Below are positions 1 to 61,746 of a stretch of 61,746 nucleotides of DNA, in pieces; position 1 is the stretch's first letter; each line of letters starts with the position of its first letter. The notes beneath the pieces are model-generated. The model saw only the letters and a program-made list of their open reading frames with translations, had not been told where the DNA came from and ran no database searches. This DNA comes from a virus: positions 1-61,746 of the IMG/VR virus record IMGVR_UViG_3300027754_000096. One strand, 5' to 3'. Both the position numbers and the translations under genes were made by a program.

Positions 1-757
1 TTATACTGACTTTTTTTCTGGCGTTGATGTACTTTACTTTATCATAACAATATTTCTTCCCATGCTTCTTTTCCGATTTTTCAATGAACGTTTCTGTAGT
101 GTCTTTGTTTTTACAGTTCGGACATCCATGCCCTTTAATATGGCCATTTGGTGTTTGCGAAAAAGTAATTCCACACCCTACTTTTACACCATCTACAATC
201 TTTTTACAAATTATACGGACTTTTTTTCTGGCGTTGATGTACTTTACTTTATCATAACAATATTTCTTCCCATGCTTCTTTTCCGATTTTTCAATGAACG
301 TTTCTGTAGTGTCTTTTATACCAATGTTACAATTTGGACATCCATGCCCTCCAATATGGCTATTTGGACTTTGCGAAAAAGTAATTCCACACCCTACTTT
401 TACACCATCTACAAACTCGTTGCAAATTATACTAACTTTTATTTGTGAGCCTACGTACTTTACTTTATCATAACAATATTTCTTCCCATGCTTCTTTTCC
501 GATTTTTTAATGAACGTTTCTGTAGTGTCTTTGTTTTTACAGCTCGGACATCCCTGCCCTCGAATATGGTCTCCTGGTGTTTGCGAAAAAGTAATTCCAC
601 ACCCTACTTTTACACCATCTACAAACTCATTGCAAATTATACTAACTTTTGTTCTGGAGCCTACGTACTTTACTTTATCATAACAATATTTCTTCCCATG
701 CGTCTTTTCCGATTTTTCAATGAACGTTTCTGTAGTGTCTTTTTTCCTAATATTCAT
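1..757 (-). CDS. Tandem zinc-ribbon repeat protein (DUF723-like), C-terminus off window
   Basis: Reading leftward from the ATG at 757, one frame stays open to the window edge. It contains four near-identical 70-72-residue repeats. Each has a helical stretch resembling TFIEKSEKKHGKKYCYDKVK, a strand KVSIICNEF, a GCGITFSQ turn and a final GCPxC knuckle, so Cys pairs probably bind zinc. Units of this type occur singly or in arrays in phage and giant-virus proteins, often joined to nucleases; any catalytic part would lie beyond base 1. The start overlaps the stop of the upstream acyl-carrier-like gene (ATGA), so translation is probably coupled. The plus-strand reading frames here are shadows. Function is unknown; a nucleic-acid-binding role is inference. 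Confidence 0.75.
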   Translation of the reverse strand, partial: MNIRKKDTTETFIEKSEKTHGKKYCYDKVKYVGSRTKVSIICNEFVDGVKVGCGITFSQTPGDHIRGQGCPSCKNKDTTETFIKKSEKKHGKKYCYDKVKYVGSQIKVSIICNEFVDGVKVGCGITFSQSPNSHIGGHGCPNCNIGIKDTTETFIEKSEKKHGKKYCYDKVKYINARKKVRIICKKIVDGVKVGCGITFSQTPNGHIKGHGCPNCKNKDTTETFIEKSEKKHGKKYCYDKVKYINARKKVSI

Positions 758-969
758 GGTGTCATTGCTTCTACTAAATCCCCAACCGTTTCTAAATTTA
801 ATACTTCATCTTGACTAATACTTTTATCTAATTCTTTCTCAATATGAAAAAGTAAATCTATTTTGCTTAAACTATCTTCTACAATCTCTGCCAGCAGAGT
901 TGCTTTTGTGACCTCTATTCCTACTTGTTCCAGAATTATTCTCTTAATTTTTTCTTCAATATCCAACAT
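754..969 (-). CDS. Acyl carrier protein-like
   Basis: This 71-residue acidic helical protein matches the acyl carrier protein plan. A DSL motif at residues 32-34 places Ser33 where phosphopantetheine is attached, followed by helix II (KIDLLFHIEKEL) and a C-terminal ETVGDLVEAM helix. Length fits the family (70-80 residues). A ribosome site (CGGAG) lies 6 nt before the ATG. No phosphopantetheinyl transferase or ketosynthase is visible nearby, so a host transferase would have to load it. The stop overlaps the next start by 4 nt. It may feed acyl groups to a modification enzyme or mimic host ACP; which one cannot be read from sequence. Confidence 0.72.
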   Translation of the reverse strand: MLDIEEKIKRIILEQVGIEVTKATLLAEIVEDSLSKIDLLFHIEKELDKSISQDEVLNLETVGDLVEAMTP

Positions 970-1095
970 GAAAATCTCCGGTAGTCAAAACTTACAAAAA
1001 TCTACAGTTATGATTTTCACTTGATTCTGGCTATTTCACAACTTATATCATCTTTGACTAATTGTCAATTCCTCTTTTCATATTTTTTTAAAAAT

Positions 1096-1103
1096 TATAA
1101 ATA
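1096..1103 (+). promoter_or_regulatory. T4-type late promoter box TATAAATA
   Basis: An exact TATAAATA, the T4 late-promoter consensus, ends 8 nt before the ATG at 1112. A T4-like start point would fall almost at the start codon, and no Shine-Dalgarno sequence lies between, so the transcript would be nearly leaderless. Confidence 0.5.
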
Positions 1104-1111
1104 CATATATT

Positions 1112-1495
1112 ATGATTCTTACTAACCCAATAACTTTCACTCCACCGCCTACAAATCGAGATGGAGTTATCACAACATACGAACCTGTTGTTTGTTCTGA
1201 TCTAGAAATTATATTAACCGACAACAATTATCATAAAATAGTAACTGTAAAGGTACGTGTTCGGAATGGTCCTTCTCATTGCGTCTTTTTTTTGAAATTA
1301 TGGTCAGGAAAAGGATATGATGGTGCTGGGGATTACACACAAGATATGATTGAATCTAAAATATTAAACTTATTAGGAGACAATAGCTCAAAAACTATAG
1401 AGTCTCTTATGGAAAGTTATAATAAACCACAACAAAAAATTGTTCAAATCCAAGCACGAAAACTTAAAAACACTTCACAAATTAAAATGTTTTAA
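1112..1495 (+). CDS. Hypothetical protein, probable late gene
   Basis: This 127-residue protein is not recognised. The N-terminal 90 residues look beta-rich and the C-terminal 35 are basic and helical. It stands alone on the plus strand directly behind an exact late-promoter box and ends 12 nt before the convergent neighbour. A late, perhaps virion-associated role is inferred only from the promoter. Confidence 0.5.
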   Translation: MILTNPITFTPPPTNRDGVITTYEPVVCSDLEIILTDNNYHKIVTVKVRVRNGPSHCVFFLKLWSGKGYDGAGDYTQDMIESKILNLLGDNSSKTIESLMESYNKPQQKIVQIQARKLKNTSQIKMF

Positions 1496-1504
1496 TGCTA
1501 GTTC

Positions 1505-1518
1505 ATTCACTCGTGAAT
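1505..1518. repeat. Short palindrome between convergent genes
   Basis: ATTCAC-TC-GTGAAT, with 6-bp arms, overlaps the stop of the leftward gene and lies 10 nt after the stop of the rightward gene. It may be a weak bidirectional 3' hairpin; there is no convincing T-run. Confidence 0.35.
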
Positions 1519-1794
1519 AGAAATAATGTGGTTACGACTAAAGTAAAGATTTATAAAAAACCCACAAAATGCACTTAAAATATTACTAACTATTGGATAG
1601 CTGTATTCCTCTACAGGATTAATGAATAAGCTAAGAATTAAACTGAACCAAAAACTTGAGCATTCATGGCACAATAATACTTTATTTAAATAAGGAATGG
1701 TTGCCACCTTATTCCTTATTGGTGTGCTAACTTCTGTATCATGCCATGCGTAGCAAATTCCTAGGGACGATAAAAGATAAATAATTATTTCCAT
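1507..1794 (-). CDS. Small membrane protein with CxxC-SFW motif (DUF1360-like)
   Basis: The 95 residues contain three hydrophobic segments (about 1-18, 46-60 and 68-86). Between the first two lies a conserved-looking stretch with Cys42-x-x-Cys45 followed by SSFW. This arrangement resembles DUF1360-type small membrane proteins found in phages and bacilli, where CxxCxxFW precedes a membrane helix. It is likely an inner-membrane protein; its role is unknown. It is separated by 14 nt from the next upstream leftward gene and may share its transcript. Confidence 0.5.
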   Translation of the reverse strand: MEIIIYLLSSLGICYAWHDTEVSTPIRNKVATIPYLNKVLLCHECSSFWFSLILSLFINPVEEYSYPIVSNILSAFCGFFINLYFSRNHIISIHE

Positions 1795-1808
1795 AATTAG
1801 TCCATGAT

Positions 1809-2213
1809 TTATAAAAAGTATACAGCTACTGCGTCGTCTCGTTCTGCTACGCTAAACCCTCTGAATGATTTGCCCGCAAGAGTTTTTGAAAATTCACTCC
1901 ATGCAGTTTGAGTTTTGTCTATAATGAAAACTTTTCCATTGTAATTATTTGCTTGTCTTTGTTCGTTTCCAGATTTTATTATTTCTGCTAGTTCTTCTTG
2001 ATTCTTAACATACTTATTTAAAACCGTTGAGTCCTTTTGTAGTGCTTCTGTAAAGAATTTAAAAACTCTACCTCTACAGGAACAGTTTGGATTGCTTCTA
2101 TAAGAAACTAAGTCAGCTAATATTTCTGGAAAATCTTTTTTAATTTCCTCAAAAACAACATCATTTCTTATGAGAAAATTTAAAGAATCTGGCAGGTTCA
2201 TTATAGTAATCAT
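1809..2213 (-). CDS. Hypothetical protein
   Basis: This 134-residue protein of unknown function begins with a helical region and carries an NPNCSCRG motif near residue 43. A mixed C-terminal half ends in AVAVYFL. The first of two close ATGs is chosen because AAGGGA precedes it by 6 nt. It is followed after 14 nt by the small membrane protein, so the two probably form a transcription unit. Confidence 0.5.
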   Translation of the reverse strand: MITIMNLPDSLNFLIRNDVVFEEIKKDFPEILADLVSYRSNPNCSCRGRVFKFFTEALQKDSTVLNKYVKNQEELAEIIKSGNEQRQANNYNGKVFIIDKTQTAWSEFSKTLAGKSFRGFSVAERDDAVAVYFL

Positions 2214-2348
2214 TTTTAGTCCCTTTGTTGCAAGTGAATAAACGGGCGAAAATACAATTGTTTGCTAATAATTCTAACAAAAATATACTTTAATGTCAAC
2301 AGGATTCAACGAAATTCCACATTGGTTTGTGCTCCAACGGAATGCGAT

Positions 2349-2365
2349 CTATGATAGTATCATAG
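2349..2365. repeat. Perfect 17-bp palindrome after the SpoVR operon
   Basis: CTATGATA-G-TATCATAG has 8-bp perfect arms around one base and lies 7 nt past the stop of the last operon gene. It lacks a T-run, so it is either a 3' hairpin or a protein-binding site. The rest of 2214-2372 shows no gene. Confidence 0.45.
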
Positions 2366-2372
2366 TGTGCTA

Positions 2373-2648
2373 CTAAAATACTTGCTCTTTGCTTTTTTTG
2401 AATTCTTCAAAAGCCAATTCTAAAGTTTTTGCTTCTTCTTCCAAAGCTTTTAGTTCTAATTGAACCTTCTCATAAAAAGTTTTTAGTTCTAATTTTTTAA
2501 TTTTTTTGTCTTCAAATATTTGAGATATTTTCTTTGAAAATTCAACAAATTCTTCTGTCAAAAGATACTCATTTTTTTCCATATTTTCCTCCAATTTACC
2601 ATCTAAAGGTTTTTTATCCTTGCTTTGTATATATCGTTTTTTAGCCAT
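2373..2648 (-). CDS. Small coiled-coil protein downstream of SpoVR
   Basis: The 91 residues are almost entirely charged and helical. Heptad-like spacing runs from about residue 25 to 88 (EFSKKISQIFEDKKIKKLELKT and on), predicting a coiled coil. It overlaps the 3' end of the SpoVR gene by 8 nt and is the last gene of the PrkA-YeaH-SpoVR operon, so it may be an accessory subunit of that module; this is positional inference only. Confidence 0.5.
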   Translation of the reverse strand: MAKKRYIQSKDKKPLDGKLEENMEKNEYLLTEEFVEFSKKISQIFEDKKIKKLELKTFYEKVQLELKALEEEAKTLELAFEEFKKSKEQVF

Positions 2649-5600
2649 TTTTTGTGTGCTCTTCTCTGCTTACAACTTCAATATCTTTTATTGGATCAGT
2701 GCCATAACAGCAATAGACCTTTTCATTACCATCTTTGTCTTGCGTTGACAAATAAACATCATTTCCCCAAATAGCTCTTAAAGCCACTAAAACGTCTGAT
2801 ACGTAAGGCTCGTATAAAGTTCGTCCATCAAACTGATGCTGCAACATCATGCCCCCTTTACCCCTATAATTGGGCTCTGTGAGCTTTATTTCTGGCTGAC
2901 CTCCATTTAAGTGCCTTTTCATTAAAAGACTTTTTATTTTCTTATAATCTCTACTTTCTAAACGAAACTCACCATTAGGATAGTGAGTCCAATAAAAATA
3001 TTCTTGTGTTCTGCAAAAATCTTCTGTGAAGAATTCATGTATAAATGTTAAATCATCATAATACTTTCTTACCTCAAATATTTTCTCTTTTCCTAAATTA
3101 GTTTTAACATCCCAAGATTCTTTTTGATGAATATTAGTGCATTCGTCCCATTCAGAGCCAAATCTCCCTTTATCCCATCTATCACGAATATCGGATAATA
3201 AATAATACCCAAGTTTATAAGGATTCATAGAATACTTACCACCTAAAACGCCCATTTTATGCTCAGAATATTCTACAATTCCACAATCATGACTTTTTTG
3301 CCCAAGAGAAGCAAACCCCTGTTCTGCCATGATTACTGAGTCTGTTGTGCTATTATGATTTATGAATCCACAAGCTGAATACATATTGCTTGTTTCTACC
3401 GTAATATCATAAACTGTATCTTTTCCAATTTTTTCGACAGAAACAATTTTATTTTCAAGTTTTTGTTTCACAAACCATTTGTGACTAGAGATGTATTTCC
3501 TTAATTTGTCTTTTTTTCTTTGTAAACCAAATCCAATTTGTTCTTCGTATTTAACAGCTTCTGAGCCGGTCATCCGAATATGCCAACATGAATCCTTTTG
3601 TTTTCTTCTTGTAGAGAGAATCTTAAAATTCAAAAGCACATTCTGAATTTGTCTGGACATGCTTTCGCTTGATGTGGAGAGTATTACCCCTGCAGTCCCC
3701 GCATAACCATCGCAATCAAAATAAGATCGGATGAATGCCGCAACCACACTTTTTGGTGATTTCAATATAATTTCTGGTATGTTTTTAAGTCTAGCACAAA
3801 CCCCTGTTTTCATACCAAGATGAACAAGGAGTTCTTCCAAATCTTTAGAGTATACAGCAGCCCTATATCTACCATTTTTTGATGATCCATCCCATTTTAC
3901 CTTACATTCTAATCCAAATAGGGTACTCAGCAAAGTAGCGTAATGATCAATTTGCTCTTTATCTCCAGATGTTAAACCCATAGTTCTTTTAACTAAAGAA
4001 ATATGACCATCACCAATCATGTATCCAATAAATGAAGCAAAGTCTTCATTCATATATTCAGGAACACTAATAATGTTCCTCTTGTTTCTCATAAAAGTAG
4101 TTTTTTGATTGTCATATTCTTTAATCAAAGTTCCTAAAGAATCATTTTTTTCTTCACCTTTGTATTGATATTTCCTATAAATCACTTTATATTTTGAAAC
4201 AGATGCCATTTCGGCAAGTTCATTAAGTTCAATTCTTTTTTCTGGTACCTCGTACTTAACCTCTTGCAAGTCATTCTGCCAGATATCGGAAAAAGACAAC
4301 TCCAATACCTGTCCAACGGACATTTCGTCCATACGAATCCAATCATACCTGCCCATAATACGATGGTTATTAGATCCCTCAAAAACATATCCACGACGAG
4401 TTTCTATACGATACACATCTCGATTTTCAAAAGTGAACCAATTCGTAACTTTTCTTTCTTTCTCTCCATCGTAAATGGTGACTTGCATTCTATTTTCAAC
4501 TATTTCTCCCAAAGTCAAAATACCAAAATTGCTACAAACAAGAGTGTCCTTTTTCCCGCAAGCCCATCCTTCGTTTAAGGTCTTAGTTTGTCTTTGTGGG
4601 AAAAAATACATTGCCTCGTCATAAAGCATAGAGATAATATCAGCTTGCCATGGTTTGAGCGGTGCGTTATCCCTTAAAAATCCCAAAATATTTTTTGTTG
4701 GCTCCTTAAAAATACCTATTTCTTCTTCAATGTCTTCTTGATGAATTTTTTCATTCTCTTTTTGGCGAAATTCTTGTGTGTTTATAAAAGGCTCCATATA
4801 CATTCTTTCTTTATTGACTGTGAGCCTTCTTGGTTGTCTATAAACTCTTTCGTCTTGCACGATAACATTCTTTGAAATTTTATCAGACCATGCTTCTGCT
4901 CCGTCAATTAAAGTTTCCAGTCTCATAACCCAATCAAGAAACTCTATGACTCTTTCTTTTCCCCAACGAGACATATAATTTCTAATTCTTGTGCCATGGT
5001 TTGCCATTTTATTAAGCATATTTGTATCTGTGGCACTAAAATGTATATTGTTCTTAAAAAAGTCATTATGCCCTGTGGCATGTGCAATAACAGTCAAATG
5101 GTCCAAAAGAGTGTTGCTACTCAAGCAGTAAATATAACAAGGATTTGTATTGTGTGTGATCAATCCATACGCAATAAAATCATGAGCATCATGATCCAGT
5201 GCAATATCAACGGTTTCGATCTCGTCTCCTTCGGTAACACTATCAACAACAAATAAAGGATTTGAAATAATATCTTTAATATAATTTGGAACAATTAATC
5301 CTTGTTCTTCTGCTCTCTGTACAAATGACGAACAAGAATTAATCCCGACATTTTTTTTCTCAAACTTTTTAATAGAATAGCCAAGACTATGGTTTTTATA
5401 TGTTGTGATACCAATATCTTTTGCCCACATAATCAATTGTCGTTGAATGTATGGTAACTCTATTCCAGAACCACGACAAAATTTTCTATCAAGTAGTTTT
5501 TTAAGTGATTCTTGCTTATATTCAAATACAAAACCTATTCTATTGTAAAATTTATTTTCAGCCCAAATTCCTTGAATTTTAACAACATTAATATATTTTT

Positions 5601-6768
5601 GATCACCTTTTTTGCCCTTACCATTTTTTAATGTTTTTAAATTAGAAAGAATTCCCATTTCCGAAAGCATAATCTGAACATCATCTGCTAATTTTTTATT
5701 GTAACAACTAAAACCAACATGGTTAGTTACATATCCATCAGTATCGAACAAACCACGAAGAAAAGCACATCTATAGGCAGGAGGAGACTTACAAATAATA
5801 TCTGGAATTATTTTTTCTTTAAATGTTTTACCTTTCTTTAAACCAATCGAATCAACAAAATCAACTGCGTTTTTTGAACATAATGTTACAGTGAAACAAT
5901 TTGGCTTTTCGTAAATCTCTGCAACAACTCCAAATACCTTTTTAAATAAATCTACAACATGTTCTGCATATGTCCTGTGTTTTTTACCAACAGCAATGGT
6001 TAACATATTTTCAGCAGACTTTACTCCTATCGACCCATCTCCAACCAAAATTCCAAGAAGTTCCGCCAATTCTATCGTAATATGATTCGGTGGATAAATT
6101 TCTTTAATACAATGCCTAATGTTGGGACTTGTTGATTCAAAAACTTGTTCGGATGACCAATCAATTCTTGGTGCATCCCAATTACTTTCATATGAATCAG
6201 TTCCTACAAAAATGTCACCAGGCACAACATCCGATGCCTTTTTCCAGATCAAACCATTATTAGAAAGAACACGCCATTTGTGATTTGGCGTACATACTAA
6301 TGTTTGACCATACTTCAAACAAATTTTCTTAGTTTTAGAGGCATCTTGTCTTTTTATCCCAACAACATTCCTAGTTTCATTTCCAACAATAACCTGATCG
6401 CCAGCCACTACATCTCCAGCTAGAACCGTACCCCGCTTAGTCAAAACCGGAGCATCAAGTTCACAGCAATTGATTACCATTTCATATATTTTAAAAAGTC
6501 CGAACTCATACCCACGTTGTAACTCTTCGTATTCCATACCAAACGACCAGTGTGGAAAACGAACAGGGAATCCATTATATGCTGCTATTTCGCTAATTTC
6601 GTCGTATGTTAGCAACTGAACTACTGTTGGATAAAAATCTAGACCCCAATCTTTACAAGACTGTAATATCTTTGGTGCTAGCTCTTTTAGCTCTTTAGAA
6701 AGCTGCACGCCTGGAACAGTATTATCTCCTAAAAGAATAGGAGATCCATGCAAAAATTTATTTGACAT
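2641..6768 (-). CDS. spoVR: SpoVR family protein interrupted by two inteins
   Basis: The 1375-residue precursor carries about 532 residues of SpoVR/YcgB sequence, close to the family's usual 500-odd, in three pieces: 1-100, 541-736 and 1140-1375. Family signatures are YEMVIN..NP, HATGHNDFFKNN, the KTLNEGWA block and a C-terminal YEPYVSDVLVALRAIWG region. Inteins occupy residues 101-540 and 737-1139; each begins with Cys, ends in HN, and is followed by Thr or Ser. Splicing would rejoin VIN-TNP and GWA-STT. In enterobacteria YcgB acts genetically with the kinase YeaG and with YeaH in starvation and stationary phase; biochemistry is unclear. Here all three lie in one operon. Its start overlaps the preceding gene by 11 nt. 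Confidence 0.93.
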   Translation of the reverse strand: MSNKFLHGSPILLGDNTVPGVQLSKELKELAPKILQSCKDWGLDFYPTVVQLLTYDEISEIAAYNGFPVRFPHWSFGMEYEELQRGYEFGLFKIYEMVINCCELDAPVLTKRGTVLAGDVVAGDQVIVGNETRNVVGIKRQDASKTKKICLKYGQTLVCTPNHKWRVLSNNGLIWKKASDVVPGDIFVGTDSYESNWDAPRIDWSSEQVFESTSPNIRHCIKEIYPPNHITIELAELLGILVGDGSIGVKSAENMLTIAVGKKHRTYAEHVVDLFKKVFGVVAEIYEKPNCFTVTLCSKNAVDFVDSIGLKKGKTFKEKIIPDIICKSPPAYRCAFLRGLFDTDGYVTNHVGFSCYNKKLADDVQIMLSEMGILSNLKTLKNGKGKKGDQKYINVVKIQGIWAENKFYNRIGFVFEYKQESLKKLLDRKFCRGSGIELPYIQRQLIMWAKDIGITTYKNHSLGYSIKKFEKKNVGINSCSSFVQRAEEQGLIVPNYIKDIISNPLFVVDSVTEGDEIETVDIALDHDAHDFIAYGLITHNTNPCYIYCLSSNTLLDHLTVIAHATGHNDFFKNNIHFSATDTNMLNKMANHGTRIRNYMSRWGKERVIEFLDWVMRLETLIDGAEAWSDKISKNVIVQDERVYRQPRRLTVNKERMYMEPFINTQEFRQKENEKIHQEDIEEEIGIFKEPTKNILGFLRDNAPLKPWQADIISMLYDEAMYFFPQRQTKTLNEGWACGKKDTLVCSNFGILTLGEIVENRMQVTIYDGEKERKVTNWFTFENRDVYRIETRRGYVFEGSNNHRIMGRYDWIRMDEMSVGQVLELSFSDIWQNDLQEVKYEVPEKRIELNELAEMASVSKYKVIYRKYQYKGEEKNDSLGTLIKEYDNQKTTFMRNKRNIISVPEYMNEDFASFIGYMIGDGHISLVKRTMGLTSGDKEQIDHYATLLSTLFGLECKVKWDGSSKNGRYRAAVYSKDLEELLVHLGMKTGVCARLKNIPEIILKSPKSVVAAFIRSYFDCDGYAGTAGVILSTSSESMSRQIQNVLLNFKILSTRRKQKDSCWHIRMTGSEAVKYEEQIGFGLQRKKDKLRKYISSHKWFVKQKLENKIVSVEKIGKDTVYDITVETSNMYSACGFINHNSTTDSVIMAEQGFASLGQKSHDCGIVEYSEHKMGVLGGKYSMNPYKLGYYLLSDIRDRWDKGRFGSEWDECTNIHQKESWDVKTNLGKEKIFEVRKYYDDLTFIHEFFTEDFCRTQEYFYWTHYPNGEFRLESRDYKKIKSLLMKRHLNGGQPEIKLTEPNYRGKGGMMLQHQFDGRTLYEPYVSDVLVALRAIWGNDVYLSTQDKDGNEKVYCCYGTDPIKDIEVVSREEHTKNG
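3352..4560 (-). mobile_element. Intein 2 in SpoVR, LAGLIDADG type
   Basis: Residues 737-1139 of the precursor, 403 residues. The N-terminal splicing block starts CGKKDTLVCSNFGILTLGEI, block B is GSNNHRIMG, and the C-terminal end is SACGFINHN followed by Ser. Two dodecapeptides, FIGYMIGDGHIS (913-924) and FIRSYFDCDGYA (1012-1023), are about 99 residues apart, the normal spacing of an active homing endonuclease. Insertion is in the highly conserved NEGWA motif, typical intein target choice. Confidence 0.9.
5149..6468 (-). mobile_element. Intein 1 in SpoVR, LAGLIDADG type
   Basis: Residues 101-540, 440 residues. It starts CCELDAPVLTKRGTVLAGDV, has a block B-like TPNHKWRV, and ends FIAYGLITHN followed by Thr. 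Dodecapeptides LLGILVGDGSIG (238-249) and FLRGLFDTDGYV (336-347) keep both acidic catalytic positions. It differs clearly from intein 2, so the two were acquired separately rather than duplicated in place. Confidence 0.9.
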
Positions 6769-7309
6769 TAGTTTTTCTCAATGGGTATTTTGCTACAAAA
6801 AAGTTCATTTCTTTTTTTAACGTTTTACTATTTTTGGTGGATAGCCTAAAACCAGATTTCATCAACTTTTGTGAAATTGTAGGATTGTCCAAACGTGCAC
6901 CAGTTTCTATTATGCGTAGCACTTCTTTGATTTCTCTTATAGGCATATTAATCTTTTTTGCAGCTTTAATCAAGCAAGAACATGCACGAATAGCTTTATT
7001 AATTCTTTCTTCACATTTCATAAAAAAAGGTTCAAGTGAATTTGGATGATGAATATACAGATCTTCTATTTTCATTCCTTTTGTATTTTTCTTGCCTTTA
7101 GCAAACAACCAATATCTTTGTCTCCATTTATTGATTTTTTTAACATGTACTTGCCTAGCTGTTGATATGCCTTTGTATGGAGAAGTAAGCGTTTTAACTT
7201 CAAACATATTGCCTTTTTTATCTTCTGCGTCGTGTAAATATCTGCTGTCAACCTTAGTAAGTTGACATAATTTAATTATTTGTTTTTCTCTTGAATCATC
7301 TTGAGTCAT
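6758..7309 (-). CDS. Hypothetical protein, weak PD-(D/E)xK-like N-terminus
   Basis: The 183-residue basic protein sits between YeaH and SpoVR and overlaps the latter's start by 11 nt. Residues 20-45 contain acidic residues and a strand ending in FEVKT, which resembles the ExK half of a PD-(D/E)xK nuclease core. A WRQRYWLF strand and a helical, Lys-rich C-terminal half follow. The fold call is weak; it could equally be an accessory factor of the SpoVR module. Confidence 0.45.
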   Translation of the reverse strand: MTQDDSREKQIIKLCQLTKVDSRYLHDAEDKKGNMFEVKTLTSPYKGISTARQVHVKKINKWRQRYWLFAKGKKNTKGMKIEDLYIHHPNSLEPFFMKCEERINKAIRACSCLIKAAKKINMPIREIKEVLRIIETGARLDNPTISQKLMKSGFRLSTKNSKTLKKEMNFFVAKYPLRKTNVK

Positions 7310-7339
7310 AGCTAAAATTTTTTTGTAATTATATTATTT

Positions 7340-8551
7340 TTAAGGATAAGAAGCATCTTCTTCGTTATTCCCTAAAAGCGATTTTATTGCATTCATTATT
7401 TGTTTATTTCTTTCTTCTTCACTTAGTGCAGAAGAATTCCAATAACCAGCCGTAGAACCTTCTCCAATAGAAACAGTTCTCACATAATCACGCTCTAGTT
7501 TTCCTTGTCTTATTGCTTGATCCACATCATGCTTAACGCTTCCGGTTGTAACAGAAGAAAGTATTTGAGTAATACCTGTAAAATTAACAACATTTGGTCC
7601 AAAGTCTGATTCTAAAGTTGAAATAAAAACTTGGTTATCATCAGTCCAGTTTTCACCGTCTGTAAAATAAAAAACATAGATATTCCATTTGTTTGTAGGA
7701 TACCTATTTTCAAATTGTTTAGAAATAAACTTTAAAGCACTGCTACAGGTTGTTCCGCCGCCAAATCTATATTTATAAAATTTATCTTCATCTACTTCCA
7801 TGGCACTAGAATCATGCCAAACGTATAATCGATCCACTCGATCATAAAACCTTCTTATCCACGTATCTATCCACCAACTCATATCAGAAACAATATCGCA
7901 TTTCGTAGCGTCCATAGAACCAGATCCATCTCTTGCAAAAACAATAAGAGCATTGCTTGATGGTATTTTTATTTCATTAAACTGTCTGTACCTTTTATCT
8001 TCATTTATTGGCTTAAGAATTCTTACAGGATCTTTTAGTCCTGGAACGTAAGAAAGATCGCTCAACGTTCCTTCTACAGCTTGTCTCTTTAATGTTTGCA
8101 TTAGAGTGCGTCTGTTGTGCCGCAGTGACTCTGGACCAATTAAAGAGATATTGTTATATTTTATTTTTATTTCATCATAAGTTTCATTTGTTTTTTTCTT
8201 TAAATTTGGAAGCTTTAGTTCTTCCTGCATAAATTTAAGAACATCTTCTAGATCTAGGCTAATGGTAATTCCCTCGGATTCACCTTGCCCAGCAGACCCT
8301 TTGCCTTTCTTGGGTTCGTCTTTTCCGATCACATCCCCATCTTTACCTTCTCCTCTTCCAACGCCGTCGTCGCCCGATCCGTAAACAATATGGGGAATAT
8401 CTATTTTTGGAATTGTGATAGATATTTTTCCGTTTTTACCACGGTTACGAACAATCTGTCCGCTTTTTATAAACTTTTTAAGGGCTTTTCTTATCTTGCC
8501 CCCTACAACGTCTCGGAAGTCTTTCCAATCTTCTTCAATTCTTCTAGGCAA
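7340..8551 (-). CDS. yeaH: YeaH/DUF444 von Willebrand A-domain protein
   Basis: The 403-residue length and order match the YeaH (DUF444) family. There is a basic N terminus (RRIEEDWKDFRDVVGGKIRK), a Gly/Lys/Asp-rich linker around 58-95, and a von Willebrand A domain whose metal-site motif DGSGSM gives Asp208, Ser210 and Ser212. GGGTTCSSAL and YFTDGENWTDD correspond to later metal-site loops. The start is TTG, chosen because AGGTG precedes it by 6 nt and the protein then begins MPRRIEE as in homologues. YeaH genes accompany PrkA and SpoVR in bacteria, as here. An upstream segment of the same mRNA can pair with this ribosome site (see the hairpin at 8818-8882). Confidence 0.92.
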   Translation of the reverse strand: MPRRIEEDWKDFRDVVGGKIRKALKKFIKSGQIVRNRGKNGKISITIPKIDIPHIVYGSGDDGVGRGEGKDGDVIGKDEPKKGKGSAGQGESEGITISLDLEDVLKFMQEELKLPNLKKKTNETYDEIKIKYNNISLIGPESLRHNRRTLMQTLKRQAVEGTLSDLSYVPGLKDPVRILKPINEDKRYRQFNEIKIPSSNALIVFARDGSGSMDATKCDIVSDMSWWIDTWIRRFYDRVDRLYVWHDSSAMEVDEDKFYKYRFGGGTTCSSALKFISKQFENRYPTNKWNIYVFYFTDGENWTDDNQVFISTLESDFGPNVVNFTGITQILSSVTTGSVKHDVDQAIRQGKLERDYVRTVSIGEGSTAGYWNSSALSEEERNKQIMNAIKSLLGNNEEDASYP

Positions 8552-8580
8552 GGTTCACCTTTTTAAATTTAAATTATCAA

Positions 8581-8811
8581 TTAATCTAAACAAACCAATT
8601 CAAAAATAAACTTATTATCATCTATTTCGCAAACAAAATCGGAAAGATTAAGGTGCATAAGAAAATCTTTTTCTTGTTTGGTTAATCTTTTAAAAAAGTC
8701 ACCAAAAGTTCCATCTTCACTCCATACCTCTAGACCAGCATCATCAATTTTATTGACGATTCTCTTTTTTTTCGCAGTACCCAACCAATGGTTTTTCATT
8801 TTAATTTTCAT
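8581..8811 (-). CDS. Hypothetical protein between prkA and yeaH
   Basis: A 76-residue protein of unknown function begins MKIKMKNHWLGTAKKKR, with a basic N terminus and an acidic C-terminal half ending in FELVCLD. A longer frame opens at a TTG inside the neighbouring hairpin, but that codon lies in a stem and lacks a good ribosome site, so the ATG at 8811 is preferred; the site before it (GGA) is also weak. Its place within the prkA-yeaH-spoVR operon suggests a small partner or regulator. Confidence 0.45.
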   Translation of the reverse strand: MKIKMKNHWLGTAKKKRIVNKIDDAGLEVWSEDGTFGDFFKRLTKQEKDFLMHLNLSDFVCEIDDNKFIFELVCLD

Positions 8812-8817
8812 TTTCCA

Positions 8818-8882
8818 GTAGGGGCAGAGCCCCAAAAAAGGTGAACTTACACACCTTGCCCACAGAATAACTCTGCCCCTAC
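8818..8882 (-). promoter_or_regulatory. Nested intergenic hairpin with anti-Shine-Dalgarno segment
   Basis: Perfect 12-bp arms (8818-8829 and 8871-8882, GTAGGGGCAGAG with its complement) enclose an inner 6-bp stem (8838-8843 with 8852-8857). The element begins 3 nt after the prkA stop and is GC-rich beside AT-rich flanks. Plus-strand 8835-8846 is the reverse complement of 8553-8564, so within the leftward mRNA this segment can pair over 12 bp with the ribosome site of yeaH. It lacks a terminator T-run at the right place. A role as 3' stabiliser, attenuator or translation switch is inference. Confidence 0.55.
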
Positions 8883-8885
8883 CAA

Positions 8886-10973
8886 TTAATTTTCTTCCTC
8901 AGCTAAATCTCCACGAGCAAATATACTACCAACAAAGTCCAAAACATCGGTAGCAGACCTTTCGTTGTATCCATACTGTTTGATCAGTCTGGTTTTGATA
9001 GCATCTATTTTTTCTTGAATATCTTTATCTACAACAGTTGCTCCACTCACATTAAGAGCGGATAGCTTTATGGTGTCCTTAACATCTTCAAAAAGTTTTG
9101 CTTCTAAAGCTTTTCTTAATTTTGGGTTTGAATCCCATCTAAATTGCTTTTGTTTGTGTGCTAAATCACCAATAAATGCAGCCATCTGGCGACGAAAATC
9201 TTCTGCACCTGTTTCGGGTATTTGAATCTTTTCCTCAATCTGACGCATTAATCTCTCGTCAGGTTTTCTGTCCTGACCTGTTATTGGGTCTTTGATCCTA
9301 GACTTATTAATATAAGCCATCACGTTGTCAATATAATTGGTGCACAATCTGATAATTGCATCTTCGTCACCAACAAGTGCTTTTTGAACCTCAGCCTTAA
9401 GAATTTCTGTTAACTTCTTCAGTGCTAAATCCACGCAAGTAATGTATCTACCGACTTGTTCTTTATTCGTTAGAAGAGAAGAATTTTCCAATCCATCTCT
9501 TAGCTCATTTAGAACCATAAACATATTCACATATTCATGATTGTTTGCTAAACAATTAGATATTTTGTCTTGTAAGTATCTCACACTAACTCCGCCCGCC
9601 ATTCCTTCATCTGGATACTTGTCTTTCATTTCTTTAACAGCATCTTCTGTCCATCCCGGCAGAAGCCGTCCATCATAAAGCTCGGCTTTTTCTATTAAAG
9701 AAAGCTTCCCATCTTTATCATCTAGCATTCGAGTAAGTACAGAAAAAAGAGCAGCTATTTCTAGTGTATGAGGTGCTATATGTTGCTTTACCTTATTTGG
9801 ACCATAGTCCTTCTCTAGTATCTTCACTTCTTCCGACCACTTTAAAGTGTATGGAACATCAATTTTTGTTGTTCGATCACGGAATGCTTCCATATACTGA
9901 TTGCTCTTTAGCTTCTGAAATTCTGGATCATTTGTATGGCTAAAAATTGCTTCATCGATACTAACCTGTGCGAATTTCTTTGGCTTAATACTTTGTTCTT
10001 GACTCGCTCCTAAAAGGTCATACAAGAATGCTGTGTCTAACTTCAATACTTCTATAAATTCTATTAGCCCTCGATTACCAGCCATAAATTCGCCATCAAA
10101 AGAAAATGCTCGAGGATCTGAGTCAGAACCAAAGTTGCCAATTTGCCTAAAATTAATATCTCCTGTTAGCTCAGTGCTGTCCTGATTCTTTTCATCCTTT
10201 GGTTGGAATGTTGCAATTCCACAGCGATCAGCCTCGCTATAAACTTTTCTAATTACACGAATATGATTAACTAAAACTTTTTCTAGATCTCCTTCATACT
10301 TTTTAAGCAATGATCCCATGAACTTTTTGCATAAAGGATCTAATTCATCATTACACTTTAAAGTATAAGAATCAGTTCTTCTGTTTTCTGGTAGCGTTTC
10401 CTCAAATATTCTGTTTAACTCTGCCATAAAAACTTTTCTAATTTCTAACGGCAAAAGCTTTAATGGTTGTTCATGCATAGGACATGCACATTCTGTGTCG
10501 GTGTAAATACCATCAGGTCCTGTTGGCAAATTAACCCACTTGAATGAATACCAAGCTCCATCATCGGTTTGCGAGAATCGCTCAAGACCCCTTTTAAGAA
10601 GTCGGCAGATTGTGGACTTGGAGCTTCCAACAGGACCGTGTAGAAGCAAAATACGACGCTCAGCACCGTATCCTCCAGCAGCTCCTTTTATAAACTTTAC
10701 AAGTGCATCTTTCATCGGAATCAAACCAACAATTGGTAGTTCCGCATCATCAAAAAAATTATAATGTACATAAGTTTTTCTGTATTCTTCAACAGTAGAA
10801 CTTCCTTTTTCCATTATCATTTCATAAATGTTTTGCCAAGAATTTCTAGCAAGATATGGCTTTTGTTTTACTAGTTCCAGATATTCAATAAAACTCATTT
10901 CTGAGTTTAAAGATTTAAACACATCTTTGTTAAAAATACTTAGTAGTTTTTCTAAGGTGTTTTGTTCAGTCAT
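8886..10973 (-). CDS. prkA: PrkA/YeaG-type serine protein kinase
   Basis: The 695 residues match PrkA (family about 640-690). An AAA-like domain has Walker A GPVGSSKS (residues 113-120), a WVNLPTGPDG loop and CPMHEQPL, and is followed by LTGDINFRQIG and GEFMAGNRGLIEFIEVLK, both strong family signatures. The C-terminal PrkA domain includes DEAIFSHTNDPEF and GVSVRYLQDKI. In E. coli YeaG phosphorylates proteins during nitrogen and carbon stress and works with YeaH. The start at 10973 is preferred to an ATG 22 codons upstream because GGGA lies before it. It is the first gene of the leftward operon prkA, small gene, yeaH, small gene, spoVR, coiled-coil gene. Confidence 0.94.
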   Translation of the reverse strand: MTEQNTLEKLLSIFNKDVFKSLNSEMSFIEYLELVKQKPYLARNSWQNIYEMIMEKGSSTVEEYRKTYVHYNFFDDAELPIVGLIPMKDALVKFIKGAAGGYGAERRILLLHGPVGSSKSTICRLLKRGLERFSQTDDGAWYSFKWVNLPTGPDGIYTDTECACPMHEQPLKLLPLEIRKVFMAELNRIFEETLPENRRTDSYTLKCNDELDPLCKKFMGSLLKKYEGDLEKVLVNHIRVIRKVYSEADRCGIATFQPKDEKNQDSTELTGDINFRQIGNFGSDSDPRAFSFDGEFMAGNRGLIEFIEVLKLDTAFLYDLLGASQEQSIKPKKFAQVSIDEAIFSHTNDPEFQKLKSNQYMEAFRDRTTKIDVPYTLKWSEEVKILEKDYGPNKVKQHIAPHTLEIAALFSVLTRMLDDKDGKLSLIEKAELYDGRLLPGWTEDAVKEMKDKYPDEGMAGGVSVRYLQDKISNCLANNHEYVNMFMVLNELRDGLENSSLLTNKEQVGRYITCVDLALKKLTEILKAEVQKALVGDEDAIIRLCTNYIDNVMAYINKSRIKDPITGQDRKPDERLMRQIEEKIQIPETGAEDFRRQMAAFIGDLAHKQKQFRWDSNPKLRKALEAKLFEDVKDTIKLSALNVSGATVVDKDIQEKIDAIKTRLIKQYGYNERSATDVLDFVGSIFARGDLAEEEN

Positions 10974-11094
10974 GATATTTTTCCCATTTTGAATTAGTAC
11001 TAAAATTTCTGGTGTGATAAACGCATCATACAAAAACAAATTGACTCGATCAAGCCACGAAATTAATATAGTGAACTACTAACAATTTTAGAAT

Positions 11095-11430
11095 TTAGTT
11101 TGTCCAAGAACTATTTTTATTAATATCATTTATTTTATTATAAGGATCTTTTGTTTTTTGTGCGATTTCTGCGGACTTCCTTTGTTTTATCACGGAAGGA
11201 AGATTATGTTTGAATCTATAATCATGTCCACCAGATTCACTTGTCCAGCGACCTGTACCTTCAGGATTAGTAAATTGAAATCCTGAAGAAGATACTAATT
11301 TGCATTTTTTATGTGACCCACAATGTGGGCATTCAACCTTAGGATATTTATCCTTTTCATTTAAGGAAACTAGTTCCTCATATGTTTTATTGCATTTTTT
11401 GTTTTTACATTGAAATTCATATAGAGGAAT
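11095..11430 (-). CDS. FmdB-like zinc-ribbon protein with AUU start
   Basis: The frame encodes 111 residues beginning (M)PLYEFQCKNKKC, the hallmark N terminus of the FmdB/CxxC-CxxC regulatory zinc-ribbon family, with Cys8, Cys13, Cys34 and Cys37 as metal ligands and a basic, glycine-containing tail. An in-frame TAA lies six codons before the start. No ATG, GTG or TTG occurs between that stop and the PLYEF motif, and there is no Met codon anywhere in the frame. AGGTG stands 4 nt before ATT at 11430, which aligns exactly with the usual Met. AUU initiation, as in bacterial infC, is therefore the simplest reading. A point mutation of ATG or a read error is the alternative. Confidence 0.72.
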   Translation of the reverse strand: MPLYEFQCKNKKCNKTYEELVSLNEKDKYPKVECPHCGSHKKCKLVSSSGFQFTNPEGTGRWTSESGGHDYRFKHNLPSVIKQRKSAEIAQKTKDPYNKINDINKNSSWTN

Positions 11431-11488
11431 AATACACCTGCCTTTTTAAGAAATATTGTGCGAAAACAAAAAACTTGTTTCCAAAACC

Positions 11489-11800
11489 TTATTCTTCTTT
11501 TTCAAACTTAATTAATTCTTTTAATTTGTTAAAAGTCTTATCGATATAATCTAATCTAGTATGAACTGTATGAAATTTCCACCAAAAAGAATTTTTTAAT
11601 ATTTGAATAGATTCTCTAAGTAGAATATGATTTTTTCTTTGCTCCATATGTTCAAGCTTAGCTTCAAATAAAGTTAATTCTTGTTCTAAAATATCTCTAT
11701 ATTCATCAGGAGTAATAGTGTTTTCTGATTCTGGCGGTTCATGATCATAAAAATTACCTTCGGAACCTGAATCCTCCTCATCAAAATTAAATCTTTTCAT
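11489..11800 (-). CDS. Acidic hypothetical protein
   Basis: The 103 residues have a very acidic, probably disordered first third and a helical remainder (EYRDILEQELTLFEAKLEHM). The start overlaps the previous gene's stop by 4 nt, indicating coupled translation. Function not recognised. Confidence 0.5.
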   Translation of the reverse strand: MKRFNFDEEDSGSEGNFYDHEPPESENTITPDEYRDILEQELTLFEAKLEHMEQRKNHILLRESIQILKNSFWWKFHTVHTRLDYIDKTFNKLKELIKFEKEE

Positions 11801-12378
11801 AATTTTCCTGTCGATATTGTTTGAAACAAACTAATACTTTCTTTCCAAATATCCGCCATCCGTACTTCATTAGAATTCATTCCATTGTGAAAAAAACGTT
11901 TTGAAAAAGATGACACAAGTGGACAATTCATATTATCTATCCACTCGGATGTAACAAAATTACCAAAACCATTTAAATAAGAAGAAAAAACACACATTGT
12001 ATCTTCTTTAGCTTCGCATAAAAAATTAGTTTGAACTAAAAAATGTCTATCATTTAATATATTCTGATCTTGTTTCGCCTCTTCAAAGTCTCTTATTGCT
12101 ATAACTTCTGGCGATGTAATTAACAAAGGCACATCTTTAATGCCTGATAAGTTGCCAATATCATATTCCCCATTATACATTTTAAAAGGAACATTAAACT
12201 TTTTTGTCCAAAGAAATAAACTTCCTGTTACGTTTCTTCTTCTGCATAATACAAAAACCTTAGCTTCTGGAAGGTTTTTAAAAATAGAGTAATAACATAA
12301 ATATGACATCCAATTGTGACCAAAACTATGGTCACAAGATATTAATATATTTAATCCTTTGCCTAAACTAGAAATCAT
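11797..12378 (-). CDS. Hypothetical protein, possibly Rossmann-like
   Basis: The 193-residue protein begins GLNILISCDHSFGHNWMSYL, with alternating strands and helices such as AKVFVLCRRR and VPLLITSPEVIAI. This suggests an alpha/beta fold of the glycosyltransferase-B or nucleotide-binding kind, but no catalytic motif is clear. It is co-translated with the next gene (ATGA overlap). The start has TTTATAGT just upstream and no clear ribosome site. Confidence 0.45.
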   Translation of the reverse strand: MISSLGKGLNILISCDHSFGHNWMSYLCYYSIFKNLPEAKVFVLCRRRNVTGSLFLWTKKFNVPFKMYNGEYDIGNLSGIKDVPLLITSPEVIAIRDFEEAKQDQNILNDRHFLVQTNFLCEAKEDTMCVFSSYLNGFGNFVTSEWIDNMNCPLVSSFSKRFFHNGMNSNEVRMADIWKESISLFQTISTGKL

Positions 12379-12420
12379 ACTATAAACTAGTTAAGAACTG
12401 CGAAATGTTGCATCCTATCC

Positions 12421-12437
12421 ATTTCACACTGTGAAAT
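12421..12437. repeat. Perfect palindrome at gene end
   Basis: ATTTCACA-C-TGTGAAAT has 8-bp arms and abuts the stop codon of the leftward gene ending at 12437. It resembles the palindromes at 2349 and 12755 in its position just after a stop codon. Confidence 0.45.
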
Positions 12438-12721
12438 TAGACAATTTGTTGCTTGATTGGTTGCTTCTTTGCCTGTGTTCGCATAAAGGTGTCCACATCT
12501 TTTTGTATGGTGATTGGATCAGGCTTTAATCCAGATAATGCTCGGGCAGCATTTTGAAATTTTGGATCCTTTAATACGGCTCTTGCAACATTACTAGCAT
12601 TTGGCTTCTCACCAGCACCAGCCAATGCTCCTGCTATAGATCCTTGCTTTTGTAAATTGAAGTTTACATATGAATCTTCTTTTATATATCTACATTCAAG
12701 CCATTTTAAAAAAGTAATCAA
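12437..12721 (-). CDS. Small protein with capsid-targeting-like N terminus
   Basis: The gene encodes 94 residues when started at TTG 12721, where GGAG lies 6 nt upstream; an ATG nine codons earlier has no such site. With this start the N terminus reads MITFLKWLECRYIKEDS, matching the F-x-x-W-L-x-E pattern shared by about nine proteins here. The remainder has an Ala/Gly-rich segment and a basic C terminus (RTQAKKQPIKQQIV). It is probably a packaged internal protein; function otherwise unknown. A palindrome directly follows the stop. Confidence 0.5.
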   Translation of the reverse strand: MITFLKWLECRYIKEDSYVNFNLQKQGSIAGALAGAGEKPNASNVARAVLKDPKFQNAARALSGLKPDPITIQKDVDTFMRTQAKKQPIKQQIV

Positions 12722-12754
12722 ATTTAACTCCTTTGTCTGTGCTTCCACTCATGA

Positions 12755-12771
12755 AGCTATACTATATAGCT
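12755..12771. repeat. Palindrome between two leftward genes
   Basis: AGCTATA-CTA-TATAGCT has 7-bp arms with a 3-nt centre. It lies 12 nt past the stop of the ArdC-like gene and about 34 nt before the next start. It may be a hairpin separating the two cistrons or an operator. Confidence 0.4.
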
Positions 12772-12783
12772 TAATTAATAATA

Positions 12784-14022
12784 TTAATAATTTTTTAATA
12801 AAAATGATTTGAAAGATTCCGCTTTTGGTTCTTCTTCAGACTTTACTTCCATTGTTTTTTTATCAATATATTCAATAAACATGCGGGTGGTTTCTAGTAT
12901 TATTTCTTCATTTTCTCTTATGTTATCAGGATCTATTTTCCATAATGTCATATACACTATGGAATGTGCATTCGGGAGTCCGTAATGACCCAAAACAAAA
13001 TAATTTACTCCTTCCGCTTGCAATTCGAGTATTTCTTTAGCCAGTCCAGTTCTTTTTTCTGCTGTGTGTAAAATTTCATGAGTCAATTCATGAATCATTG
13101 TGCTTATGTTTTCTTGCAATAATTGAATGGATCCTTTTCTACTAACTCCCCTAGCTCCATCTAAACCTTTTGCACTGACTGAGACTTCTATGTTTTTTTC
13201 TTTTGCAAAATCAAGCAAGGCATCATAAATGTATCTTGTTGACTCGTCAGGAGTTTCTTCATCATACCACTTAGGAGTTGGAACATACATATGTTCTTTT
13301 CCTACTATGGGTACTGTGTCTAAAATGTCATAGATATTTCCCAATGTAAATCCGGCAAGTTTGGTTTCATCTGCGTTAGTATCTCTTATAGGAGCGTCTT
13401 CTTCTCCATTTTTTGCTTTATACGTAATTGGGACATATATCTTAATAGCTGTTGAACCAAGCTTAAGCATTCTACCAAATTTTTCTTTCCATGTGTTTTT
13501 ACCTTCGACATGTGTTGCGTTTGGTTTTTGAATCCAAATCAACATTTGATTATTAAAAGATCTATGTGTGAATTTTTTTCTAAAATTAAGAAATTGGTTG
13601 ATTTCTTCCGAGCCTCGACTTTCTAGAATTTTTTTCTTTAGATCTTGAAATCTTTCTTTGAGTTTTTCTGACACTCCTAAATCCGCATGCTCTTCCACAT
13701 CAGGTTCTTCTGGCGATGGTGGATTAAAATTTTTATTTAATTGATTTAATTTTTGCCTTATTTGTGGCAAAGCAACTATTAATTCTTCTGGTTCGTATTG
13801 TTGAACAGAAACCCACTTGCTTATTTCTTTGTCCCATCTAAATCCTAGGGACTTAATTTTTTGTTTATTTTTATAGGTTTCATACCCAGCGGCAGATTTG
13901 TCAGCTAGATCACTATCAACAACAAACACAAGTTTTCTATCTTGAGTATACCTTTTTTTAATAACCAAGTTTTCTTGAAGCTCTTGTTGCCTCATCTTAA
14001 CAAACTCATTAAATTTTTTCAT
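12784..14022 (-). CDS. ArdC-like protein with HExxH peptidase motif and capsid-targeting-like N-terminus
   Basis: From the ATG at 14022 (AAGAAGAG upstream) the product has 412 residues. It begins MKKFNEFVKM, a candidate packaging peptide. Residues about 49-75 carry GFRWDKEISKWV, a DUF5710-like motif. Residues 145-205 (SFNNQMLIWIQ, GKNTWKEKFGRMLKLGSTAIKI) match the ArdC N-terminal single-strand DNA-binding domain. HELTH at 311-315 followed by a helix with ELQAEGVNYF gives a gluzincin-like zinc site as in ArdC/ImmA-type proteins. ArdC proteins protect incoming DNA from restriction. The C-terminal FKSFLLKNY repeats the N-terminal motif style. Its being a co-injected anti-restriction protein is inference. 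Confidence 0.75.
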   Translation of the reverse strand: MKKFNEFVKMRQQELQENLVIKKRYTQDRKLVFVVDSDLADKSAAGYETYKNKQKIKSLGFRWDKEISKWVSVQQYEPEELIVALPQIRQKLNQLNKNFNPPSPEEPDVEEHADLGVSEKLKERFQDLKKKILESRGSEEINQFLNFRKKFTHRSFNNQMLIWIQKPNATHVEGKNTWKEKFGRMLKLGSTAIKIYVPITYKAKNGEEDAPIRDTNADETKLAGFTLGNIYDILDTVPIVGKEHMYVPTPKWYDEETPDESTRYIYDALLDFAKEKNIEVSVSAKGLDGARGVSRKGSIQLLQENISTMIHELTHEILHTAEKRTGLAKEILELQAEGVNYFVLGHYGLPNAHSIVYMTLWKIDPDNIRENEEIILETTRMFIEYIDKKTMEVKSEEEPKAESFKSFLLKNY

Positions 14023-14080
14023 TTTTTCTCTTCTTATAATGTACAAGCAAGTTTGGAATTATGCATTTTCTGAATAATTG

Positions 14081-14088
14081 CATAAATA
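14081..14088 (+). promoter_or_regulatory. Late-promoter-like box CATAAATA
   Basis: CATAAATA lies 26 nt before the ATG at 14115 and leaves room for an AGAGGAA ribosome site, as in a conventional T4 late gene. Confidence 0.4.
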
Positions 14089-14114
14089 TATAGTTATTAA
14101 GAGGAATTTGTTTT

Positions 14115-14354
14115 ATGAAATTTATAGACTGGATAAGACTGAAAGAAGAGGCGGAATCCGCTCCTGTGGCGGCGGCAACAGCAGCTCAGACTACTCCTGC
14201 TCCCTCTGTGAATTTAAGCAGCACAATCACCAGCGATATAGCAAAATTCCCTCAAAGAATGTTTAGCAAACAAGTACAAACATCTGATAATTGCAGAAAT
14301 TGCTCTAAAGATTGGAAAAACTGGCACTATACTAAAAAGAAGAAAAATAAATGA
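14115..14354 (+). CDS. Small protein with capsid-targeting-like N terminus
   Basis: The 79 residues begin MKFIDWIRLKEEAES, a clear member of the shared N-terminal family, followed by an Ala/Thr/Pro-rich linker. A short C-terminal part contains NCRNCSKDWKNWHYTKKKKNK-like CxxC and basic residues, suggesting nucleic-acid or metal binding. AGAGGAA precedes the start. The stop overlaps a following 25-codon frame (ATGA at 14351), which may or may not be used. A late, DNA-associated internal head protein is the likely role. Confidence 0.55.
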   Translation: MKFIDWIRLKEEAESAPVAAATAAQTTPAPSVNLSSTITSDIAKFPQRMFSKQVQTSDNCRNCSKDWKNWHYTKKKKNK

Positions 14355-14408
14355 GCAAAGTTGACTTTTTTCTAGTAAAAAAGTTGAAGAAGCAGGAATT
14401 GAATTCTC

Positions 14409-14546
14409 TTGAAAAAAAAGCTAATTAACAAAAGAATAAAAAAGCTATCAGATAAAAAGTGCTATTTTTGCAGTTGTGATGTTTACGAACTTCTTGACAT
14501 ACACAGCTCCTACAAAACAATAATTCATATAATTTTCCTTTGTTGA
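14409..14546 (+). pseudogene. Truncated HNH endonuclease remnant
   Basis: A 45-codon frame (TTG start) reads KKKLINKRIKKLSDKKCYFC and then CSCDVYELLDIHS. This parallels the first 35 residues of the intact HNH protein at 15776-16057 (LINKKATKMLSGGCFFCG) but stops before the catalytic histidines. The remainder of 14355-14686 holds a second such fragment and no intact gene. Confidence 0.55.
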
Positions 14547-14598
14547 AATTTAATTCAATATATCTATCATGTAGGTATAGTTTTACTTATGTGATATC

Positions 14599-14661
14599 AT
14601 GTCAAGACGCAAAAAATTAATCAATAAAATTACCAAGAAGAGTTGGTTGCACTGCCGATAA
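14599..14661 (+). pseudogene. Second HNH N-terminal remnant
   Basis: Twenty codons, MSRRKKLINKITKKSWLHCR, again match the N terminus of HNH proteins of the 15776-16057 type (MARKRMLINKKATK) and end at TAA. It looks like debris from an earlier invasion. Confidence 0.45.
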
Positions 14662-14686
14662 TAAACAATTTTAGCCATTCATTGTT

Positions 14687-15703
14687 TCAATATTGTTTCA
14701 ATATTTTTTCAATATTCTTCAATTCATTCCAAGCCTTTTGTCTAATAGGACGCCATATTTTACCATAGCCAGCATTTTCATAATATTGTTTAAAAAACAA
14801 AAAGCGATTGTATTTGCGTTCAAGACTGAAATTTGCCCCTTGGTAAATATAATTCATAAATAACATAGCGTTTCTTTTATTGAATGACACTTTCCAAATA
14901 TTCCTGTTGAATCTCAAATAACTTTTTGCACCAAACTCATCTAAACAAACTTCTTGTAATTTTTTTGCAAAATCATAAGAAGCACAAATCGTTACACACG
15001 GATAGACATAATATTTATGAGAATTTTGTATGCAGCCATCGCCATCAAAATACCCTCGTAAGAAATGCCTCAATAAACAAACTTTAATGTTCGGAAATTT
15101 AACTATTTTAGTTTTTCTTGGAACGCACCCAAGAGTGACAAGTTGGTTAGCCAAAATAACATTCGTGATACATAACGACACTTGGTCGCCACAATCAGTT
15201 CGGGGGACCAATTTTACTGAATAATCAGTAACAAGACATTTTTTAATGTAATCTAATATAGCCCTGTCATTTTCTTTAATTTGCACTCTAAATCCAGTCA
15301 ATTTACCTTTGCTGTCGTACACGCATCCATCGGCAAAAATGAAACCTAATGAATACGCCTTGTCTTGAGTATCTATTTGTTGAAAAAAAGTTTCATCAAT
15401 ATCAATAGTTGTTCTCTTGCGTAACTTAATGCCACCTAATTGCAATGCTTTTTTAACTCTGGGTCTATTAGACTTAATGACATCAGAAATTTGCTTTAAT
15501 GTAAAATTTTGATTATAAAGAAGAACCACCTTATTTATCTCATCTTGTTGCAACACAAGTTTTTCTTTATTTGACTTTGGCACTTTAAGGTTGTGTGCAA
15601 CACAAATACGACGAATTACAGACCTGTCACAACCGCACTTTTTTGCAATTTTAGTTAAACTTGTGCCAGATTTTAACCAAATACAAATTTGTTCAATATC
15701 CAC
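14687..15703 (-). CDS. Free-standing LAGLIDADG homing endonuclease
   Basis: The 338-residue product starts at GTG (AGGAG 7 nt upstream). Residues 1-90 contain two helix-turn-helix-like segments (SLTKIAKKCGCDRSVIRRIC and TLKQISDVIKSNRPRVKKAL), giving a resolvase-like DNA-binding front. Dodecapeptides YSLGFIFADGCV and FLRGYFDGDGCI retain the catalytic acids. There is no splicing block, so this is a free-standing homing enzyme rather than an intein. It borders an HNH gene and HNH debris, marking a homing-element hot spot. Confidence 0.88.
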   Translation of the reverse strand: MDIEQICIWLKSGTSLTKIAKKCGCDRSVIRRICVAHNLKVPKSNKEKLVLQQDEINKVVLLYNQNFTLKQISDVIKSNRPRVKKALQLGGIKLRKRTTIDIDETFFQQIDTQDKAYSLGFIFADGCVYDSKGKLTGFRVQIKENDRAILDYIKKCLVTDYSVKLVPRTDCGDQVSLCITNVILANQLVTLGCVPRKTKIVKFPNIKVCLLRHFLRGYFDGDGCIQNSHKYYVYPCVTICASYDFAKKLQEVCLDEFGAKSYLRFNRNIWKVSFNKRNAMLFMNYIYQGANFSLERKYNRFLFFKQYYENAGYGKIWRPIRQKAWNELKNIEKILKQY

Positions 15704-15775
15704 AAATAACTCCTATTAGACATCTCTAAGTATTATTGTAAGTATAGATAGTGGCAATGAGTAAATTATTTTGAA

Positions 15776-16057
15776 TTATTTCCATAATTCCTTTTTATTT
15801 TCCCAAAAATGTAATATCCATCCTCGTCGATTAGTAGACATATATTTTCTATCAATTATAATTTGATGGTCATGTATTTTGTTGTGACAATTAGAACAAA
15901 CAACAAGTGTGTTGAAATCACTATAAATTCCATTTGATTCACCAGCTATAATCCGATGACAGTGAAGACAGGCATAATCATCCATACCACAAAAGAAACA
16001 ACCCCCAGACAACATTTTTGTTGCCTTCTTGTTTATTAACATTCTTTTTCTAGCCAT
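15776..16057 (-). CDS. HNH endonuclease
   Basis: The 93 residues have Cys20-x-x-Cys23 and Cys54-x-x-Cys57 zinc pairs with the HNH core CLHCHRIIAGESNG, a central Asn49 region and CSNCHNKIHDHQI. This is the compact phage homing type. The leader TTGCAAAGGAGATTT before the ATG matches the leaders of the paralogous genes at 28729 and 29456. The 16058-16190 spacer shows only a CCCC-TTTA-GGGG hairpin at 16104-16115. Confidence 0.85.
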   Translation of the reverse strand: MARKRMLINKKATKMLSGGCFFCGMDDYACLHCHRIIAGESNGIYSDFNTLVVCSNCHNKIHDHQIIIDRKYMSTNRRGWILHFWENKKELWK

Positions 16058-16190
16058 AGTAAAAATCTCCTTTGCAATACGTCACCAACGTATTATGCCC
16101 AGTCCCCTTTAGGGGTTTCTTGTGGAAGGCATATAAACGGTTGGGTTTTGCACTATATTGATGAAAATGGTTTAGAACACTATGATTGAA

Positions 16191-16766
16191 CTAACCGATA
16201 TTTTTTTTCTTGAACAAACTATTGCGGTGCTGTTTTATTAATGCACAAGCTTCTGGAGTCCAGCTTCTTGTTCTAACATGTCCTTTGAAAACATATTGGT
16301 CCATCTCTGCTTGACCAAATCTTATGGCTTTATCATTTGGAGAAAAAGACCTATAAATCATATGTTCAAATGATTTTAACATATCTCGCATTGAAGTGGG
16401 ACTCATTACATAATATAAATTCATTCTAGGCACTAAAATACAAGCACCTTGATTGATATAATCCTGTAAAAGAAATGTTTTAAATGTAAAAGTTGTAGAC
16501 CATTCTGGGATTGTCTTAATATCTACTTTATAAGTCTTTCCGTTGATTATAATTAAATTATCTGCGTTGTTATTGCATAGATTGCCTGCTATCAAGCCAC
16601 CGGTATTGTCTACTCCATAATTACATATCTCTACTGACTCTCCTCTAGAGCATAAATCTGCTGCGTATATCCTTATCCAGTCCTGTTCCCTGCCTGTGAA
16701 ATCCTTTATATTTTCTGAAAATATTTCTTTAGATCTGTTGTCCATTCTGTGTGTTAAGCTGCTCAT
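16191..16766 (-). CDS. Putative PD-(D/E)xK nuclease next to Dam methylase
   Basis: From the ATG at 16766 (AAAGG upstream, 10 nt after the methylase stop) the product has 191 residues. NADNLIIINGKTYKVDIKT (68-86) has the Asp69 and Asp82-x-Lys84 spacing of a restriction-like nuclease core, followed by a mixed C-terminal part (GHVRTRSWTPEACALIKQHR). The arrangement methylase then nuclease-like gene recalls a restriction-modification pair; without a search the nuclease call is tentative. A longer frame overlaps the methylase but has no ribosome site. Confidence 0.5.
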   Translation of the reverse strand: MSSLTHRMDNRSKEIFSENIKDFTGREQDWIRIYAADLCSRGESVEICNYGVDNTGGLIAGNLCNNNADNLIIINGKTYKVDIKTIPEWSTTFTFKTFLLQDYINQGACILVPRMNLYYVMSPTSMRDMLKSFEHMIYRSFSPNDKAIRFGQAEMDQYVFKGHVRTRSWTPEACALIKQHRNSLFKKKNIG

Positions 16767-16776
16767 ATTATAACCT

Positions 16777-17616
16777 TTAATAATTTGTAATAAAAAGTTC
16801 TTTTCCTTTTTTCTTAGTTTTAGATTGATTTTTAGCACTAGATGTGCCGCAATATGTCCAAGAAGCAGATTCAATATTGAAGTTGCTAAACAATTTTCGT
16901 ATCACTCCTCCTTCATCATCATCATAACTAATCAATATTTTATGTTTGCACTTATAAACAGCATCTCTAAATTTTTCATGATCCTCAAGCATAAAACCAT
17001 ATCTGTACAATTGTGAACTTCGAGCCAAATTTGTATTAACCAAGTACGGAGGATCAGCATATATCCACACATCTTCTCCTGGTGTAGAAAGCAATTGTTC
17101 GTAACTGCCTACAGTAATATTAACATCTTTCAAGTGCTCTGCTGCTTTTTCTAGTTTATTGCCTTTTACAATATTCCATCCAGAAGGATTAGAAAAATAC
17201 ATTCTAGATGGCATGTCATAATTTGTTCTGCCTGCAAAAACTGTTTTATTTACAAATAAATACCGCAAAGCTTGATCGCACTTATCATCAAAAGACAATT
17301 TATCAAATACAGATTTTAGACGAGCGTTATAAATTTTTTTCCCACCAGGACGAGCCGAAGTAAGTTTTTCACCTTGCTTTTGAGGTTTTATTTTTTTACA
17401 CATTTCTATGAATTCAGTGGGTCTATCTCTTAGTGCCAGATATACGCTCATTAAATGTGGGTCAATATCATTAATCCATCTGCTTATTGGCTGAATAGCA
17501 AAAAATACAGATGAGCCACCACAAAATGGCTCTCGATAATCCTTTATTACACTTGGTGCTTTTGAGACTATCAATTTCGCCACTCGGCTTTTACCGCCCG
17601 GAAACCGAAATATCAT
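16777..17616 (-). CDS. dam: D12-class N6-adenine DNA methyltransferase (Dam-like)
   Basis: The 279-residue length fits Dam-type enzymes. FPGGKSRVAKLI (5-16) and REPFCGGSSVFFA (28-40) form the S-adenosylmethionine site, NDIDPHLMSVYLAL follows, and IYADPPYL (185-192) holds the catalytic DPPY. It probably methylates a short adenine-containing site in phage DNA and protects it from restriction; the target cannot be read by eye. Neighbours are the Lsm-like gene (4 nt upstream) and the nuclease-like gene downstream. Confidence 0.92.
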   Translation of the reverse strand: MIFRFPGGKSRVAKLIVSKAPSVIKDYREPFCGGSSVFFAIQPISRWINDIDPHLMSVYLALRDRPTEFIEMCKKIKPQKQGEKLTSARPGGKKIYNARLKSVFDKLSFDDKCDQALRYLFVNKTVFAGRTNYDMPSRMYFSNPSGWNIVKGNKLEKAAEHLKDVNITVGSYEQLLSTPGEDVWIYADPPYLVNTNLARSSQLYRYGFMLEDHEKFRDAVYKCKHKILISYDDDEGGVIRKLFSNFNIESASWTYCGTSSAKNQSKTKKKGKELFITNY

Positions 17617-17620
17617 TTTA

Positions 17621-17917
17621 TCACTGAATAATTTTTTTGTTATTTGAAGCTAAGACAATGCCACTGCCGTATTGGCTACTGTATCCATTTTTAACATCTG
17701 CATCTGGCTCTGATATTAAAACAACATGATTTATACCAATAGTATAACTTTCATCACTACTAAGAGGCATAAGTGGAATAGATCCTATGCCTTCCGCTGT
17801 CATCATAAACCTTTGTGGTTTTTTCATTTTTATACTTTTGCCAAATAATTCATCATCAATCAATTCAATATCTGCAACGATGTCTTCCCCTGTGACTATT
17901 TTTACTAGTTTAATCAT
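17621..17917 (-). CDS. Small Sm/Lsm-like protein
   Basis: The 98 residues begin MIKLVKIVTGEDIVADIELID, a bent-strand Sm1-like motif seen in a common family of small phage proteins, followed by a beta segment KSIKMKKPQRFMMTA. Its start overlaps the HldE gene by 8 nt. RNA binding or hexamer formation is suggested by the fold only. Confidence 0.55.
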   Translation of the reverse strand: MIKLVKIVTGEDIVADIELIDDELFGKSIKMKKPQRFMMTAEGIGSIPLMPLSSDESYTIGINHVVLISEPDADVKNGYSSQYGSGIVLASNNKKIIQ

Positions 17918-19289
17918 TTTTTACCTTTTCTACTATTTGTGAAATTAAATTCGTTGTTGAAAAACCTGACACCATCGGAAAAACACAAACCTCTGCTGCG
18001 TGGCTAGCACCTACAATATCCTCTTTTTTGTATTCAGAACCTTTAACAATTACATCCGGAAGTATTTCTTGGATAATGTTAAGAGGCGTTTTTTCATCAA
18101 AAACAACAATATAGTCTATTGATTCTAAAGATGATAACACTTTTATTCTATCACATAAGGACTGTATAGGTCTACCCTTCTTTAGTTGAGAAACACTTCT
18201 GTCTGTATTAATTCCTACTACTAGTTTCTCTCCTTTTGACTTAGAAAAGTTAAGAAGCTCAATATGTCCGGTATGCAATAAGTCAAAACACCCATTTGTA
18301 AAAACTAATTTAAAGTCTCTTCTTCTCAAATCGGAAGCGTTTACAACTTTATCTTTGCCAACTAAATCAAGCTTGTTTATTGGCTCATTGTACTTTTTAC
18401 GCACATAGATCAAACCCGCTTCTAATGCTATTTTAGATGCTTCTAGTATTGAGGCTCCTCTAACAAGAGCCATAGTTAAAAATGCGACAAAACAATCCCC
18501 AGCACCTATAACCGATTCTGCCTGAGGTGCTGTGCAATCTGGAAATATCTCAACTGCCTTGATTCCTTCTGCCTGATTAGAAATTACCGTTATGCATTTA
18601 TCTTCATTTGTTATGACAACATGTTCACAATTAATCTTTTTAATTATCCATATACCAGCATCAATAGCGTTGCTACAGCCAGATATTGATATTGCTTCTT
18701 TGTAGTTTGGCTTAAAAACGGTACATCCATTCCACTTTTCAATATTCTTACATTTGGAATCAACTACAGTTATGGGAACATTTTTTATCAAAGACGGCAA
18801 ATAGTGCTCACAAACGCCTTTGTCATAATCAGAGAATATTAATGCTGAAAACTCCCCTATTCTAGGTAAGTTTTTATCGTATAACTCTTGACATAATTCC
18901 AGTATAGATTGTGAATCCATTCCATAGAATTCTTCTTCAATGTCCCATCGATAAGTAGGAAAATTTTCGCTATAGAACCTTCTTTTCCTTGGTATATTAT
19001 TTTCTATCATCAAACATAACGACGTATCTATGTTATGTTCTTCAAGTTGCAGTTTAGACTCTTGATCTAAAAAACATAAAAGTTTAGCTTCAATGCTAAA
19101 ATGAGAAAACTGATGTGCTACATTTGCTGCTCCGCCAGGACATATTTTAGATTTGTCCGTTTTTGAATGCATCACCGGTATTGGAAATTCTGGCGATATT
19201 TTTTTTACATTAACAAAGAAATATTCATCAATCATGGCATCGCCAATAATGCCTATTTTTTTATTTTCTCCAATCAAATATTTCATCAT
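17910..19289 (-). CDS. hldE: HldE-like bifunctional sugar kinase/nucleotidyltransferase
   Basis: The 459 residues carry a PfkB/ribokinase domain (GDAMIDEYFF at 16-25, CPGGAANVA at 50-58, catalytic GAGD at 262-265). A cytidylyltransferase-type domain follows, with TNGCFDLLHTGHIELL (331-346) holding the HxGH motif, and ending in VKGSEYKKEDIVGA. This order is that of HldE, which phosphorylates heptose 7-phosphate and adenylylates heptose 1-phosphate for LPS heptose. Size matches (about 475). The phage could remodel host LPS precursors or decorate itself together with the glycosyltransferases at 34910 and 47851. There is no ribosome site; TATATTATA directly precedes the start. Confidence 0.88.
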   Translation of the reverse strand: MMKYLIGENKKIGIIGDAMIDEYFFVNVKKISPEFPIPVMHSKTDKSKICPGGAANVAHQFSHFSIEAKLLCFLDQESKLQLEEHNIDTSLCLMIENNIPRKRRFYSENFPTYRWDIEEEFYGMDSQSILELCQELYDKNLPRIGEFSALIFSDYDKGVCEHYLPSLIKNVPITVVDSKCKNIEKWNGCTVFKPNYKEAISISGCSNAIDAGIWIIKKINCEHVVITNEDKCITVISNQAEGIKAVEIFPDCTAPQAESVIGAGDCFVAFLTMALVRGASILEASKIALEAGLIYVRKKYNEPINKLDLVGKDKVVNASDLRRRDFKLVFTNGCFDLLHTGHIELLNFSKSKGEKLVVGINTDRSVSQLKKGRPIQSLCDRIKVLSSLESIDYIVVFDEKTPLNIIQEILPDVIVKGSEYKKEDIVGASHAAEVCVFPMVSGFSTTNLISQIVEKVKND

Positions 19290-19328
19290 TATAATATATG
19301 AAAAAAAAGATTATCAATCAAGTCGTTT

Positions 19329-19985
19329 TTAGTTATTTTGGTTTTTTATTTCTTTTTTAATTTTACTCATTCCAATTTCTGTAAGTACCATGAATTTATA
19401 TCCTCTTGCCTCACAAAAGTATTGGCACGCTGCCCATTTTGCATTATTTTTAGGCAAGCTTGTTTGATTGGAAGGCTTTATTTCCCATATTTCAACTCTG
19501 TTGTTAAAAAAAATTTGCAAGTCAGGATTGTATTCGTGTGGCTCACCTTGGAAACTGTATGGCACTGCGAACGGCTCTACTTTGTATCCTACAACATCAT
19601 TCATAGCTTCCAGACATTCATATACTTCACACTCCATTCCGGATCTGTAATGAACCTCTTTGCCGTTTTTTACAGAATACATATAGCCTTCTCTAAACTT
19701 AGGCTTTCTCTGCGTCATTTTTCCTGTTTTATGATTTTGGTCTTTCCATATCGTTGCTTTCAATTGACCTTTTTTTGGAATAGATTCTGTTTTGTGATTA
19801 ACTAAAAAATGTTGTCTTAAATCTCTTACACATGCTCCACACCTTTCAAGAGGGCATTTTATATATTCTCTGCCCTCTTCATGGTTTTCTACAATGTGAT
19901 CTGTAAACTCTTTAAAACAAGTGTAGCTCAAACCACATACAAAACAGGCGTAGTGTCGTATAGCATTGTTTTGAAAAGGAAACAT
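19329..19985 (-). CDS. TnsA-like PD-(D/E)xK nuclease with two zinc fingers
   Basis: The 218-residue protein has two C2H2-like fingers, Cys14/Cys17/His30/His35 and Cys44/Cys49/His59/His64. A nuclease core of TnsA type follows: SGMECEVYECLE (115-126), EYNPDL with Asp155, and EIWEIKP with Glu168-x-Lys170. A Lys/Gln C terminus follows. The finger-nuclease fusion suggests a sequence- or structure-guided phage DNA endonuclease. It is preceded by a small gene 1 nt upstream and has an AGTAGGT ribosome site. Confidence 0.65.
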   Translation of the reverse strand: MFPFQNNAIRHYACFVCGLSYTCFKEFTDHIVENHEEGREYIKCPLERCGACVRDLRQHFLVNHKTESIPKKGQLKATIWKDQNHKTGKMTQRKPKFREGYMYSVKNGKEVHYRSGMECEVYECLEAMNDVVGYKVEPFAVPYSFQGEPHEYNPDLQIFFNNRVEIWEIKPSNQTSLPKNNAKWAACQYFCEARGYKFMVLTEIGMSKIKKEIKNQNN

Positions 19986-19986
19986 T

Positions 19987-20277
19987 TTACCTACTTTTCA
20001 ATATTTGCTTTATTATTTCTTTTTTGTCACAAACTTCTATTTCTGGCATGTCTTTCTCAATGAAAACTTCTTTTTTGTTTGTACTGATATTTTTTGCAAC
20101 AAAACTTACTTTTTCATCTGCGGTCATATCTTCCGTGTCATGCGACTTAATTTTTGCAAATATAATCCTATTATCCTCGGTAGCCACATAATAATTTCCA
20201 TTTTTTTTAAAAAATAAAGTGTAGCCTTCTGAGTCTAAACTATTAGATATATTAAAAAAGTTTTCCCAAGTAATCAT
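19987..20277 (-). CDS. Hypothetical protein
   Basis: The 96-residue mixed alpha/beta protein begins MITWENFFNISNSLDSEG and is not recognised. AAAGGAA precedes it. It lies 1 nt before the TnsA-like gene and is probably cotranscribed with it. Confidence 0.5.
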   Translation of the reverse strand: MITWENFFNISNSLDSEGYTLFFKKNGNYYVATEDNRIIFAKIKSHDTEDMTADEKVSFVAKNISTNKKEVFIEKDMPEIEVCDKKEIIKQILKSR

Positions 20278-20320
20278 TAATAATTCCTTTAAATAACCTA
20301 TTATCTTATATATATATAAT

Positions 20321-20713
20321 ATGTTAAATGCCTGTAGTTTTAAAACGTTCTTTTTCCATGAACAGCAAAAAAAAGCTGACTACCTTGCCGCTTTGGGCGA
20401 CGAAGAAGGAATTGAATGGAGCAATCTTGTTAAAATATTAGAAACAGAGCCTTGGATTTCCTCGCATTTTGGCTTAGGAAGCCCAAATAAAGAAATACTG
20501 TATAAGCTCTCAGCATGGGAAGTTGTTAAAGGATCATTATCGCCACAAGGAGCCGATATAAGATTAAAACCACAAACAGGTAGTAGAAGCTATTTATCTG
20601 GTAATAAGCTTAACAAATCTAGCTATCAAGATAAAAAAAGGTATCACTTAAACAGAAAAGAATTAACCAGTTTTCTTACAACAGGCTGGTCTCCAGCTTT
20701 AGGCGGAGTATGA
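20321..20713 (+). CDS. Hypothetical protein with capsid-targeting-like N terminus
   Basis: The 130 residues begin MLNACSFKTFFFHEQQ, whose F-x-x-F-F-x-x-E matches the shared N-terminal pattern. The body contains a conserved-looking GIEWSNLVKILETEPWISSHFG helix pair and a basic middle. TATATATATA immediately precedes the ATG and there is no ribosome site, so expression may be leaderless. The stop overlaps the next start (ATGA). Confidence 0.55.
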   Translation: MLNACSFKTFFFHEQQKKADYLAALGDEEGIEWSNLVKILETEPWISSHFGLGSPNKEILYKLSAWEVVKGSLSPQGADIRLKPQTGSRSYLSGNKLNKSSYQDKKRYHLNRKELTSFLTTGWSPALGGV

Positions 20714-20883
20714 ATTTTAAAGAATGGATTAAATTAAAAGAAACAGGAACCTCTACAGCATCTATTGCTGTATTTGCTAGACCTTTGTTTAGTAGTCCAA
20801 TTAAAAGAATTCCAACACAGAAACTTAAAGTATCAGACAAAAAGTCAGTTGCTACCGTTAACTCCGAAATCCCTATTTTGTAG
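20710..20883 (+). CDS. Short capsid-targeting-like protein, possibly frameshifted
   Basis: The 57 residues begin MNFKEWIKLKETGTS and then read ASIAVFARPLFSSPIKRIP, a clear family member. Coupling to the preceding gene is by ATGA overlap. Downstream, other frames continue with protein-like sequence (ALASIAMNQWFF near 20893, then GVIRVGATISGDPNMHLKK ending near 20995), which suggests that an originally longer gene lost its frame. Sequence error is possible. Confidence 0.5.
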   Translation: MNFKEWIKLKETGTSTASIAVFARPLFSSPIKRIPTQKLKVSDKKSVATVNSEIPIL

Positions 20884-21009
20884 TGCCCTTGCTTCTATAG
20901 CTATGAATCAATGGTTTTTTGATTCTAAACTTAGCAGGAGTTATACGGGTCGGTGCAACTATCTCCGGCGATCCTAACATGCACTTAAAAAAGTGAAAAA
21001 AATACTTAA

Positions 21010-21612
21010 TCATTTTGGATCGATTATATTAGAAAAGAGTGAGGATATAAATAGTAATATTGACTTATTCTTTTCTTCAATAGTCATGGATGCGTTCTCA
21101 ATAATCAAATCAAAATTAGACCAGTCATATGATGATTTGTCTAAAGAGCTTTCGCTGGTAGATTTCGAGTTAAATGGGTCTAAATCTAACCTTATATTAT
21201 ATCCACCACACTTTTTGATCGCCTCTACCTCATTTGGGAATCTACAATCAGAAATAATAGCTAAGTCTAGATTTTCTTTTTTAATCTTATTAATTGTGGC
21301 GTCCACCCACACATTGTTTTTTAATGCTCTAAATACTTTTGTTCCAATAATCTCCATAGATTCTCGAGCAGTTAATTGTACTCCATCCCAACAAATATCC
21401 GTCATTGTATTTTTATCATCGTCGGTACCATAACATTGGTCATAAGATAACCCCAATATATTGATACAAATATCCTGTTTTAAAGGATCTGCAAAACTGT
21501 ACACTTTGCAAGAAAAATTAAAACTATTTTTCTCCATAAAAGACATAATATAATCGGCAGACGAGCTTTTGCCAGATTGCTTGCGTCCAGAAAGTCCTAT
21601 GATTACAGTCAT
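21010..21612 (-). CDS. 1: Deoxynucleoside monophosphate kinase (T4 gp1-like)
   Basis: The 200-residue kinase has a P-loop GRKQSGKS at 9-16, FADPLKQDICINILGL, the TARESMEIIGTKVFR motif and SDCRFPNEVEAIK, all typical of phage dNMP kinases. It supplies dNTP precursors for replication. There is no good ribosome site; a CCTCAA-GTTA-TTGAGG hairpin lies about 32 nt upstream. Confidence 0.9.
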   Translation of the reverse strand: MTVIIGLSGRKQSGKSSSADYIMSFMEKNSFNFSCKVYSFADPLKQDICINILGLSYDQCYGTDDDKNTMTDICWDGVQLTARESMEIIGTKVFRALKNNVWVDATINKIKKENLDLAIISDCRFPNEVEAIKKCGGYNIRLDLDPFNSKSTSESSLDKSSYDWSNFDLIIENASMTIEEKNKSILLFISSLFSNIIDPK

Positions 21613-21643
21613 GTATCTGTCTATTTCTGTAGAAAAATTTATT

Positions 21644-21659
21644 CCTCAAGTTATTGAGG
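21644..21659. promoter_or_regulatory. Hairpin upstream of dNMP kinase
   Basis: CCTCAA-GTTA-TTGAGG has 6-bp arms and a 4-nt loop in the probable 5' leader of the kinase gene; it is a possible operator or leader hairpin. The rest of 21613-21762 holds nothing recognisable. Confidence 0.35.
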
Positions 21660-21762
21660 TTTCGTTTAATCCAGTGAAGCACACTCTACTATTTTAGCAC
21701 AATATTTTCAAAAGCATAGCAAAAACAAAAAATCATGTCAATACTGTAAATAGAAAGATAAC

Positions 21763-22038
21763 ATGTCTAAAAAAATAGAACCTATATGCAAAAATTGCTT
21801 GTTATATGACGGCAATAAAAAACAATGTAAAGTTGCTATTTTGGTAGAAGGTACCGAGTACCATTTGCCTGTTAGTCCCAATGATAAATGCCACATGGAA
21901 GAACTTGGAATAGAAGTCGAGCAAGTACGTTGGTGGGTAGAAGACTCTGAAGGAAAGCCAACGAATAAAAAAGGAATTGTAAAAATTGAATATCCAAAAA
22001 ATTTCTTTGGTTATGGAAAGAATATAAATGTCATGTGA
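21763..22038 (+). CDS. Cys-containing conserved phage protein
   Basis: The 91 residues contain CKNCLLYDGNKKQC and a later KCHMEE, forming a likely single zinc site, then a WWVEDSEGKP segment. Proteins of this form occur next to fibre genes in T4-like phages, but the function is unknown. TGTAAATA lies 10 nt before the ATG. The 3' end overlaps the large structural gene by 11 nt, so the two are coupled. Confidence 0.55.
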   Translation: MSKKIEPICKNCLLYDGNKKQCKVAILVEGTEYHLPVSPNDKCHMEELGIEVEQVRWWVEDSEGKPTNKKGIVKIEYPKNFFGYGKNINVM

Positions 22039-24805
22039 GCCACCATATGATTGTCCGGCTGCTACAGGATCAGGAACCTGGTGTGATATTCCTTGCTGCC
22101 ACTGCTGCCCACCTTGTCCATGTCACACCAGTGCCACATTCACATATGCTGCTGGCTCATTGCGATCAGATCAGTTGAATACTGGTGCCTGCTGTATAAC
22201 CTCCCAAGATTATGGTCCATGCTACCATATTGTAGCAATGAGTGGGCATGGCTTATCACAGTGGGCTAACGGTGCGGCTCCCGCCTCATTAGGAGGATAC
22301 GCATCCGTTCCGGGATGGTATGGTAACTATTACAAGTTAATTGCAGGCACCACTTCAGGCAGTTGCATGGGCTCGCAACCAACTATGGATACTACCGATA
22401 CTGATGCACAGATGAACTCGATGTTTCAGGATGCTATTGTCATTAATGGGTCGGCCTACGGCACGACATCTCCGTATGGCATGACTAACCCCCCTGATCA
22501 GTCGTATTTACATTGCTTTGAATTCGTTGATAATTTTGGAGTGGATGTTTGCGGGGGAGCACCATATGATCCAGTGTATGTCACAAGCTGTAGCACTGAT
22601 TACTCTGAGGGCGAATGTGCCGCTGCAAGTGGGACTTACACACCAAATGCAAGCTGCTTCTCCACAGAACAAGCAGGAGAAGACGAAGATACAGGATGTG
22701 TATGCTTGCCACAACGAACACCTATTGTTGTCGACTGCAATAATCCTTCTCCTGAAGGAAATGTTGGCGTTGAATTTACTGGTTCTGGAAGTGCCGATGA
22801 TCTTGCTAATTGGGCAGATAAAAATGGTTCACCAGCAGTATATTTACCAGGACAAGGAGATTCAATAACAATTTCTGGCTCTATGACAACCGTTTCTGGA
22901 CTACACATGCTAAGTGTAAAGACTTTTTCTACTGTTATTGTAACCGCCACCGGTAATATGGGAATTGACATGAAGTGCTCGGATAAAGCAACTATTTGGG
23001 GCACAATAAGTGGGAATCTTGATGTTTACACACTCTGTACTTTCAAGGTAACAGGACACATCAGTTCAACTGGCGTCTTAACAACACAGAACGCTCGCTT
23101 TTATAATGATAGCTATAATGATGGAAAAATATTCGGTAAGCATGGTGGTGGAAGCTTTGATACAGTATTTTATGATAGCAGTCAAAATAATGGAGATATT
23201 GTTGGAAATTGGTACAGTCCCATAATTAATCCTTCGAAAGGCAATGTATCATTCAGTACGACGAGCACTTCAGACATGAGCCTTTCTAAGGGTAAAAATG
23301 GTCCAACTGGAAGGATATGGCTACCATGTACATTCTATGGCAACGCTAAAAATGAAGGAATTATAGTCAACAGAGGTGACGGCATAAATACTGTACCTGT
23401 AACTACATTCAAGCAATATGCAAAAAATACCGGAACAATTTGGGGCGGCGAAGTCGAAAACGCTTTTCCTGGTACTGTATTCGACGGATCTCGACGAGTA
23501 GCGACTCCTAATCGTTCAATAAACAAAGGAACAATTTACGGATCTGTTGAATTCTTAGGTGGAGAGGGAAATGGAGATACAGGAACGGTTTTTGGAAAAG
23601 CTAGGTTCTATACTGGATCAAGCAATTCTGGAGTTGTAAAAGGGTATAATTATAATTACTTGCACCTCAATGAATTTCCATTACCGAACTTAGTTGCAAT
23701 CGATCCAGATGGACAGTATACCCATGACGCGAATACCAAATACTCATCGACCTTCTATGCAGGATCACTAGCTCAAGGCACTACTTTCGGGCTCAGACGA
23801 GGCGGAGAATATAGACAATTCGCACCAGCCTTTTCGGTGGGCAATCCCGAGGGCGTTAGTTCAGAAACCGTTTATACGACCGAACCTTCTGATGCACTTT
23901 CAGAGCCAACTCCTCCTGTTCCTCCTGAGCCTCCGGAAGGAATATTTGATATGCGTTTTTTACCATATCCAAAAGAAATAAATCATACACAACAAAACAA
24001 ACCTTTAATACATTTTTCTACTTGCGTTGAAGGAGGCTGTTCAGGATGGGTAGCATCAAATGGAAAATGCATTAAAACAGAATCTTCTGTTGCTGGCACC
24101 CTTGTTTATAGGGATGTTACAAGTTGTTTATGCAATTCATACCAAGATGTATATGCTTGCAAAGAAATGGCAAAGAAAAACTTATATCCAAGTTTATCAT
24201 CAGAATTTCCAAAGTTTAATTATGATCTTTCAAAAGACTTTACACTAAATGTAGACGATAACGCATATAAAGACGATGAAGGAAATACCATGAGCGTTTT
24301 AACTTATTCCTGTTCTGTGCCCTGTGAAGAAGTTGTTGTAACTTTAGAATTTACTGGTTGTTGTATGGCAAATCTTGAAATACTAGGTTCTACAACTGCA
24401 GATTGGTCAGAAGGACGCCCAGTGTTTGCACGTGAAGTTCATTTTATTGCAATAGGAGATGGTACGGTTTCAGTAGAAAATGATGAAGATGGTCCATGCA
24501 AGACCATATGCAATGGTTGGGTATTTTTAATAAGTATAAATGGTGCTGCTTCGGTACATACAAATTCAGCGGCTGTAGTAAATTGTGATTCTGTGGTGGT
24601 GTCATGGATTCCACCAGCTCCAGTTTCTTGTTGTCTTCACTGTTTAGTTGATTATTCATTTACTAGTTTACCTGCTTGCGAAAATGTTGTTTCTGTAGCT
24701 GGTATACGTCGTAAAAATAAAAAAACTATAAGCAAAAAGAAACTAATCAAAAAAATAAAAGATCAAACGAACAAAAATAGAGTCAAAAAGAAGCGGAATC
24801 TTTAA
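22028..24805 (+). CDS. Large Cys-rich virion protein with beta-solenoid repeats
   Basis: The 925-residue product starts with an unusually Cys-rich segment (CDIPCCHCCPPCPCH). The middle, about 250-560, repeats short turns of the form N-x-G-x-I/V-x-G (NDGKIFG, NNGDIVG, NEGIIVN, NTGTIWG, NKGTIYG, NSGVVKG), predicting a parallel beta-solenoid. A Pro-rich hinge (PTPPVPPEPPEG) and a second Cys-rich domain follow, then a Lys-rich tail. The repeat form is common in phage fibres and adhesins. The first two thirds look richer in G+C than nearby genes, suggesting separate origin. A virion fibre or tip role is inferred. Confidence 0.7.
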   Translation: MSCEPPYDCPAATGSGTWCDIPCCHCCPPCPCHTSATFTYAAGSLRSDQLNTGACCITSQDYGPCYHIVAMSGHGLSQWANGAAPASLGGYASVPGWYGNYYKLIAGTTSGSCMGSQPTMDTTDTDAQMNSMFQDAIVINGSAYGTTSPYGMTNPPDQSYLHCFEFVDNFGVDVCGGAPYDPVYVTSCSTDYSEGECAAASGTYTPNASCFSTEQAGEDEDTGCVCLPQRTPIVVDCNNPSPEGNVGVEFTGSGSADDLANWADKNGSPAVYLPGQGDSITISGSMTTVSGLHMLSVKTFSTVIVTATGNMGIDMKCSDKATIWGTISGNLDVYTLCTFKVTGHISSTGVLTTQNARFYNDSYNDGKIFGKHGGGSFDTVFYDSSQNNGDIVGNWYSPIINPSKGNVSFSTTSTSDMSLSKGKNGPTGRIWLPCTFYGNAKNEGIIVNRGDGINTVPVTTFKQYAKNTGTIWGGEVENAFPGTVFDGSRRVATPNRSINKGTIYGSVEFLGGEGNGDTGTVFGKARFYTGSSNSGVVKGYNYNYLHLNEFPLPNLVAIDPDGQYTHDANTKYSSTFYAGSLAQGTTFGLRRGGEYRQFAPAFSVGNPEGVSSETVYTTEPSDALSEPTPPVPPEPPEGIFDMRFLPYPKEINHTQQNKPLIHFSTCVEGGCSGWVASNGKCIKTESSVAGTLVYRDVTSCLCNSYQDVYACKEMAKKNLYPSLSSEFPKFNYDLSKDFTLNVDDNAYKDDEGNTMSVLTYSCSVPCEEVVVTLEFTGCCMANLEILGSTTADWSEGRPVFAREVHFIAIGDGTVSVENDEDGPCKTICNGWVFLISINGAASVHTNSAAVVNCDSVVVSWIPPAPVSCCLHCLVDYSFTSLPACENVVSVAGIRRKNKKTISKKKLIKKIKDQTNKNRVKKKRNL

Positions 24806-27710
24806 TTGCTTGTTCAACTAGTTCCATTTTCATATTTAAAAGTTTTTTTAGTTTATCTTTATCGCATAAAGAAAATGATTTTGCATCTTTAATTCCAGCT
24901 TCATATAATTTTGTTGCTCTTACTTTGCCTATATTTGGTATGCTACATAAATTTATTAGGTGCACTGGAACACCATATACAATTTTTCCTTCTATTTCTT
25001 TCATCCATGATATTTTTCCCCATTTACCTCCAAATGTATCCAACGATTGAATTACTTGTGAAACACGATTAAACTCAAGTTGTATATTTCTTTGGAAAGA
25101 AGCGAACACAGGATTATTTCTCCCCTGCATAAGGTTGAAATAACAAAATCCAACTTTACAAGATCCTTCTGTAATAAACTTATTCGTTTTATTTCTTAAC
25201 ACTTTCGTTCTATAAGCACTCATTGCATCTTTTTCTGCTCTAGAAACGATATTGTTTCTAGCGGAATCTGTGTTCGCTAAAGCCATAGAAACAAAATAAT
25301 CATCATCTTGCTTTTGATTGTCAAAGATAAACTTCAAATTAAAAAATAAATCGGACGCATCAAATGGTGAATAATAAAACATACTTGCCACTTTACCTAT
25401 TGCTCTTGCATACCACACATCATTTTCTGAGCCTATAGCCCCACATTTAGTAAGGGATGTCAAAGTATCGTCTATAGACTTTTCATTTAATTGATTGCTT
25501 TGAAAATACGCCAAAGATCTTTTATACCACCGATAAATGTCTTCTGTATTTTTCACATATCCATGATGTATTTCGCTCACTAGGTGGAACGCTAAATTTT
25601 TATAATATGGTCCTGTTTTATTTAAAAGTTGCGATTCTATTTTAGATGGTTTTTGAAGTTCGGCTTTACACTCTAGCTGTTCACTTTCTGGTATAAGAAC
25701 GTATGCATCTCCCATTGGATCTATTCCAAGCCTGCCAGATCTTCCTACCATTTGAGATATATCATATGATGCAATCTTTTCATTTGCTCTATTAACGCCT
25801 AAAACAATCACTCGTCTTGCCGGTAAATTACAGTTGTGAGATATTGCTCCACATCCTACATAGGCATGTGGACTATCAACCTCAATCTCCTTGAAAAGAC
25901 CGCCGGAACACTTCCTAACCTCCTTTATCCTCGACCAGAAATATGGTTTGCCGACCAGATATTTAGGATTATCCGATGGATTTGACAACAAGTACGAGTA
26001 AACCCTTGCACACTTTTCGGGACAATTGAATCCCACCCGACTCATAAAAAGATCAAGATTCTTCGATCCAAAAATGCGTAGCCTGTAAATATACTTTCTC
26101 GCTGGCATTAGAATCTTGCCACTGAGCGTAGACGGCATCATTCTTTTGCGTGCGTAAGAAGACATTATGCCGAAACCAAGAAGAGCGGTACGGACAGACT
26201 GAATCATCTTCTCGCTTATGTTACAAATACCGACAGAAACTTTTCCGTTAGAATGGTCTTTGGATCCGCCATTAGCATCGAAAAGCCCCCTCAAGAAGCT
26301 TCTCATAATGAGCTGTTTGTCGTAAATCTCATGAGGAATATCGTCACATCCATTTTTTCTTTCAATGCAACCGTCTCCGAAAGCGAAACCTGCCAAATAC
26401 CAGAATCGGTCAACGTCTGAAATCTCTTTTGTCCACAAGCCAAAATCGGATGGCACAGCAATAAAATCGCCTTTAGAAAGAGATGACACTTCATTCCAAT
26501 CTGGAGCCTTCCTTCCTTCCGCCGCCAAAAAGACATGATCTTCAGACACAGTCATCGTGTCACCGCACTCGAGTTTAACAAAATATCCACGTTCAGACTC
26601 AAAAGTCTCCTGCCTGATAACTTTCCTAGGTTCGAAGCCGTTGTTGACTGGACAAAGCAGTTCGTCGCCAACCGAAATATCGGCAACGTCCATCATCGAT
26701 CCGTTAGGAAGAACCACACGACTGCCGTGCTTATAACAACCCCATGCAAGTGTGCTGGTAGCGACTATGACTCTAGGTTCTTTATCGTTTTTAAACCTAT
26801 TCTCTAAGCTAATTCTTGCACTTTTGGCAAGATCAGCACTATGAAACTCTGCTTTTATTCCTGATTTTATCAGGGTGTTTTTCATTAATTCGCCAGTTTT
26901 TTTAGTATGTGAGAATATTAAAAACTTGTCTTCTGTATAATATTCTACTATTTCGAGAGCATTATTAACTTTTTCTTTTTCAATAATATCATAGCTTTTT
27001 ACTTTATCTGAATATATTTCATAATGTGTTGTTAGCGGTACTGGTCTAAAGGTAGAATTTAAAACAAACGTTTTTCTTTTGGTAAGACCATAAGAAATCC
27101 AACTGGCAATTTCTTCTACGTTTGGCATAGTAGCAGAAAGAAGAATGATTCTTGCTTTGCTGTTGATTTCTGTAAACTTCATCAATCCAACTTCAAGATG
27201 ATCGCCACGGCCTGGAACAGTGAGCAAATGAGCTTCGTCAACAATCAATGTGCCAATTTCTCTTAAGAATGCATTTTGATCAGACGTATAGTTTCTGCTT
27301 CTATGTGACAACATTTCGCTTGTCATAATTATCAAATTTGATTCATTTAATTCTTTTGTTCTATCTTTGGTAATTCTGTAGTCACCTGTACATATAGAAA
27401 CATTTAGATCTTTAAAATGATAATTAGGATCTGTCCATTGGTCTATTTTTTCTTGTGCTAATGCCCTCATTGGCACAAGATACATTCCCTTGCCGCCTCT
27501 TTTTCTTATCTCATAACTTAAAAACTGCTCTGCCACAACGGTTTTTCCGCTACTGGTAGATGCTGCGATCAATCCGTTGACCTCTTTATCGTAAAAATCC
27601 ATCATGCTGCTTTGAACACAATTAAATTTCTCAAATTTCCAATTTGCATATGGATATTCGCTTGTGTTAATTAGTTCGGTCTTATCTACAGCTTTAATAA
27701 GCGGAGGCAT
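24783..27710 (-). CDS. Ski2/Hel308-like superfamily 2 helicase with a reduced intein
   Basis: The 975-residue precursor has Walker A ASTSSGKT (50-57), DEAH (158-161), SATMPNVEEIASW, FSHTKKTGEL and motif VI QMVGRSGR. A C-terminal helix-hairpin-helix reads IPNIGKVRATKLYEAG. The helicase part is about 673 residues, close to Hel308. The intein occupies 325-626 inside TLAWG/CNLPARR, the motif V region, and the residue after it is Cys. The enzyme probably acts in fork repair or recombination. The gene converges on and overlaps the structural gene by 23 nt. Confidence 0.9.
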   Translation of the reverse strand: MPPLIKAVDKTELINTSEYPYANWKFEKFNCVQSSMMDFYDKEVNGLIAASTSSGKTVVAEQFLSYEIRKRGGKGMYLVPMRALAQEKIDQWTDPNYHFKDLNVSICTGDYRITKDRTKELNESNLIIMTSEMLSHRSRNYTSDQNAFLREIGTLIVDEAHLLTVPGRGDHLEVGLMKFTEINSKARIILLSATMPNVEEIASWISYGLTKRKTFVLNSTFRPVPLTTHYEIYSDKVKSYDIIEKEKVNNALEIVEYYTEDKFLIFSHTKKTGELMKNTLIKSGIKAEFHSADLAKSARISLENRFKNDKEPRVIVATSTLAWGCYKHGSRVVLPNGSMMDVADISVGDELLCPVNNGFEPRKVIRQETFESERGYFVKLECGDTMTVSEDHVFLAAEGRKAPDWNEVSSLSKGDFIAVPSDFGLWTKEISDVDRFWYLAGFAFGDGCIERKNGCDDIPHEIYDKQLIMRSFLRGLFDANGGSKDHSNGKVSVGICNISEKMIQSVRTALLGFGIMSSYARKRMMPSTLSGKILMPARKYIYRLRIFGSKNLDLFMSRVGFNCPEKCARVYSYLLSNPSDNPKYLVGKPYFWSRIKEVRKCSGGLFKEIEVDSPHAYVGCGAISHNCNLPARRVIVLGVNRANEKIASYDISQMVGRSGRLGIDPMGDAYVLIPESEQLECKAELQKPSKIESQLLNKTGPYYKNLAFHLVSEIHHGYVKNTEDIYRWYKRSLAYFQSNQLNEKSIDDTLTSLTKCGAIGSENDVWYARAIGKVASMFYYSPFDASDLFFNLKFIFDNQKQDDDYFVSMALANTDSARNNIVSRAEKDAMSAYRTKVLRNKTNKFITEGSCKVGFCYFNLMQGRNNPVFASFQRNIQLEFNRVSQVIQSLDTFGGKWGKISWMKEIEGKIVYGVPVHLINLCSIPNIGKVRATKLYEAGIKDAKSFSLCDKDKLKKLLNMKMELVEQAIKDSASF
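25833..26738 (-). mobile_element. Reduced intein in Ski2-like helicase
   Basis: This 302-residue intein begins CYKHGSRVVLPNGSMMDVAD, contains SEDHVFL as block B, and ends HAYVGCGAISHN followed by Cys. The two dodecapeptides, YLAGFAFGDGCIE (438-450) and SFLRGLFDANGGS (471-483), are only 33 residues apart instead of about 98, and the second has Asn where the catalytic Asp normally stands. Endonuclease activity is therefore probably lost while splicing blocks remain. Base composition is higher in G+C than the helicase around it (27 and 29 of 60 in two lines counted by hand, against 18 of 60 in a flanking line). Confidence 0.88.
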
Positions 27711-27773
27711 ATTTACCTGTACCGGCAGAGGGCAATTGCTTAGTTTATGAAACTAGCAGACAAAGAATTTTCT

Positions 27774-28031
27774 TCAAGCGGCAGACTGTCTAGCTGTTAT
27801 TTCTTTTTCAATAGAAAAATGAACAGAATCTAGCATATCATAAAACTCTTTGGAAGACGATGCCGAAGACAACCATTTATCTATCTCCTTCGTTTCTCCT
27901 AAAAAAATTAAAGCGTCATCTATGTCCCCTTGAAATTTTTGTGAAAACCTTTGGGAAATGAACTTAAATTGGTCTTCTGAAAGACGCTTGCAGTAATCTC
28001 TTAAATATAGATCAATTGTTTTTTTAGCCAT
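27774..28031 (-). CDS. Small helical hypothetical protein
   Basis: The 85 residues are helical, rich in Lys, Ser and Asp (DLYLRDYCKRLSEDQFKFIS), with AAGGA upstream of the ATG. Not recognised. It lies 63 nt before the Ski2-like helicase on the same strand. Confidence 0.5.
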   Translation of the reverse strand: MAKKTIDLYLRDYCKRLSEDQFKFISQRFSQKFQGDIDDALIFLGETKEIDKWLSSASSSKEFYDMLDSVHFSIEKEITARQSAA

Positions 28032-28201
28032 TATTTAATCCTTGAATATAGTATGAACTAAAGCGAATAACAGGTCGTTCCGACCTTTCTTAATATTAAT
28101 ATAGCGTACAAGATAAAATTTTAAAAGAAAAATAATTTTCAAATAACTAAAAACTTTTCAAAGATAACTAAATAATATTACTACTCCTTCAATGAGGAAA
28201 A

Positions 28202-28672
28202 ATGTTAAGAAAAGAACCAAAACTTAATGACGTTATTTCAAATATGAAGTCTTTAGGAAAAATGTTAATTCCTTATAATTATCCGCAAACGCCTTTTTCA
28301 GAGGATGATAGATTAGATATTTTTAAAGAAAGAGAAATAGTAGTTGATGGATATTCTATTATTGTGAACTATCAACAATCGGACTACAACACATATTTAC
28401 TTAAAACTTTACAGATATACAACAGGGTAGGATATTTACTTCCATTTAATTTTATTATAAAAGTAGTAAAAAAGTTTTTGGGTGCTGATCACTTGGTTTT
28501 AGTAGAAATTACTAAAGAAGATGTACAAATTTATTGCTGGTCTTTGGCATGCGACTACGAAAACAAAGCTATTAAAATGCCATATTGTGAGGATTGTGAT
28601 GATTGTGATGAACGGATTTTTGAAGGCACTCATTACATGCATATAAATGCATCGAATGTTTTTTTCTATTGA
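28202..28672 (+). CDS. Hypothetical protein with acidic Cys cluster
   Basis: The 156-residue protein has a MPYCEDCDDCDERIFEGTHYMH segment near its C terminus with three Cys and two His, a possible metal site. ACTAAATA lies about 40 nt upstream and GAGGAAA stands at the start, giving a late-gene-like layout. Function unknown; it heads the group of small plus-strand genes with terminators. Confidence 0.5.
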   Translation: MLRKEPKLNDVISNMKSLGKMLIPYNYPQTPFSEDDRLDIFKEREIVVDGYSIIVNYQQSDYNTYLLKTLQIYNRVGYLLPFNFIIKVVKKFLGADHLVLVEITKEDVQIYCWSLACDYENKAIKMPYCEDCDDCDERIFEGTHYMHINASNVFFY

Positions 28673-28728
28673 ACAACTATATATGTTAAGGTCATAGTGA
28701 CCGATACTTTTGCAAAAGGAGATTTAGT

Positions 28729-28968
28729 ATGGCAACATTTACAGTAGGTCTTGTGCCTGGTGATGTTAATGCGTACACAGAGAGTGGACTTGATACATCC
28801 GTTGTAAACGGACTTTCAAAGCAAAGAACTGTTAATATGATGATGACAAGTCTTGCCGGTGTTATGAAAATGACCGTGGCTCGAGTTGACGGCGGAACAT
28901 TTACAGAGGCTGCTGATGGATCTACTCAGTACGGTAACGTAACCGGCTTAACCGGCGTGTCTGCGTAA
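28729..28968 (+). CDS. Small abundant-type protein, paralogue A
   Basis: The 79 residues share the core SGLDTSVV-G-SKQRTVNMMMT and DxGTFT with the gene at 29456. The two genes also share the leader ACTTTTGCAAA(A)GGAGATTTA. A strong AAGGAG site and a terminator immediately after the stop imply high expression of a single cistron. Ser/Thr/Val-rich beta character suits a small virion decoration protein, but this is inference. Confidence 0.6.
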   Translation: MATFTVGLVPGDVNAYTESGLDTSVVNGLSKQRTVNMMMTSLAGVMKMTVARVDGGTFTEAADGSTQYGNVTGLTGVSA

Positions 28969-28992
28969 TTATAATTAATTCTATTATTAAGT

Positions 28993-29040
28993 AAAAAAGA
29001 ATCGTCCTGTTAAAAGTTCGATTCTTTTTTATTTTTTTTT
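28993..29040 (+). terminator. Rho-independent terminator
   Basis: Perfect 12-bp arms AAAAAAGAATCG (28993-29004) and CGATTCTTTTTT (29019-29030) are followed by a long T-run, 24 nt after the stop of paralogue A. Confidence 0.9.
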
Positions 29041-29083
29041 TAATATATATTGTGTTCCATTCCTTCTATAAAAGGAGCTTCAA

Positions 29084-29386
29084 ATGTCTTCTAAAGGCAA
29101 AATACAACATCTTCTTGTTGGGTATCTTCTTAAGTACGGTCAAATCGAATTGGCTCTTCCAGACGGTTTAATTTTAGAAATCGGCGTTACACAAGAAGAC
29201 GAAAAAGGCGGCTTCATTGTGAGAGAAGATTATTGTTGGGTTATTGCGACTCATAAAAATAGATCAGCATCATTAGACGCATACAATCTTGGTGTAAGGT
29301 TTTCTGGTCCGGATAACAACTTAGTTTTAGAAGATAAATTCATTGATCAGTATGGAATAGAGGTCACGAGACTAGATGTTGTTTAA
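29084..29386 (+). CDS. Hypothetical protein between the two paralogues
   Basis: The 100-residue protein has an alpha/beta pattern (GKIQHLLVGYLLKYGQIELALPDGL) with an AAAAGGAG site 6 nt from the ATG. A terminator lies on either side of the region 28993-29746, so it is probably transcribed with paralogue B. Not recognised. Confidence 0.55.
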   Translation: MSSKGKIQHLLVGYLLKYGQIELALPDGLILEIGVTQEDEKGGFIVREDYCWVIATHKNRSASLDAYNLGVRFSGPDNNLVLEDKFIDQYGIEVTRLDVV

Positions 29387-29455
29387 AATGTCAAAAAAGA
29401 TACAATAAACACTATATACAATTAGTAGAATTCTACTTTTGCAAAGGAGATTTAA

Positions 29456-29683
29456 ATGGCAACTGTCACATATACACTTCAATTGGTACCAAATTTGTTA
29501 AATTTTGCATCAGAAAGTGGTCTTGATACATCAGTTGTAGGCGGTGTTTCTAAACAAAGAACCGTCAACATGATGATGACAAAAAACGATACTGGCAATT
29601 ACAAAATGACAGCATCGGTTGTAGATGCCGGTACTTTTACCGACACTCCACAAACATTCGCAGATGTAACAGGTATTAGTTGA
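29456..29683 (+). CDS. Small abundant-type protein, paralogue B
   Basis: The 75 residues align along most of their length with the gene at 28729 (SGLDTSVVGGVSKQRTVNMM), differing mainly at the ends. The leader TACTTTTGCAAAGGAGATTTA repeats that of paralogue A, so the duplication included the translation signal. A 14-bp terminator follows the stop. Confidence 0.6.
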   Translation: MATVTYTLQLVPNLLNFASESGLDTSVVGGVSKQRTVNMMMTKNDTGNYKMTASVVDAGTFTDTPQTFADVTGIS

Positions 29684-29702
29684 TTAAACTTGTAAATCGG
29701 TG

Positions 29703-29746
29703 AAAAAAAAGAATCGATCTGTAAAAAGATCGATTCTTTTATTTTT
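29703..29746. terminator. Bidirectional rho-independent terminator
   Basis: Perfect 14-bp arms (29707-29720 and 29727-29740) around GTAAAA have A-runs on one side and T-runs on the other. The hairpin therefore works for paralogue B on the plus strand and for the convergent uvsX gene on the minus strand. Confidence 0.88.
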
Positions 29747-29771
29747 AAATCGAGATAATACTCAGTTAATT

Positions 29772-30998
29772 CTACGAATCCTCAGATTCTTCTTCTTCAA
29801 CATCATCAACATCAAATTCGCCTATTGTATTCATTTCTACATCTTCCATCTGTTCTGGATGAAAATTAACCGCAGCCATGAATGGTTCTAAATATTTTAT
29901 CACTTCCTCTTCATTTTCTGCATCTATTAATGCTGGGCATTTTAAAAGAATATCAAGCGGAACATTATTAATAACTTGACTAGCTTTAAATTTTACTTCC
30001 TGCCCATTGCTCCAGTTTGGTTTTACAGCAAAGTTGCCTTTACTGCTTACTACGACTCTTTCAGCATCCATCAAACAAGACAATAAACCACTTATTGGAT
30101 TTACACCCAAATCAAAAAGAAGGCTTATATTTTCAGATTCAATAAATGGTCTGTGCGTCTTATTCTTAACATTTTTCATTTTTATGTTTATGCCTAAAAT
30201 CTTTTTCTTTGTTTCAGTTATTTTTTTATCAATTTTCGTCTTTGCTGCTGTTTCAATTCTACAAGACGCATAAAAAGGCAAGGCTTGTCCACCACCCGCT
30301 GTGACCTTCGTTGGATGGAAAGTTCCAATCTTATCACGTGTCTGGTTAAGAATAATTACTGTAACATTATTCTTTTCCATAACAGTATTTAACTTCCTAA
30401 ACTCTCTAGAGCATATTTTTGCTCTTTCGCCTGGCTGTTCCCTTCCTCCTACTATAGCTTTAAACTGAGCAACAGAAAATTTTTCTGGAAGCTTTACCTC
30501 TTTGAGTTCTCTCGCTGATGGCGATACTCCGATAGAGTCATAGACGATAACAATGGGCTTATCTGCCCCGTACCTTTGACGAGACACATCTACAATTTTA
30601 TATATTTTAGAAAAAACTTCTTCTAAAGATTCTGGTCTCAAGGTAACAAGTCTATTAAGATTGCAATGAGATGCCTTTTCTACAAACTCTTGGTTTACAG
30701 AATTTTCGCAATCCATTAAGACTCCGATGCCATTCATTCTTTGGCAACCGAACAGAATATTGGAACCAATTAAACTCTTTGATGAAGAGTTTGGTCCATA
30801 TATCTCTGTTAGCTTTCCGCCTGGAACGCCGCCGCCAATAAATCGACCAGAGCAAATGTAGTTCAATGCTAAAGAGCCTGTGTCTACAAAATACTTAATG
30901 CTATCAACATTACTTAGAACATCCCCGCCAGTTTTATCAGCTAAATCCTTAAAGAAACTGTCGAAAGAATCATCGCCTTCACATTTTTTCTTAGCCAT
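29772..30998 (-). CDS. uvsX: UvsX/RecA-like recombinase
   Basis: The 408 residues follow the RecA/UvsX order: Walker A GPNSSSKS (68-75), GVLMDCENSVNQEF, Walker B-like IVIVYDSIGV, VTVIILNQTRDKIGTFHPTKVTAGGGQALPFYASCRIE and an acidic C terminus (DVEEEESEDS). It forms filaments on single-stranded DNA and pairs strands in recombination-dependent replication, with the gp32-like protein encoded immediately upstream. AAAAGG precedes the ATG. Confidence 0.93.
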   Translation of the reverse strand: MAKKKCEGDDSFDSFFKDLADKTGGDVLSNVDSIKYFVDTGSLALNYICSGRFIGGGVPGGKLTEIYGPNSSSKSLIGSNILFGCQRMNGIGVLMDCENSVNQEFVEKASHCNLNRLVTLRPESLEEVFSKIYKIVDVSRQRYGADKPIVIVYDSIGVSPSARELKEVKLPEKFSVAQFKAIVGGREQPGERAKICSREFRKLNTVMEKNNVTVIILNQTRDKIGTFHPTKVTAGGGQALPFYASCRIETAAKTKIDKKITETKKKILGINIKMKNVKNKTHRPFIESENISLLFDLGVNPISGLLSCLMDAERVVVSSKGNFAVKPNWSNGQEVKFKASQVINNVPLDILLKCPALIDAENEEEVIKYLEPFMAAVNFHPEQMEDVEMNTIGEFDVDDVEEEESEDS

Positions 30999-31071
30999 TT
31001 TAACCTTTTAAGATGTAGAAACAGATCTTTTTTTAAGCCAGTTAGCCAAAACTAGGTTGCCTAATACTGAG

Positions 31072-32058
31072 CTACATTGAACCAAGTTCTTTCATAAACT
31101 CATCGTCTGCCATAAGGTCTGCATCTTCAGATGTTTCTTCTGATTTTGACACTTTAACTTCATCTTTTACTTTTGAAGATGACATAGATACCGATACTGA
31201 CGTAGAGCTTCCAACATTCCTAAACTCTTCTAAATCATTGTTATCAGGATCATTTCCGCTCTTAATCATTCCAAGATGAATTCTAAGTCCATCCTTTATC
31301 TCATCTTGAGATTTAACAGATCTTAACGACTGAAGATCGTTGGATTTTTCCATCCACATGGCAATTTCATCCTTCGTTCCAAGTGGCGATTGGTCTTCAA
31401 ACTTGGAATTATCATAGTTTGGATATTCCATTCCACCACCACCTTTGACGACCTTTTTCACGACTTTAAAGTCTCGCCCCGTTAGTGGGTGCGTAATGTC
31501 GCCAAGACCTTTTTCTCCAGCAACTGGATCGCCATAAATGGCACGAATAATCTTCGCATGTTGAACTTTACCGCAACTGTAGATCTTTGGTCCAACATTG
31601 GTCTCTATAACGCCATCTTTGTTTTTAGCAGAACGAACAATTACATTGTAGTAATATCGCTCTACAGGTTTAATACTTCTAGCTTGTGCTTGAAGATCTT
31701 CCTGTGCTTTTCCAGATAGGCTCTCAGACTTCTGCCAAAGGTCGGAGTAGTACTTACAAATAATACAATCTCCTACCCATCTTTCGCCTCTGCCTGAGTT
31801 TACAAGCTCTCTGGGGCAATGATATGTCAGCTTTCTTCGGTTGCTAGGGTCGAATAAGGTATGAACTCTTGTCACACACCATAGCTTTTGACCTTTTTTA
31901 ATAGGCAGGAATCTCATCATAACAAATCCATCTCTTTCAGGTAGTCGCACATACTTTGAAAGATAATCATCTGTACTGGCTCCTGTTTCTACTGTCATCC
32001 TTGCTAGCTCTGACTCCATCTGGGACATGTCCAGTGGTTCATATTCGTTTTTTGACAT
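31072..32058 (-). CDS. 32: gp32-like single-stranded DNA-binding protein
   Basis: The 328 residues show a gp32-type core: YVRLPERDGFVMMRFLPIKK, then a zinc site from the His80-Cys81 and Cys98-x-x-Cys101 region, ERYYYNVIVR and GPKIYSCGKV. They end in a Ser-rich linker and an acidic tail (DADLMADDEFMKELGSM), the usual protein-recruiting arm. A strong AAGGAG site precedes it. It coats single-stranded DNA for UvsX, the helicase and the polymerase. Confidence 0.9.
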   Translation of the reverse strand: MSKNEYEPLDMSQMESELARMTVETGASTDDYLSKYVRLPERDGFVMMRFLPIKKGQKLWCVTRVHTLFDPSNRRKLTYHCPRELVNSGRGERWVGDCIICKYYSDLWQKSESLSGKAQEDLQAQARSIKPVERYYYNVIVRSAKNKDGVIETNVGPKIYSCGKVQHAKIIRAIYGDPVAGEKGLGDITHPLTGRDFKVVKKVVKGGGGMEYPNYDNSKFEDQSPLGTKDEIAMWMEKSNDLQSLRSVKSQDEIKDGLRIHLGMIKSGNDPDNNDLEEFRNVGSSTSVSVSMSSSKVKDEVKVSKSEETSEDADLMADDEFMKELGSM

Positions 32059-32123
32059 ATCATATCTCCTTGTTTAATTTTCTAATTCTCGAAACGTCAT
32101 CATACCAAAAATAAATGGTTCTG

Positions 32124-32648
32124 TCAAGAAGAAATTTCATTTTCTTGAGAATTATCAATTGTTGGGGTTTCCTCTAAAATAATTTCTTCTTTTGAACTTT
32201 CGTCCAAAACTATTTTGTTTATATCTAAATCATCTACCCCTTCTTTTCTCGCATTTTCTTCCAATGCTTTTAAATGTAAGGCATCCATTTTTTCTTTTAT
32301 TGTTTTGTAGCCTTCTTGCTCTAATTTTTCATTTATTTCTTGCCTTTTTGAATGCTCTTGATCATATTCTTGTTCTAATGCTTCCAGAATTTTAAAGTTA
32401 CGATTTATTTTTTCTTTAATTTCATCCATTTTTTTAGCTTTTTCATCTGGCTCAAGCTCTTTTATTGAGTTGTTTTTCAAAAAAGGCTGCTCTTTACCAT
32501 AAACAGCGTCCTCTACACTCTTTTGTTTTTTCTGTTCCATTATTGCTTCCTTTTTTTGTTTTCTCAAAGTAAGTCTCTTTCCCAAAACTCTTTTATGAGC
32601 AATTTTCTCTCGATTTTTCTTTTTTCTTTCTTTTTGTTTTTTAGACAT
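32124..32648 (-). CDS. Basic-to-acidic coiled-coil protein
   Basis: The 174 residues run from a very basic N terminus (KKQKERKKKNREKIAHKR) through a heptad-rich helix (about 70-130) to an acidic C terminus. This asymmetry resembles scaffolding or DNA-bridging proteins, but no family is recognised. It lies 5 nt after the upstream gene and 65 nt before gp32. Confidence 0.5.
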   Translation of the reverse strand: MSKKQKERKKKNREKIAHKRVLGKRLTLRKQKKEAIMEQKKQKSVEDAVYGKEQPFLKNNSIKELEPDEKAKKMDEIKEKINRNFKILEALEQEYDQEHSKRQEINEKLEQEGYKTIKEKMDALHLKALEENARKEGVDDLDINKIVLDESSKEEIILEETPTIDNSQENEISS

Positions 32649-32653
32649 ATAAT

Positions 32654-33352
32654 TTACCTTTTACGAAGATTTGGCATACCGGATTCGACTGAAGCACCTT
32701 CCCACAAAAGATCGCTTTTGTCTTTACTTTTATTAGAGAACCCAAGCTCTCTATCTCCATACAAGTTTATTTGACCTGGAATAAAATTGCTGTCTGCAAC
32801 CTGTACATCTTTATTTTCATCATCCACTACCGTATAAATTTCACCTATATTTGAAGCTGTTTTCTTATAAACAGAATATTTTTTATCTGGGGTAAGCTTC
32901 AACCCTTTTCTTTTTGCTTGTTCTAGTTGCTGTGGTTCTGGCGAGAAAATAACTACTTCCAAAACCTTTCTGGTTAATGTAGCGTTCGATTGCGAAGCGT
33001 CTGCTACGGGTGTGGTCTTTATTGGCAAAGATTTTTGTGGGACCTCTTCTTCAACTTCTATTTCTACAACCATATCCCCTTCAATTGTATCGAATAGGAA
33101 CTTTTTGTTTTTAATGACTATACCGCCTTTTGTTTCTTTAAAGGCTACTTTTTTCTTTGAAAGTTCATAAACATCTAACGCAATAATCCAAATGTCTCTT
33201 CTTGCTAATTGCGATATAATCGAACTTGCTAATTTTTCTAAAGAGATTTCATCAAATGGATCTCCAACCTTCTTTTTAAAGGTTTTAACCTCTTCTTTGT
33301 TGTATTCACCATTTATTCTATCGTGAAATGAGTAACAAACTTCAAATCCCAT
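32654..33352 (-). CDS. Hypothetical replication-cluster protein
   Basis: The 232-residue protein has an N-terminal domain (residues 1-95) ending in a KGGIVIKNKKFLFD strand, a low-complexity linker, and a second domain with KVLEVVIFSPEPQQLEQAKRKGLKLTP and a KYSVYKKTA strand. Not identified. As first gene of the leftward gp32-uvsX unit it may work in replication or recombination. Confidence 0.5.
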   Translation of the reverse strand: MGFEVCYSFHDRINGEYNKEEVKTFKKKVGDPFDEISLEKLASSIISQLARRDIWIIALDVYELSKKKVAFKETKGGIVIKNKKFLFDTIEGDMVVEIEVEEEVPQKSLPIKTTPVADASQSNATLTRKVLEVVIFSPEPQQLEQAKRKGLKLTPDKKYSVYKKTASNIGEIYTVVDDENKDVQVADSNFIPGQINLYGDRELGFSNKSKDKSDLLWEGASVESGMPNLRKR

Positions 33353-33392
33353 ACATTTTCCTAAATTAAAGAAATTATAACTCTATTATAGT

Positions 33393-34028
33393 ATGGAAAA
33401 ATCAGACTTGGATCAAATAAAAAATAAAATAAATTTTGATTTAGATTCTCAGAAAATAAGTGGCAGAACGCTTCTTGACAGATTGTGTGTCATAGAAGAA
33501 AGCTCAAGAAAAACTGCTGCTTACCTAGATAATAAATACGCTCCTTTCTATTATTATATTGGAAGATATTTAAAGGCAAAATCTTTATTAGAAATAGGTT
33601 TTAATATAGGTCTTTTAAGCTCTTGCTTTCTTCTTTCCTGTACCGGTGTCGAAACTTTTTTTGGATTTAAAGAAAACACCAATAACGAGTTCATACCAAT
33701 AAGAATAGGCAAAGCCAACATAAAAAAAACATTTAAAAAAAATAAAAATTTTTATATTGGTAAATTATATGATAAAAACTTCATAGAAATGTGCAATCAA
33801 ATTAAATGGGATGTTGTAATCATCAATGAAGAACAATCTTATGATAAGCATCTTCAATATCTGGAAACAGTTTGGGGGCAACTTAGTGAAAATGGAATTG
33901 TAATAGTCGATTACATTAAAAGTCATAAGCCATCAAAAACAGCATTTGACATATTCTGTCAAGAAAAATCGATAACTCCATATTTGTTTGAAACAAGATA
34001 TGGAACAGGAATAATTGTCAAAAATTAA
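33393..34028 (+). CDS. Class I SAM-dependent methyltransferase-like
   Basis: The 211 residues have a Rossmann start SLLEIGFNIGLLSSCFLL (about 65-82) in place of the E-x-G-x-G motif, then WDVVIINEEQSYDKHLQYLETVW and GIVIVDYI, the order seen in TylF/MycF-like and other class I methyltransferases. The substrate is unknown; neighbouring sugar genes suggest a glycan or nucleotide-sugar product. TTATAG stands close to the ATG and there is no ribosome site. Confidence 0.6.
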   Translation: MEKSDLDQIKNKINFDLDSQKISGRTLLDRLCVIEESSRKTAAYLDNKYAPFYYYIGRYLKAKSLLEIGFNIGLLSSCFLLSCTGVETFFGFKENTNNEFIPIRIGKANIKKTFKKNKNFYIGKLYDKNFIEMCNQIKWDVVIINEEQSYDKHLQYLETVWGQLSENGIVIVDYIKSHKPSKTAFDIFCQEKSITPYLFETRYGTGIIVKN

Positions 34029-34906
34029 TTTGGCTTTAATACAAAATCCACAAAAGAAATAGACATATTATTTTGTGCTTCCATATCATTTTTGTACCAA
34101 AACTCCATAATTCTTTTTTGTATTATTTTGTCCTCAATAAATATTTTGTCTACTTCCGTTTTTATAATATCTTGTTCTAATATTGTGAAATACTTTTTCA
34201 ATAATCCTAAATATATGGAGATAGGATCTAATATTGCTCTGTAGTTTACTTCTGCTTTAAGACCCAATGAAGCTAACTCATTACAATCAAAAATCAACTG
34301 AATGAACGCCTTATTAAGTTGATTGTAAAAGTGCCCTCCATGTCGGCTACAAAATGGATGACACCTCATGTATACCAACCCACAAGAAACATCAGATATG
34401 TTTTTTAATGCATCATCCCAAGATACGCTTAAATGATCGAAAACGTCATATAAAATTATTATATCATACTTGCCATTTATCTCTACATCTCTTTTTACTT
34501 TATCCCAATTTGAAGTAAAAAAAGTTTTTTTATCGTTAAAAGCATTAATGGCATCATAATTTGTGAATACACTTAAAGATGTATCATAACAGGCACAAGA
34601 TTCTGCACCTTTTTCTTTTGCTTTAATTAAGAGGTGTCCTTCTCCACATCCAAAATCAAGAACTCTTTTTCCAGAAAGATCATGAAGCCCAAAAAGGTTC
34701 AAAATGTTTTCTGCTCTTTGTAGCTTTTCAGTTTCAATGCTAAAATTACAAATTTGATGTGACTCTGCCGCCGGTGGCCATTTTTCACTTTTTAAAAGAT
34801 TCTTCAAATACTCTAACTCTGTAGGCTCTATCGGAGCTATCTTGTTAATTATTTTTTCAACATCACTTTTAAAAAGGAATTTATAGTTTTTTTTGTTCAG
34901 CAACAT
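34025..34906 (-). CDS. SAM-dependent methyltransferase
   Basis: The 293 residues contain VLDFGCGEGHLLIKAKEKG (about 81-99), YDIIILYDVFDHLS as motif IV, and a C-terminal cap domain. The context, immediately after a family 9 glycosyltransferase (4 nt gap), makes a sugar or glycan target plausible. The gene converges on the other methyltransferase with overlapping stops. Confidence 0.75.
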   Translation of the reverse strand: MLLNKKNYKFLFKSDVEKIINKIAPIEPTELEYLKNLLKSEKWPPAAESHQICNFSIETEKLQRAENILNLFGLHDLSGKRVLDFGCGEGHLLIKAKEKGAESCACYDTSLSVFTNYDAINAFNDKKTFFTSNWDKVKRDVEINGKYDIIILYDVFDHLSVSWDDALKNISDVSCGLVYMRCHPFCSRHGGHFYNQLNKAFIQLIFDCNELASLGLKAEVNYRAILDPISIYLGLLKKYFTILEQDIIKTEVDKIFIEDKIIQKRIMEFWYKNDMEAQNNMSISFVDFVLKPN

Positions 34907-34909
34907 AAT

Positions 34910-35875
34910 TTAATATTTTTCAAGATGTAGATTATTCTTCAAAGACAAAATAGCGTCCATTATATCAGATGGATCAATTTCTGTCAAACATGGCTTTTGT
35001 TTTAATACTTTTTCTTTTGGACATGCATGACAGTTAAAACATGGTCCACAATCCCAATCTCCGTTGTCTCTATGCTTTTGTACCAATAAAAATTTGTAGT
35101 ACTTTCCATATACCTTACCATCAGTGAAAGAAAAAATGCCAACGAGTGGTTTCTTAAGACCGCCAGCTATATGAAACGTTGCAGTGTCAATTGAGACAAT
35201 AATATCAGAACAAGCAACTAAGGCTATCCATGTTTGTGGATGCAAAGAAACAAACTGCTTGACATTTAACCTATTGTAAACATCTTGATGATTTTTATGT
35301 ACTGTTATAGGAATCATGTCATTCTCTATAATAGAACTCACAAGTTTTTCTATTTGTGTTTCTGTCAATGATTTTGCAATTGCAAAATCATTATCGACTG
35401 AGCGTGTAGCCAGTAAGACTACCGTTTTTCCGTTTGGGTTTATTTCTTTTATTAAACGCTTGCAGTTTTCGATTTGTTCTATCTCAGGATATAAATGCAT
35501 TTCATGCTTTGTCAGTTCGACACCGCAATGGTTCGCCCATATATCGCTTCTGTGCCTTTTATTATTCGATAGCTCTTTTGATTCTGTTATCGCACAGATT
35601 GTTGTTATGTCATATATTACCCCATAGTCTATTAAAGAAACTTTGTTTATTTCTTTTATGTTTTTTAAAAAAGGGTGGTTTAGCGACATTTCCATAAATT
35701 CATGCGGGCAAGCATAATGTATTTCTACATCTATTTTGGAAAAATCTTCAAACATCATTCTTTGCATAAGAATGTCGCCAAAACCACCAAGAGTACGCCT
35801 TATAAGAACTTTATTTCTTCTGTTATAAAAATCACGTATTGAAAGATTATGTTTTCTTTTAATTAGTTTTAGCAT
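34910..35875 (-). CDS. Family 9 glycosyltransferase (heptosyltransferase-like)
   Basis: The 321-residue protein has LIRRTLGGFGDILMQRMMFED near its N terminus, the GGxGD phosphate loop of family 9 transferases, and the signature IALVACSDIIVSIDTATFHIAGGLKKPLVGIFSF. A CGPCFNCHACPKE cysteine cluster follows. Enzymes of this family add heptose or similar sugars to LPS core, and HldE (17910) makes the matching donor. Targets could be host LPS or phage structures. Confidence 0.82.
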   Translation of the reverse strand: MLKLIKRKHNLSIRDFYNRRNKVLIRRTLGGFGDILMQRMMFEDFSKIDVEIHYACPHEFMEMSLNHPFLKNIKEINKVSLIDYGVIYDITTICAITESKELSNNKRHRSDIWANHCGVELTKHEMHLYPEIEQIENCKRLIKEINPNGKTVVLLATRSVDNDFAIAKSLTETQIEKLVSSIIENDMIPITVHKNHQDVYNRLNVKQFVSLHPQTWIALVACSDIIVSIDTATFHIAGGLKKPLVGIFSFTDGKVYGKYYKFLLVQKHRDNGDWDCGPCFNCHACPKEKVLKQKPCLTEIDPSDIMDAILSLKNNLHLEKY

Positions 35876-35890
35876 AACAGTTGGATCCGA

Positions 35891-36337
35891 CTATCGATGA
35901 TAAAGATCAAGAGTGACGCCCGCCTCTTTATACATCATTGCACTGAGTTCAAAACCATTTTTCCATCTAGGATTTTCTAAATCATTATCAAAAGAAACAA
36001 CTCTTTTTATTCCAGAATTAATTATCGCACCTGCACAATTCGAACAAGGTGGAAAAGGGGTTGTATAAATTATACAATCTTCTAGGTTTCTTTCTGCGAA
36101 AATTATTGAATTCATCTCAGCATGAATTATCAATAGGTACTTTAAGTTCCTATCGCTATACCGCTCATCTATATCTTTTATGCCTTTTGGAAATCCATTA
36201 TATCCACTTGAAATGAGCCTGTGGTTTCGGTCGGTTATTACAGATCCAACAACCGTAGAAGGATCTTTACTAAAAGTACTGATCTGTTGTGCAAGACCTA
36301 AAAACCGTAGGTCCCATTTTTCTTCATCATTGGTCAT
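35891..36337 (-). CDS. cd: dCMP deaminase
   Basis: From the ATG at 36337 the product has 148 residues. The zinc-dependent deaminase motifs are HAEMN (His and catalytic Glu) and PPCSNCAGAI (two Cys ligands); the N-terminal PSTVVGSVITDRNHRLISSGYNGFP is typical of dCMP deaminases. It makes dUMP for thymidylate synthesis. The start overlaps the acetyltransferase by 11 nt; a longer in-frame extension is unlikely. Confidence 0.88.
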   Translation of the reverse strand: MTNDEEKWDLRFLGLAQQISTFSKDPSTVVGSVITDRNHRLISSGYNGFPKGIKDIDERYSDRNLKYLLIIHAEMNSIIFAERNLEDCIIYTTPFPPCSNCAGAIINSGIKRVVSFDNDLENPRWKNGFELSAMMYKEAGVTLDLYHR

Positions 36338-36989
36338 TGTTGTTTTTTTCGTATTTTTGGAAAACTTCGTACATAAAGCTGTATCCGTCGTGACTGTCTC
36401 CAAAAGCATTTCTTAAAACATTTTTACCCAAAAATCCCATCTTGCTAAGAAAAATATGAAGTCCTGTGTTTCTTTCGCTAGCAACAAGATAAAGAAAAAA
36501 TGGTCTTGTGCTTTTATTGCTCAAGTCAATTAAACCAGAAAACTTATCAATAACAAATTTAAATAAAGATCTTCCTACTCCGTTTATGCGAAAATATGGA
36601 TCTACACAAAAGTTAACCAAAAATCCGCACATAACAGGAGTGCTTGTTTCTTTTGATAAAAAGTCTCTCATCTTTTCTGTACACATTATACTTTTGCTGC
36701 TGGCAGCAAAAACTTTATATATGATATAACCAACTACCCTTTTTTCTATTTCGCAAACATATCCTATAAAAGCACCATCTTTTGAATACGTGTCAAAAGA
36801 GTCAGAAGAAAACTTTTTAGAACGAATCATTGCTGATAAGTTTTCTTTATTCCATTTTTCGCCTTGCTCCATATATTTCTGTATGTCCAATACAGACTTT
36901 ATATCTTTTTGCAGCATCCAACGTATTTTTGTTTCCATATTAGCTTTATTTGAATTTATACAGTTAATTTTACTAAAGCTATTTATCAT
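36327..36989 (-). CDS. GNAT-family N-acetyltransferase
   Basis: The 220 residues carry GYVCEIEKRVVGYIIYK, then VNFCVDPYFRINGVGRSLFKFVIDKF, where the R-x-x-G-x-G-R/S acetyl-CoA loop is visible, and SERNTGLHIFLSKMGF, all in GNAT order. The substrate is unknown; a protein N terminus or an amino sugar is possible. An alternative start lies 17 codons in (METKIRWML); neither has a clear ribosome site. Confidence 0.68.
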   Translation of the reverse strand: MINSFSKINCINSNKANMETKIRWMLQKDIKSVLDIQKYMEQGEKWNKENLSAMIRSKKFSSDSFDTYSKDGAFIGYVCEIEKRVVGYIIYKVFAASSKSIMCTEKMRDFLSKETSTPVMCGFLVNFCVDPYFRINGVGRSLFKFVIDKFSGLIDLSNKSTRPFFLYLVASERNTGLHIFLSKMGFLGKNVLRNAFGDSHDGYSFMYEVFQKYEKNNNDQ

Positions 36990-37001
36990 TATGGAAACTA
37001 A

Positions 37002-37478
37002 TTATTGCTTACCAAGAATATCTTCTATGGATTGTTCGGCATATATATCTCGGCTCAAAACTTTCATTTCAGCTCTAAGACTGTGTCCTCTATTTTGAAC
37101 ATTTTCATGATTTTTATCCCAAGCTCTTAAATGTGCCTTCAAATGTCCTACTGTTTCTTTTGCTTCCACAGCTTTTTTTCTTGCATCTACAACTTCATCA
37201 TGACTGCTTGCAAAAGCTTTTGAATAGTTATCTGTGCCTCCTGCGTCCTTGGATTCCAAAAACTTTTTGCTGTACAGCGTTTCGGCGTCTATTTCCAACA
37301 AAAAAACTTCTTTTTGTGCAAACTCAAGCTGTTTACCAAGATAGTCATACCAGCCATACTCTTTGTTCATGTATTCGCCAATATTGTTTTCACTAAATCT
37401 CATATTTTCAGGATCTAAAACAATCTCTACGCCAACAACTTTTATTTTAACTTTTTCTATAGGAGCTTCATTTGCCAT
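37002..37478 (-). CDS. uvsY: Probable UvsY-like recombination mediator
   Basis: The 158 residues from the ATG at 37478 (AAGGAAAAATT upstream) are mainly helical. YLGKQLEFAQKEVFLLEIDAE, a Gly/Asn linker, SYSKAFASS-like and HLRAWDKNHENVQNRGHSLRAEM resemble the helices of T4 UvsY, in particular its SRGFAIKHIQDM end. The place just downstream of the DnaB-type helicase also fits. UvsY loads UvsX onto gp32-coated DNA. The similarity is by eye and modest. Confidence 0.5.
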   Translation of the reverse strand: MANEAPIEKVKIKVVGVEIVLDPENMRFSENNIGEYMNKEYGWYDYLGKQLEFAQKEVFLLEIDAETLYSKKFLESKDAGGTDNYSKAFASSHDEVVDARKKAVEAKETVGHLKAHLRAWDKNHENVQNRGHSLRAEMKVLSRDIYAEQSIEDILGKQ

Positions 37479-37556
37479 AATTTTTCCTTTTTTTAAATAC
37501 ATTTACTGGGAGTGTTTTAGCCTACCAAAAACATGATCTACTGTCAATGTTTTGAA

Positions 37557-39095
37557 TCATCCTTCATAATCTTCTATAGGGTTGATAATTCCGTCCAAAT
37601 CTTCTTGTCCTTTTCCTGGCGACCATTTCTTCTTAGGTTTTCCATCAATTTTTATCACTTCATTTGTTTTTTTCGTTGCCATTAAATTCATATTCGTTCC
37701 ATATGCTTGATCTGAGATCTCAAACATATCTAAAGTTCCTAAAGAAAAATCAAAACCAATTCTAAAAGGAAATCTTGATCGTCCATTTCTATGTTTAATC
37801 ACAAATCCTCGACCTACCTCAGCATCTTTTTCGTTTGTTTGTTGATTAATTGACCAGAATGCGTCCAATGGTTTAAACTGATCAAAAGATGTTCCAATAT
37901 TGGACTCATCAATATACTGTCCAATTTCTAATTTTGAAGCACTTGAATTCGGCTGAACACAAGTGAATGTGCAATGTTTTTTCTCAACACCAAACCCTCT
38001 TAGGTCTCTAAGAATACGATATGCGGATTCATACTTTTTGACACTTGGATCATCTCTCATTTCTCCAACGTAATCCACAATCAACAAATTAGGTTTCCAT
38101 CCTCTGAACTCTAATTGTGCCATAAAAGCACGTATTCCATTAACGTCCATTACTCCACCTGGAAATTGCTTTATATGAAGTAAGTTTGGATCTTCCCAGC
38201 CATTTTTAAAATCTTCCATAATTTTATACACTTCATCTTTAACCCCAATCAAATTATTAATATCCAGTTTAGCCAATTGTGATGTAAATCTTTGAGCAAT
38301 TCCTAGCTCATCCATTTCCATCGTTAAATATAATACTTTGTGTCCTAGCAAAACGTTGCTTACGGCAGCTTTTGTGAGAGCAAGACTTTTGCCGCTGCCT
38401 GGCAGACCTATCCAGCTTGCTATCTGTCCCGCATACAAACCGCCACCAGTTAAAGCACAGTCAATAGAATTAAAACCACTTGTAAATCTATCCTTTCCAT
38501 CAAATGCATTGTTCATCCTGTTATACATTTCGTCTAGTTGTAAAAAATACTCCAGACCAGGTTCATAAGACCTGTCAATCAACATAGACTCTCTCATTTT
38601 TTCATATATAAAGTTCCACGTACCCTCATCCTCTGGGGCTTCCTGCATCTTCTCTAAAGATGTGTGAAACGCAATTTTAATTGCTTGGACTTTTGCAAAA
38701 TAAGTAATTTTATCAATTAAATATTCTCTTGTGTCTAGTCCTGGCACATAATAGTCATATACACAATTGAGTTCTGCTTGGTAGTGCAATTGAACGCTTT
38801 TATCAGAATCTTTTAAAGAATTTTTAATCTCTTGATCTATTATGAATTTTTCAGGAACAGATTTTTTTTCTGCAAAATATTTTAACAATACGTTGCAGAT
38901 TAAAACATGTGCCTCGTTAGAAAAGTACTCAGGCTTTACTTTGTCCATAGCCTGAACGAGCATATATGGATCAACCAAAAGCATTCCCAACAATTTTCTT
39001 TGAAACGTGTCATCCCAAGAAAACTTTGGTTTTATAATATCTGGGTCTGTTAGCCCTTCTAGTTGTGCTTGTTCTTCTGGAGTCAATTCTCGCAT
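37557..39095 (-). CDS. 41: DnaB/gp41-like replicative helicase
   Basis: The 512-residue enzyme has an N-terminal helical domain and a RecA-type C-terminal domain with GLPGSGKS (230-237), VLYLTMEMDELGIAQRF and Walker B LLIVDYVGEM. RGFVIKHRNGRSRFPFRIGFD holds the arginine-finger strand. It unwinds the lagging-strand template at the phage fork. No separate primase is visible in the window. 39096-39228 holds nothing recognisable. Confidence 0.92.
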   Translation of the reverse strand: MRELTPEEQAQLEGLTDPDIIKPKFSWDDTFQRKLLGMLLVDPYMLVQAMDKVKPEYFSNEAHVLICNVLLKYFAEKKSVPEKFIIDQEIKNSLKDSDKSVQLHYQAELNCVYDYYVPGLDTREYLIDKITYFAKVQAIKIAFHTSLEKMQEAPEDEGTWNFIYEKMRESMLIDRSYEPGLEYFLQLDEMYNRMNNAFDGKDRFTSGFNSIDCALTGGGLYAGQIASWIGLPGSGKSLALTKAAVSNVLLGHKVLYLTMEMDELGIAQRFTSQLAKLDINNLIGVKDEVYKIMEDFKNGWEDPNLLHIKQFPGGVMDVNGIRAFMAQLEFRGWKPNLLIVDYVGEMRDDPSVKKYESAYRILRDLRGFGVEKKHCTFTCVQPNSSASKLEIGQYIDESNIGTSFDQFKPLDAFWSINQQTNEKDAEVGRGFVIKHRNGRSRFPFRIGFDFSLGTLDMFEISDQAYGTNMNLMATKKTNEVIKIDGKPKKKWSPGKGQEDLDGIINPIEDYEG

Positions 39096-39228
39096 TTTTG
39101 TGGGCTTTCCGGCAGTCTTTCAATTAAGAAGGCATTTACAATCATATCTATTTACAGTATAGTTTTTGGCAGTAAAAACCTATTCGATCTTACCACAAAT
39201 GAAACGTTTTGTCTAGCCAGCACATGCT

Positions 39229-39786
39229 TCACATGCTTCCTAAATAGTTGAATTCAGACAGACTAACCTGACCTGAACGAATGCCTTTCTCCCTTGTTAT
39301 TTTTTTCCCCATGCTTTTTTGACCATTCCAAACTATAGCTTTGCAATAAACAGAGAATTTTGTATCTATTGTTAGGTTTTCTTTTTTATTTGGTCGCTCT
39401 TGCTTAGGAACAACTTTCCTAATAATTTTATCAAGAAGTTTTTCTTGATAAGCTCCAAATTTCTGTCTGCTCGCTCCGTGTCTTGTTCTATTTTCCCATA
39501 GTTCATTTAAATCTATAATTTCTTTCTTAACAAATTTATCTTTAGCATACTTTTTTGCTAGATTCAAAGATTTCTCTATGTAAATTTGTCTTTTATAATA
39601 ACTTCCTGCCCGCAGCATGCTCATTTGAAGCTCTTGCTTAATGTCTTCTGCTTCATCCGTAAAGTTGTTGTGAATGTTTTTTCTTTTAAGTTCATGAGCA
39701 GCGTGCCAACAAAGTTTCCCAAACTTCTTTTCCAATTCATTAAATTCTTTTTCATTAATTCTAAAATTATTACAAATATCCAGCAT
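39229..39786 (-). CDS. Conserved phage protein, possible sigma-like factor
   Basis: The 185 residues are helical and basic: AEDIKQELQMSMLRAGSYYKRQ and later TKFSVYCKAIVWNGQKSMGKKITREKG. The first recalls sigma region 2 helices and the size equals T4 gp55, the late sigma factor that recognises TATAAATA, but no firm motif is present. AGGAG precedes the ATG. It lies between the polymerase and helicase genes. Confidence 0.45.
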   Translation of the reverse strand: MLDICNNFRINEKEFNELEKKFGKLCWHAAHELKRKNIHNNFTDEAEDIKQELQMSMLRAGSYYKRQIYIEKSLNLAKKYAKDKFVKKEIIDLNELWENRTRHGASRQKFGAYQEKLLDKIIRKVVPKQERPNKKENLTIDTKFSVYCKAIVWNGQKSMGKKITREKGIRSGQVSLSEFNYLGSM

Positions 39787-39794
39787 AGAATCTC

Positions 39795-41105
39795 CTATTT
39801 TTTATTTAAAGCTTTTAAGTCGTTAAGATTTCTTCCGGCACGGCACGTAACCTTTAAATGCAATCCCGGACAAAATTCACTCTCATCAGATAAAACATTC
39901 TTGGCAATTTGAAATATTTCTTTCCAATTGTCTTTCTTAGCATAAACGGCATATCCGTCATGAATTGTATAAGCAATGTCTGTTTTTTCTTTTAATGCAA
40001 AATGAAGTTTGTTTAATTTCTCTAAGCATACAACTGCGGCGGGCGATTGTATACAAAAATTTCTAACTAAGTATTCTTTACCCTCATCAAAAGTTCGGTA
40101 TTTGCTAAATATATTTTTAGCATATCCAAGTGATTTAAATTGCTGTTGTTGGGTGTTTATCCATTCTAAAGATATTGGGAATAAAGAATTAATACGATCT
40201 ACAATTGAATCTGCCTCATCTTTTGGGATGTTGCATCGTTGTCCTAACATGTAGGACGACTGACCATATATAACCGGCAAGAACGTTTTTTTTACAAAAT
40301 CTCTATCATTTTTTTTATTTGGCTCTTTTCCCGTCAATTTCTCATACAAAGCATAATAAACATCAGGATGTTTACAGAGTGCTTGTAGAACTGGGTCTTT
40401 TGACAACCATGCAAGCATATGAACTTCCATAGCTCTAAAATCAAAAACCATGAATAATTCATCGAGAAAACGTGGTTTTAAGTTATCTCGCACATAAGGT
40501 TTCATGGCATGAGGTACAAACCCCTGCTTAAACGCTTGAAAACTCCTTAGGCGACCATTCTCCTGCCCGTCTATCTCATAGAAGGCGTGAACCCTTGTGC
40601 CTGTTAGAAGGTCATTAATGCCCGCACACTCTAAATGAGGTATTACAACTGTTGCAAGCGGCAAATGAAGATTTCTATAAATCAAATCCACTTCTTTCCA
40701 GTGTCCACTTACAACCAAATCCTTTAACCGTGTTATTGCTTCTTTTATGTTTTTTGGTGGATTTAATTTTTTACCAACATAAGATTCAATAATTTTTAAA
40801 TCAATAATTGCGGCATCGACTGCGTAGTCCTTTTTTGTGTTTGCAAGAACATACGTTGCGATTACCTTCCAATCCCAAACTATTATTTTCATTCCATCCG
40901 AAAACAATGAAATCTTCAAAATAGACATTATAAAAGATAAATTATTCTCATTTAAATTAATATCAATTATTCTGCCATCTTGAAGACATATCTTAATTTC
41001 ATTCTGAGCTTCTTTATCAGTAAAATCAAATATAGCAGGATTAAAAACAATATAAACAGTTTGATTGTTTATAGAAGAAAGCAGAGAGATTATTTCAGGA
41101 GACAT
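39795..41105 (-). CDS. Compact family A DNA polymerase
   Basis: Only 436 residues. GRLRSFQAF (184-192) corresponds to the T-x-G-R-L-S-S region. Motif A is FDFRAMEVHML with Asp222. Motif B is R268-x3-K272-x7-Y280-G281, with Leu276 at the usual Phe position. Motif C is IHDGYAVY with His382-Asp383, but Gly384 replaces the usual Glu. The N-terminal 180 residues lack recognisable 3'-5' exonuclease acids, so proofreading is probably absent. It may be the replicative enzyme or an accessory polymerase; a second polymerase could lie outside. The start has no ribosome site. Confidence 0.82.
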   Translation of the reverse strand: MSPEIISLLSSINNQTVYIVFNPAIFDFTDKEAQNEIKICLQDGRIIDINLNENNLSFIMSILKISLFSDGMKIIVWDWKVIATYVLANTKKDYAVDAAIIDLKIIESYVGKKLNPPKNIKEAITRLKDLVVSGHWKEVDLIYRNLHLPLATVVIPHLECAGINDLLTGTRVHAFYEIDGQENGRLRSFQAFKQGFVPHAMKPYVRDNLKPRFLDELFMVFDFRAMEVHMLAWLSKDPVLQALCKHPDVYYALYEKLTGKEPNKKNDRDFVKKTFLPVIYGQSSYMLGQRCNIPKDEADSIVDRINSLFPISLEWINTQQQQFKSLGYAKNIFSKYRTFDEGKEYLVRNFCIQSPAAVVCLEKLNKLHFALKEKTDIAYTIHDGYAVYAKKDNWKEIFQIAKNVLSDESEFCPGLHLKVTCRAGRNLNDLKALNKK

Positions 41106-41190
41106 TATTTGTTTAGCATAACAAAAACGAATCAGTTATTCAAGAGATCAAAGACGATTGATTGAACAACTTAGATGTATTTTTAATCAG

Positions 41191-41246
41191 TATGATTGCA
41201 CAATCATATCCGTTAGAATCATTAAAAGTATGATTGTGAAATCATA
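41191..41246. promoter_or_regulatory. Two related palindromes upstream of the polymerase gene
   Basis: TATGATTG-CA-CAATCATA (41191-41208, 8-bp arms) and TATGATT-GTGA-AATCATA (41229-41246, 7-bp arms) are 38 nt apart and share the half-site AGTATGATTG. They lie 86-141 nt before the polymerase start and look like operator sites. The remainder of 41106-41455 has no gene. Confidence 0.5.
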
Positions 41247-41455
41247 ATCTTTAGAGTACTAAACCAAGATTCAAGGTTCTATATGCTCTATTAAGTTTAT
41301 CTGAGTAAGTTACCCATTACCTTAATATCCGATGAATGATGATTCACCATTCACTCAGACAAACATCAGAACCAATACACCACTGTTCATTATGCTTATT
41401 CAACCTCTTAATCCAGGACGCTCTATTCCCTCATGAAGAATAGACACCAATCATT

Positions 41456-41656
41456 TTACGTTCCGAGTATAACTTCAGTTGATTTGGAAATACGAATGCC
41501 TCTTGTGTTAGCATTATTTAAGGTTCTATCTGTGCCACAGACTTTCCAAAGTTCTTTTCTCTTAAAGCAAAGAAAGGGAGCATAGCCAATCGTTGCTTTA
41601 ACGGGTGAGAGAGCACCCAACTCAGTTGTAATAATAGTATATGAGTCGTTGCTCAC
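41456..41656 (-). CDS. Small uncertain open frame
   Basis: A 66-codon GTG-start frame with a mixed composition (KATIGYAPFLCFKRKELWKV) lies in the otherwise empty junction between divergent replication genes. No homologue is recognised and the ribosome site is too close to the start. It could be a real small gene or non-coding. Confidence 0.25.
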   Translation of the reverse strand: MSNDSYTIITTELGALSPVKATIGYAPFLCFKRKELWKVCGTDRTLNNANTRGIRISKSTEVILGT

Positions 41657-41714
41657 CTTTTAGGTGAACACTTCCAATATAGTCTATCAGCGTAATTAAT
41701 TCAAGTTGGAATAA

Positions 41715-41843
41715 AATAAATAGATTCAAGTTTAACCCATTCATGAATTATTCTTCTAAAACAAATGAATTCAAGTTAAAAATAAATGGATTCAAATTAA
41801 AAATAAATAGATTCAAATTAAAAATAAATAGATTCAAGTTTAA
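41715..41843. repeat. Five copies of a 21-bp AT-rich repeat
   Basis: Four contiguous 21-bp units (41760-41780, 41781-41801, 41802-41822, 41823-41843) have the consensus AATAAATAGATTCAAATTAAA. A fifth copy at 41715-41735 is identical to the last unit. The array lies where leftward polymerase and rightward UvsW transcription diverge, so it may be an origin iteron set; each unit also contains a late-promoter-like AATAAATA. Confidence 0.75.
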
Positions 41844-41847
41844 AAAT

Positions 41848-42069
41848 TTAAAGTTCAAATGCAATACCGTCTTCTATTTGCTGTTTAATTTGTTTTAAAA
41901 CCATAAAAGGATCATTGTTAGCTTGTTTTTTCCATTTTTTATGGTACATTGCATCTGTCACATATGTGTGCCTTTTACCATCTACATAAACGACAATTCT
42001 ACCATCATTTGCAAATAATGCTATTGATATTTTGGTTTCTTCAAAAAGTATCCATTCAAAGAAGTTCAT
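41848..42069 (-). CDS. Small protein with capsid-targeting-like N terminus
   Basis: The 73 residues begin MNFFEWILFEETKIS, a close match to the shared N-terminal pattern, and continue with a beta segment (SIALFANDGRIVVYVDGK) and a helix (DPFMVLKQIKQQIEDGI) resembling small KTSC-like folds. TATATATTTTATC precedes the ATG without a ribosome site. It is the only certain gene inside the origin-like junction. Confidence 0.55.
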   Translation of the reverse strand: MNFFEWILFEETKISIALFANDGRIVVYVDGKRHTYVTDAMYHKKWKKQANNDPFMVLKQIKQQIEDGIAFEL

Positions 42070-42112
42070 GATAAAATATATAGTAAGTAATTAGTTAATT
42101 AATAGGTGCAAT

Positions 42113-42808
42113 TTGAGTCAAAAAAAATCCGTTATTGAAAAATATGAATTAAAATCTGATGAAATCGCTGCTTTTAATCTTGCCAAAATATGGATTGAAC
42201 TTTGCAACTCCTATTTCCCCGATTACCAACATACTCGACTAAAATCAGGTGATCCTAGAAAATCTTTGATTTTTAAGATATGCTATAAGCTACAAAGAGA
42301 AACGGAAGAAATATTGGAAGAAAAAGATTATAATCTTTATGTGAGAGCACAATTAGAAGTTCTTAAATTTCAATCAATTAAAAATAAATTGGTTTTAATC
42401 GATCCTATGTGCTTGGTAGGAGAAAAAGCATGGAAACGATGGAAATTATGGCAAAGTAGGTATAAACAAAAACTTAAAGCACCATCGGTGAATAACTCTT
42501 TGAAATATAATCAACTTGGAGTTATAAAAGCAATCAACGGCATTTCTAAAACAAAACTGTTTATTGAAAAAAGTATTGGAAAAACCCCCACACTAAAAGA
42601 ATATGAAGATTTAAAAAGTAGCTTGCTACTGTGGGTTAATTTTGGTAATATTAGTCCGTATTACGTAACTTTATCTCCGTATATGAAGAAGTTATTTGAT
42701 GCTAAAGATTTTAAAAATTTTGATATCAAGGTTTATAGTGAATGTATAACTTTTGAAGTAGAAAAACTATTTAAAAAATTATTCTACTATGAGAATGACA
42801 CAAAATGA
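42113..42808 (+). CDS. Hypothetical protein upstream of uvsW
   Basis: The 231-residue helical, basic protein starts at TTG with AGGTG 5 nt before it, and overlaps the next gene by 4 nt. SVNNSLKYNQLGVIKAINGISKTKLF in the middle suggests nucleic-acid contact, but no family is recognised. It begins the rightward uvsW operon. Confidence 0.5.
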   Translation: MSQKKSVIEKYELKSDEIAAFNLAKIWIELCNSYFPDYQHTRLKSGDPRKSLIFKICYKLQRETEEILEEKDYNLYVRAQLEVLKFQSIKNKLVLIDPMCLVGEKAWKRWKLWQSRYKQKLKAPSVNNSLKYNQLGVIKAINGISKTKLFIEKSIGKTPTLKEYEDLKSSLLLWVNFGNISPYYVTLSPYMKKLFDAKDFKNFDIKVYSECITFEVEKLFKKLFYYENDTK

Positions 42809-42999
42809 GAAAGTTCATGTTTGAGGACTTGGTTAAATTTGGTCAATATCACAACTATAAAGTTACTAAAAATGAAAAAAATATCTACTGGCGTCTCAAT
42901 AACACTAAATATGATGTTTGTGGAGTTTGTGGGACAGTGGAAGAAGCCTTTAAAGAAATATCCTCCGATATAAATACAAAAAAAAATAAAAATGAATAA
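42805..42999 (+). CDS. Small hypothetical protein
   Basis: The 64 residues begin MRKFMFEDLVKFGQYHNYK and include a CGVCGTVEEAFKEI segment. Start and stop overlap both neighbours (4 and 8 nt), so it is translated within the uvsW operon. Function unknown. Confidence 0.5.
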   Translation: MRKFMFEDLVKFGQYHNYKVTKNEKNIYWRLNNTKYDVCGVCGTVEEAFKEISSDINTKKNKNE

Positions 43000-44407
43000 A
43001 TATTTACTAAAAATTGCTAATGATTATTCCTATCTCATATCTGACGATGATATTATTAAAAATGATATGTGGACTCGTCTTAGGTTTAGAGAAAAAAATT
43101 ATTTCCACAACCGTGCCTATAAAATGAAAAAATGGGATGGATACATCAACTTTTTTTCTATTGAAAATGGAAAGTTTTTAACAGGTCTGCTACCAGAGGT
43201 AAGTGCTGTTTTAAGACATAATAAGATTGAATATGAAGTTGAAGATACAAGAGAACAAACAAAATTTAAAGAAAAAAATATAGATGAGAACTTTTTTAAA
43301 AATGATAATTGTGAAATTATCTTAAGAGATTATCAAGTTGAACTTATAAATCAAGTTATTAAGCACAAAAGGGGTATAATTTTCGCACCTACCTCTGCCG
43401 GTAAATCTGCTGTTATGATGGGAATAATTAAAACGTTACCAAAGGGTACTCCAACGCTTGTTTTACAAAATAGATTGTCTTTGGCACAGCAAAACTATGA
43501 TGAAATGATAAAAATGGGTTTTGAGAATGTTGGTAATGCGTGGGGCGGATCAATTAAACCAAACATAATAACGGTAGCAACCGTGCAGTCAGTAAGTAAA
43601 ATTGAAAAATTACTTCCAAAAATTAAAGTTTTAATTGTTGATGAAATCCACGATATGATGAGCAGGCTTCCAAAAGCAGTATATAGAAGATTAAAAGCAT
43701 GTGATGTACGTGTTGCCGTAAGTGCTACTCCATTTAAATTTGGCGGTAAAGATGATGTACAAAAGTTTAATGTGCGGGGGTACTTCGGACCAGTACTCAA
43801 AGTGAAAAGTGCGGCAACAGGGGTATTAACCACTGCTGAGCTTCAAGGAAGAGGTATTCTTTCTGACTCTAATTGCATTTTCTATCCGATCAGAGAACCA
43901 ATGATTCCTCACGATATCTATATTGATGCCGTAACGAGAGGCATTGCTGAAAGTTATCACTTCCATAAAATTGTTACCCGATTGGCGAAAAAGCAGACGG
44001 GCAGAACTTTGATCTTGGTGGATCGAATAGCTCATGGTGATGCACTTCATGAGCTATTGCCAGATAGTTTATGGGTTCAAGGAAAAGATGATTCTAAAAC
44101 TAGAAAAAATGTTGTGAAACAACTTCAAAAAAATGAACATTGTTTAGCAATAGCAACACAACAAATTTTCAATACGGGAATCAATTGTCACATTCACAAT
44201 CTTATCAACTGTGCAGGTGGTGTTGCTGAACATATGATTATACAAAGAATGGGTAGAGGACTACGAACTGCTGACGACAAAGAAGGACTAGACTATTATG
44301 ATTTCTTATTTGAAATAAACGATTACCTTAAAAGTCACAGTGAAAGTCGCATCAAGATATTAAAGAAAGAAGGTCATGAAGTCACAATAAAAGAAATTGA
44401 TTTCTGA
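42992..44407 (+). CDS. uvsW: UvsW-like superfamily 2 helicase
   Basis: The 471 residues have an N-terminal UvsW domain (YKMKKWDGYINFFS), Q-like LRDYQVELIN, Walker A APTSAGKS (132-139), DEIH (217-220), SATPFKFGG, and motif VI IQRMGRGLR, and end IKILKKEGHEVTIKEIDF. T4 UvsW unwinds R-loops and branched DNA and switches replication from origin to recombination mode late in infection; plus-strand placement with late genes agrees. A second, diverged copy of its 3' end lies at 45148-45210. Confidence 0.93.
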   Translation: MNKYLLKIANDYSYLISDDDIIKNDMWTRLRFREKNYFHNRAYKMKKWDGYINFFSIENGKFLTGLLPEVSAVLRHNKIEYEVEDTREQTKFKEKNIDENFFKNDNCEIILRDYQVELINQVIKHKRGIIFAPTSAGKSAVMMGIIKTLPKGTPTLVLQNRLSLAQQNYDEMIKMGFENVGNAWGGSIKPNIITVATVQSVSKIEKLLPKIKVLIVDEIHDMMSRLPKAVYRRLKACDVRVAVSATPFKFGGKDDVQKFNVRGYFGPVLKVKSAATGVLTTAELQGRGILSDSNCIFYPIREPMIPHDIYIDAVTRGIAESYHFHKIVTRLAKKQTGRTLILVDRIAHGDALHELLPDSLWVQGKDDSKTRKNVVKQLQKNEHCLAIATQQIFNTGINCHIHNLINCAGGVAEHMIIQRMGRGLRTADDKEGLDYYDFLFEINDYLKSHSESRIKILKKEGHEVTIKEIDF

Positions 44408-44416
44408 TTACCTAAG

Positions 44417-44424
44417 CATAAATA
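44417..44424 (+). promoter_or_regulatory. Late-promoter-like CATAAATA 4 nt before ATG
   Basis: CATAAATA-agat-ATG: a T4-type start point would fall on the start codon of the HNH gene, and there is no ribosome site. The same spacing recurs at 51392 and 53655. Confidence 0.5.
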
Positions 44425-44428
44425 AGAT

Positions 44429-45109
44429 ATGGAAAATCAAAAAATTCACAATTTAAAGAAAGTCTGTGTACAATGTGGAAAAGAATTCCATGTTCGAGGG
44501 CCAAGTGAGCTTGAAATAAGGATAAATTGCTCTAAAAAATGTCAAATAGAGGCTACTCGCAAAAATAAAACAAAATTAAAATGTTTAATTTGCGACAAAG
44601 AAATCTACGTTTTGCCATGCTTGATAGAAAAAACAAAATATTGCTCTCGAAAATGTAAAGGAATAGATAAACGCAAAATAAAAGAAGAAGGAATAAGACA
44701 GTGTAACAAATGCAAAGAAATACTTTCACTGTCTAATTTTGGAAGCAAAGAATACATTTGCAGAGTTTGTAGATCTTTGATGGCAAAAATGAGATGTAGA
44801 ACAGAAAAAGGAAGATTCGCCTGTGCTGGTAACATAGCAAATAGGCGCAATATGGAATGGACAATTACAAAAGATCAATACAAATTGTTGATGTCGCAAA
44901 AATGTAATTATTGCAATTGTGATCTAAACCCTACAGGAACAGGATTAGATAGAATGAACAACAAAAAAGGATACACAATAGATAATGTTGTTCCTTGTTG
45001 CTCTGCTTGTAATGTAACTAGATCGGATAATTATTCGTATGAAGAAATGCTACTTTTGGCTGAAACAATTAAGAAAATTAAATTTAGTAGGATAACTAAT
45101 GGATATTAA
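44429..45109 (+). CDS. HNH endonuclease with zinc-knuckle N-terminus
   Basis: The 226 residues start with several Cys pairs (CVQCGKEF, CSKKC, CLICDKEI, CSRKC, CNKC, CRVC), probably zinc-bound DNA-contact modules. The HNH domain follows: KCNYCNCDLNPTGTGLDRMNN and GYTIDNVVPCCSACN. It is a mobile phage homing enzyme lying between the intact uvsW and a second uvsW 3' end, so uvsW was probably its target. Confidence 0.85.
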   Translation: MENQKIHNLKKVCVQCGKEFHVRGPSELEIRINCSKKCQIEATRKNKTKLKCLICDKEIYVLPCLIEKTKYCSRKCKGIDKRKIKEEGIRQCNKCKEILSLSNFGSKEYICRVCRSLMAKMRCRTEKGRFACAGNIANRRNMEWTITKDQYKLLMSQKCNYCNCDLNPTGTGLDRMNNKKGYTIDNVVPCCSACNVTRSDNYSYEEMLLLAETIKKIKFSRITNGY

Positions 45110-45147
45110 TGATCAGCCAGATTTTTTTAAGAAACAAATCAATATGA

Positions 45148-45210
45148 TTAATAAAAATACTTAAGCAACAAGGGCATACAATAGAAATAAAAGATTATTT
45201 GGGATTTTAA
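45148..45210 (+). pseudogene. Remnant copy of the uvsW 3' end
   Basis: The frame reads LIKILKQQGHTIEIKDYLGF and stop, beside IKILKKEGHEVTIKEIDF at the end of intact UvsW: nine of the first fourteen positions are identical from IKILK onward. No uvsW sequence precedes it. It is therefore a detached, diverged 3' end separated from the gene by the HNH insertion. The rest of 45110-45253 is AT-rich, with a possible 21-codon frame from 45099. Confidence 0.6.
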
Positions 45211-45253
45211 TATATATAAAATATAAATAAAACATTATTTGGTAGGTTTAATA

Positions 45254-45876
45254 ATGAACATTAATATCGAACCATTTTATTGTAACATAAAAAAATAACA
45301 TCTTTTTGCATATGAAAGTAATTTTGAAGAATATGAATTAGTAATCGTATTTGTAGTAAGAAGTGTTGCAAATAGAGCGTTATTATTTCATTGTATGACA
45401 GAATCTGGAATGCAAAGAGCAAATGTTCCTATTTCTGCATTGGTTCATAAACTTGATGCTCCAAAAATAGATTTAGATTATCTTCAACTTTGGAACTGTT
45501 TCGGAAATGAAATTACTGTTTGCAAATTTGATTATCTTGTAAATTGGAGATGTCAAATCGCCATGAAAGATAAGTCTAAACATTGGGCAACTTATTTGAT
45601 TGGGAAAATAACAATTTTAGCTTAACTCCCAATGATTACAAGAATGCACATTTATTAAAATTAGATAATGGGTGTTTTGCATTACAGCCAAATAATAGAA
45701 TATTTTGGAAAGATTCAAATTTTATAACAAAGCCACTCGATCAGAAATCTATTCCAAAATATAAAGTTGATAAAGAAATTTTTGTATGTGAAAAAAGTGA
45801 TCGATGGACAAGCGAAGATACAGATTGTTTTTATTATGAAATTATAAAAGTAGATGATAATTTTACAACTACTTAA
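45254..45876 (+). pseudogene. Conserved phage protein broken by a stop and a frameshift
   Basis: From the ATG at 45254 the frame reads MNINIEPFYCNIKK, meets TAA at 45296-45298, and continues in the same frame with HLFAYESNFEEYELVIVFVV and then CMTESGMQRANVPISALVHK up to about 45590. There the coding pattern moves to another frame (GNLFDWENNNFSLTPND, then LDNGCFALQPNNRIFWKDSN) and ends at 45876. The shift is consistent with loss of one base. Both halves look like one conserved T4-like phage protein of about 200 residues. It is decayed or carries sequence errors. Confidence 0.65.
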
Positions 45877-46243
45877 GCCACAATAAAAAATTTGATTTTG
45901 TTTTATATCCTTTGTCTCTTTTTAATATATTTTCTTTACTGTCCATAATCATGTAGTCTGGTATGGATTTTACTGAAAATTTTTCAACAAGACCAGTCTC
46001 AATATCTTTATCCAGCTTTAAAACAATGAATTTGTCAAGTCTCTCAGATACATCTTTTTCATAAAACAAGTTGTTCATTTTCGTGCAATATACACACCAT
46101 TCTGCACCAAAATATAAAAATATTTTTTTCCCACTAGACTTAGACAATATTACTGCATCATCAAAATTACGCACTTCTTCTGCAAAACAATCCATCGAAA
46201 AAATCATAAAACAATACAATACAATACAAAAAAATGTTTTCAT
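45869..46243 (-). CDS. Exported thioredoxin-like protein
   Basis: From the ATG at 46243 (GGAGGT 7 nt upstream) the product has 124 residues. Residues 1-21 are a signal peptide (MKTFFCIVLYCFMIFSMDCFA). FLYFGAEWCVYCTKM holds the redox pair Cys50 and Cys53, and SVKSIPDYMIMDSK supplies the cis-Pro loop. It belongs with thioredoxin_7/DsbD-C-like proteins that act in the periplasm. It may assist disulfide formation or reduction for the unusually Cys-rich virion proteins in this genome; that link is inference. Confidence 0.8.
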   Translation of the reverse strand: MKTFFCIVLYCFMIFSMDCFAEEVRNFDDAVILSKSSGKKIFLYFGAEWCVYCTKMNNLFYEKDVSERLDKFIVLKLDKDIETGLVEKFSVKSIPDYMIMDSKENILKRDKGYKTKSNFLLWLK

Positions 46244-46322
46244 TATACATACCTCCATGTTTAACTGACATAATATATATGCAATACGATAATAATTTAA
46301 TCAAAGCAACGTTATATAGACT

Positions 46323-47120
46323 ATGAGCAAAAGCATGAGATTTTCAAAATGGTTATTGGAATACGCCGATTATGGATTCGGAAAAGAATCCATGAAAAAT
46401 TCAAATGATCTATATGATGGTAAAGACAAACCTTGGTCTTTATTTAAAACAGAAGAATTTTTTAATGAACTAAGAAGTTTAATCCTGTCGGAAGATAAAC
46501 AAATAACAAAAGACTGGCAGACTTATATTGATTGGATACAAAATAATAATAATATGTCTGTTGTTATAAACCCATTTGGAAGTTTACGAATAACAACAAG
46601 AAAAACAATAAAAGACCTTAATGGAGATTCTGTGCAAGTTTGTAAGCATGTTTTCGATATTGATGATCATCATGTAGATCAAGAAAAAAATATAGCAAAC
46701 CACATATATGATCTTGCCGTAGAATCTAGCAAAGACGATTCAGATTATGCATCTGGTAAATACAATGGTACTAAAAAACTAGCAAGAGAATTATTTAATG
46801 CAACGCAGAGCAAACATCCAAAATATATCATGTTTCCTGTAAAGTTTTTAGAAATGAATTCAGATTACTACAAAATTGTTTTTGAGTTTAAAGGTTCTGG
46901 TGCTGGAACTCCAAATCAATCTACTGCCTTACAATTTGATATTGATATAATTTTTGATAAAGAAAAAGGACTTATACGTTGCTGGGGATATAATATTGAT
47001 AGTCCTTCTAATAAAAAACAATTCAACATACAGCCAAGCGAATGGGATGAATATTTTTCTCCACAAGAGTCAAACTCTAAGATAATCTCAGTAATAACGA
47101 CTACTTTTATGACATACTAG
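46323..47120 (+). CDS. Hypothetical protein with capsid-targeting-like N terminus
   Basis: The 265-residue product begins MSKSMRFSKWLLEYADYGFG; MRFSKWLLE matches the shared pattern, and the second Met could be the true start. The body is mixed alpha/beta with an acidic surface (DIDDHHVDQEKNI, DYASGKYNG) and is not recognised. TTATATAGACT directly precedes the ATG and there is no ribosome site. A packaged protein is likely. Confidence 0.55.
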   Translation: MSKSMRFSKWLLEYADYGFGKESMKNSNDLYDGKDKPWSLFKTEEFFNELRSLILSEDKQITKDWQTYIDWIQNNNNMSVVINPFGSLRITTRKTIKDLNGDSVQVCKHVFDIDDHHVDQEKNIANHIYDLAVESSKDDSDYASGKYNGTKKLARELFNATQSKHPKYIMFPVKFLEMNSDYYKIVFEFKGSGAGTPNQSTALQFDIDIIFDKEKGLIRCWGYNIDSPSNKKQFNIQPSEWDEYFSPQESNSKIISVITTTFMTY

Positions 47121-47127
47121 GAGTTAT

Positions 47128-47499
47128 TTGACACGTTATAATTTAAATATACTTTTTTTTTATGAAGATAGCTTTCAAAAAGAACAGGCTGATAAATATA
47201 AAAGAGAATTAATTAATTTTAAGGTTGAAATTTGTTCTTTTATACATTTTAGAGAATTTGATTATTTTGATTATGATGTTATCTGTTATTTAAATGAAGA
47301 AAAAACACTCGGTACATATAAACACAAAAAAATTCTTATAGAAACAAAACCAATTGAGCAAGACATTGAAAGTTTGTATTTAAATTATGATGTTATAATT
47401 TTGAAAAATAAAACGCAAGCTATGAACGTAGAGAAAAACAATAGATTGTTTTTCATCGATCAATTAGGTTTGAATGAAATATTTCATGAACTATTTTAG
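47128..47499 (+). CDS. Hypothetical Rossmann-like protein
   Basis: The 123 residues start at TTG with TAGGAG 5 nt before it. Alternating strands (LNILFFYEDS, DVICYLNEEK, KKILIETKP, DVIILKNKT, LFFIDQLG) give a flavodoxin- or glycosyltransferase-like order without catalytic residues. It follows the preceding gene by 7 nt. Confidence 0.5.
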   Translation: MTRYNLNILFFYEDSFQKEQADKYKRELINFKVEICSFIHFREFDYFDYDVICYLNEEKTLGTYKHKKILIETKPIEQDIESLYLNYDVIILKNKTQAMNVEKNNRLFFIDQLGLNEIFHELF

Positions 47500-47838
47500 A
47501 TAAAACATATTGCCACCGTTGCTTTTTGGCAATGATTCAATATACTTTTCAACTTTTTTTGTGCTTCCAATTATAGATGCAATTTTTATTGTTGTATTTT
47601 TATTTACGAATTGTTTCCATACTTTTCTATTCTTTATTTTAAAAGAATTTTCTTCTTTTATTATTGTTTCAAAGCCACACATAAAACACCATACCCAATA
47701 CATATTATTATCAAGCTTACTAACGACTTCGTTATAATATTTGTTCCATGAAAAATTTCTTTTTTTAAACATTAAACTATATCGCTGTGACATTAAATCT
47801 ATTTGATGCTCATAAAAATCTTTATCTAAATTGTTCAT
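47491..47838 (-). CDS. Hypothetical protein
   Basis: The 115-residue protein has a helical N terminus, a WVWCFMCGFETII Cys pair and a basic middle. Not recognised. CATAAATTC lies directly before the ATG. The 3' end overlaps the convergent gene by 9 nt. Confidence 0.45.
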   Translation of the reverse strand: MNNLDKDFYEHQIDLMSQRYSLMFKKRNFSWNKYYNEVVSKLDNNMYWVWCFMCGFETIIKEENSFKIKNRKVWKQFVNKNTTIKIASIIGSTKKVEKYIESLPKSNGGNMFYLK

Positions 47839-47850
47839 GAATTTATGGTA

Positions 47851-48606
47851 CTATTCCGTAGTTATATAGCTTATGTTATCACTAAGAAATAATCCTTTTT
47901 CAAAGTGTATATTAAATAAATCTTTTTGCACAATACAAAAAGATTTATTTATTCTAATAGCTTGTGCCAATGAATGTGCTCCTGACAACAAACAAAAGAA
48001 TACATCACATGAAAATATATAATCACAATATTCAAAAATAGAATCTACATAAATTGTTTTTTGATCATTAATTGAATTTTTTTCTTCTGAGTATGATAAT
48101 TTTTTACTTTTTATGAAATTGATAGTATGCTCAGGGAATTTATTTTTTATAATTTCTAGTAGAGCTTCTTTTTTATTTGAATATTCGTGGTTTGTGGATG
48201 CATTACAATCAAAGATCAACCTTTTTTCAACTTTATATATTTTATTTGGCTTGTAGTGAATTTCTGGTTTTGAAAATGGTACTCGATCAAACCCATGGGC
48301 AGCTTCAATATTTGATATGCTATTTGATGTTTTTTGCCAAATCCTAATAGCTTTTTTTTGAACGGCAGAACATTCCATACCGATATTGGGGGTCATATCA
48401 GAGAACCCTGAAACATATGGATTACGTTCCCAAACTAGTTCTTTTATTTCTTCATTACTAAAATTACACTTTGTGCTTATAAAAACCTTTTTGTTAATTG
48501 AGCTAAAAAGCCTAGGAAGTGTACTATGCTGTAAGTGGTCTCCCAGACCCCCGAACGGATGATAAAGACACACTGTGTCTGCTACTGGTTTAATAAACTT
48601 AAGCAT
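47851..48606 (-). CDS. Family 9-like glycosyltransferase
   Basis: The 251 residues have the family 9-like loop YHPFGGLGDHLQHSTLPRLF at 15-34 and a late DYIFSCDVFFCLLSGAHSLAQAIR motif corresponding to the donor-site D-T-x-x-x-H-x-A region. It is shorter and more diverged than the transferase at 34910. It probably moves a sugar onto a host or phage glycan. The start overlaps the upstream gene by 25 nt. Confidence 0.6.
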   Translation of the reverse strand: MLKFIKPVADTVCLYHPFGGLGDHLQHSTLPRLFSSINKKVFISTKCNFSNEEIKELVWERNPYVSGFSDMTPNIGMECSAVQKKAIRIWQKTSNSISNIEAAHGFDRVPFSKPEIHYKPNKIYKVEKRLIFDCNASTNHEYSNKKEALLEIIKNKFPEHTINFIKSKKLSYSEEKNSINDQKTIYVDSIFEYCDYIFSCDVFFCLLSGAHSLAQAIRINKSFCIVQKDLFNIHFEKGLFLSDNISYITTE

Positions 48607-48959
48607 GGGAAACGACTTATATTTGTGATTAACATTGTTTTCTTATCAGACATTAAATCAAATATTGAAACGTAGAACTTTTCTTTTTTCTTATTATATA
48701 GTATTTTTATGTTGCAATAGTCTTTGCTTTTGTATTCTACGAACATGTATTTTTCATTGTTCTGTTTCCACTTCTTAAGTGGGTTAACAATTATGTTGTA
48801 ATGGCACATGTTTCTAATAGAAAACTCTATCATAGGCTTTTTTTCTATAATAATTTTTTCATATCCATTTGCTATTTTCAAATATCCTTTTGTGTAAAAA
48901 AGAAAACTATTATTTCCTATTTTTGGGATTAGGATTCGATCTGTGTATTTTCTTTTCAT
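48582..48959 (-). CDS. Basic hypothetical protein
   Basis: The 125-residue beta-rich, Lys-rich protein is not recognised. TTATATATCATT immediately precedes the ATG with no ribosome site, and its end overlaps the glycosyltransferase gene by 25 nt. Confidence 0.45.
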   Translation of the reverse strand: MKRKYTDRILIPKIGNNSFLFYTKGYLKIANGYEKIIIEKKPMIEFSIRNMCHYNIIVNPLKKWKQNNEKYMFVEYKSKDYCNIKILYNKKKEKFYVSIFDLMSDKKTMLITNISRFPCLSLLNQ

Positions 48960-49008
48960 AATGATATATAATGTTATTACTTTTCATGAAAAAAATCAAG
49001 GCTAGAAT

Positions 49009-49710
49009 ATGTACTCAAAAAGAGCTTGCCAAAACACAAACAATATTAGCAAAGCTTCTTTTCTTGCAATGCTTCCAAGCGTGCCAGACGCAAGATACAT
49101 TACTGTCGTAGAAACTGGGGATGTTGTAAGAATAGATCGTTTAAACTCTAGCCCGATACAGAAATTAGTTTTAAATTCATCTGGTTCTGGATACTCTAGT
49201 GCACCAACAATAGAGTTCAGACCTAAAATTGGCGGATTGAATAGTTTTAGATTCGATGAAGAATGGCAAAAGCTTCCTAGGCGTGATGCTAACGGAAACA
49301 TCATTGCTGGTGAACTAGCAGGACTTGGTCCACTATATTATCTACATCCAGATTTTTCTCATTCTCAAAGGGACGCAGAAGCAGAGGCAATTGTTGTAAA
49401 TGGTGCGGTGACGGAAATTAATATAGTAAATGCCGGATATGGGTACACAAAAGCTCCTAACATTTTTTTTATAGGTGGTGGTGGTAATGGAGCGAGTGCC
49501 ACAGCTTATTTGAAAGATTTTTATAAAAATATAAAGAATGGAGTTTATAAGAACAAATATAAACCAATAGAAACAGCATACCCAAGAAAAATTTTAGTAG
49601 ATAATCCAAATTGGACAATTAATAGTTTTAATCCAAGAACTAGAGAAATTTGTATATCAATTGGATCTAAAGTTTTAAGTTATACTGTGCCTAGTCAAAA
49701 GAGCCTTTAA
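49009..49710 (+). CDS. Virion structural protein with GxGYxxAP repeats
   Basis: The 233 residues contain two copies of the structural-protein motif SGSGYSSAPTIEFRP and NAGYGYTKAPNIFFIGGGGNG, typical of beta-sandwich repeats in T4-like tail and neck proteins of environmental phages. AAGGCTAG lies before the ATG. It is probably a baseplate or tail-fibre component; the exact position in the virion is unknown. It converges on the aminotransferase gene with 20 nt overlap. Confidence 0.68.
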   Translation: MYSKRACQNTNNISKASFLAMLPSVPDARYITVVETGDVVRIDRLNSSPIQKLVLNSSGSGYSSAPTIEFRPKIGGLNSFRFDEEWQKLPRRDANGNIIAGELAGLGPLYYLHPDFSHSQRDAEAEAIVVNGAVTEINIVNAGYGYTKAPNIFFIGGGGNGASATAYLKDFYKNIKNGVYKNKYKPIETAYPRKILVDNPNWTINSFNPRTREICISIGSKVLSYTVPSQKSL

Positions 49711-50989
49711 TATAGCCAATAAACTCATCTGCGTTATCTTTACTAAAAATTAAATTTGGTCGTAGTCTTATAGATTTTTCTCCACATGGTAGTATAGATG
49801 CGTTTTTACTTAAACGTTTTAATACAGTATCTCTTTTTTCAGAAGATACAAGATCAAAAGCTATCATAAGACCGATACCTCTAATGTTTTCTATATTTGA
49901 TACCTTTTTTAATTCTGATAGAAAATATGCCCCAACATTTTTTGCATTATCAACAAGATTATCTTCTTGTATTACGTCTATAATTTTATTAAATCTACAC
50001 ATATCCATAATGTTGCCGCCCCAAGTTGAACTAATCCTGCTGGATTCATGGAACACATTATCTTTTACCTCATCAATCCTAGTAGTAGAAGCAAAGCCAC
50101 AAACTTGTGTTTTTTTTCCAAACGCAATCATATCGGGTATTATTCCGAAATGCTCATAAGCCCACATTTTTCCAGTAAGTCCAACACCGGACTGTACTTC
50201 GTCTAATATCAATAGTGTTTCGTATTGATCGGCTAGTTTACGCAAGGATTTAAAAAATTCTGGTCTAAAGTGATTCTCACCTCCTTCACCTTGGATGGTC
50301 TCCAGAATTATAGCTGCTACATTTTTCGATTGAAGAGCTTTTTCTGCTTGTAGCAAACTCAACTCTTCATCTATTATAGCTTTGCTTTCTACTATAGGAA
50401 AGTTCAACTTTGGGTTGCTTATTCTAGTCCAATTAAACTTTGGGAATAACGCAACTTTATTTTGTATTGTATTTGTAAGAGATAAGCAATACCCACTTCT
50501 TCCGTGAAATGCTTGCTTAAGATGTATGATATCAAATTTATTGATTATTGAATCGCAAGCTTTATTGGTTAACCCTAGTTTTTTAGCTTTCCAGTCAAAC
50601 GCTGCTTTTATTGCATTTTCTACTCCTAAAGTTCCTCCTTCTATAAAAAAAAGATATTTAAAGTCTGGTGTAATTTTAGAAAACTTTTGTACGAATTCTG
50701 CATAAACAGATGTGTAAAAATCACAATTTGCAATTTTGTGTAGTGCACAAAATTCAAAGCTTTTCATGTCATTTTTGAAATGCTCTTTTAATTTTGGGTT
50801 ATTCCAACCCAATGCCATGCTCGCATACTGACCAGAACAATCAAGATATTTATTGTGGTTAAGAGCATCAACTAAATGAACTCCTTCACTACGTTCAAAA
50901 TCTATGACTATTTTCTCCCCATCACCAATTGTGTGGTTACATATTATTTCGTGAACGTTTTCTGGATTTATCATATCAAATATAACCAA
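49691..50989 (-). CDS. lat: L-lysine 6-transaminase-like PLP enzyme
   Basis: The 432-residue class III aminotransferase has YLFFIEGGTLGVENAIKAAFDWK, KQAFHGRSGYCLSLTN, LLILDEVQSGVGLTGKMWAYEHFG and the PLP lysine in IAFGKKTQVCGFAST. The GKKTQVCG form and the tailing ILPCGEKSIRLRP match lysine epsilon-aminotransferases, which turn lysine into a piperideine precursor. Length is normal (about 440). Why a phage carries it is unclear; modification of sugars, lipids or a small molecule is possible. The start overlaps the upstream small gene by 14 nt. Confidence 0.82.
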   Translation of the reverse strand: MVIFDMINPENVHEIICNHTIGDGEKIVIDFERSEGVHLVDALNHNKYLDCSGQYASMALGWNNPKLKEHFKNDMKSFEFCALHKIANCDFYTSVYAEFVQKFSKITPDFKYLFFIEGGTLGVENAIKAAFDWKAKKLGLTNKACDSIINKFDIIHLKQAFHGRSGYCLSLTNTIQNKVALFPKFNWTRISNPKLNFPIVESKAIIDEELSLLQAEKALQSKNVAAIILETIQGEGGENHFRPEFFKSLRKLADQYETLLILDEVQSGVGLTGKMWAYEHFGIIPDMIAFGKKTQVCGFASTTRIDEVKDNVFHESSRISSTWGGNIMDMCRFNKIIDVIQEDNLVDNAKNVGAYFLSELKKVSNIENIRGIGLMIAFDLVSSEKRDTVLKRLSKNASILPCGEKSIRLRPNLIFSKDNADEFIGYIKGSFD

Positions 50990-51293
50990 TTTTGATTGCT
51001 TTTTTTATATCTTCTGCTGTTACTTTTCTTCCAATAAAGTCTGATACGCTTTCTGTAAAATGCTTTTCTATATCCTTTTGTACGGCACGCATGAATTTTG
51101 GACCCATTTTTGTAGCTTCCATTAAAGAGTCTATATCAACTTGCCAATCCAATAGCTCTCCTCCTATGAAAATCGCCTTTTCAATTCCACCACCCGGAGT
51201 TGGTCTCATCTTTACTTCAAAAGTTTTTTTATCGAACTCTGCCAAAATTTCATTTTGTTTTACTATGTCTTCTGATTCTTCTGATTCTTCCAT
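50976..51293 (-). CDS. Conserved small phage protein
   Basis: The 105 residues have an acidic N terminus, a RPTPGGGIEKAIFIGGELLDWQVD beta stretch and a helical C terminus. The form recalls small T4-like phage proteins of unknown function. AAGGG precedes the ATG. It is coupled to the aminotransferase gene by overlap. Confidence 0.5.
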   Translation of the reverse strand: MEESEESEDIVKQNEILAEFDKKTFEVKMRPTPGGGIEKAIFIGGELLDWQVDIDSLMEATKMGPKFMRAVQKDIEKHFTESVSDFIGRKVTAEDIKKAIKIGYI

Positions 51294-51391
51294 TATTACC
51301 CTTCTTTTAATATGGTGGTTCGCTATTAAATAAAGTAGTACAAATTAAATCAAAATCGTATTTAAATTTTTAAATTTTATCTGTATTGAAA

Positions 51392-51399
51392 GATAAATA
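51392..51399 (+). promoter_or_regulatory. Late-promoter-like GATAAATA 4 nt before ATG
   Basis: GATAAATA-gtat-ATG. Same box-to-start spacing as at 44417 and 53655, and no ribosome site. Confidence 0.5.
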
Positions 51400-51403
51400 G
51401 TAT

Positions 51404-51928
51404 ATGAGATTTAAACAATTTTTATTAGAGGGAAGCATACAAGAATTGTATGTTAGTACTGTTAAGGCATTCCCTGAAACTACTAAAAGACAAAACTCAA
51501 TTGATACAATTAGAATAGTTAAATTAGAATGGATTCCATATCTAGATTTTAAAACATTGTATATCAAGGGTCTGGCACAGAATATAGAAAATTCTAAAGA
51601 ATATATGCCAATAATTGTTTTTAAAAATATAAAATATATGGATGAAAAATCTAAAAATACCGTACAAATAGTTGATAAAAACAACAAAAAGTATATTATA
51701 GAAAAAATAGATCACAACAATAAAGTACTAGTAAGATGCAATTGTAAAGATTTCTTTTGGAGAGGAAACTATCCAAATCATTTAGATAAATCTTTATATG
51801 GCAGAAAAAGAAAGCCATATTCAGCAGTTGGAACAGGCAAGGCAGCGAATCCAAAAAACGATCCGATGTTGTGTAAACATATTATTAAATTACACAAAGT
51901 TTTAGAACAGTCAGGAATAACATACTAA
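51404..51928 (+). CDS. SWIM zinc-finger-like protein with capsid-targeting-like N terminus
   Basis: The 174 residues begin MRFKQFLLEGSIQE, where LLE-G also fits the T4 prohead protease site (L/I-x-E, then G/A/S). Residues 112-159 carry Cys112-x-Cys114 and Cys157-x-His159 in RCNCKDFFWR and MLCKHI, the SWIM pattern CxC-xn-CxH that binds DNA or proteins. The linker is basic (YGRKRKPYSAVGTGKA). Likely packaged in the head with DNA. Confidence 0.65.
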   Translation: MRFKQFLLEGSIQELYVSTVKAFPETTKRQNSIDTIRIVKLEWIPYLDFKTLYIKGLAQNIENSKEYMPIIVFKNIKYMDEKSKNTVQIVDKNNKKYIIEKIDHNNKVLVRCNCKDFFWRGNYPNHLDKSLYGRKRKPYSAVGTGKAANPKNDPMLCKHIIKLHKVLEQSGITY

Positions 51929-51941
51929 TCAAGGAGGAACA

Positions 51942-52466
51942 ATGAGTTTTGAAGATTTTATTGATACCTTTAAGGACATAGAAGGTATAAGAGTTGTTAG
52001 CTTTAATAAAAATACAAATTCTGTTTATTATGAGTTGCTAGAAGAAAAAACTCAAAAAGAAATTGTTTTTATAGTTGAAAACTTACACAGCATGCATGGC
52101 TGTGATGTGTTTTTAAGAAATCCAGAAAAAATGTTTTATAAATTAATTATTGGAGCACTTAACATAGATCACACATTAACCTTATTTTCAAATCAGGTAA
52201 AATCTATAGTGGAATTACAAAAGAATACAAAAACTACTCAACTTAAAGAACTTGGTCTTCCTGATCTTTCTTTGGTTACAATATATCAAATGACGAATGA
52301 ACTTAAAAGTCGCAAAAACTTAGTTTTTTCTTTAGTTTGGGTAGAAAGTAATGAACACGATAATATTGCTATAGAAGGATCTGGAAATCCCAACCAAATA
52401 ATAGGATTACTAGCAAGAGGAACACATATGGCAATCGAATGGGCAGAGAAATATAATGGAAAATGA
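51942..52466 (+). CDS. Hypothetical protein, possible capsid-targeting N terminus
   Basis: The 174 residues begin MSFEDFIDTFKDIEGIR; F-E-D-F-I and DIE-G weakly fit the shared packaging pattern. The rest is mixed alpha/beta and unrecognised. AAGGAGG stands 5 nt before the ATG, so it is well translated with the preceding SWIM gene. Confidence 0.5.
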   Translation: MSFEDFIDTFKDIEGIRVVSFNKNTNSVYYELLEEKTQKEIVFIVENLHSMHGCDVFLRNPEKMFYKLIIGALNIDHTLTLFSNQVKSIVELQKNTKTTQLKELGLPDLSLVTIYQMTNELKSRKNLVFSLVWVESNEHDNIAIEGSGNPNQIIGLLARGTHMAIEWAEKYNGK

Positions 52467-52467
52467 A

Positions 52468-53571
52468 CTAGGGGTTGGTAGCAGGATATTGGTTTTCACC
52501 AGGACATTCACGTTTACCATCTTGTCCTGGACCGATCTCTTCACCGTGGTCGAGCGATTCCACCGATGGAGACTCTGATAACATGCCGGTAGGAGGAGGG
52601 CAAGGAGGGAACTGTTCTGGATCATTAGGATCGCAATATACATATATACCATCTTTGAGTGTCTTCTCGCATTCAACAAATGAAAACTCAACGCCTTTTA
52701 CTTGATTCTGATTCATGTCTTTTGACTCGATGACAACCTGACCAGCCGCAGCACCACATGGCTCTAATCCACACGGAATTGGTACCAATTCTCCACACGG
52801 ACACCCACACGTACGCAACTGAAAACCATTAACAAAGTAATTGGTTCCACTAACTCCAGCAAAAGTTACTTCTTGTTCACATGGCGGACCACAAGACTTA
52901 GGCGTTTTAAATGTTCCTACTTGATGCTGTCCTAATCCTCCTCCTCCTCCGCTATTATTTAATGTTCCGCCACCAACTGTTGTAAAACAACCACCTGGAG
53001 CCATTCCGCTAGAATTATTGGTCCACCATTGAAAAAGATAAAGTGTGTCAGGAGATAAATTTTTTAAAGTTAATGTATGGCTACCTATACCAGAAACAGC
53101 GGTGGATAATAATCTCTTGTATTGAACTGTTTGATGCTGAAATGGATCCGGTAAATCTTCTACATCTTGTTGATCTCCATAACGGTTGTCGGTAGTTCCT
53201 GCTATATCTTGAGTATCGCTACATGGAAACTCCTGTGTGTTATCAATTTTATATCTTGGATGTAATGTAACTTGATTCAGATTTAGTTTCGCCTCTAGAG
53301 TTTCTGTTAAATTTTCTGGCTCATTTCTTCTTATTCTATATTTAGCAGCGGCAGCGGGAGCATCAGGATTGTTATCATCTCTTCCCTCATTCCAACCGCA
53401 TACCTGTTCCCCCATTACAACTGCATCCATTTCCGATACTATGTTTTTTGGTGGGCACCAGTACCAAGTAGCGACTGATGCTAGAGATTTAACATATTGC
53501 GTATATTCTTCAGGAAATTCTGATGCTTTATTCCAAGAAACACTGTTATTAATTTCTACTTTATTTTCCAT
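52468..53571 (-). CDS. Cys-rich structural protein with FN3-like segment
   Basis: The 367 residues from the ATG at 53571 include a fibronectin III-like stretch (HTLTLKNLSPDTLYLFQWWT), a Gly-rich loop, then a Cys-rich region (CGPPCEQEVTF, RTCGCPCGEL, CGLEPCGAAAGQ) and a Pro/Cys tail (FPPCPPPTG). Composition resembles the N-terminal parts of the proteins at 22028 and 54274, so it is probably a fibre or tail-tip partner. A start 21 codons upstream (53634) is possible; neither has a ribosome site, and TATATACT lies 4 nt before the chosen ATG. Confidence 0.6.
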   Translation of the reverse strand: MENKVEINNSVSWNKASEFPEEYTQYVKSLASVATWYWCPPKNIVSEMDAVVMGEQVCGWNEGRDDNNPDAPAAAAKYRIRRNEPENLTETLEAKLNLNQVTLHPRYKIDNTQEFPCSDTQDIAGTTDNRYGDQQDVEDLPDPFQHQTVQYKRLLSTAVSGIGSHTLTLKNLSPDTLYLFQWWTNNSSGMAPGGCFTTVGGGTLNNSGGGGGLGQHQVGTFKTPKSCGPPCEQEVTFAGVSGTNYFVNGFQLRTCGCPCGELVPIPCGLEPCGAAAGQVVIESKDMNQNQVKGVEFSFVECEKTLKDGIYVYCDPNDPEQFPPCPPPTGMLSESPSVESLDHGEEIGPGQDGKRECPGENQYPATNP

Positions 53572-53654
53572 ATAAAGTATATAGTCCGTATTATTGTGGA
53601 AAAATTTGTTTGTATCCTCCAAATGTCCGCACATGTAATAACTGTTGTCAAATT

Positions 53655-53662
53655 ACTAAATA
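53655..53662 (+). promoter_or_regulatory. Late-promoter-like ACTAAATA 4 nt before ATG
   Basis: ACTAAATA-gttc-ATG, the third example of a box exactly 4 nt before a start codon without a ribosome site. Confidence 0.45.
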
Positions 53663-53666
53663 GTTC

Positions 53667-54236
53667 ATGACATATCAAATTGGACCAATAATTACAGATG
53701 CACAGAAGCAAATACTTTATGGTACAATATTAGGAGGATCTTCTATTATTAGACCAAATAATGGTAAAAATTATTATTTGGCGATGAGAGGGAGCAACAA
53801 GATTTGGCTAAATTATAAAATAGAAGAACTTAAATGTTTTTTTAAGATAGATGAAAATACTATAAAGAAAGATAAAAATACATACCGATGTTATAGCATT
53901 GCCTATCCTGTATTTCATGAAGTTCAAAAGCTTTTTTATAAAAATAATAGCAAAATTATTCAAAAGGAAACACTAGAAATACTAACAGAAAATGCATGGA
54001 TGGTTTGGTTTGTAGACGCAGGAAGAAAAGATAGAAAAAAATGCTATTTAAGAACACATAAATTTGGAGAAGAAGGAAGCAAAATTATTGCAAATTATTT
54101 CACTTCATTGGATTGTGATTGCAAAAATCAAAAAAATAGAGGAAGAAATGAGATCGTTTTTAGCGAAAAAGGCTCAGTTGAATTATTGAATATAATAAAG
54201 GATTGTTTGCCTGATTTTATAAATATAAAGATATAA
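53667..54236 (+). CDS. LAGLIDADG endonuclease-like protein, catalytic site altered
   Basis: The 189 residues resemble the LAGLIDADG_2 type. QKQILYGTILGGSSIIRPNN is in the place of the usual LLGTLLGDGSI, with the catalytic Asp replaced by Gly. NYYLAMRGSNKIWLNYKIEEL follows, and AWMVWFVDAGRKDRKK stands for the usual W-F-M-D-D-G. Loss of one acid suggests weak or no cleavage. It lies between two fibre-like genes. Confidence 0.68.
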   Translation: MTYQIGPIITDAQKQILYGTILGGSSIIRPNNGKNYYLAMRGSNKIWLNYKIEELKCFFKIDENTIKKDKNTYRCYSIAYPVFHEVQKLFYKNNSKIIQKETLEILTENAWMVWFVDAGRKDRKKCYLRTHKFGEEGSKIIANYFTSLDCDCKNQKNRGRNEIVFSEKGSVELLNIIKDCLPDFINIKI

Positions 54237-54273
54237 AAGCATATATTTTTTATATTCTGGTTTCTAAAATCAC

Positions 54274-57200
54274 TTACGCAGTACCCGCGAGACGAAAGCT
54301 AATACCGTTGCCTGCTGTCGATGTACTATTCGTACCACGAAACGAGGATGAAATGTTAAAACTGTTACTCGCCCAACCGCCGCCCCGGACCCCGCGAGAC
54401 GAGCCAACTGTGCCATCCAGATCGTTCCACTGAAACACGTTGCCACTCTGATCAAACGTGCCGTAGAAGCTAGCGCTGTTGTTAAAGAAGCCTACGCCCG
54501 TTGAGTTGCCGAAGACATTATTGTAGTTGGCCTGATTTGGGCTACTGTGGTAAAAGGGATCGTTGCCCGGAGCAGTGTCACTCTGCGTGGCGTAAGTCCA
54601 GTAACCCGCATTCGTGCTGCCGCCTTTGTAATATGCCGCCTTGTACCATTCGTTCTCAAGCGGTATCCGGTACGTCGGAGCTAAACCCGTATTCGGATTG
54701 GCGGCGTTAACAACCACAGCATTGCCAGAAGTTGCACCGTTCAAATTGTACGTACCGTTTTCTGTCGTCGTGCTGGTCTGGGCTCCGCTGGGCTGATCGT
54801 TGCTCATCCAGTTAGCAAACCTCGCACAGTCAAACCAGTTAATATGTGCTATCGGAAGATCTCCCGTGCTTTCCATAACGGCATACGTGTAACTTCCAGA
54901 TGTGCCCGCACGACTGATTTTAGCAACGCCCTGCGACTGGTTCATAGAATCGTTGTAGAGAGAGTAGGAGTCGGTCGAGCCTACGGCATTTAAGAACGCA
55001 GTGTACTGCGAGCCCGTTACATGGTACTTCCCGATCTTGTATGAGTATGCCACGGCGCCGTAGCCAGGATTACTACTGCCTGCGTCAGCAGCGTTGCCAG
55101 GATTCCCAACCGTCACCATGATCATGGCAATACCACTCGATGTCTGCGTGACTGTTGCCAAGCCACCGAAATACCCAGTCCGTGTCGTAGTGATAGTCGC
55201 TGTTGAACTCGTTCCAAATGCCACGCCGGTTACTGTGACCAAACCAGTGCCGCTGATGGCTACCGAGCCTGATGCTGTTGCCGTACCAGCCCATGTGTAG
55301 CTGCCACTGTAGTTGCTGATTTGTACAGTGAAACCACCATTCGTTGCTGTTGGGGTTCCAAATGTTGGATTCAACGCAGCACCCACCACAGACGTGGCCA
55401 TGACGTTTGCCGTGCCACCGGCATACCCAGTCCGTGTCGTCGTGATTGTGGCGGTTGAACTCGTTCCAGGAGCGACTCCGGTTACGGTGACCAATCCAGT
55501 ACCGCTGACGGCTACCGATCCTGACGCTGTTGCCGTACCAGCCCATGTGTACAAAGCGTCGTAGTTACTGATCTGCACAGTAAAGCCATCAGCCGTTGCT
55601 GTCGTGCTTCCAAATGTTGGAGTCCGCTCAGCAAGCAGTGAGATCTCCGTGACACTTGCCGAGCCACCGACATATCCAGACCTCGTCGTAGTAATTGTAG
55701 CCGTTGAACTCGTCGCAGCAGCCACGCCGGTTACTGTGATTAATCCCGTGCCGCTTACATATACTGATCCCGATGCTGTTGCCGTACCAGCCCATGTGTA
55801 CAAGCCGTTGTAGTTGCTGATCTGCACGGTAAAACCATGTGCATTTTTCGTTGGGGCTCCAAACGTCGGAGTTAGTGGAGCAAGCAGCGAGGTCTCCGTG
55901 ACGTCTGCTGTGCCACCGACATATCCAGCTCTCGTCGTCGTAATCGTCGCTGTTGAACTCGTTCCAGGTGCCACGCCGGTTACGGTGACCAAACCCGTGC
56001 CGCTGACTACTACTGATCCCGATGCTGTCGCCGTACCAGCCCACATGTAGGCATCATCGTAGTTGCTTATCTGCACTGTAAACCCATCAGCCGTTCTTGT
56101 CGGGCTTCCAAATGTTGGAGTCTTCGCAGCAAACAGGGAGGTTGCCGTGACTCGCCCTATACCATCTGCGTATCCCGTTCTTTTAGTAACAATCGTAGCT
56201 GTTGAAGGCGTGTGCGGAGCCACTCCGGTTACTGTAACAAGACCGCTACCATTAATTGTTGCTGTTCCTGCTGCGGATGCCGTACCCGCCCATGTGTAGG
56301 CAGCGTCGTAGTTGCTAGTTTGTACGGTGAAGCCATCTGCCGTTGGTGTCGGGCTTCCAAATGTTGGTGTTAAAGCTGCAATTGGAAGCGATCTTGAGAA
56401 CACAGTGATTTTTCCTATAGCGTGTCCGATTTTTGTTGTTGTTATTGTTGCGGCTACATACGTGTCTGGAGCCACGCCGGTTACCGTAATCAAGCCCTCC
56501 CCTATTAAAAATCCTGTGAATCCTGTAATTCCTACTGCTCCAGAAGTTGCATCTCCAGACCACGTATAGCTTGAGTCATAGTTCGTAATTGGTATTGTAA
56601 AACCGTCTACAGTTCTTACTATTGAATTGTTCGCACTAACTTCGGGCGTCAATGCAGCAAGCAGTGATGTTGCCATGACTTGTGCGTTACTACTAACAGA
56701 TCCCTGTGCAATCGAGCCACATGATAAGCATACAGTGGTAATTGTTGCTGTTGAACTGGTATTGGCAGCGACTCCTGTTATTGTAACCAAACCTCCTCCG
56801 TCAATCGCAACAGAACCAGATGTTGCCGTTCCAGACCAGTAATAACTATTATTATAGTTCGTGATTTGTACATGGAAACCATCTGCCGTTGGTGTGGTAC
56901 TCCCAAACGTTGGAGTCAATCCAGCAGCCAGTGATACGCCAGTGACTGTTGATCCGCCGACAATACTGTTTTTTGTGGCGGTTATCGTAGCCGTGGAAGG
57001 TGTGTCCGCAGCCAAGCCGGTTACGGTGACCAGACCAGTGCCGTTAATGGCTACCGAACCTGATGCTGTGCCAGCCCATGAGTAACTCGAGTCATAGTTA
57101 CTGATCTGCACCGTGAAACCACCATTCGTTGATGTTGGGCTTCCAAATGTTGGAATCAAGGCAGATGTTGATGTTACTGTTGCCGAGCCACTTGCATACC

Positions 57201-60200
57201 CCAATCTCGTAGTTGTGATTGTGGCTGTTGAGCTTGTGTCGGCAGCCAATCCTGTAACAGTAGCCAAGCCAGTGCCACTAATTGATACTGATCCCGATGC
57301 GGTTGCAGTACCTGCCCATGTGTAGGCGGCATCATAGTTACTGATCATGACAGTGAAACCATCAGCCTTTGGTGTTATGGTACCAAACGCTGGTGTTAGA
57401 GCTGCGTATAAAGATGTTTCTGTGGTTTGACTCCAACCTTCGACATACCCAGTCCTCGTCGTCGTGATCGTCACCGATGAACTCACTCCAGTAGCTACGC
57501 CGGTTACGGCAACCAAACCACTGCCACTAATAGATGCGGCACCATAACCGGCAGCATTCCATGTGTAGGCAGCATCGTAGTTGCTGATCTGCACAGTGAA
57601 ACCATCAGCCGTTGCTGTCTTGGTGCCAAAAGTTGGATTCAATGCTGCAAGCAGCGATGTTGCCGTGACTTCTGCAGTGCCGCCTGCATACCCATCTCTC
57701 ACAGTTGTAATCGTAGCCGTCGAACTTGTCCCAACAGCCACTCCGGTTACAGTGACCAAACCTGTGCCGCTGACGGTTACCGTGCCTGCTGTTGCCGTGC
57801 CAGCCCAGTAATAACTGTAGTCATAGTTGCTGATCTGCACCTTGAACCCATCAGCGGTTGATGTCGGGCTTCCAAACGTTGGTGTCAGAGCCGAATCTAA
57901 AGATGTTTCTGTGACCGTAGCGGTTCCATTACTATGCCCAGTTTTTACTGTAGTGATCGTTGCTGTTGAGATCGTTAAAGTAGCCACGCTGTTCACAGTG
58001 ACTAAACCGCTCCCACTGATGGTTACCGAACCTGATGCGGTTGCTGAACCGGACCATGTATAACTGGAATCATAGTTGCTGATCTGCACAGTGAACCCAT
58101 CAGCGGTTGATGTCGGCGTTCCAAACGCTGGCGTTAGGGCATCAGTAGGAAATGCTGTAATCTGTGCAGTTCCACCGACATAACCAACTCTCGTAGTCGT
58201 GATCGTTGCCGTTGAACTTGTCGCAGCAGCCACGCCGGTAACCGTGACCAAACCACTCCCGCTGACGGCTACCGTGCCCGATGCTGTTGCTGTGCCAGCC
58301 CATGAGTAGCTGCCACTGTAGTTACTGATCTGTACAGTGAAGCCACCAGCGGTTACTGTCGGCGTTCCAAACGCTGGCGTTAGGGCTGAGTTTAAAGATG
58401 TCTCTGTGACGGTTGCAGAGCCATTGTTAAATCCAGTTTTTGCTGTCGTGATCGTCGCTGTTGAACTCGTTCCAGTAGCCACGCCGGTTACTGTAATCAA
58501 ACCACCTCCACTAATGGATACCGAACCCGATGCTGTTGCCGTGCCGCCCCATGAGTAGGTTGAGTTGTAGTTACCTATGTAGACAGTGAAACCAGTAGCC
58601 GTTGGTGTCGGAGATCCAAACGTTGGCGTTAAAGCCGCTCCTAAGGATGTTGTCCAAACTTGTGCGGACCCATTGAGTGCATTTGGCTTTGTAGTCGTGA
58701 TCGTTGCCGTTGAACTCGTCGCCGCAGCAACACCGGTTACCGTGACCAATCCACTACCACTGACGTCTACCGAACCTGATGCTGTTGCCTCTCCACTCCA
58801 TGAGAAACTGCCATCGTAGTTACTGATTTGCACAGTGAAGCCATCAGCCGTTGGAGTTATGCTCTCAAAATCTGGTATTAACGCAGGGAGTAGTGGCACT
58901 AATCCTGTAATATAATTTCCGCCAGGAACCGAGTCCTCTTTGGTTGTTGTTATTGTTGCTGTCGAAACGGCTGCGGCAGGAACACCGGTTACTGTTACTA
59001 AACCATAGCCATCAATAGTTGCAGAACCAAGGGACGCAGTACTACCCCATGTGTAGGTGGCATCATAATTTGTTACTTGTACATAGAATCCATCAGCCGT
59101 TGCTGTCGGACTTCCAAATTGTGGAATCAACGCAGCATGCAGGGAAACCTCGGTAATCATATCGGAACCTTGCGGATAGACTACGCATGGGAAGGGGGGA
59201 TCTGGACACACAGTCCTATCCGTTTTTATTGTTAACACGGATGATGTGAATGGAGCTACTCCTGTTACGGTTACAAAGCCATTGCCGTTAATAGTTGCTG
59301 TTCCTTGTGCTGTTGCTTCACCTGTCCATGTATAATTAGCGTTATAATTCGTGATTTGCACTGTAAAGCCGTCCGCAGTTTTTGTTGTAGCTCCAAATGT
59401 TGGAGTTAATGCGGCAAGTGAGGTTGCTGTGGTTTGGGCGTTTCCTTCATCTGAGTTATCTTTTTGAGTCGTTATTGTCGCCGTTGAAGCTGTGTTGTTA
59501 GCCACGCCGGTCACCGTGATGAAGCCAAGGCCTTCAACACCACCGCTGGAAATCGCTACAATGCCCGATGTTGCAGTACCAGTCCACGTGTAGCTGTCGT
59601 CATAGTTCGTAATTAATGTTATAAAACCATCAGCCGTTGATACTGTATCTCCAAATGTTGGAATTAACGCAGGAGCCAGCGACTTATCTCCGATATCTGC
59701 CGTGCCAGGAGCACTGCCTGCTTTTTCCGTTGTGATCGTTGCCGTTGAATCCGTTTCAGCAGACACACCGGTTACCGTAACCAAGCCCTCGCCGTCAACA
59801 GACGCTGAAATATTTCCAGTTAGAATTCGAAATGGTGCATCCGCTACCGCTGTACCAGCCCAAGTGTAACTGGAGTCATAATTTGTTATTTGCACATAGA
59901 ATCCATCATTTGTAGGATATGGCTCAGCAAATTCTGGAGTTAGTGCTTCCTCCAAAGAAATAGCCGTGATGTCAGCATTGACGTCTCTAACAAAAACACC
60001 TCCTCCAGGTGCCACCCTTCCAGTGATAACGGAGTAATAAGGAGTTGTATCAACCGTATCATGTATTTTTATTGTTGCTGTGGAACTCACACCATCAGCA
60101 ACGTTCGTTACTGTTACAACGCCGGTTTCATCGTCAATTGACACTGAACCACTTGCAGTAGCTACTCCTGACAAAGCGAATGTGATGGTATCACTTTCGA

Positions 60201-61746
60201 TAACTTGAATTTTAATATCATCAATGTTTGTAATGGATACAGTGAATCCGTCTGTGGTTGATGTTGTCTCGCCAAATTCTGGTGCAATACCAGAATCACA
60301 TAAAGAAATATAATGAACTGCTGCTGGTATTGTTTCCTCTCCTCCACAAAACCATCCAGAAGTGTTAGGTCCTGAAGATGCCGCCTCATGTCCTGAATAA
60401 AGTATGCCGTAGTTGCACTGTGCTGCTGAACAGACAGTAGCACTGTATGCGATTCCATCCTCAGGGTCACATGGAGCCTGACAAAGGCATCGCTCAGAAG
60501 GATTAGCAATCCACATCCAATCGGGATGGCTCGGCGGACCAGTTTCTAAATCGTGACATGAGCCGCTAACGAAACTGGATGTTCCAAATATTAGTGAATT
60601 TTGTCCAAGTGGATATCCCTCGCTAGGGACAAAATCTGGAGCAGCACAACAATATCCACAATCATCACAGCAGTCACCAGGACAATCATCCGATAGCAAC
60701 TCACTCTCACCAACCGGGGGAAAGCCAGTATGCAGAGAGCTTCCCATCGGGTTGGACTTCCCACCATAGCCAACTAATCCGCATGGTGGTGGGGCTGATT
60801 TTTCTTCACAGCCACCAGAAGTACAATCCCATTGAAGTTCTATGTCACAATAATAATATTCATAACACATGCTGTCACAAGCATTTGACGTTGTGTGTAT
60901 AAAGCCTGCGTGAGCCCAGTAATCTCTGATCCACTCACCTTCACCACATCCTGTACTTGAATAACATACGTACCGAAACTGGCAAGAAGGTGCGGCACAG
61001 GAATTTGTTTCCCATAATGCTGGGGAACCTGTTCGGCAACAATGATAAGACTGTATGTCTGGATCTTCGCTGTCATCACGGACACAGCCGGTATAAGTTT
61101 GTCCCGGTGGCTCAAGAGTCGGAGACACATCAGAACATTTATAATTAAGCGAATTATTAAAACATATTTCCACCTCCATCCCATTAACGAGCGTTTGAAA
61201 ACTGAAAGCTGGTGCCGGGTCGTATTGCCCTGCGGGTGCAAAAAAATCATGATAATGCGAAGATGGCGTTACAAGGTTGGTAGCGGAGTATAAACTTATA
61301 TGAACATTACCAGATGCGTCTACTAAACAGCCATCTGGTATTATTCCACTGAGCAGACCACCACTGTCGGTTGTTTTTGTTATACAGTCACACAAACAAT
61401 TCATATCGGTGGAGTCACATGTTGAATCTTCGCTCCATCTTCCTTCCAATCCTTTACCACGACCTATTGCGGTCGCAATAACTTTGACTCCAGGCACATC
61501 GTCCGCCATAGGCGTTGTACATTCTATTTCTGTAACATCATCAACACAATGTGCGTATCCGATATATCCACTACGAGGTGCTATCGGATTCGAGGCTGCT
61601 AAAGTATCTAAATCATCGGAATCGGAATCTCTTAAAAAGCAGCAAGAGCCTAAGGGAGGACAGCCAGGCGGATCTCCATCGGGATTACAAGCGTAGACCG
61701 TGCCCGAACCCATTGTCCAGCCTGAATCTTGAGGGTTTCCGGCGGG
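54274..61746 (-). CDS. Giant fibre protein with ~20 repeats and FGE/C-lectin-like tip, N-terminus off window
   Basis: The frame stays open to the right edge, so the first residues are missing; the ATG at 61713 is internal. The visible 2490 residues comprise a Cys-rich region (about 61746-60300), about 20 repeats of roughly 82 residues, and a C-terminal domain of about 270 residues. Each repeat has the form LTPTFGSPTPTADGFTVQ, ISNYDSSYTWAGTA, GLVTVTGVA, TSSTATITT. The end domain has YKIGKYHVTGSQYTAFLNAV, NWFDCARFANWMSN, RIPLENEWYKAAYYKGGSTN and RGVRGGGWASN, the formylglycine-generating-enzyme fold, related to C-type lectins. No catalytic Cys pair is evident, so the tip is more likely ligand-binding. 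Coding is richer in G+C than elsewhere. A receptor-binding long fibre is the best call. Confidence 0.8.
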   Translation of the reverse strand, partial: PAGNPQDSGWTMGSGTVYACNPDGDPPGCPPLGSCCFLRDSDSDDLDTLAASNPIAPRSGYIGYAHCVDDVTEIECTTPMADDVPGVKVIATAIGRGKGLEGRWSEDSTCDSTDMNCLCDCITKTTDSGGLLSGIIPDGCLVDASGNVHISLYSATNLVTPSSHYHDFFAPAGQYDPAPAFSFQTLVNGMEVEICFNNSLNYKCSDVSPTLEPPGQTYTGCVRDDSEDPDIQSYHCCRTGSPALWETNSCAAPSCQFRYVCYSSTGCGEGEWIRDYWAHAGFIHTTSNACDSMCYEYYYCDIELQWDCTSGGCEEKSAPPPCGLVGYGGKSNPMGSSLHTGFPPVGESELLSDDCPGDCCDDCGYCCAAPDFVPSEGYPLGQNSLIFGTSSFVSGSCHDLETGPPSHPDWMWIANPSERCLCQAPCDPEDGIAYSATVCSAAQCNYGILYSGHEAASSGPNTSGWFCGGEETIPAAVHYISLCDSGIAPEFGETTSTTDGFTVSITNIDDIKIQVIESDTITFALSGVATASGSVSIDDETGVVTVTNVADGVSSTATIKIHDTVDTTPYYSVITGRVAPGGGVFVRDVNADITAISLEEALTPEFAEPYPTNDGFYVQITNYDSSYTWAGTAVADAPFRILTGNISASVDGEGLVTVTGVSAETDSTATITTEKAGSAPGTADIGDKSLAPALIPTFGDTVSTADGFITLITNYDDSYTWTGTATSGIVAISSGGVEGLGFITVTGVANNTASTATITTQKDNSDEGNAQTTATSLAALTPTFGATTKTADGFTVQITNYNANYTWTGEATAQGTATINGNGFVTVTGVAPFTSSVLTIKTDRTVCPDPPFPCVVYPQGSDMITEVSLHAALIPQFGSPTATADGFYVQVTNYDATYTWGSTASLGSATIDGYGLVTVTGVPAAAVSTATITTTKEDSVPGGNYITGLVPLLPALIPDFESITPTADGFTVQISNYDGSFSWSGEATASGSVDVSGSGLVTVTGVAAATSSTATITTTKPNALNGSAQVWTTSLGAALTPTFGSPTPTATGFTVYIGNYNSTYSWGGTATASGSVSISGGGLITVTGVATGTSSTATITTAKTGFNNGSATVTETSLNSALTPAFGTPTVTAGGFTVQISNYSGSYSWAGTATASGTVAVSGSGLVTVTGVAAATSSTATITTTRVGYVGGTAQITAFPTDALTPAFGTPTSTADGFTVQISNYDSSYTWSGSATASGSVTISGSGLVTVNSVATLTISTATITTVKTGHSNGTATVTETSLDSALTPTFGSPTSTADGFKVQISNYDYSYYWAGTATAGTVTVSGTGLVTVTGVAVGTSSTATITTVRDGYAGGTAEVTATSLLAALNPTFGTKTATADGFTVQISNYDAAYTWNAAGYGAASISGSGLVAVTGVATGVSSSVTITTTRTGYVEGWSQTTETSLYAALTPAFGTITPKADGFTVMISNYDAAYTWAGTATASGSVSISGTGLATVTGLAADTSSTATITTTRLGYASGSATVTSTSALIPTFGSPTSTNGGFTVQISNYDSSYSWAGTASGSVAINGTGLVTVTGLAADTPSTATITATKNSIVGGSTVTGVSLAAGLTPTFGSTTPTADGFHVQITNYNNSYYWSGTATSGSVAIDGGGLVTITGVAANTSSTATITTVCLSCGSIAQGSVSSNAQVMATSLLAALTPEVSANNSIVRTVDGFTIPITNYDSSYTWSGDATSGAVGITGFTGFLIGEGLITVTGVAPDTYVAATITTTKIGHAIGKITVFSRSLPIAALTPTFGSPTPTADGFTVQTSNYDAAYTWAGTASAAGTATINGSGLVTVTGVAPHTPSTATIVTKRTGYADGIGRVTATSLFAAKTPTFGSPTRTADGFTVQISNYDDAYMWAGTATASGSVVVSGTGLVTVTGVAPGTSSTATITTTRAGYVGGTADVTETSLLAPLTPTFGAPTKNAHGFTVQISNYNGLYTWAGTATASGSVYVSGTGLITVTGVAAATSSTATITTTRSGYVGGSASVTEISLLAERTPTFGSTTATADGFTVQISNYDALYTWAGTATASGSVAVSGTGLVTVTGVAPGTSSTATITTTRTGYAGGTANVMATSVVGAALNPTFGTPTATNGGFTVQISNYSGSYTWAGTATASGSVAISGTGLVTVTGVAFGTSSTATITTTRTGYFGGLATVTQTSSGIAMIMVTVGNPGNAADAGSSNPGYGAVAYSYKIGKYHVTGSQYTAFLNAVGSTDSYSLYNDSMNQSQGVAKISRAGTSGSYTYAVMESTGDLPIAHINWFDCARFANWMSNDQPSGAQTSTTTENGTYNLNGATSGNAVVVNAANPNTGLAPTYRIPLENEWYKAAYYKGGSTNAGYWTYATQSDTAPGNDPFYHSSPNQANYNNVFGNSTGVGFFNNSASFYGTFDQSGNVFQWNDLDGTVGSSRGVRGGGWASNSFNISSSFRGTNSTSTAGNGISFRLAGTA
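55135..60300 (-). repeat. Tandem ~246-bp coding repeats of the fibre gene
   Basis: About 20 units of roughly 240-260 bp encode the Ig-like repeat domain. Units near the C terminus (55135-56050) are most alike at DNA level (for example GATGCTGTTGCCGTACCAGC recurs), and those toward 60000 are more diverged. This gradient suggests recent expansion at the C-terminal side by unequal recombination. Confidence 0.8.

Follow-up and report, generated by a model that had tools for sequence, protein, structure and literature searches.

An ArdC-family metallopeptidase with a predicted T4-type capsid-targeting leader in a large uncultured phage

ArdC and T4 IPI represent two separate textbook ways to protect incoming DNA, and we describe here a gene family that appears to join both modes. 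The gene lies in the window (the whole 61.7 kb stretch of viral DNA analysed, a fragment of a large phage) and its product has an ArdC fold with an intact active site, established by sequence comparison and modelling, behind a phage-class leader that ends in an L/I/V-x-E junction. Our proposal, which we consider probable as a whole, is that an ArdC-family protein has been turned into a packaged phage protein, injected and shielding the entering DNA. The family yields predictions at the level of single residues: a cut after LQE17 and a leader that would suffice for packaging.

The gene, its ArdC-type core and the added modules

The ardC-like gene is a real open reading frame on the minus strand, running from an ATG at 14022 down to 12784 (12784..14022, 412 aa). 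It recurs as a 99% identical copy on another contig (L001) and in three relatives with 56–58% identical proteins (L002, L005 and L023), and it is further supported by matches to ArdC in profile and structure. An upstream TTG at 14046 could lengthen the protein by eight residues; the L001 copy has no start codon at the equivalent position, so the ATG at 14022 is favoured. A search of 50,697 phage records gave only ArdC cores at about 25–42% identity, none of the matches covering 80% of the protein.

The core spans residues 117–392 approximately. It comprises an ssDNA-binding-type ArdC-N domain (residues about 117–240, 13303..13674, minus strand) and a gluzincin metallopeptidase domain carrying HELTH...ELQAE (residues about 257–392, 12847..13254, minus strand). 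For the window protein, the Pfam matches to ArdcN (E 0.034) and to the M78 peptidase (E 0.06) stayed under the cut-off, and ArdcN in the relative L023 rose above it (3e-5). ArdC was the top match of a search with a profile of the family, A4 (E 1e-4), and residues 149–401 of the window protein matched PHROG 7245, 'anti-restriction protein' (E 6e-4). PADLOC returned no match.

Structural comparison pointed the same way. An AlphaFold model built on a three-sequence alignment was unusable (pLDDT 41), and a 61-sequence alignment raised the pLDDT to 80.7. With this model, Foldseek retrieved the ArdC of R388 (6i89) as the sole significant match in the PDB (E 9e-6, probability 1.0, 273 columns), and nothing under E 0.001 was retrieved from a viral structure library. 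VIA placed ArdC on top (Z 8.7 to 6i89 and 8.6 to 6sna), followed by YfcM and IrrE near Z 6 (IrrE 5.8), with likeness to IrrE/PprI and a weak likeness to a Spartan-type DPC protease; 43 residues superposed on the Rad4 beta-hairpin domain with an rmsd of 1.3, as expected for ArdC-N. Identity in the structural alignment with ArdC is only about 15%, and the global TM-score of the model is low (0.21), so that the relative placement of its domains is untrustworthy. The active-site helix motif HELTH (residues 311–315, 13078..13092, minus strand) is invariant in 61 aligned sequences: H311, E312 and H315, together with E333, E337 and Y357, never vary. Because profile matches, structure matches and invariant residues agree, we assign the core to the ArdC-type DNA-binding metallopeptidases with an intact active site; by the model, the protein almost certainly has the ArdC-type fold. 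A first-pass annotation of this DNA had named an ArdC-type ssDNA-binding domain and a HELTH metallopeptidase site and had suggested structure prediction against ArdC as a check; the profiles, the comparison with 6i89 and the invariant residues bear it out on each count.

Between leader and core, residues 18–96 (ETYKNKQKIKSLGFRWD...KW; 13735..13971, minus strand) form an alpha/beta module, modelled mostly with pLDDT >90 and largely missing from cellular homologues. It contains the DUF5710-like motif KSLGFRWDKEISKW that the same annotation had pointed out. The LGFxWD...KW core of this motif is indeed present and conserved through the phage family, with a Pfam match to DUF5710 (PF18974) that remains under the cut-off (E 0.13, 12.4 bits versus 26.5). 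Several conflict-associated domains, that is the N-terminal module, ArdC-N and the metallopeptidase (MPTase), are thus found in one chain, as in polyvalent proteins.

The protein ends in the tail ESFKSFLLKNY (residues 402–412, 12787..12819, minus strand). A related tail, with the acidic E402, S/N, an aromatic residue and hydrophobics, recurs in five relatives, as seen when the window tail PKAE-SFKSFLLKNY is aligned with VVPE-SFKKFFGTF, PVKE-NFDYLFRLFCGL, TIQE-KSFKRFFEKRYKY, PVQE-SYINSLKAMW and PKHE-AKSWFFM; in this alignment, FKSFLLKNY forms the end of a tail that the family conserves. Elsewhere among the N-tagged proteins of these phages such a tail is generally missing, the exception being an L038 neighbour that ends in LTESISFKKFFHRNV. 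We rejected the tail as a general packaging signal, since most genomes tested gave no convincing excess and the cases were mostly ArdC itself. The idea that this gene combines ArdC with a packaged protein, put forward in the first-pass annotation, survives in its ArdC-like fold and T4-type leader. The C-terminal FKSFLLKNY that it read as a tag is real and conserved in the family, but is not common to other tagged cargo.

The leader and its predicted cut site

The leader consists of residues 1–17, MKKFNEFVKMRQQELQE (13972..14022, minus strand), with F4, F7 and then LQE17, and residues 2–14 form a helix in the AlphaFold model. The T4 signal relies on residues 4 and 7 to target a protein to the head, and gp21 cleaves behind L/I-x-E (PMC9026906). 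T4 ipI starts with MKTFKEFTSTTTPVSTITE|A (the pattern MKTFKEF...ITE), ipII and ipIII with MKTYQEFIAE|A. The spacing of the window leader matches that of T4 IPI and IPIII, with aromatics at 4 and 7 followed by L/I-x-E, and LQE17 is placed, like an L/I-x-E cut site, 10–19 residues from the start.

This junction is kept across the family. Members with identities as low as 28% place [LIV]xE directly ahead of the first strand in 18/18 cases: each has Glu in alignment with E17 and one of L, I or V two positions earlier, versus a background of 0.23 at other Glu residues of the same proteins. The leader itself varies, its identity averaging 0.19 versus 0.39 for the protein body. As the sequences are related, the 18/18 does not amount to 18 independent events, though it spans at least four unrelated leader styles. 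Leader and junction pattern are essentially missing from cellular ArdC homologues, with 1/78 among about 80 homologues from bacterial and archaeal genomes, whose matches mostly set in around residue 117 or beyond it; among the plasmid matches listed, the majority have their start at residues 81–138 and a few lie earlier. These data support an N terminus that behaves as a T4-type capsid-targeting leader, and a prohead protease is likely to cut after LQE17. In calling the N terminus packaging-like, the first-pass annotation is vindicated by the T4 IPI/IPIII spacing, the conserved junction and the phage-class leader style.

The main gap in the case for packaging is the protease itself, which was not recognised in the lineage of the window. 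Five large relatives with the ArdC family gene (G002, G005, G010, G012 and G013) have PF03420, the T4-type prohead protease, together with PF07068, the Gp23 capsid protein. No homologue of either was recognised by sequence in the window or in G006, both of them fragments, or in the relative G019 (381 kb), where Pfam, a two-sequence HMM, a motif search and tblastn gave no gp21-like protease. Given the size of G019, its head proteins are probably divergent. The prohead protease of phiKZ-like giant phages was likewise long elusive (PMC9026906).

Leader classes among unrelated genes and genomic context

A leader that serves as an address tag ought to recur on other, unrelated genes within one phage. 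We counted tags as the N terminus F..[FWY][ILVMYF], also written F/Y-x-x-F/W/Y-hydrophobic, using gene starts from a simple caller. All three genomes exceeded expectation: the window with 8/70 genes versus 1.0 expected (P 1e-5; 6/70 and P 7e-4 after removal of two doubtful genes), G006 with 19/73 versus 2.0 (P 7e-14) and G019 with 50/544 versus 9.1 (P 7e-22). L/I-x-E in residues 8–30 was commoner in tagged than in untagged genes of the window (P 3e-4) and of G019 (P 2e-4), and showed only a trend in G006 (P 0.06); some tagged genes have no clear LxE. The T4-type late promoter TATAAAT was not in excess upstream of tagged genes.

Within the window, the census recovered the downstream neighbour of the ardC-like gene (94 aa, MITFLKWLE, 12437..12721, minus strand) and its divergent neighbour (79 aa, MKFIDWIRLKE, 14115..14354, plus strand). 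Unrelated proteins with the tag begin MRFKQFLLEGS (51404..51928, plus strand; MNFEQWFIAES in the G019 orthologue), MRFSKWLLEYA (46335..47120, plus strand; FSKWLLEYADYG is kept in the G019 orthologue) and MNFFEWILFEE (41848..42069, minus strand). A short ORF of 57 aa, starting with MNFKEWIKLKETG (20710..20883, plus strand), fell below the length cut-off of the census.

A matrix of ArdC leaders against the N termini of other genes was nearly block-diagonal, with own-phage z values of 7.2 (G008), 4.1 (G006), 2.9 (G018), 2.8 (G007), 2.7 (G002) and 2.1 (G012). The ArdC leaders of G007 and G008 read MKDKDLELLSETY and MRDVDTIILENLY, and unrelated neighbours in these begin MRDNDTIILENFY, MRDNDTLILETLY and MKYQDHQLLEDAY. 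The window leader gave z −0.3 against its own contig, 3.6 against G006 and 2.3 against G019; with −0.3 at home, it is placed by its tag class (F-x-x-F plus the LQE junction) and not by its contig. On these N-terminal comparisons, the leader goes with the phage rather than with the ArdC body.

The genomic context suggests mobile cargo. G019 is the closest relative of the window that we found, with long synteny and most orthologues about 40–89% identical, and it has no ArdC, which makes ArdC an accessory, dispensable cargo. At the equivalent site G019 has a different tagged gene, MIPFQQWREEAQ, adjoining MISFNSWLE, the orthologue of window 12437–12721 with its tag retained, and the site looks like a cargo slot with changing content. 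Besides ArdC (56–58%), the window shares one similar protein with G006 (33%) and four with G002 (23–30%). As so little else is alike, the ArdC body has either moved between unrelated phages or been unusually conserved, and the tag is local.

At least four tag classes were found on ArdC: F-x-x-F/W-L, MRDxDxxxLExxY, MKxxIKKxLxE and MKKIxITExQ. We think it probable that large uncultured phages load dozens of unrelated proteins by means of lineage-specific tags, and that a mobile ArdC body has been refitted with the local tag in at least four classes, always ending in L/I/V-x-E. If so, G019 would tag about 50 of its 544 genes, ArdC would be a recurrent injected cargo and injected effectors could be predicted from sequence alone. 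For jumbo phages in general, the census points to a large number of unrelated proteins that are candidates for injection, most of those scanned being without a known domain.

Further observations concern the tagged genes of the relatives. G019 (L297–L316) has about 50 genes with an F-x-x-W-L-type tag, many at about 223–231 kb; together they supply a ready-made set of candidates for injection. In G002 (L014), several genes at about 124.8–134.4 kb share a second leader style, DPLVSAAAxIL...LxE, which may represent a further class of packaging tag. In G006 (44043–46387 and 40555–41337) and G002 (85345–86199), tagged or neighbouring proteins have a common PW.I.H....H motif and are a possible second family of metallopeptidase-like cargo. 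A tagged ArdC neighbour in L023 (7354–8745) contains ALAHELRHT (HExxH), with a weak eCIS_core match (E 0.03).

Several other genes of the window deserve mention. In the region of the ArdC insertion, a 45 aa ORF (14409–14546, plus strand) resembles the beginning of an HNH-like gene in G019 (112551), of which it is probably a decayed copy, and a LAGLIDADG endonuclease gene (14687–15703) adjoins it. At 16191–17616 (minus strand), a D12-class adenine methyltransferase (Pfam E 4e-31) immediately precedes a protein of unassigned family (191 aa), possibly nuclease-like; lying close to the ArdC gene, the two might work as a pair in modification or restriction. A bacterial stress-kinase module extends over 2641–11039, with SpoVR (2641–6768, minus strand) interrupted by intein-like LAGLIDADG/Intein_splicing regions, a DUF444/YeaH-like gene (7340–8551, minus strand) and a PrkA kinase gene (8886–11039, minus strand); relatives of PrkA were found in at least 132 stretches of viral contigs. 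A weak PHROG match of the 1375 aa ORF at 2641–6768 to a terminase was rejected, this ORF being the SpoVR gene with its intein-like insertions. A 2479 aa ORF (54274–61713, minus strand) has a G+C content of about 0.49–0.50 versus 0.32–0.34 for most of the window.

Proposed mechanism, alternatives and known systems

Packaging, cleavage and injection are steps that we infer. The protein would be made in the infected cell with its 17-residue leader, and the F4/F7 helix would bind the prohead core like the signal of a T4 internal protein. Once the prohead has enclosed it, the prohead protease would cut after LQE17 and free it from the core; the protein would then share the head with the packaged DNA and enter the next host by injection. 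There, ArdC-N would bind the entering DNA, especially its single-stranded stretches, and the protein would shield this DNA from restriction or other early attack, while the conserved peptidase might target the protein itself or DNA-associated proteins of the host. We hold packaging and injection to be likely. A role in DNA protection or anti-defence is slightly more plausible than not, early DNA protection being the likeliest benefit by analogy with known systems, and restriction protection as the actual benefit is the least certain point of the explanation. ArdC-N domains bind ssDNA, and the ArdC of R388 lets plasmids escape HsdRMS, its peptidase site being dispensable for this anti-restriction and no proteolysis of HhaI being observed (PMC7213743). 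That the site is nevertheless invariant hints at another or additional job and suggests that proteolysis also matters.

This is where the main rival, cleavage of host proteins, takes hold. The protein would still be packaged and injected, but as an effector peptidase that DNA binding places on host or defence proteins, which it would cleave in a Spartan- or IrrE-like manner. The active site invariant in 61 sequences, the likeness to IrrE/PprI and, weakly, to the Spartan-type protease, and an anti-restriction in R388 that leaves peptidase conservation in want of another reason (PMC7213743) all agree with it, and host-protein cleavage has been proposed for jumbo-phage ArdC-like peptidases (PMC7824862). 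No cleavage of HhaI was seen with R388 ArdC, however (PMC7213743), and we regard this rival as possible but unlikely.

Two further readings deny the injected protective role. The N-terminal stretch could be no packaging signal at all, but a leader for partner docking or folding on an early, non-virion ArdC homologue, as the failure to find a prohead protease in the window lineage and the tagged genes with no clear LxE would allow. Yet the leader is spaced as in the internal proteins of T4, follows the phage and not the ArdC body, is missing from cellular ArdC and shares its style with dozens of unrelated G019 genes and 19/73 in G006, which renders this reading improbable. It is more improbable still that the ArdC domain has been reused in a packaged core or head piece, helping to assemble the virion or condense DNA and playing no part against host defence: capsid-targeting leaders do bind the core, and T4 IPIII also affects head assembly (PMC9026906), but the catalytic site is conserved and the syntenic G019 does without the gene. 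Injection for early protection of the DNA remains our preferred reading.

Precedents exist for phage ArdC-like peptidases, for packaged polyvalent proteins and for the capsid-targeting signals of T4 (PMC7824862, PMC9026906 and PMC5512222). In the open-licence papers searched we found neither an ArdC-type protein with a capsid-targeting leader, which is weak evidence of novelty, nor the same cargo with different phage-specific leaders. The window protein resembles the polyvalent proteins of Iyer et al. (2017) in joining ArdC-N and MPTase to added modules; the part of that account considered here predicts their packaging from gene context and, unlike the present case, describes no explicit capsid-targeting leader (PMC5512222). 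The ArdC-like peptidases of the Gordonia phages Stormageddon (gp198) and RedWattleHog have an ArdC core about 28% identical to that of the window protein; neither a DUF5710 module nor a leader carrying an L/I-x-E junction was seen in them.

With the plasmid ArdC of R388/pSa (6i89, 6sna) the window protein shares the predicted fold, an ssDNA-binding ArdC-N followed by a gluzincin with HExxH and a glutamate helix. It differs by its phage leader with the L/I/V-x-E junction, its DUF5710-like module and its C-terminal tail, and it would be delivered in the virion, whereas plasmid ArdC is expressed from a plasmid that the recipient already contains. T4 Alt is a packaged and injected enzyme that gp21 processes at both ends (PMC9026906), and by analogy the C-terminal tail of the window protein may be a second propeptide; unlike Alt, an ADP-ribosyltransferase, the window protein is a predicted peptidase, and its C-terminal site has no L/I at P3 before the Glu. 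The closest parallel in the leader is to T4 IPI, IPII and IPIII, which are all injected inhibitors of the GmrSD type IV restriction system (PMC12373910). Like them, the window protein has a short leader in which positions 4 and 7 are aromatic and a predicted cut site of the L/I-x-E type follows, is an accessory and variable cargo and is a candidate anti-restriction protein; unlike these small inhibitors, the cargo would be a 395-residue multi-domain DNA-binding peptidase.
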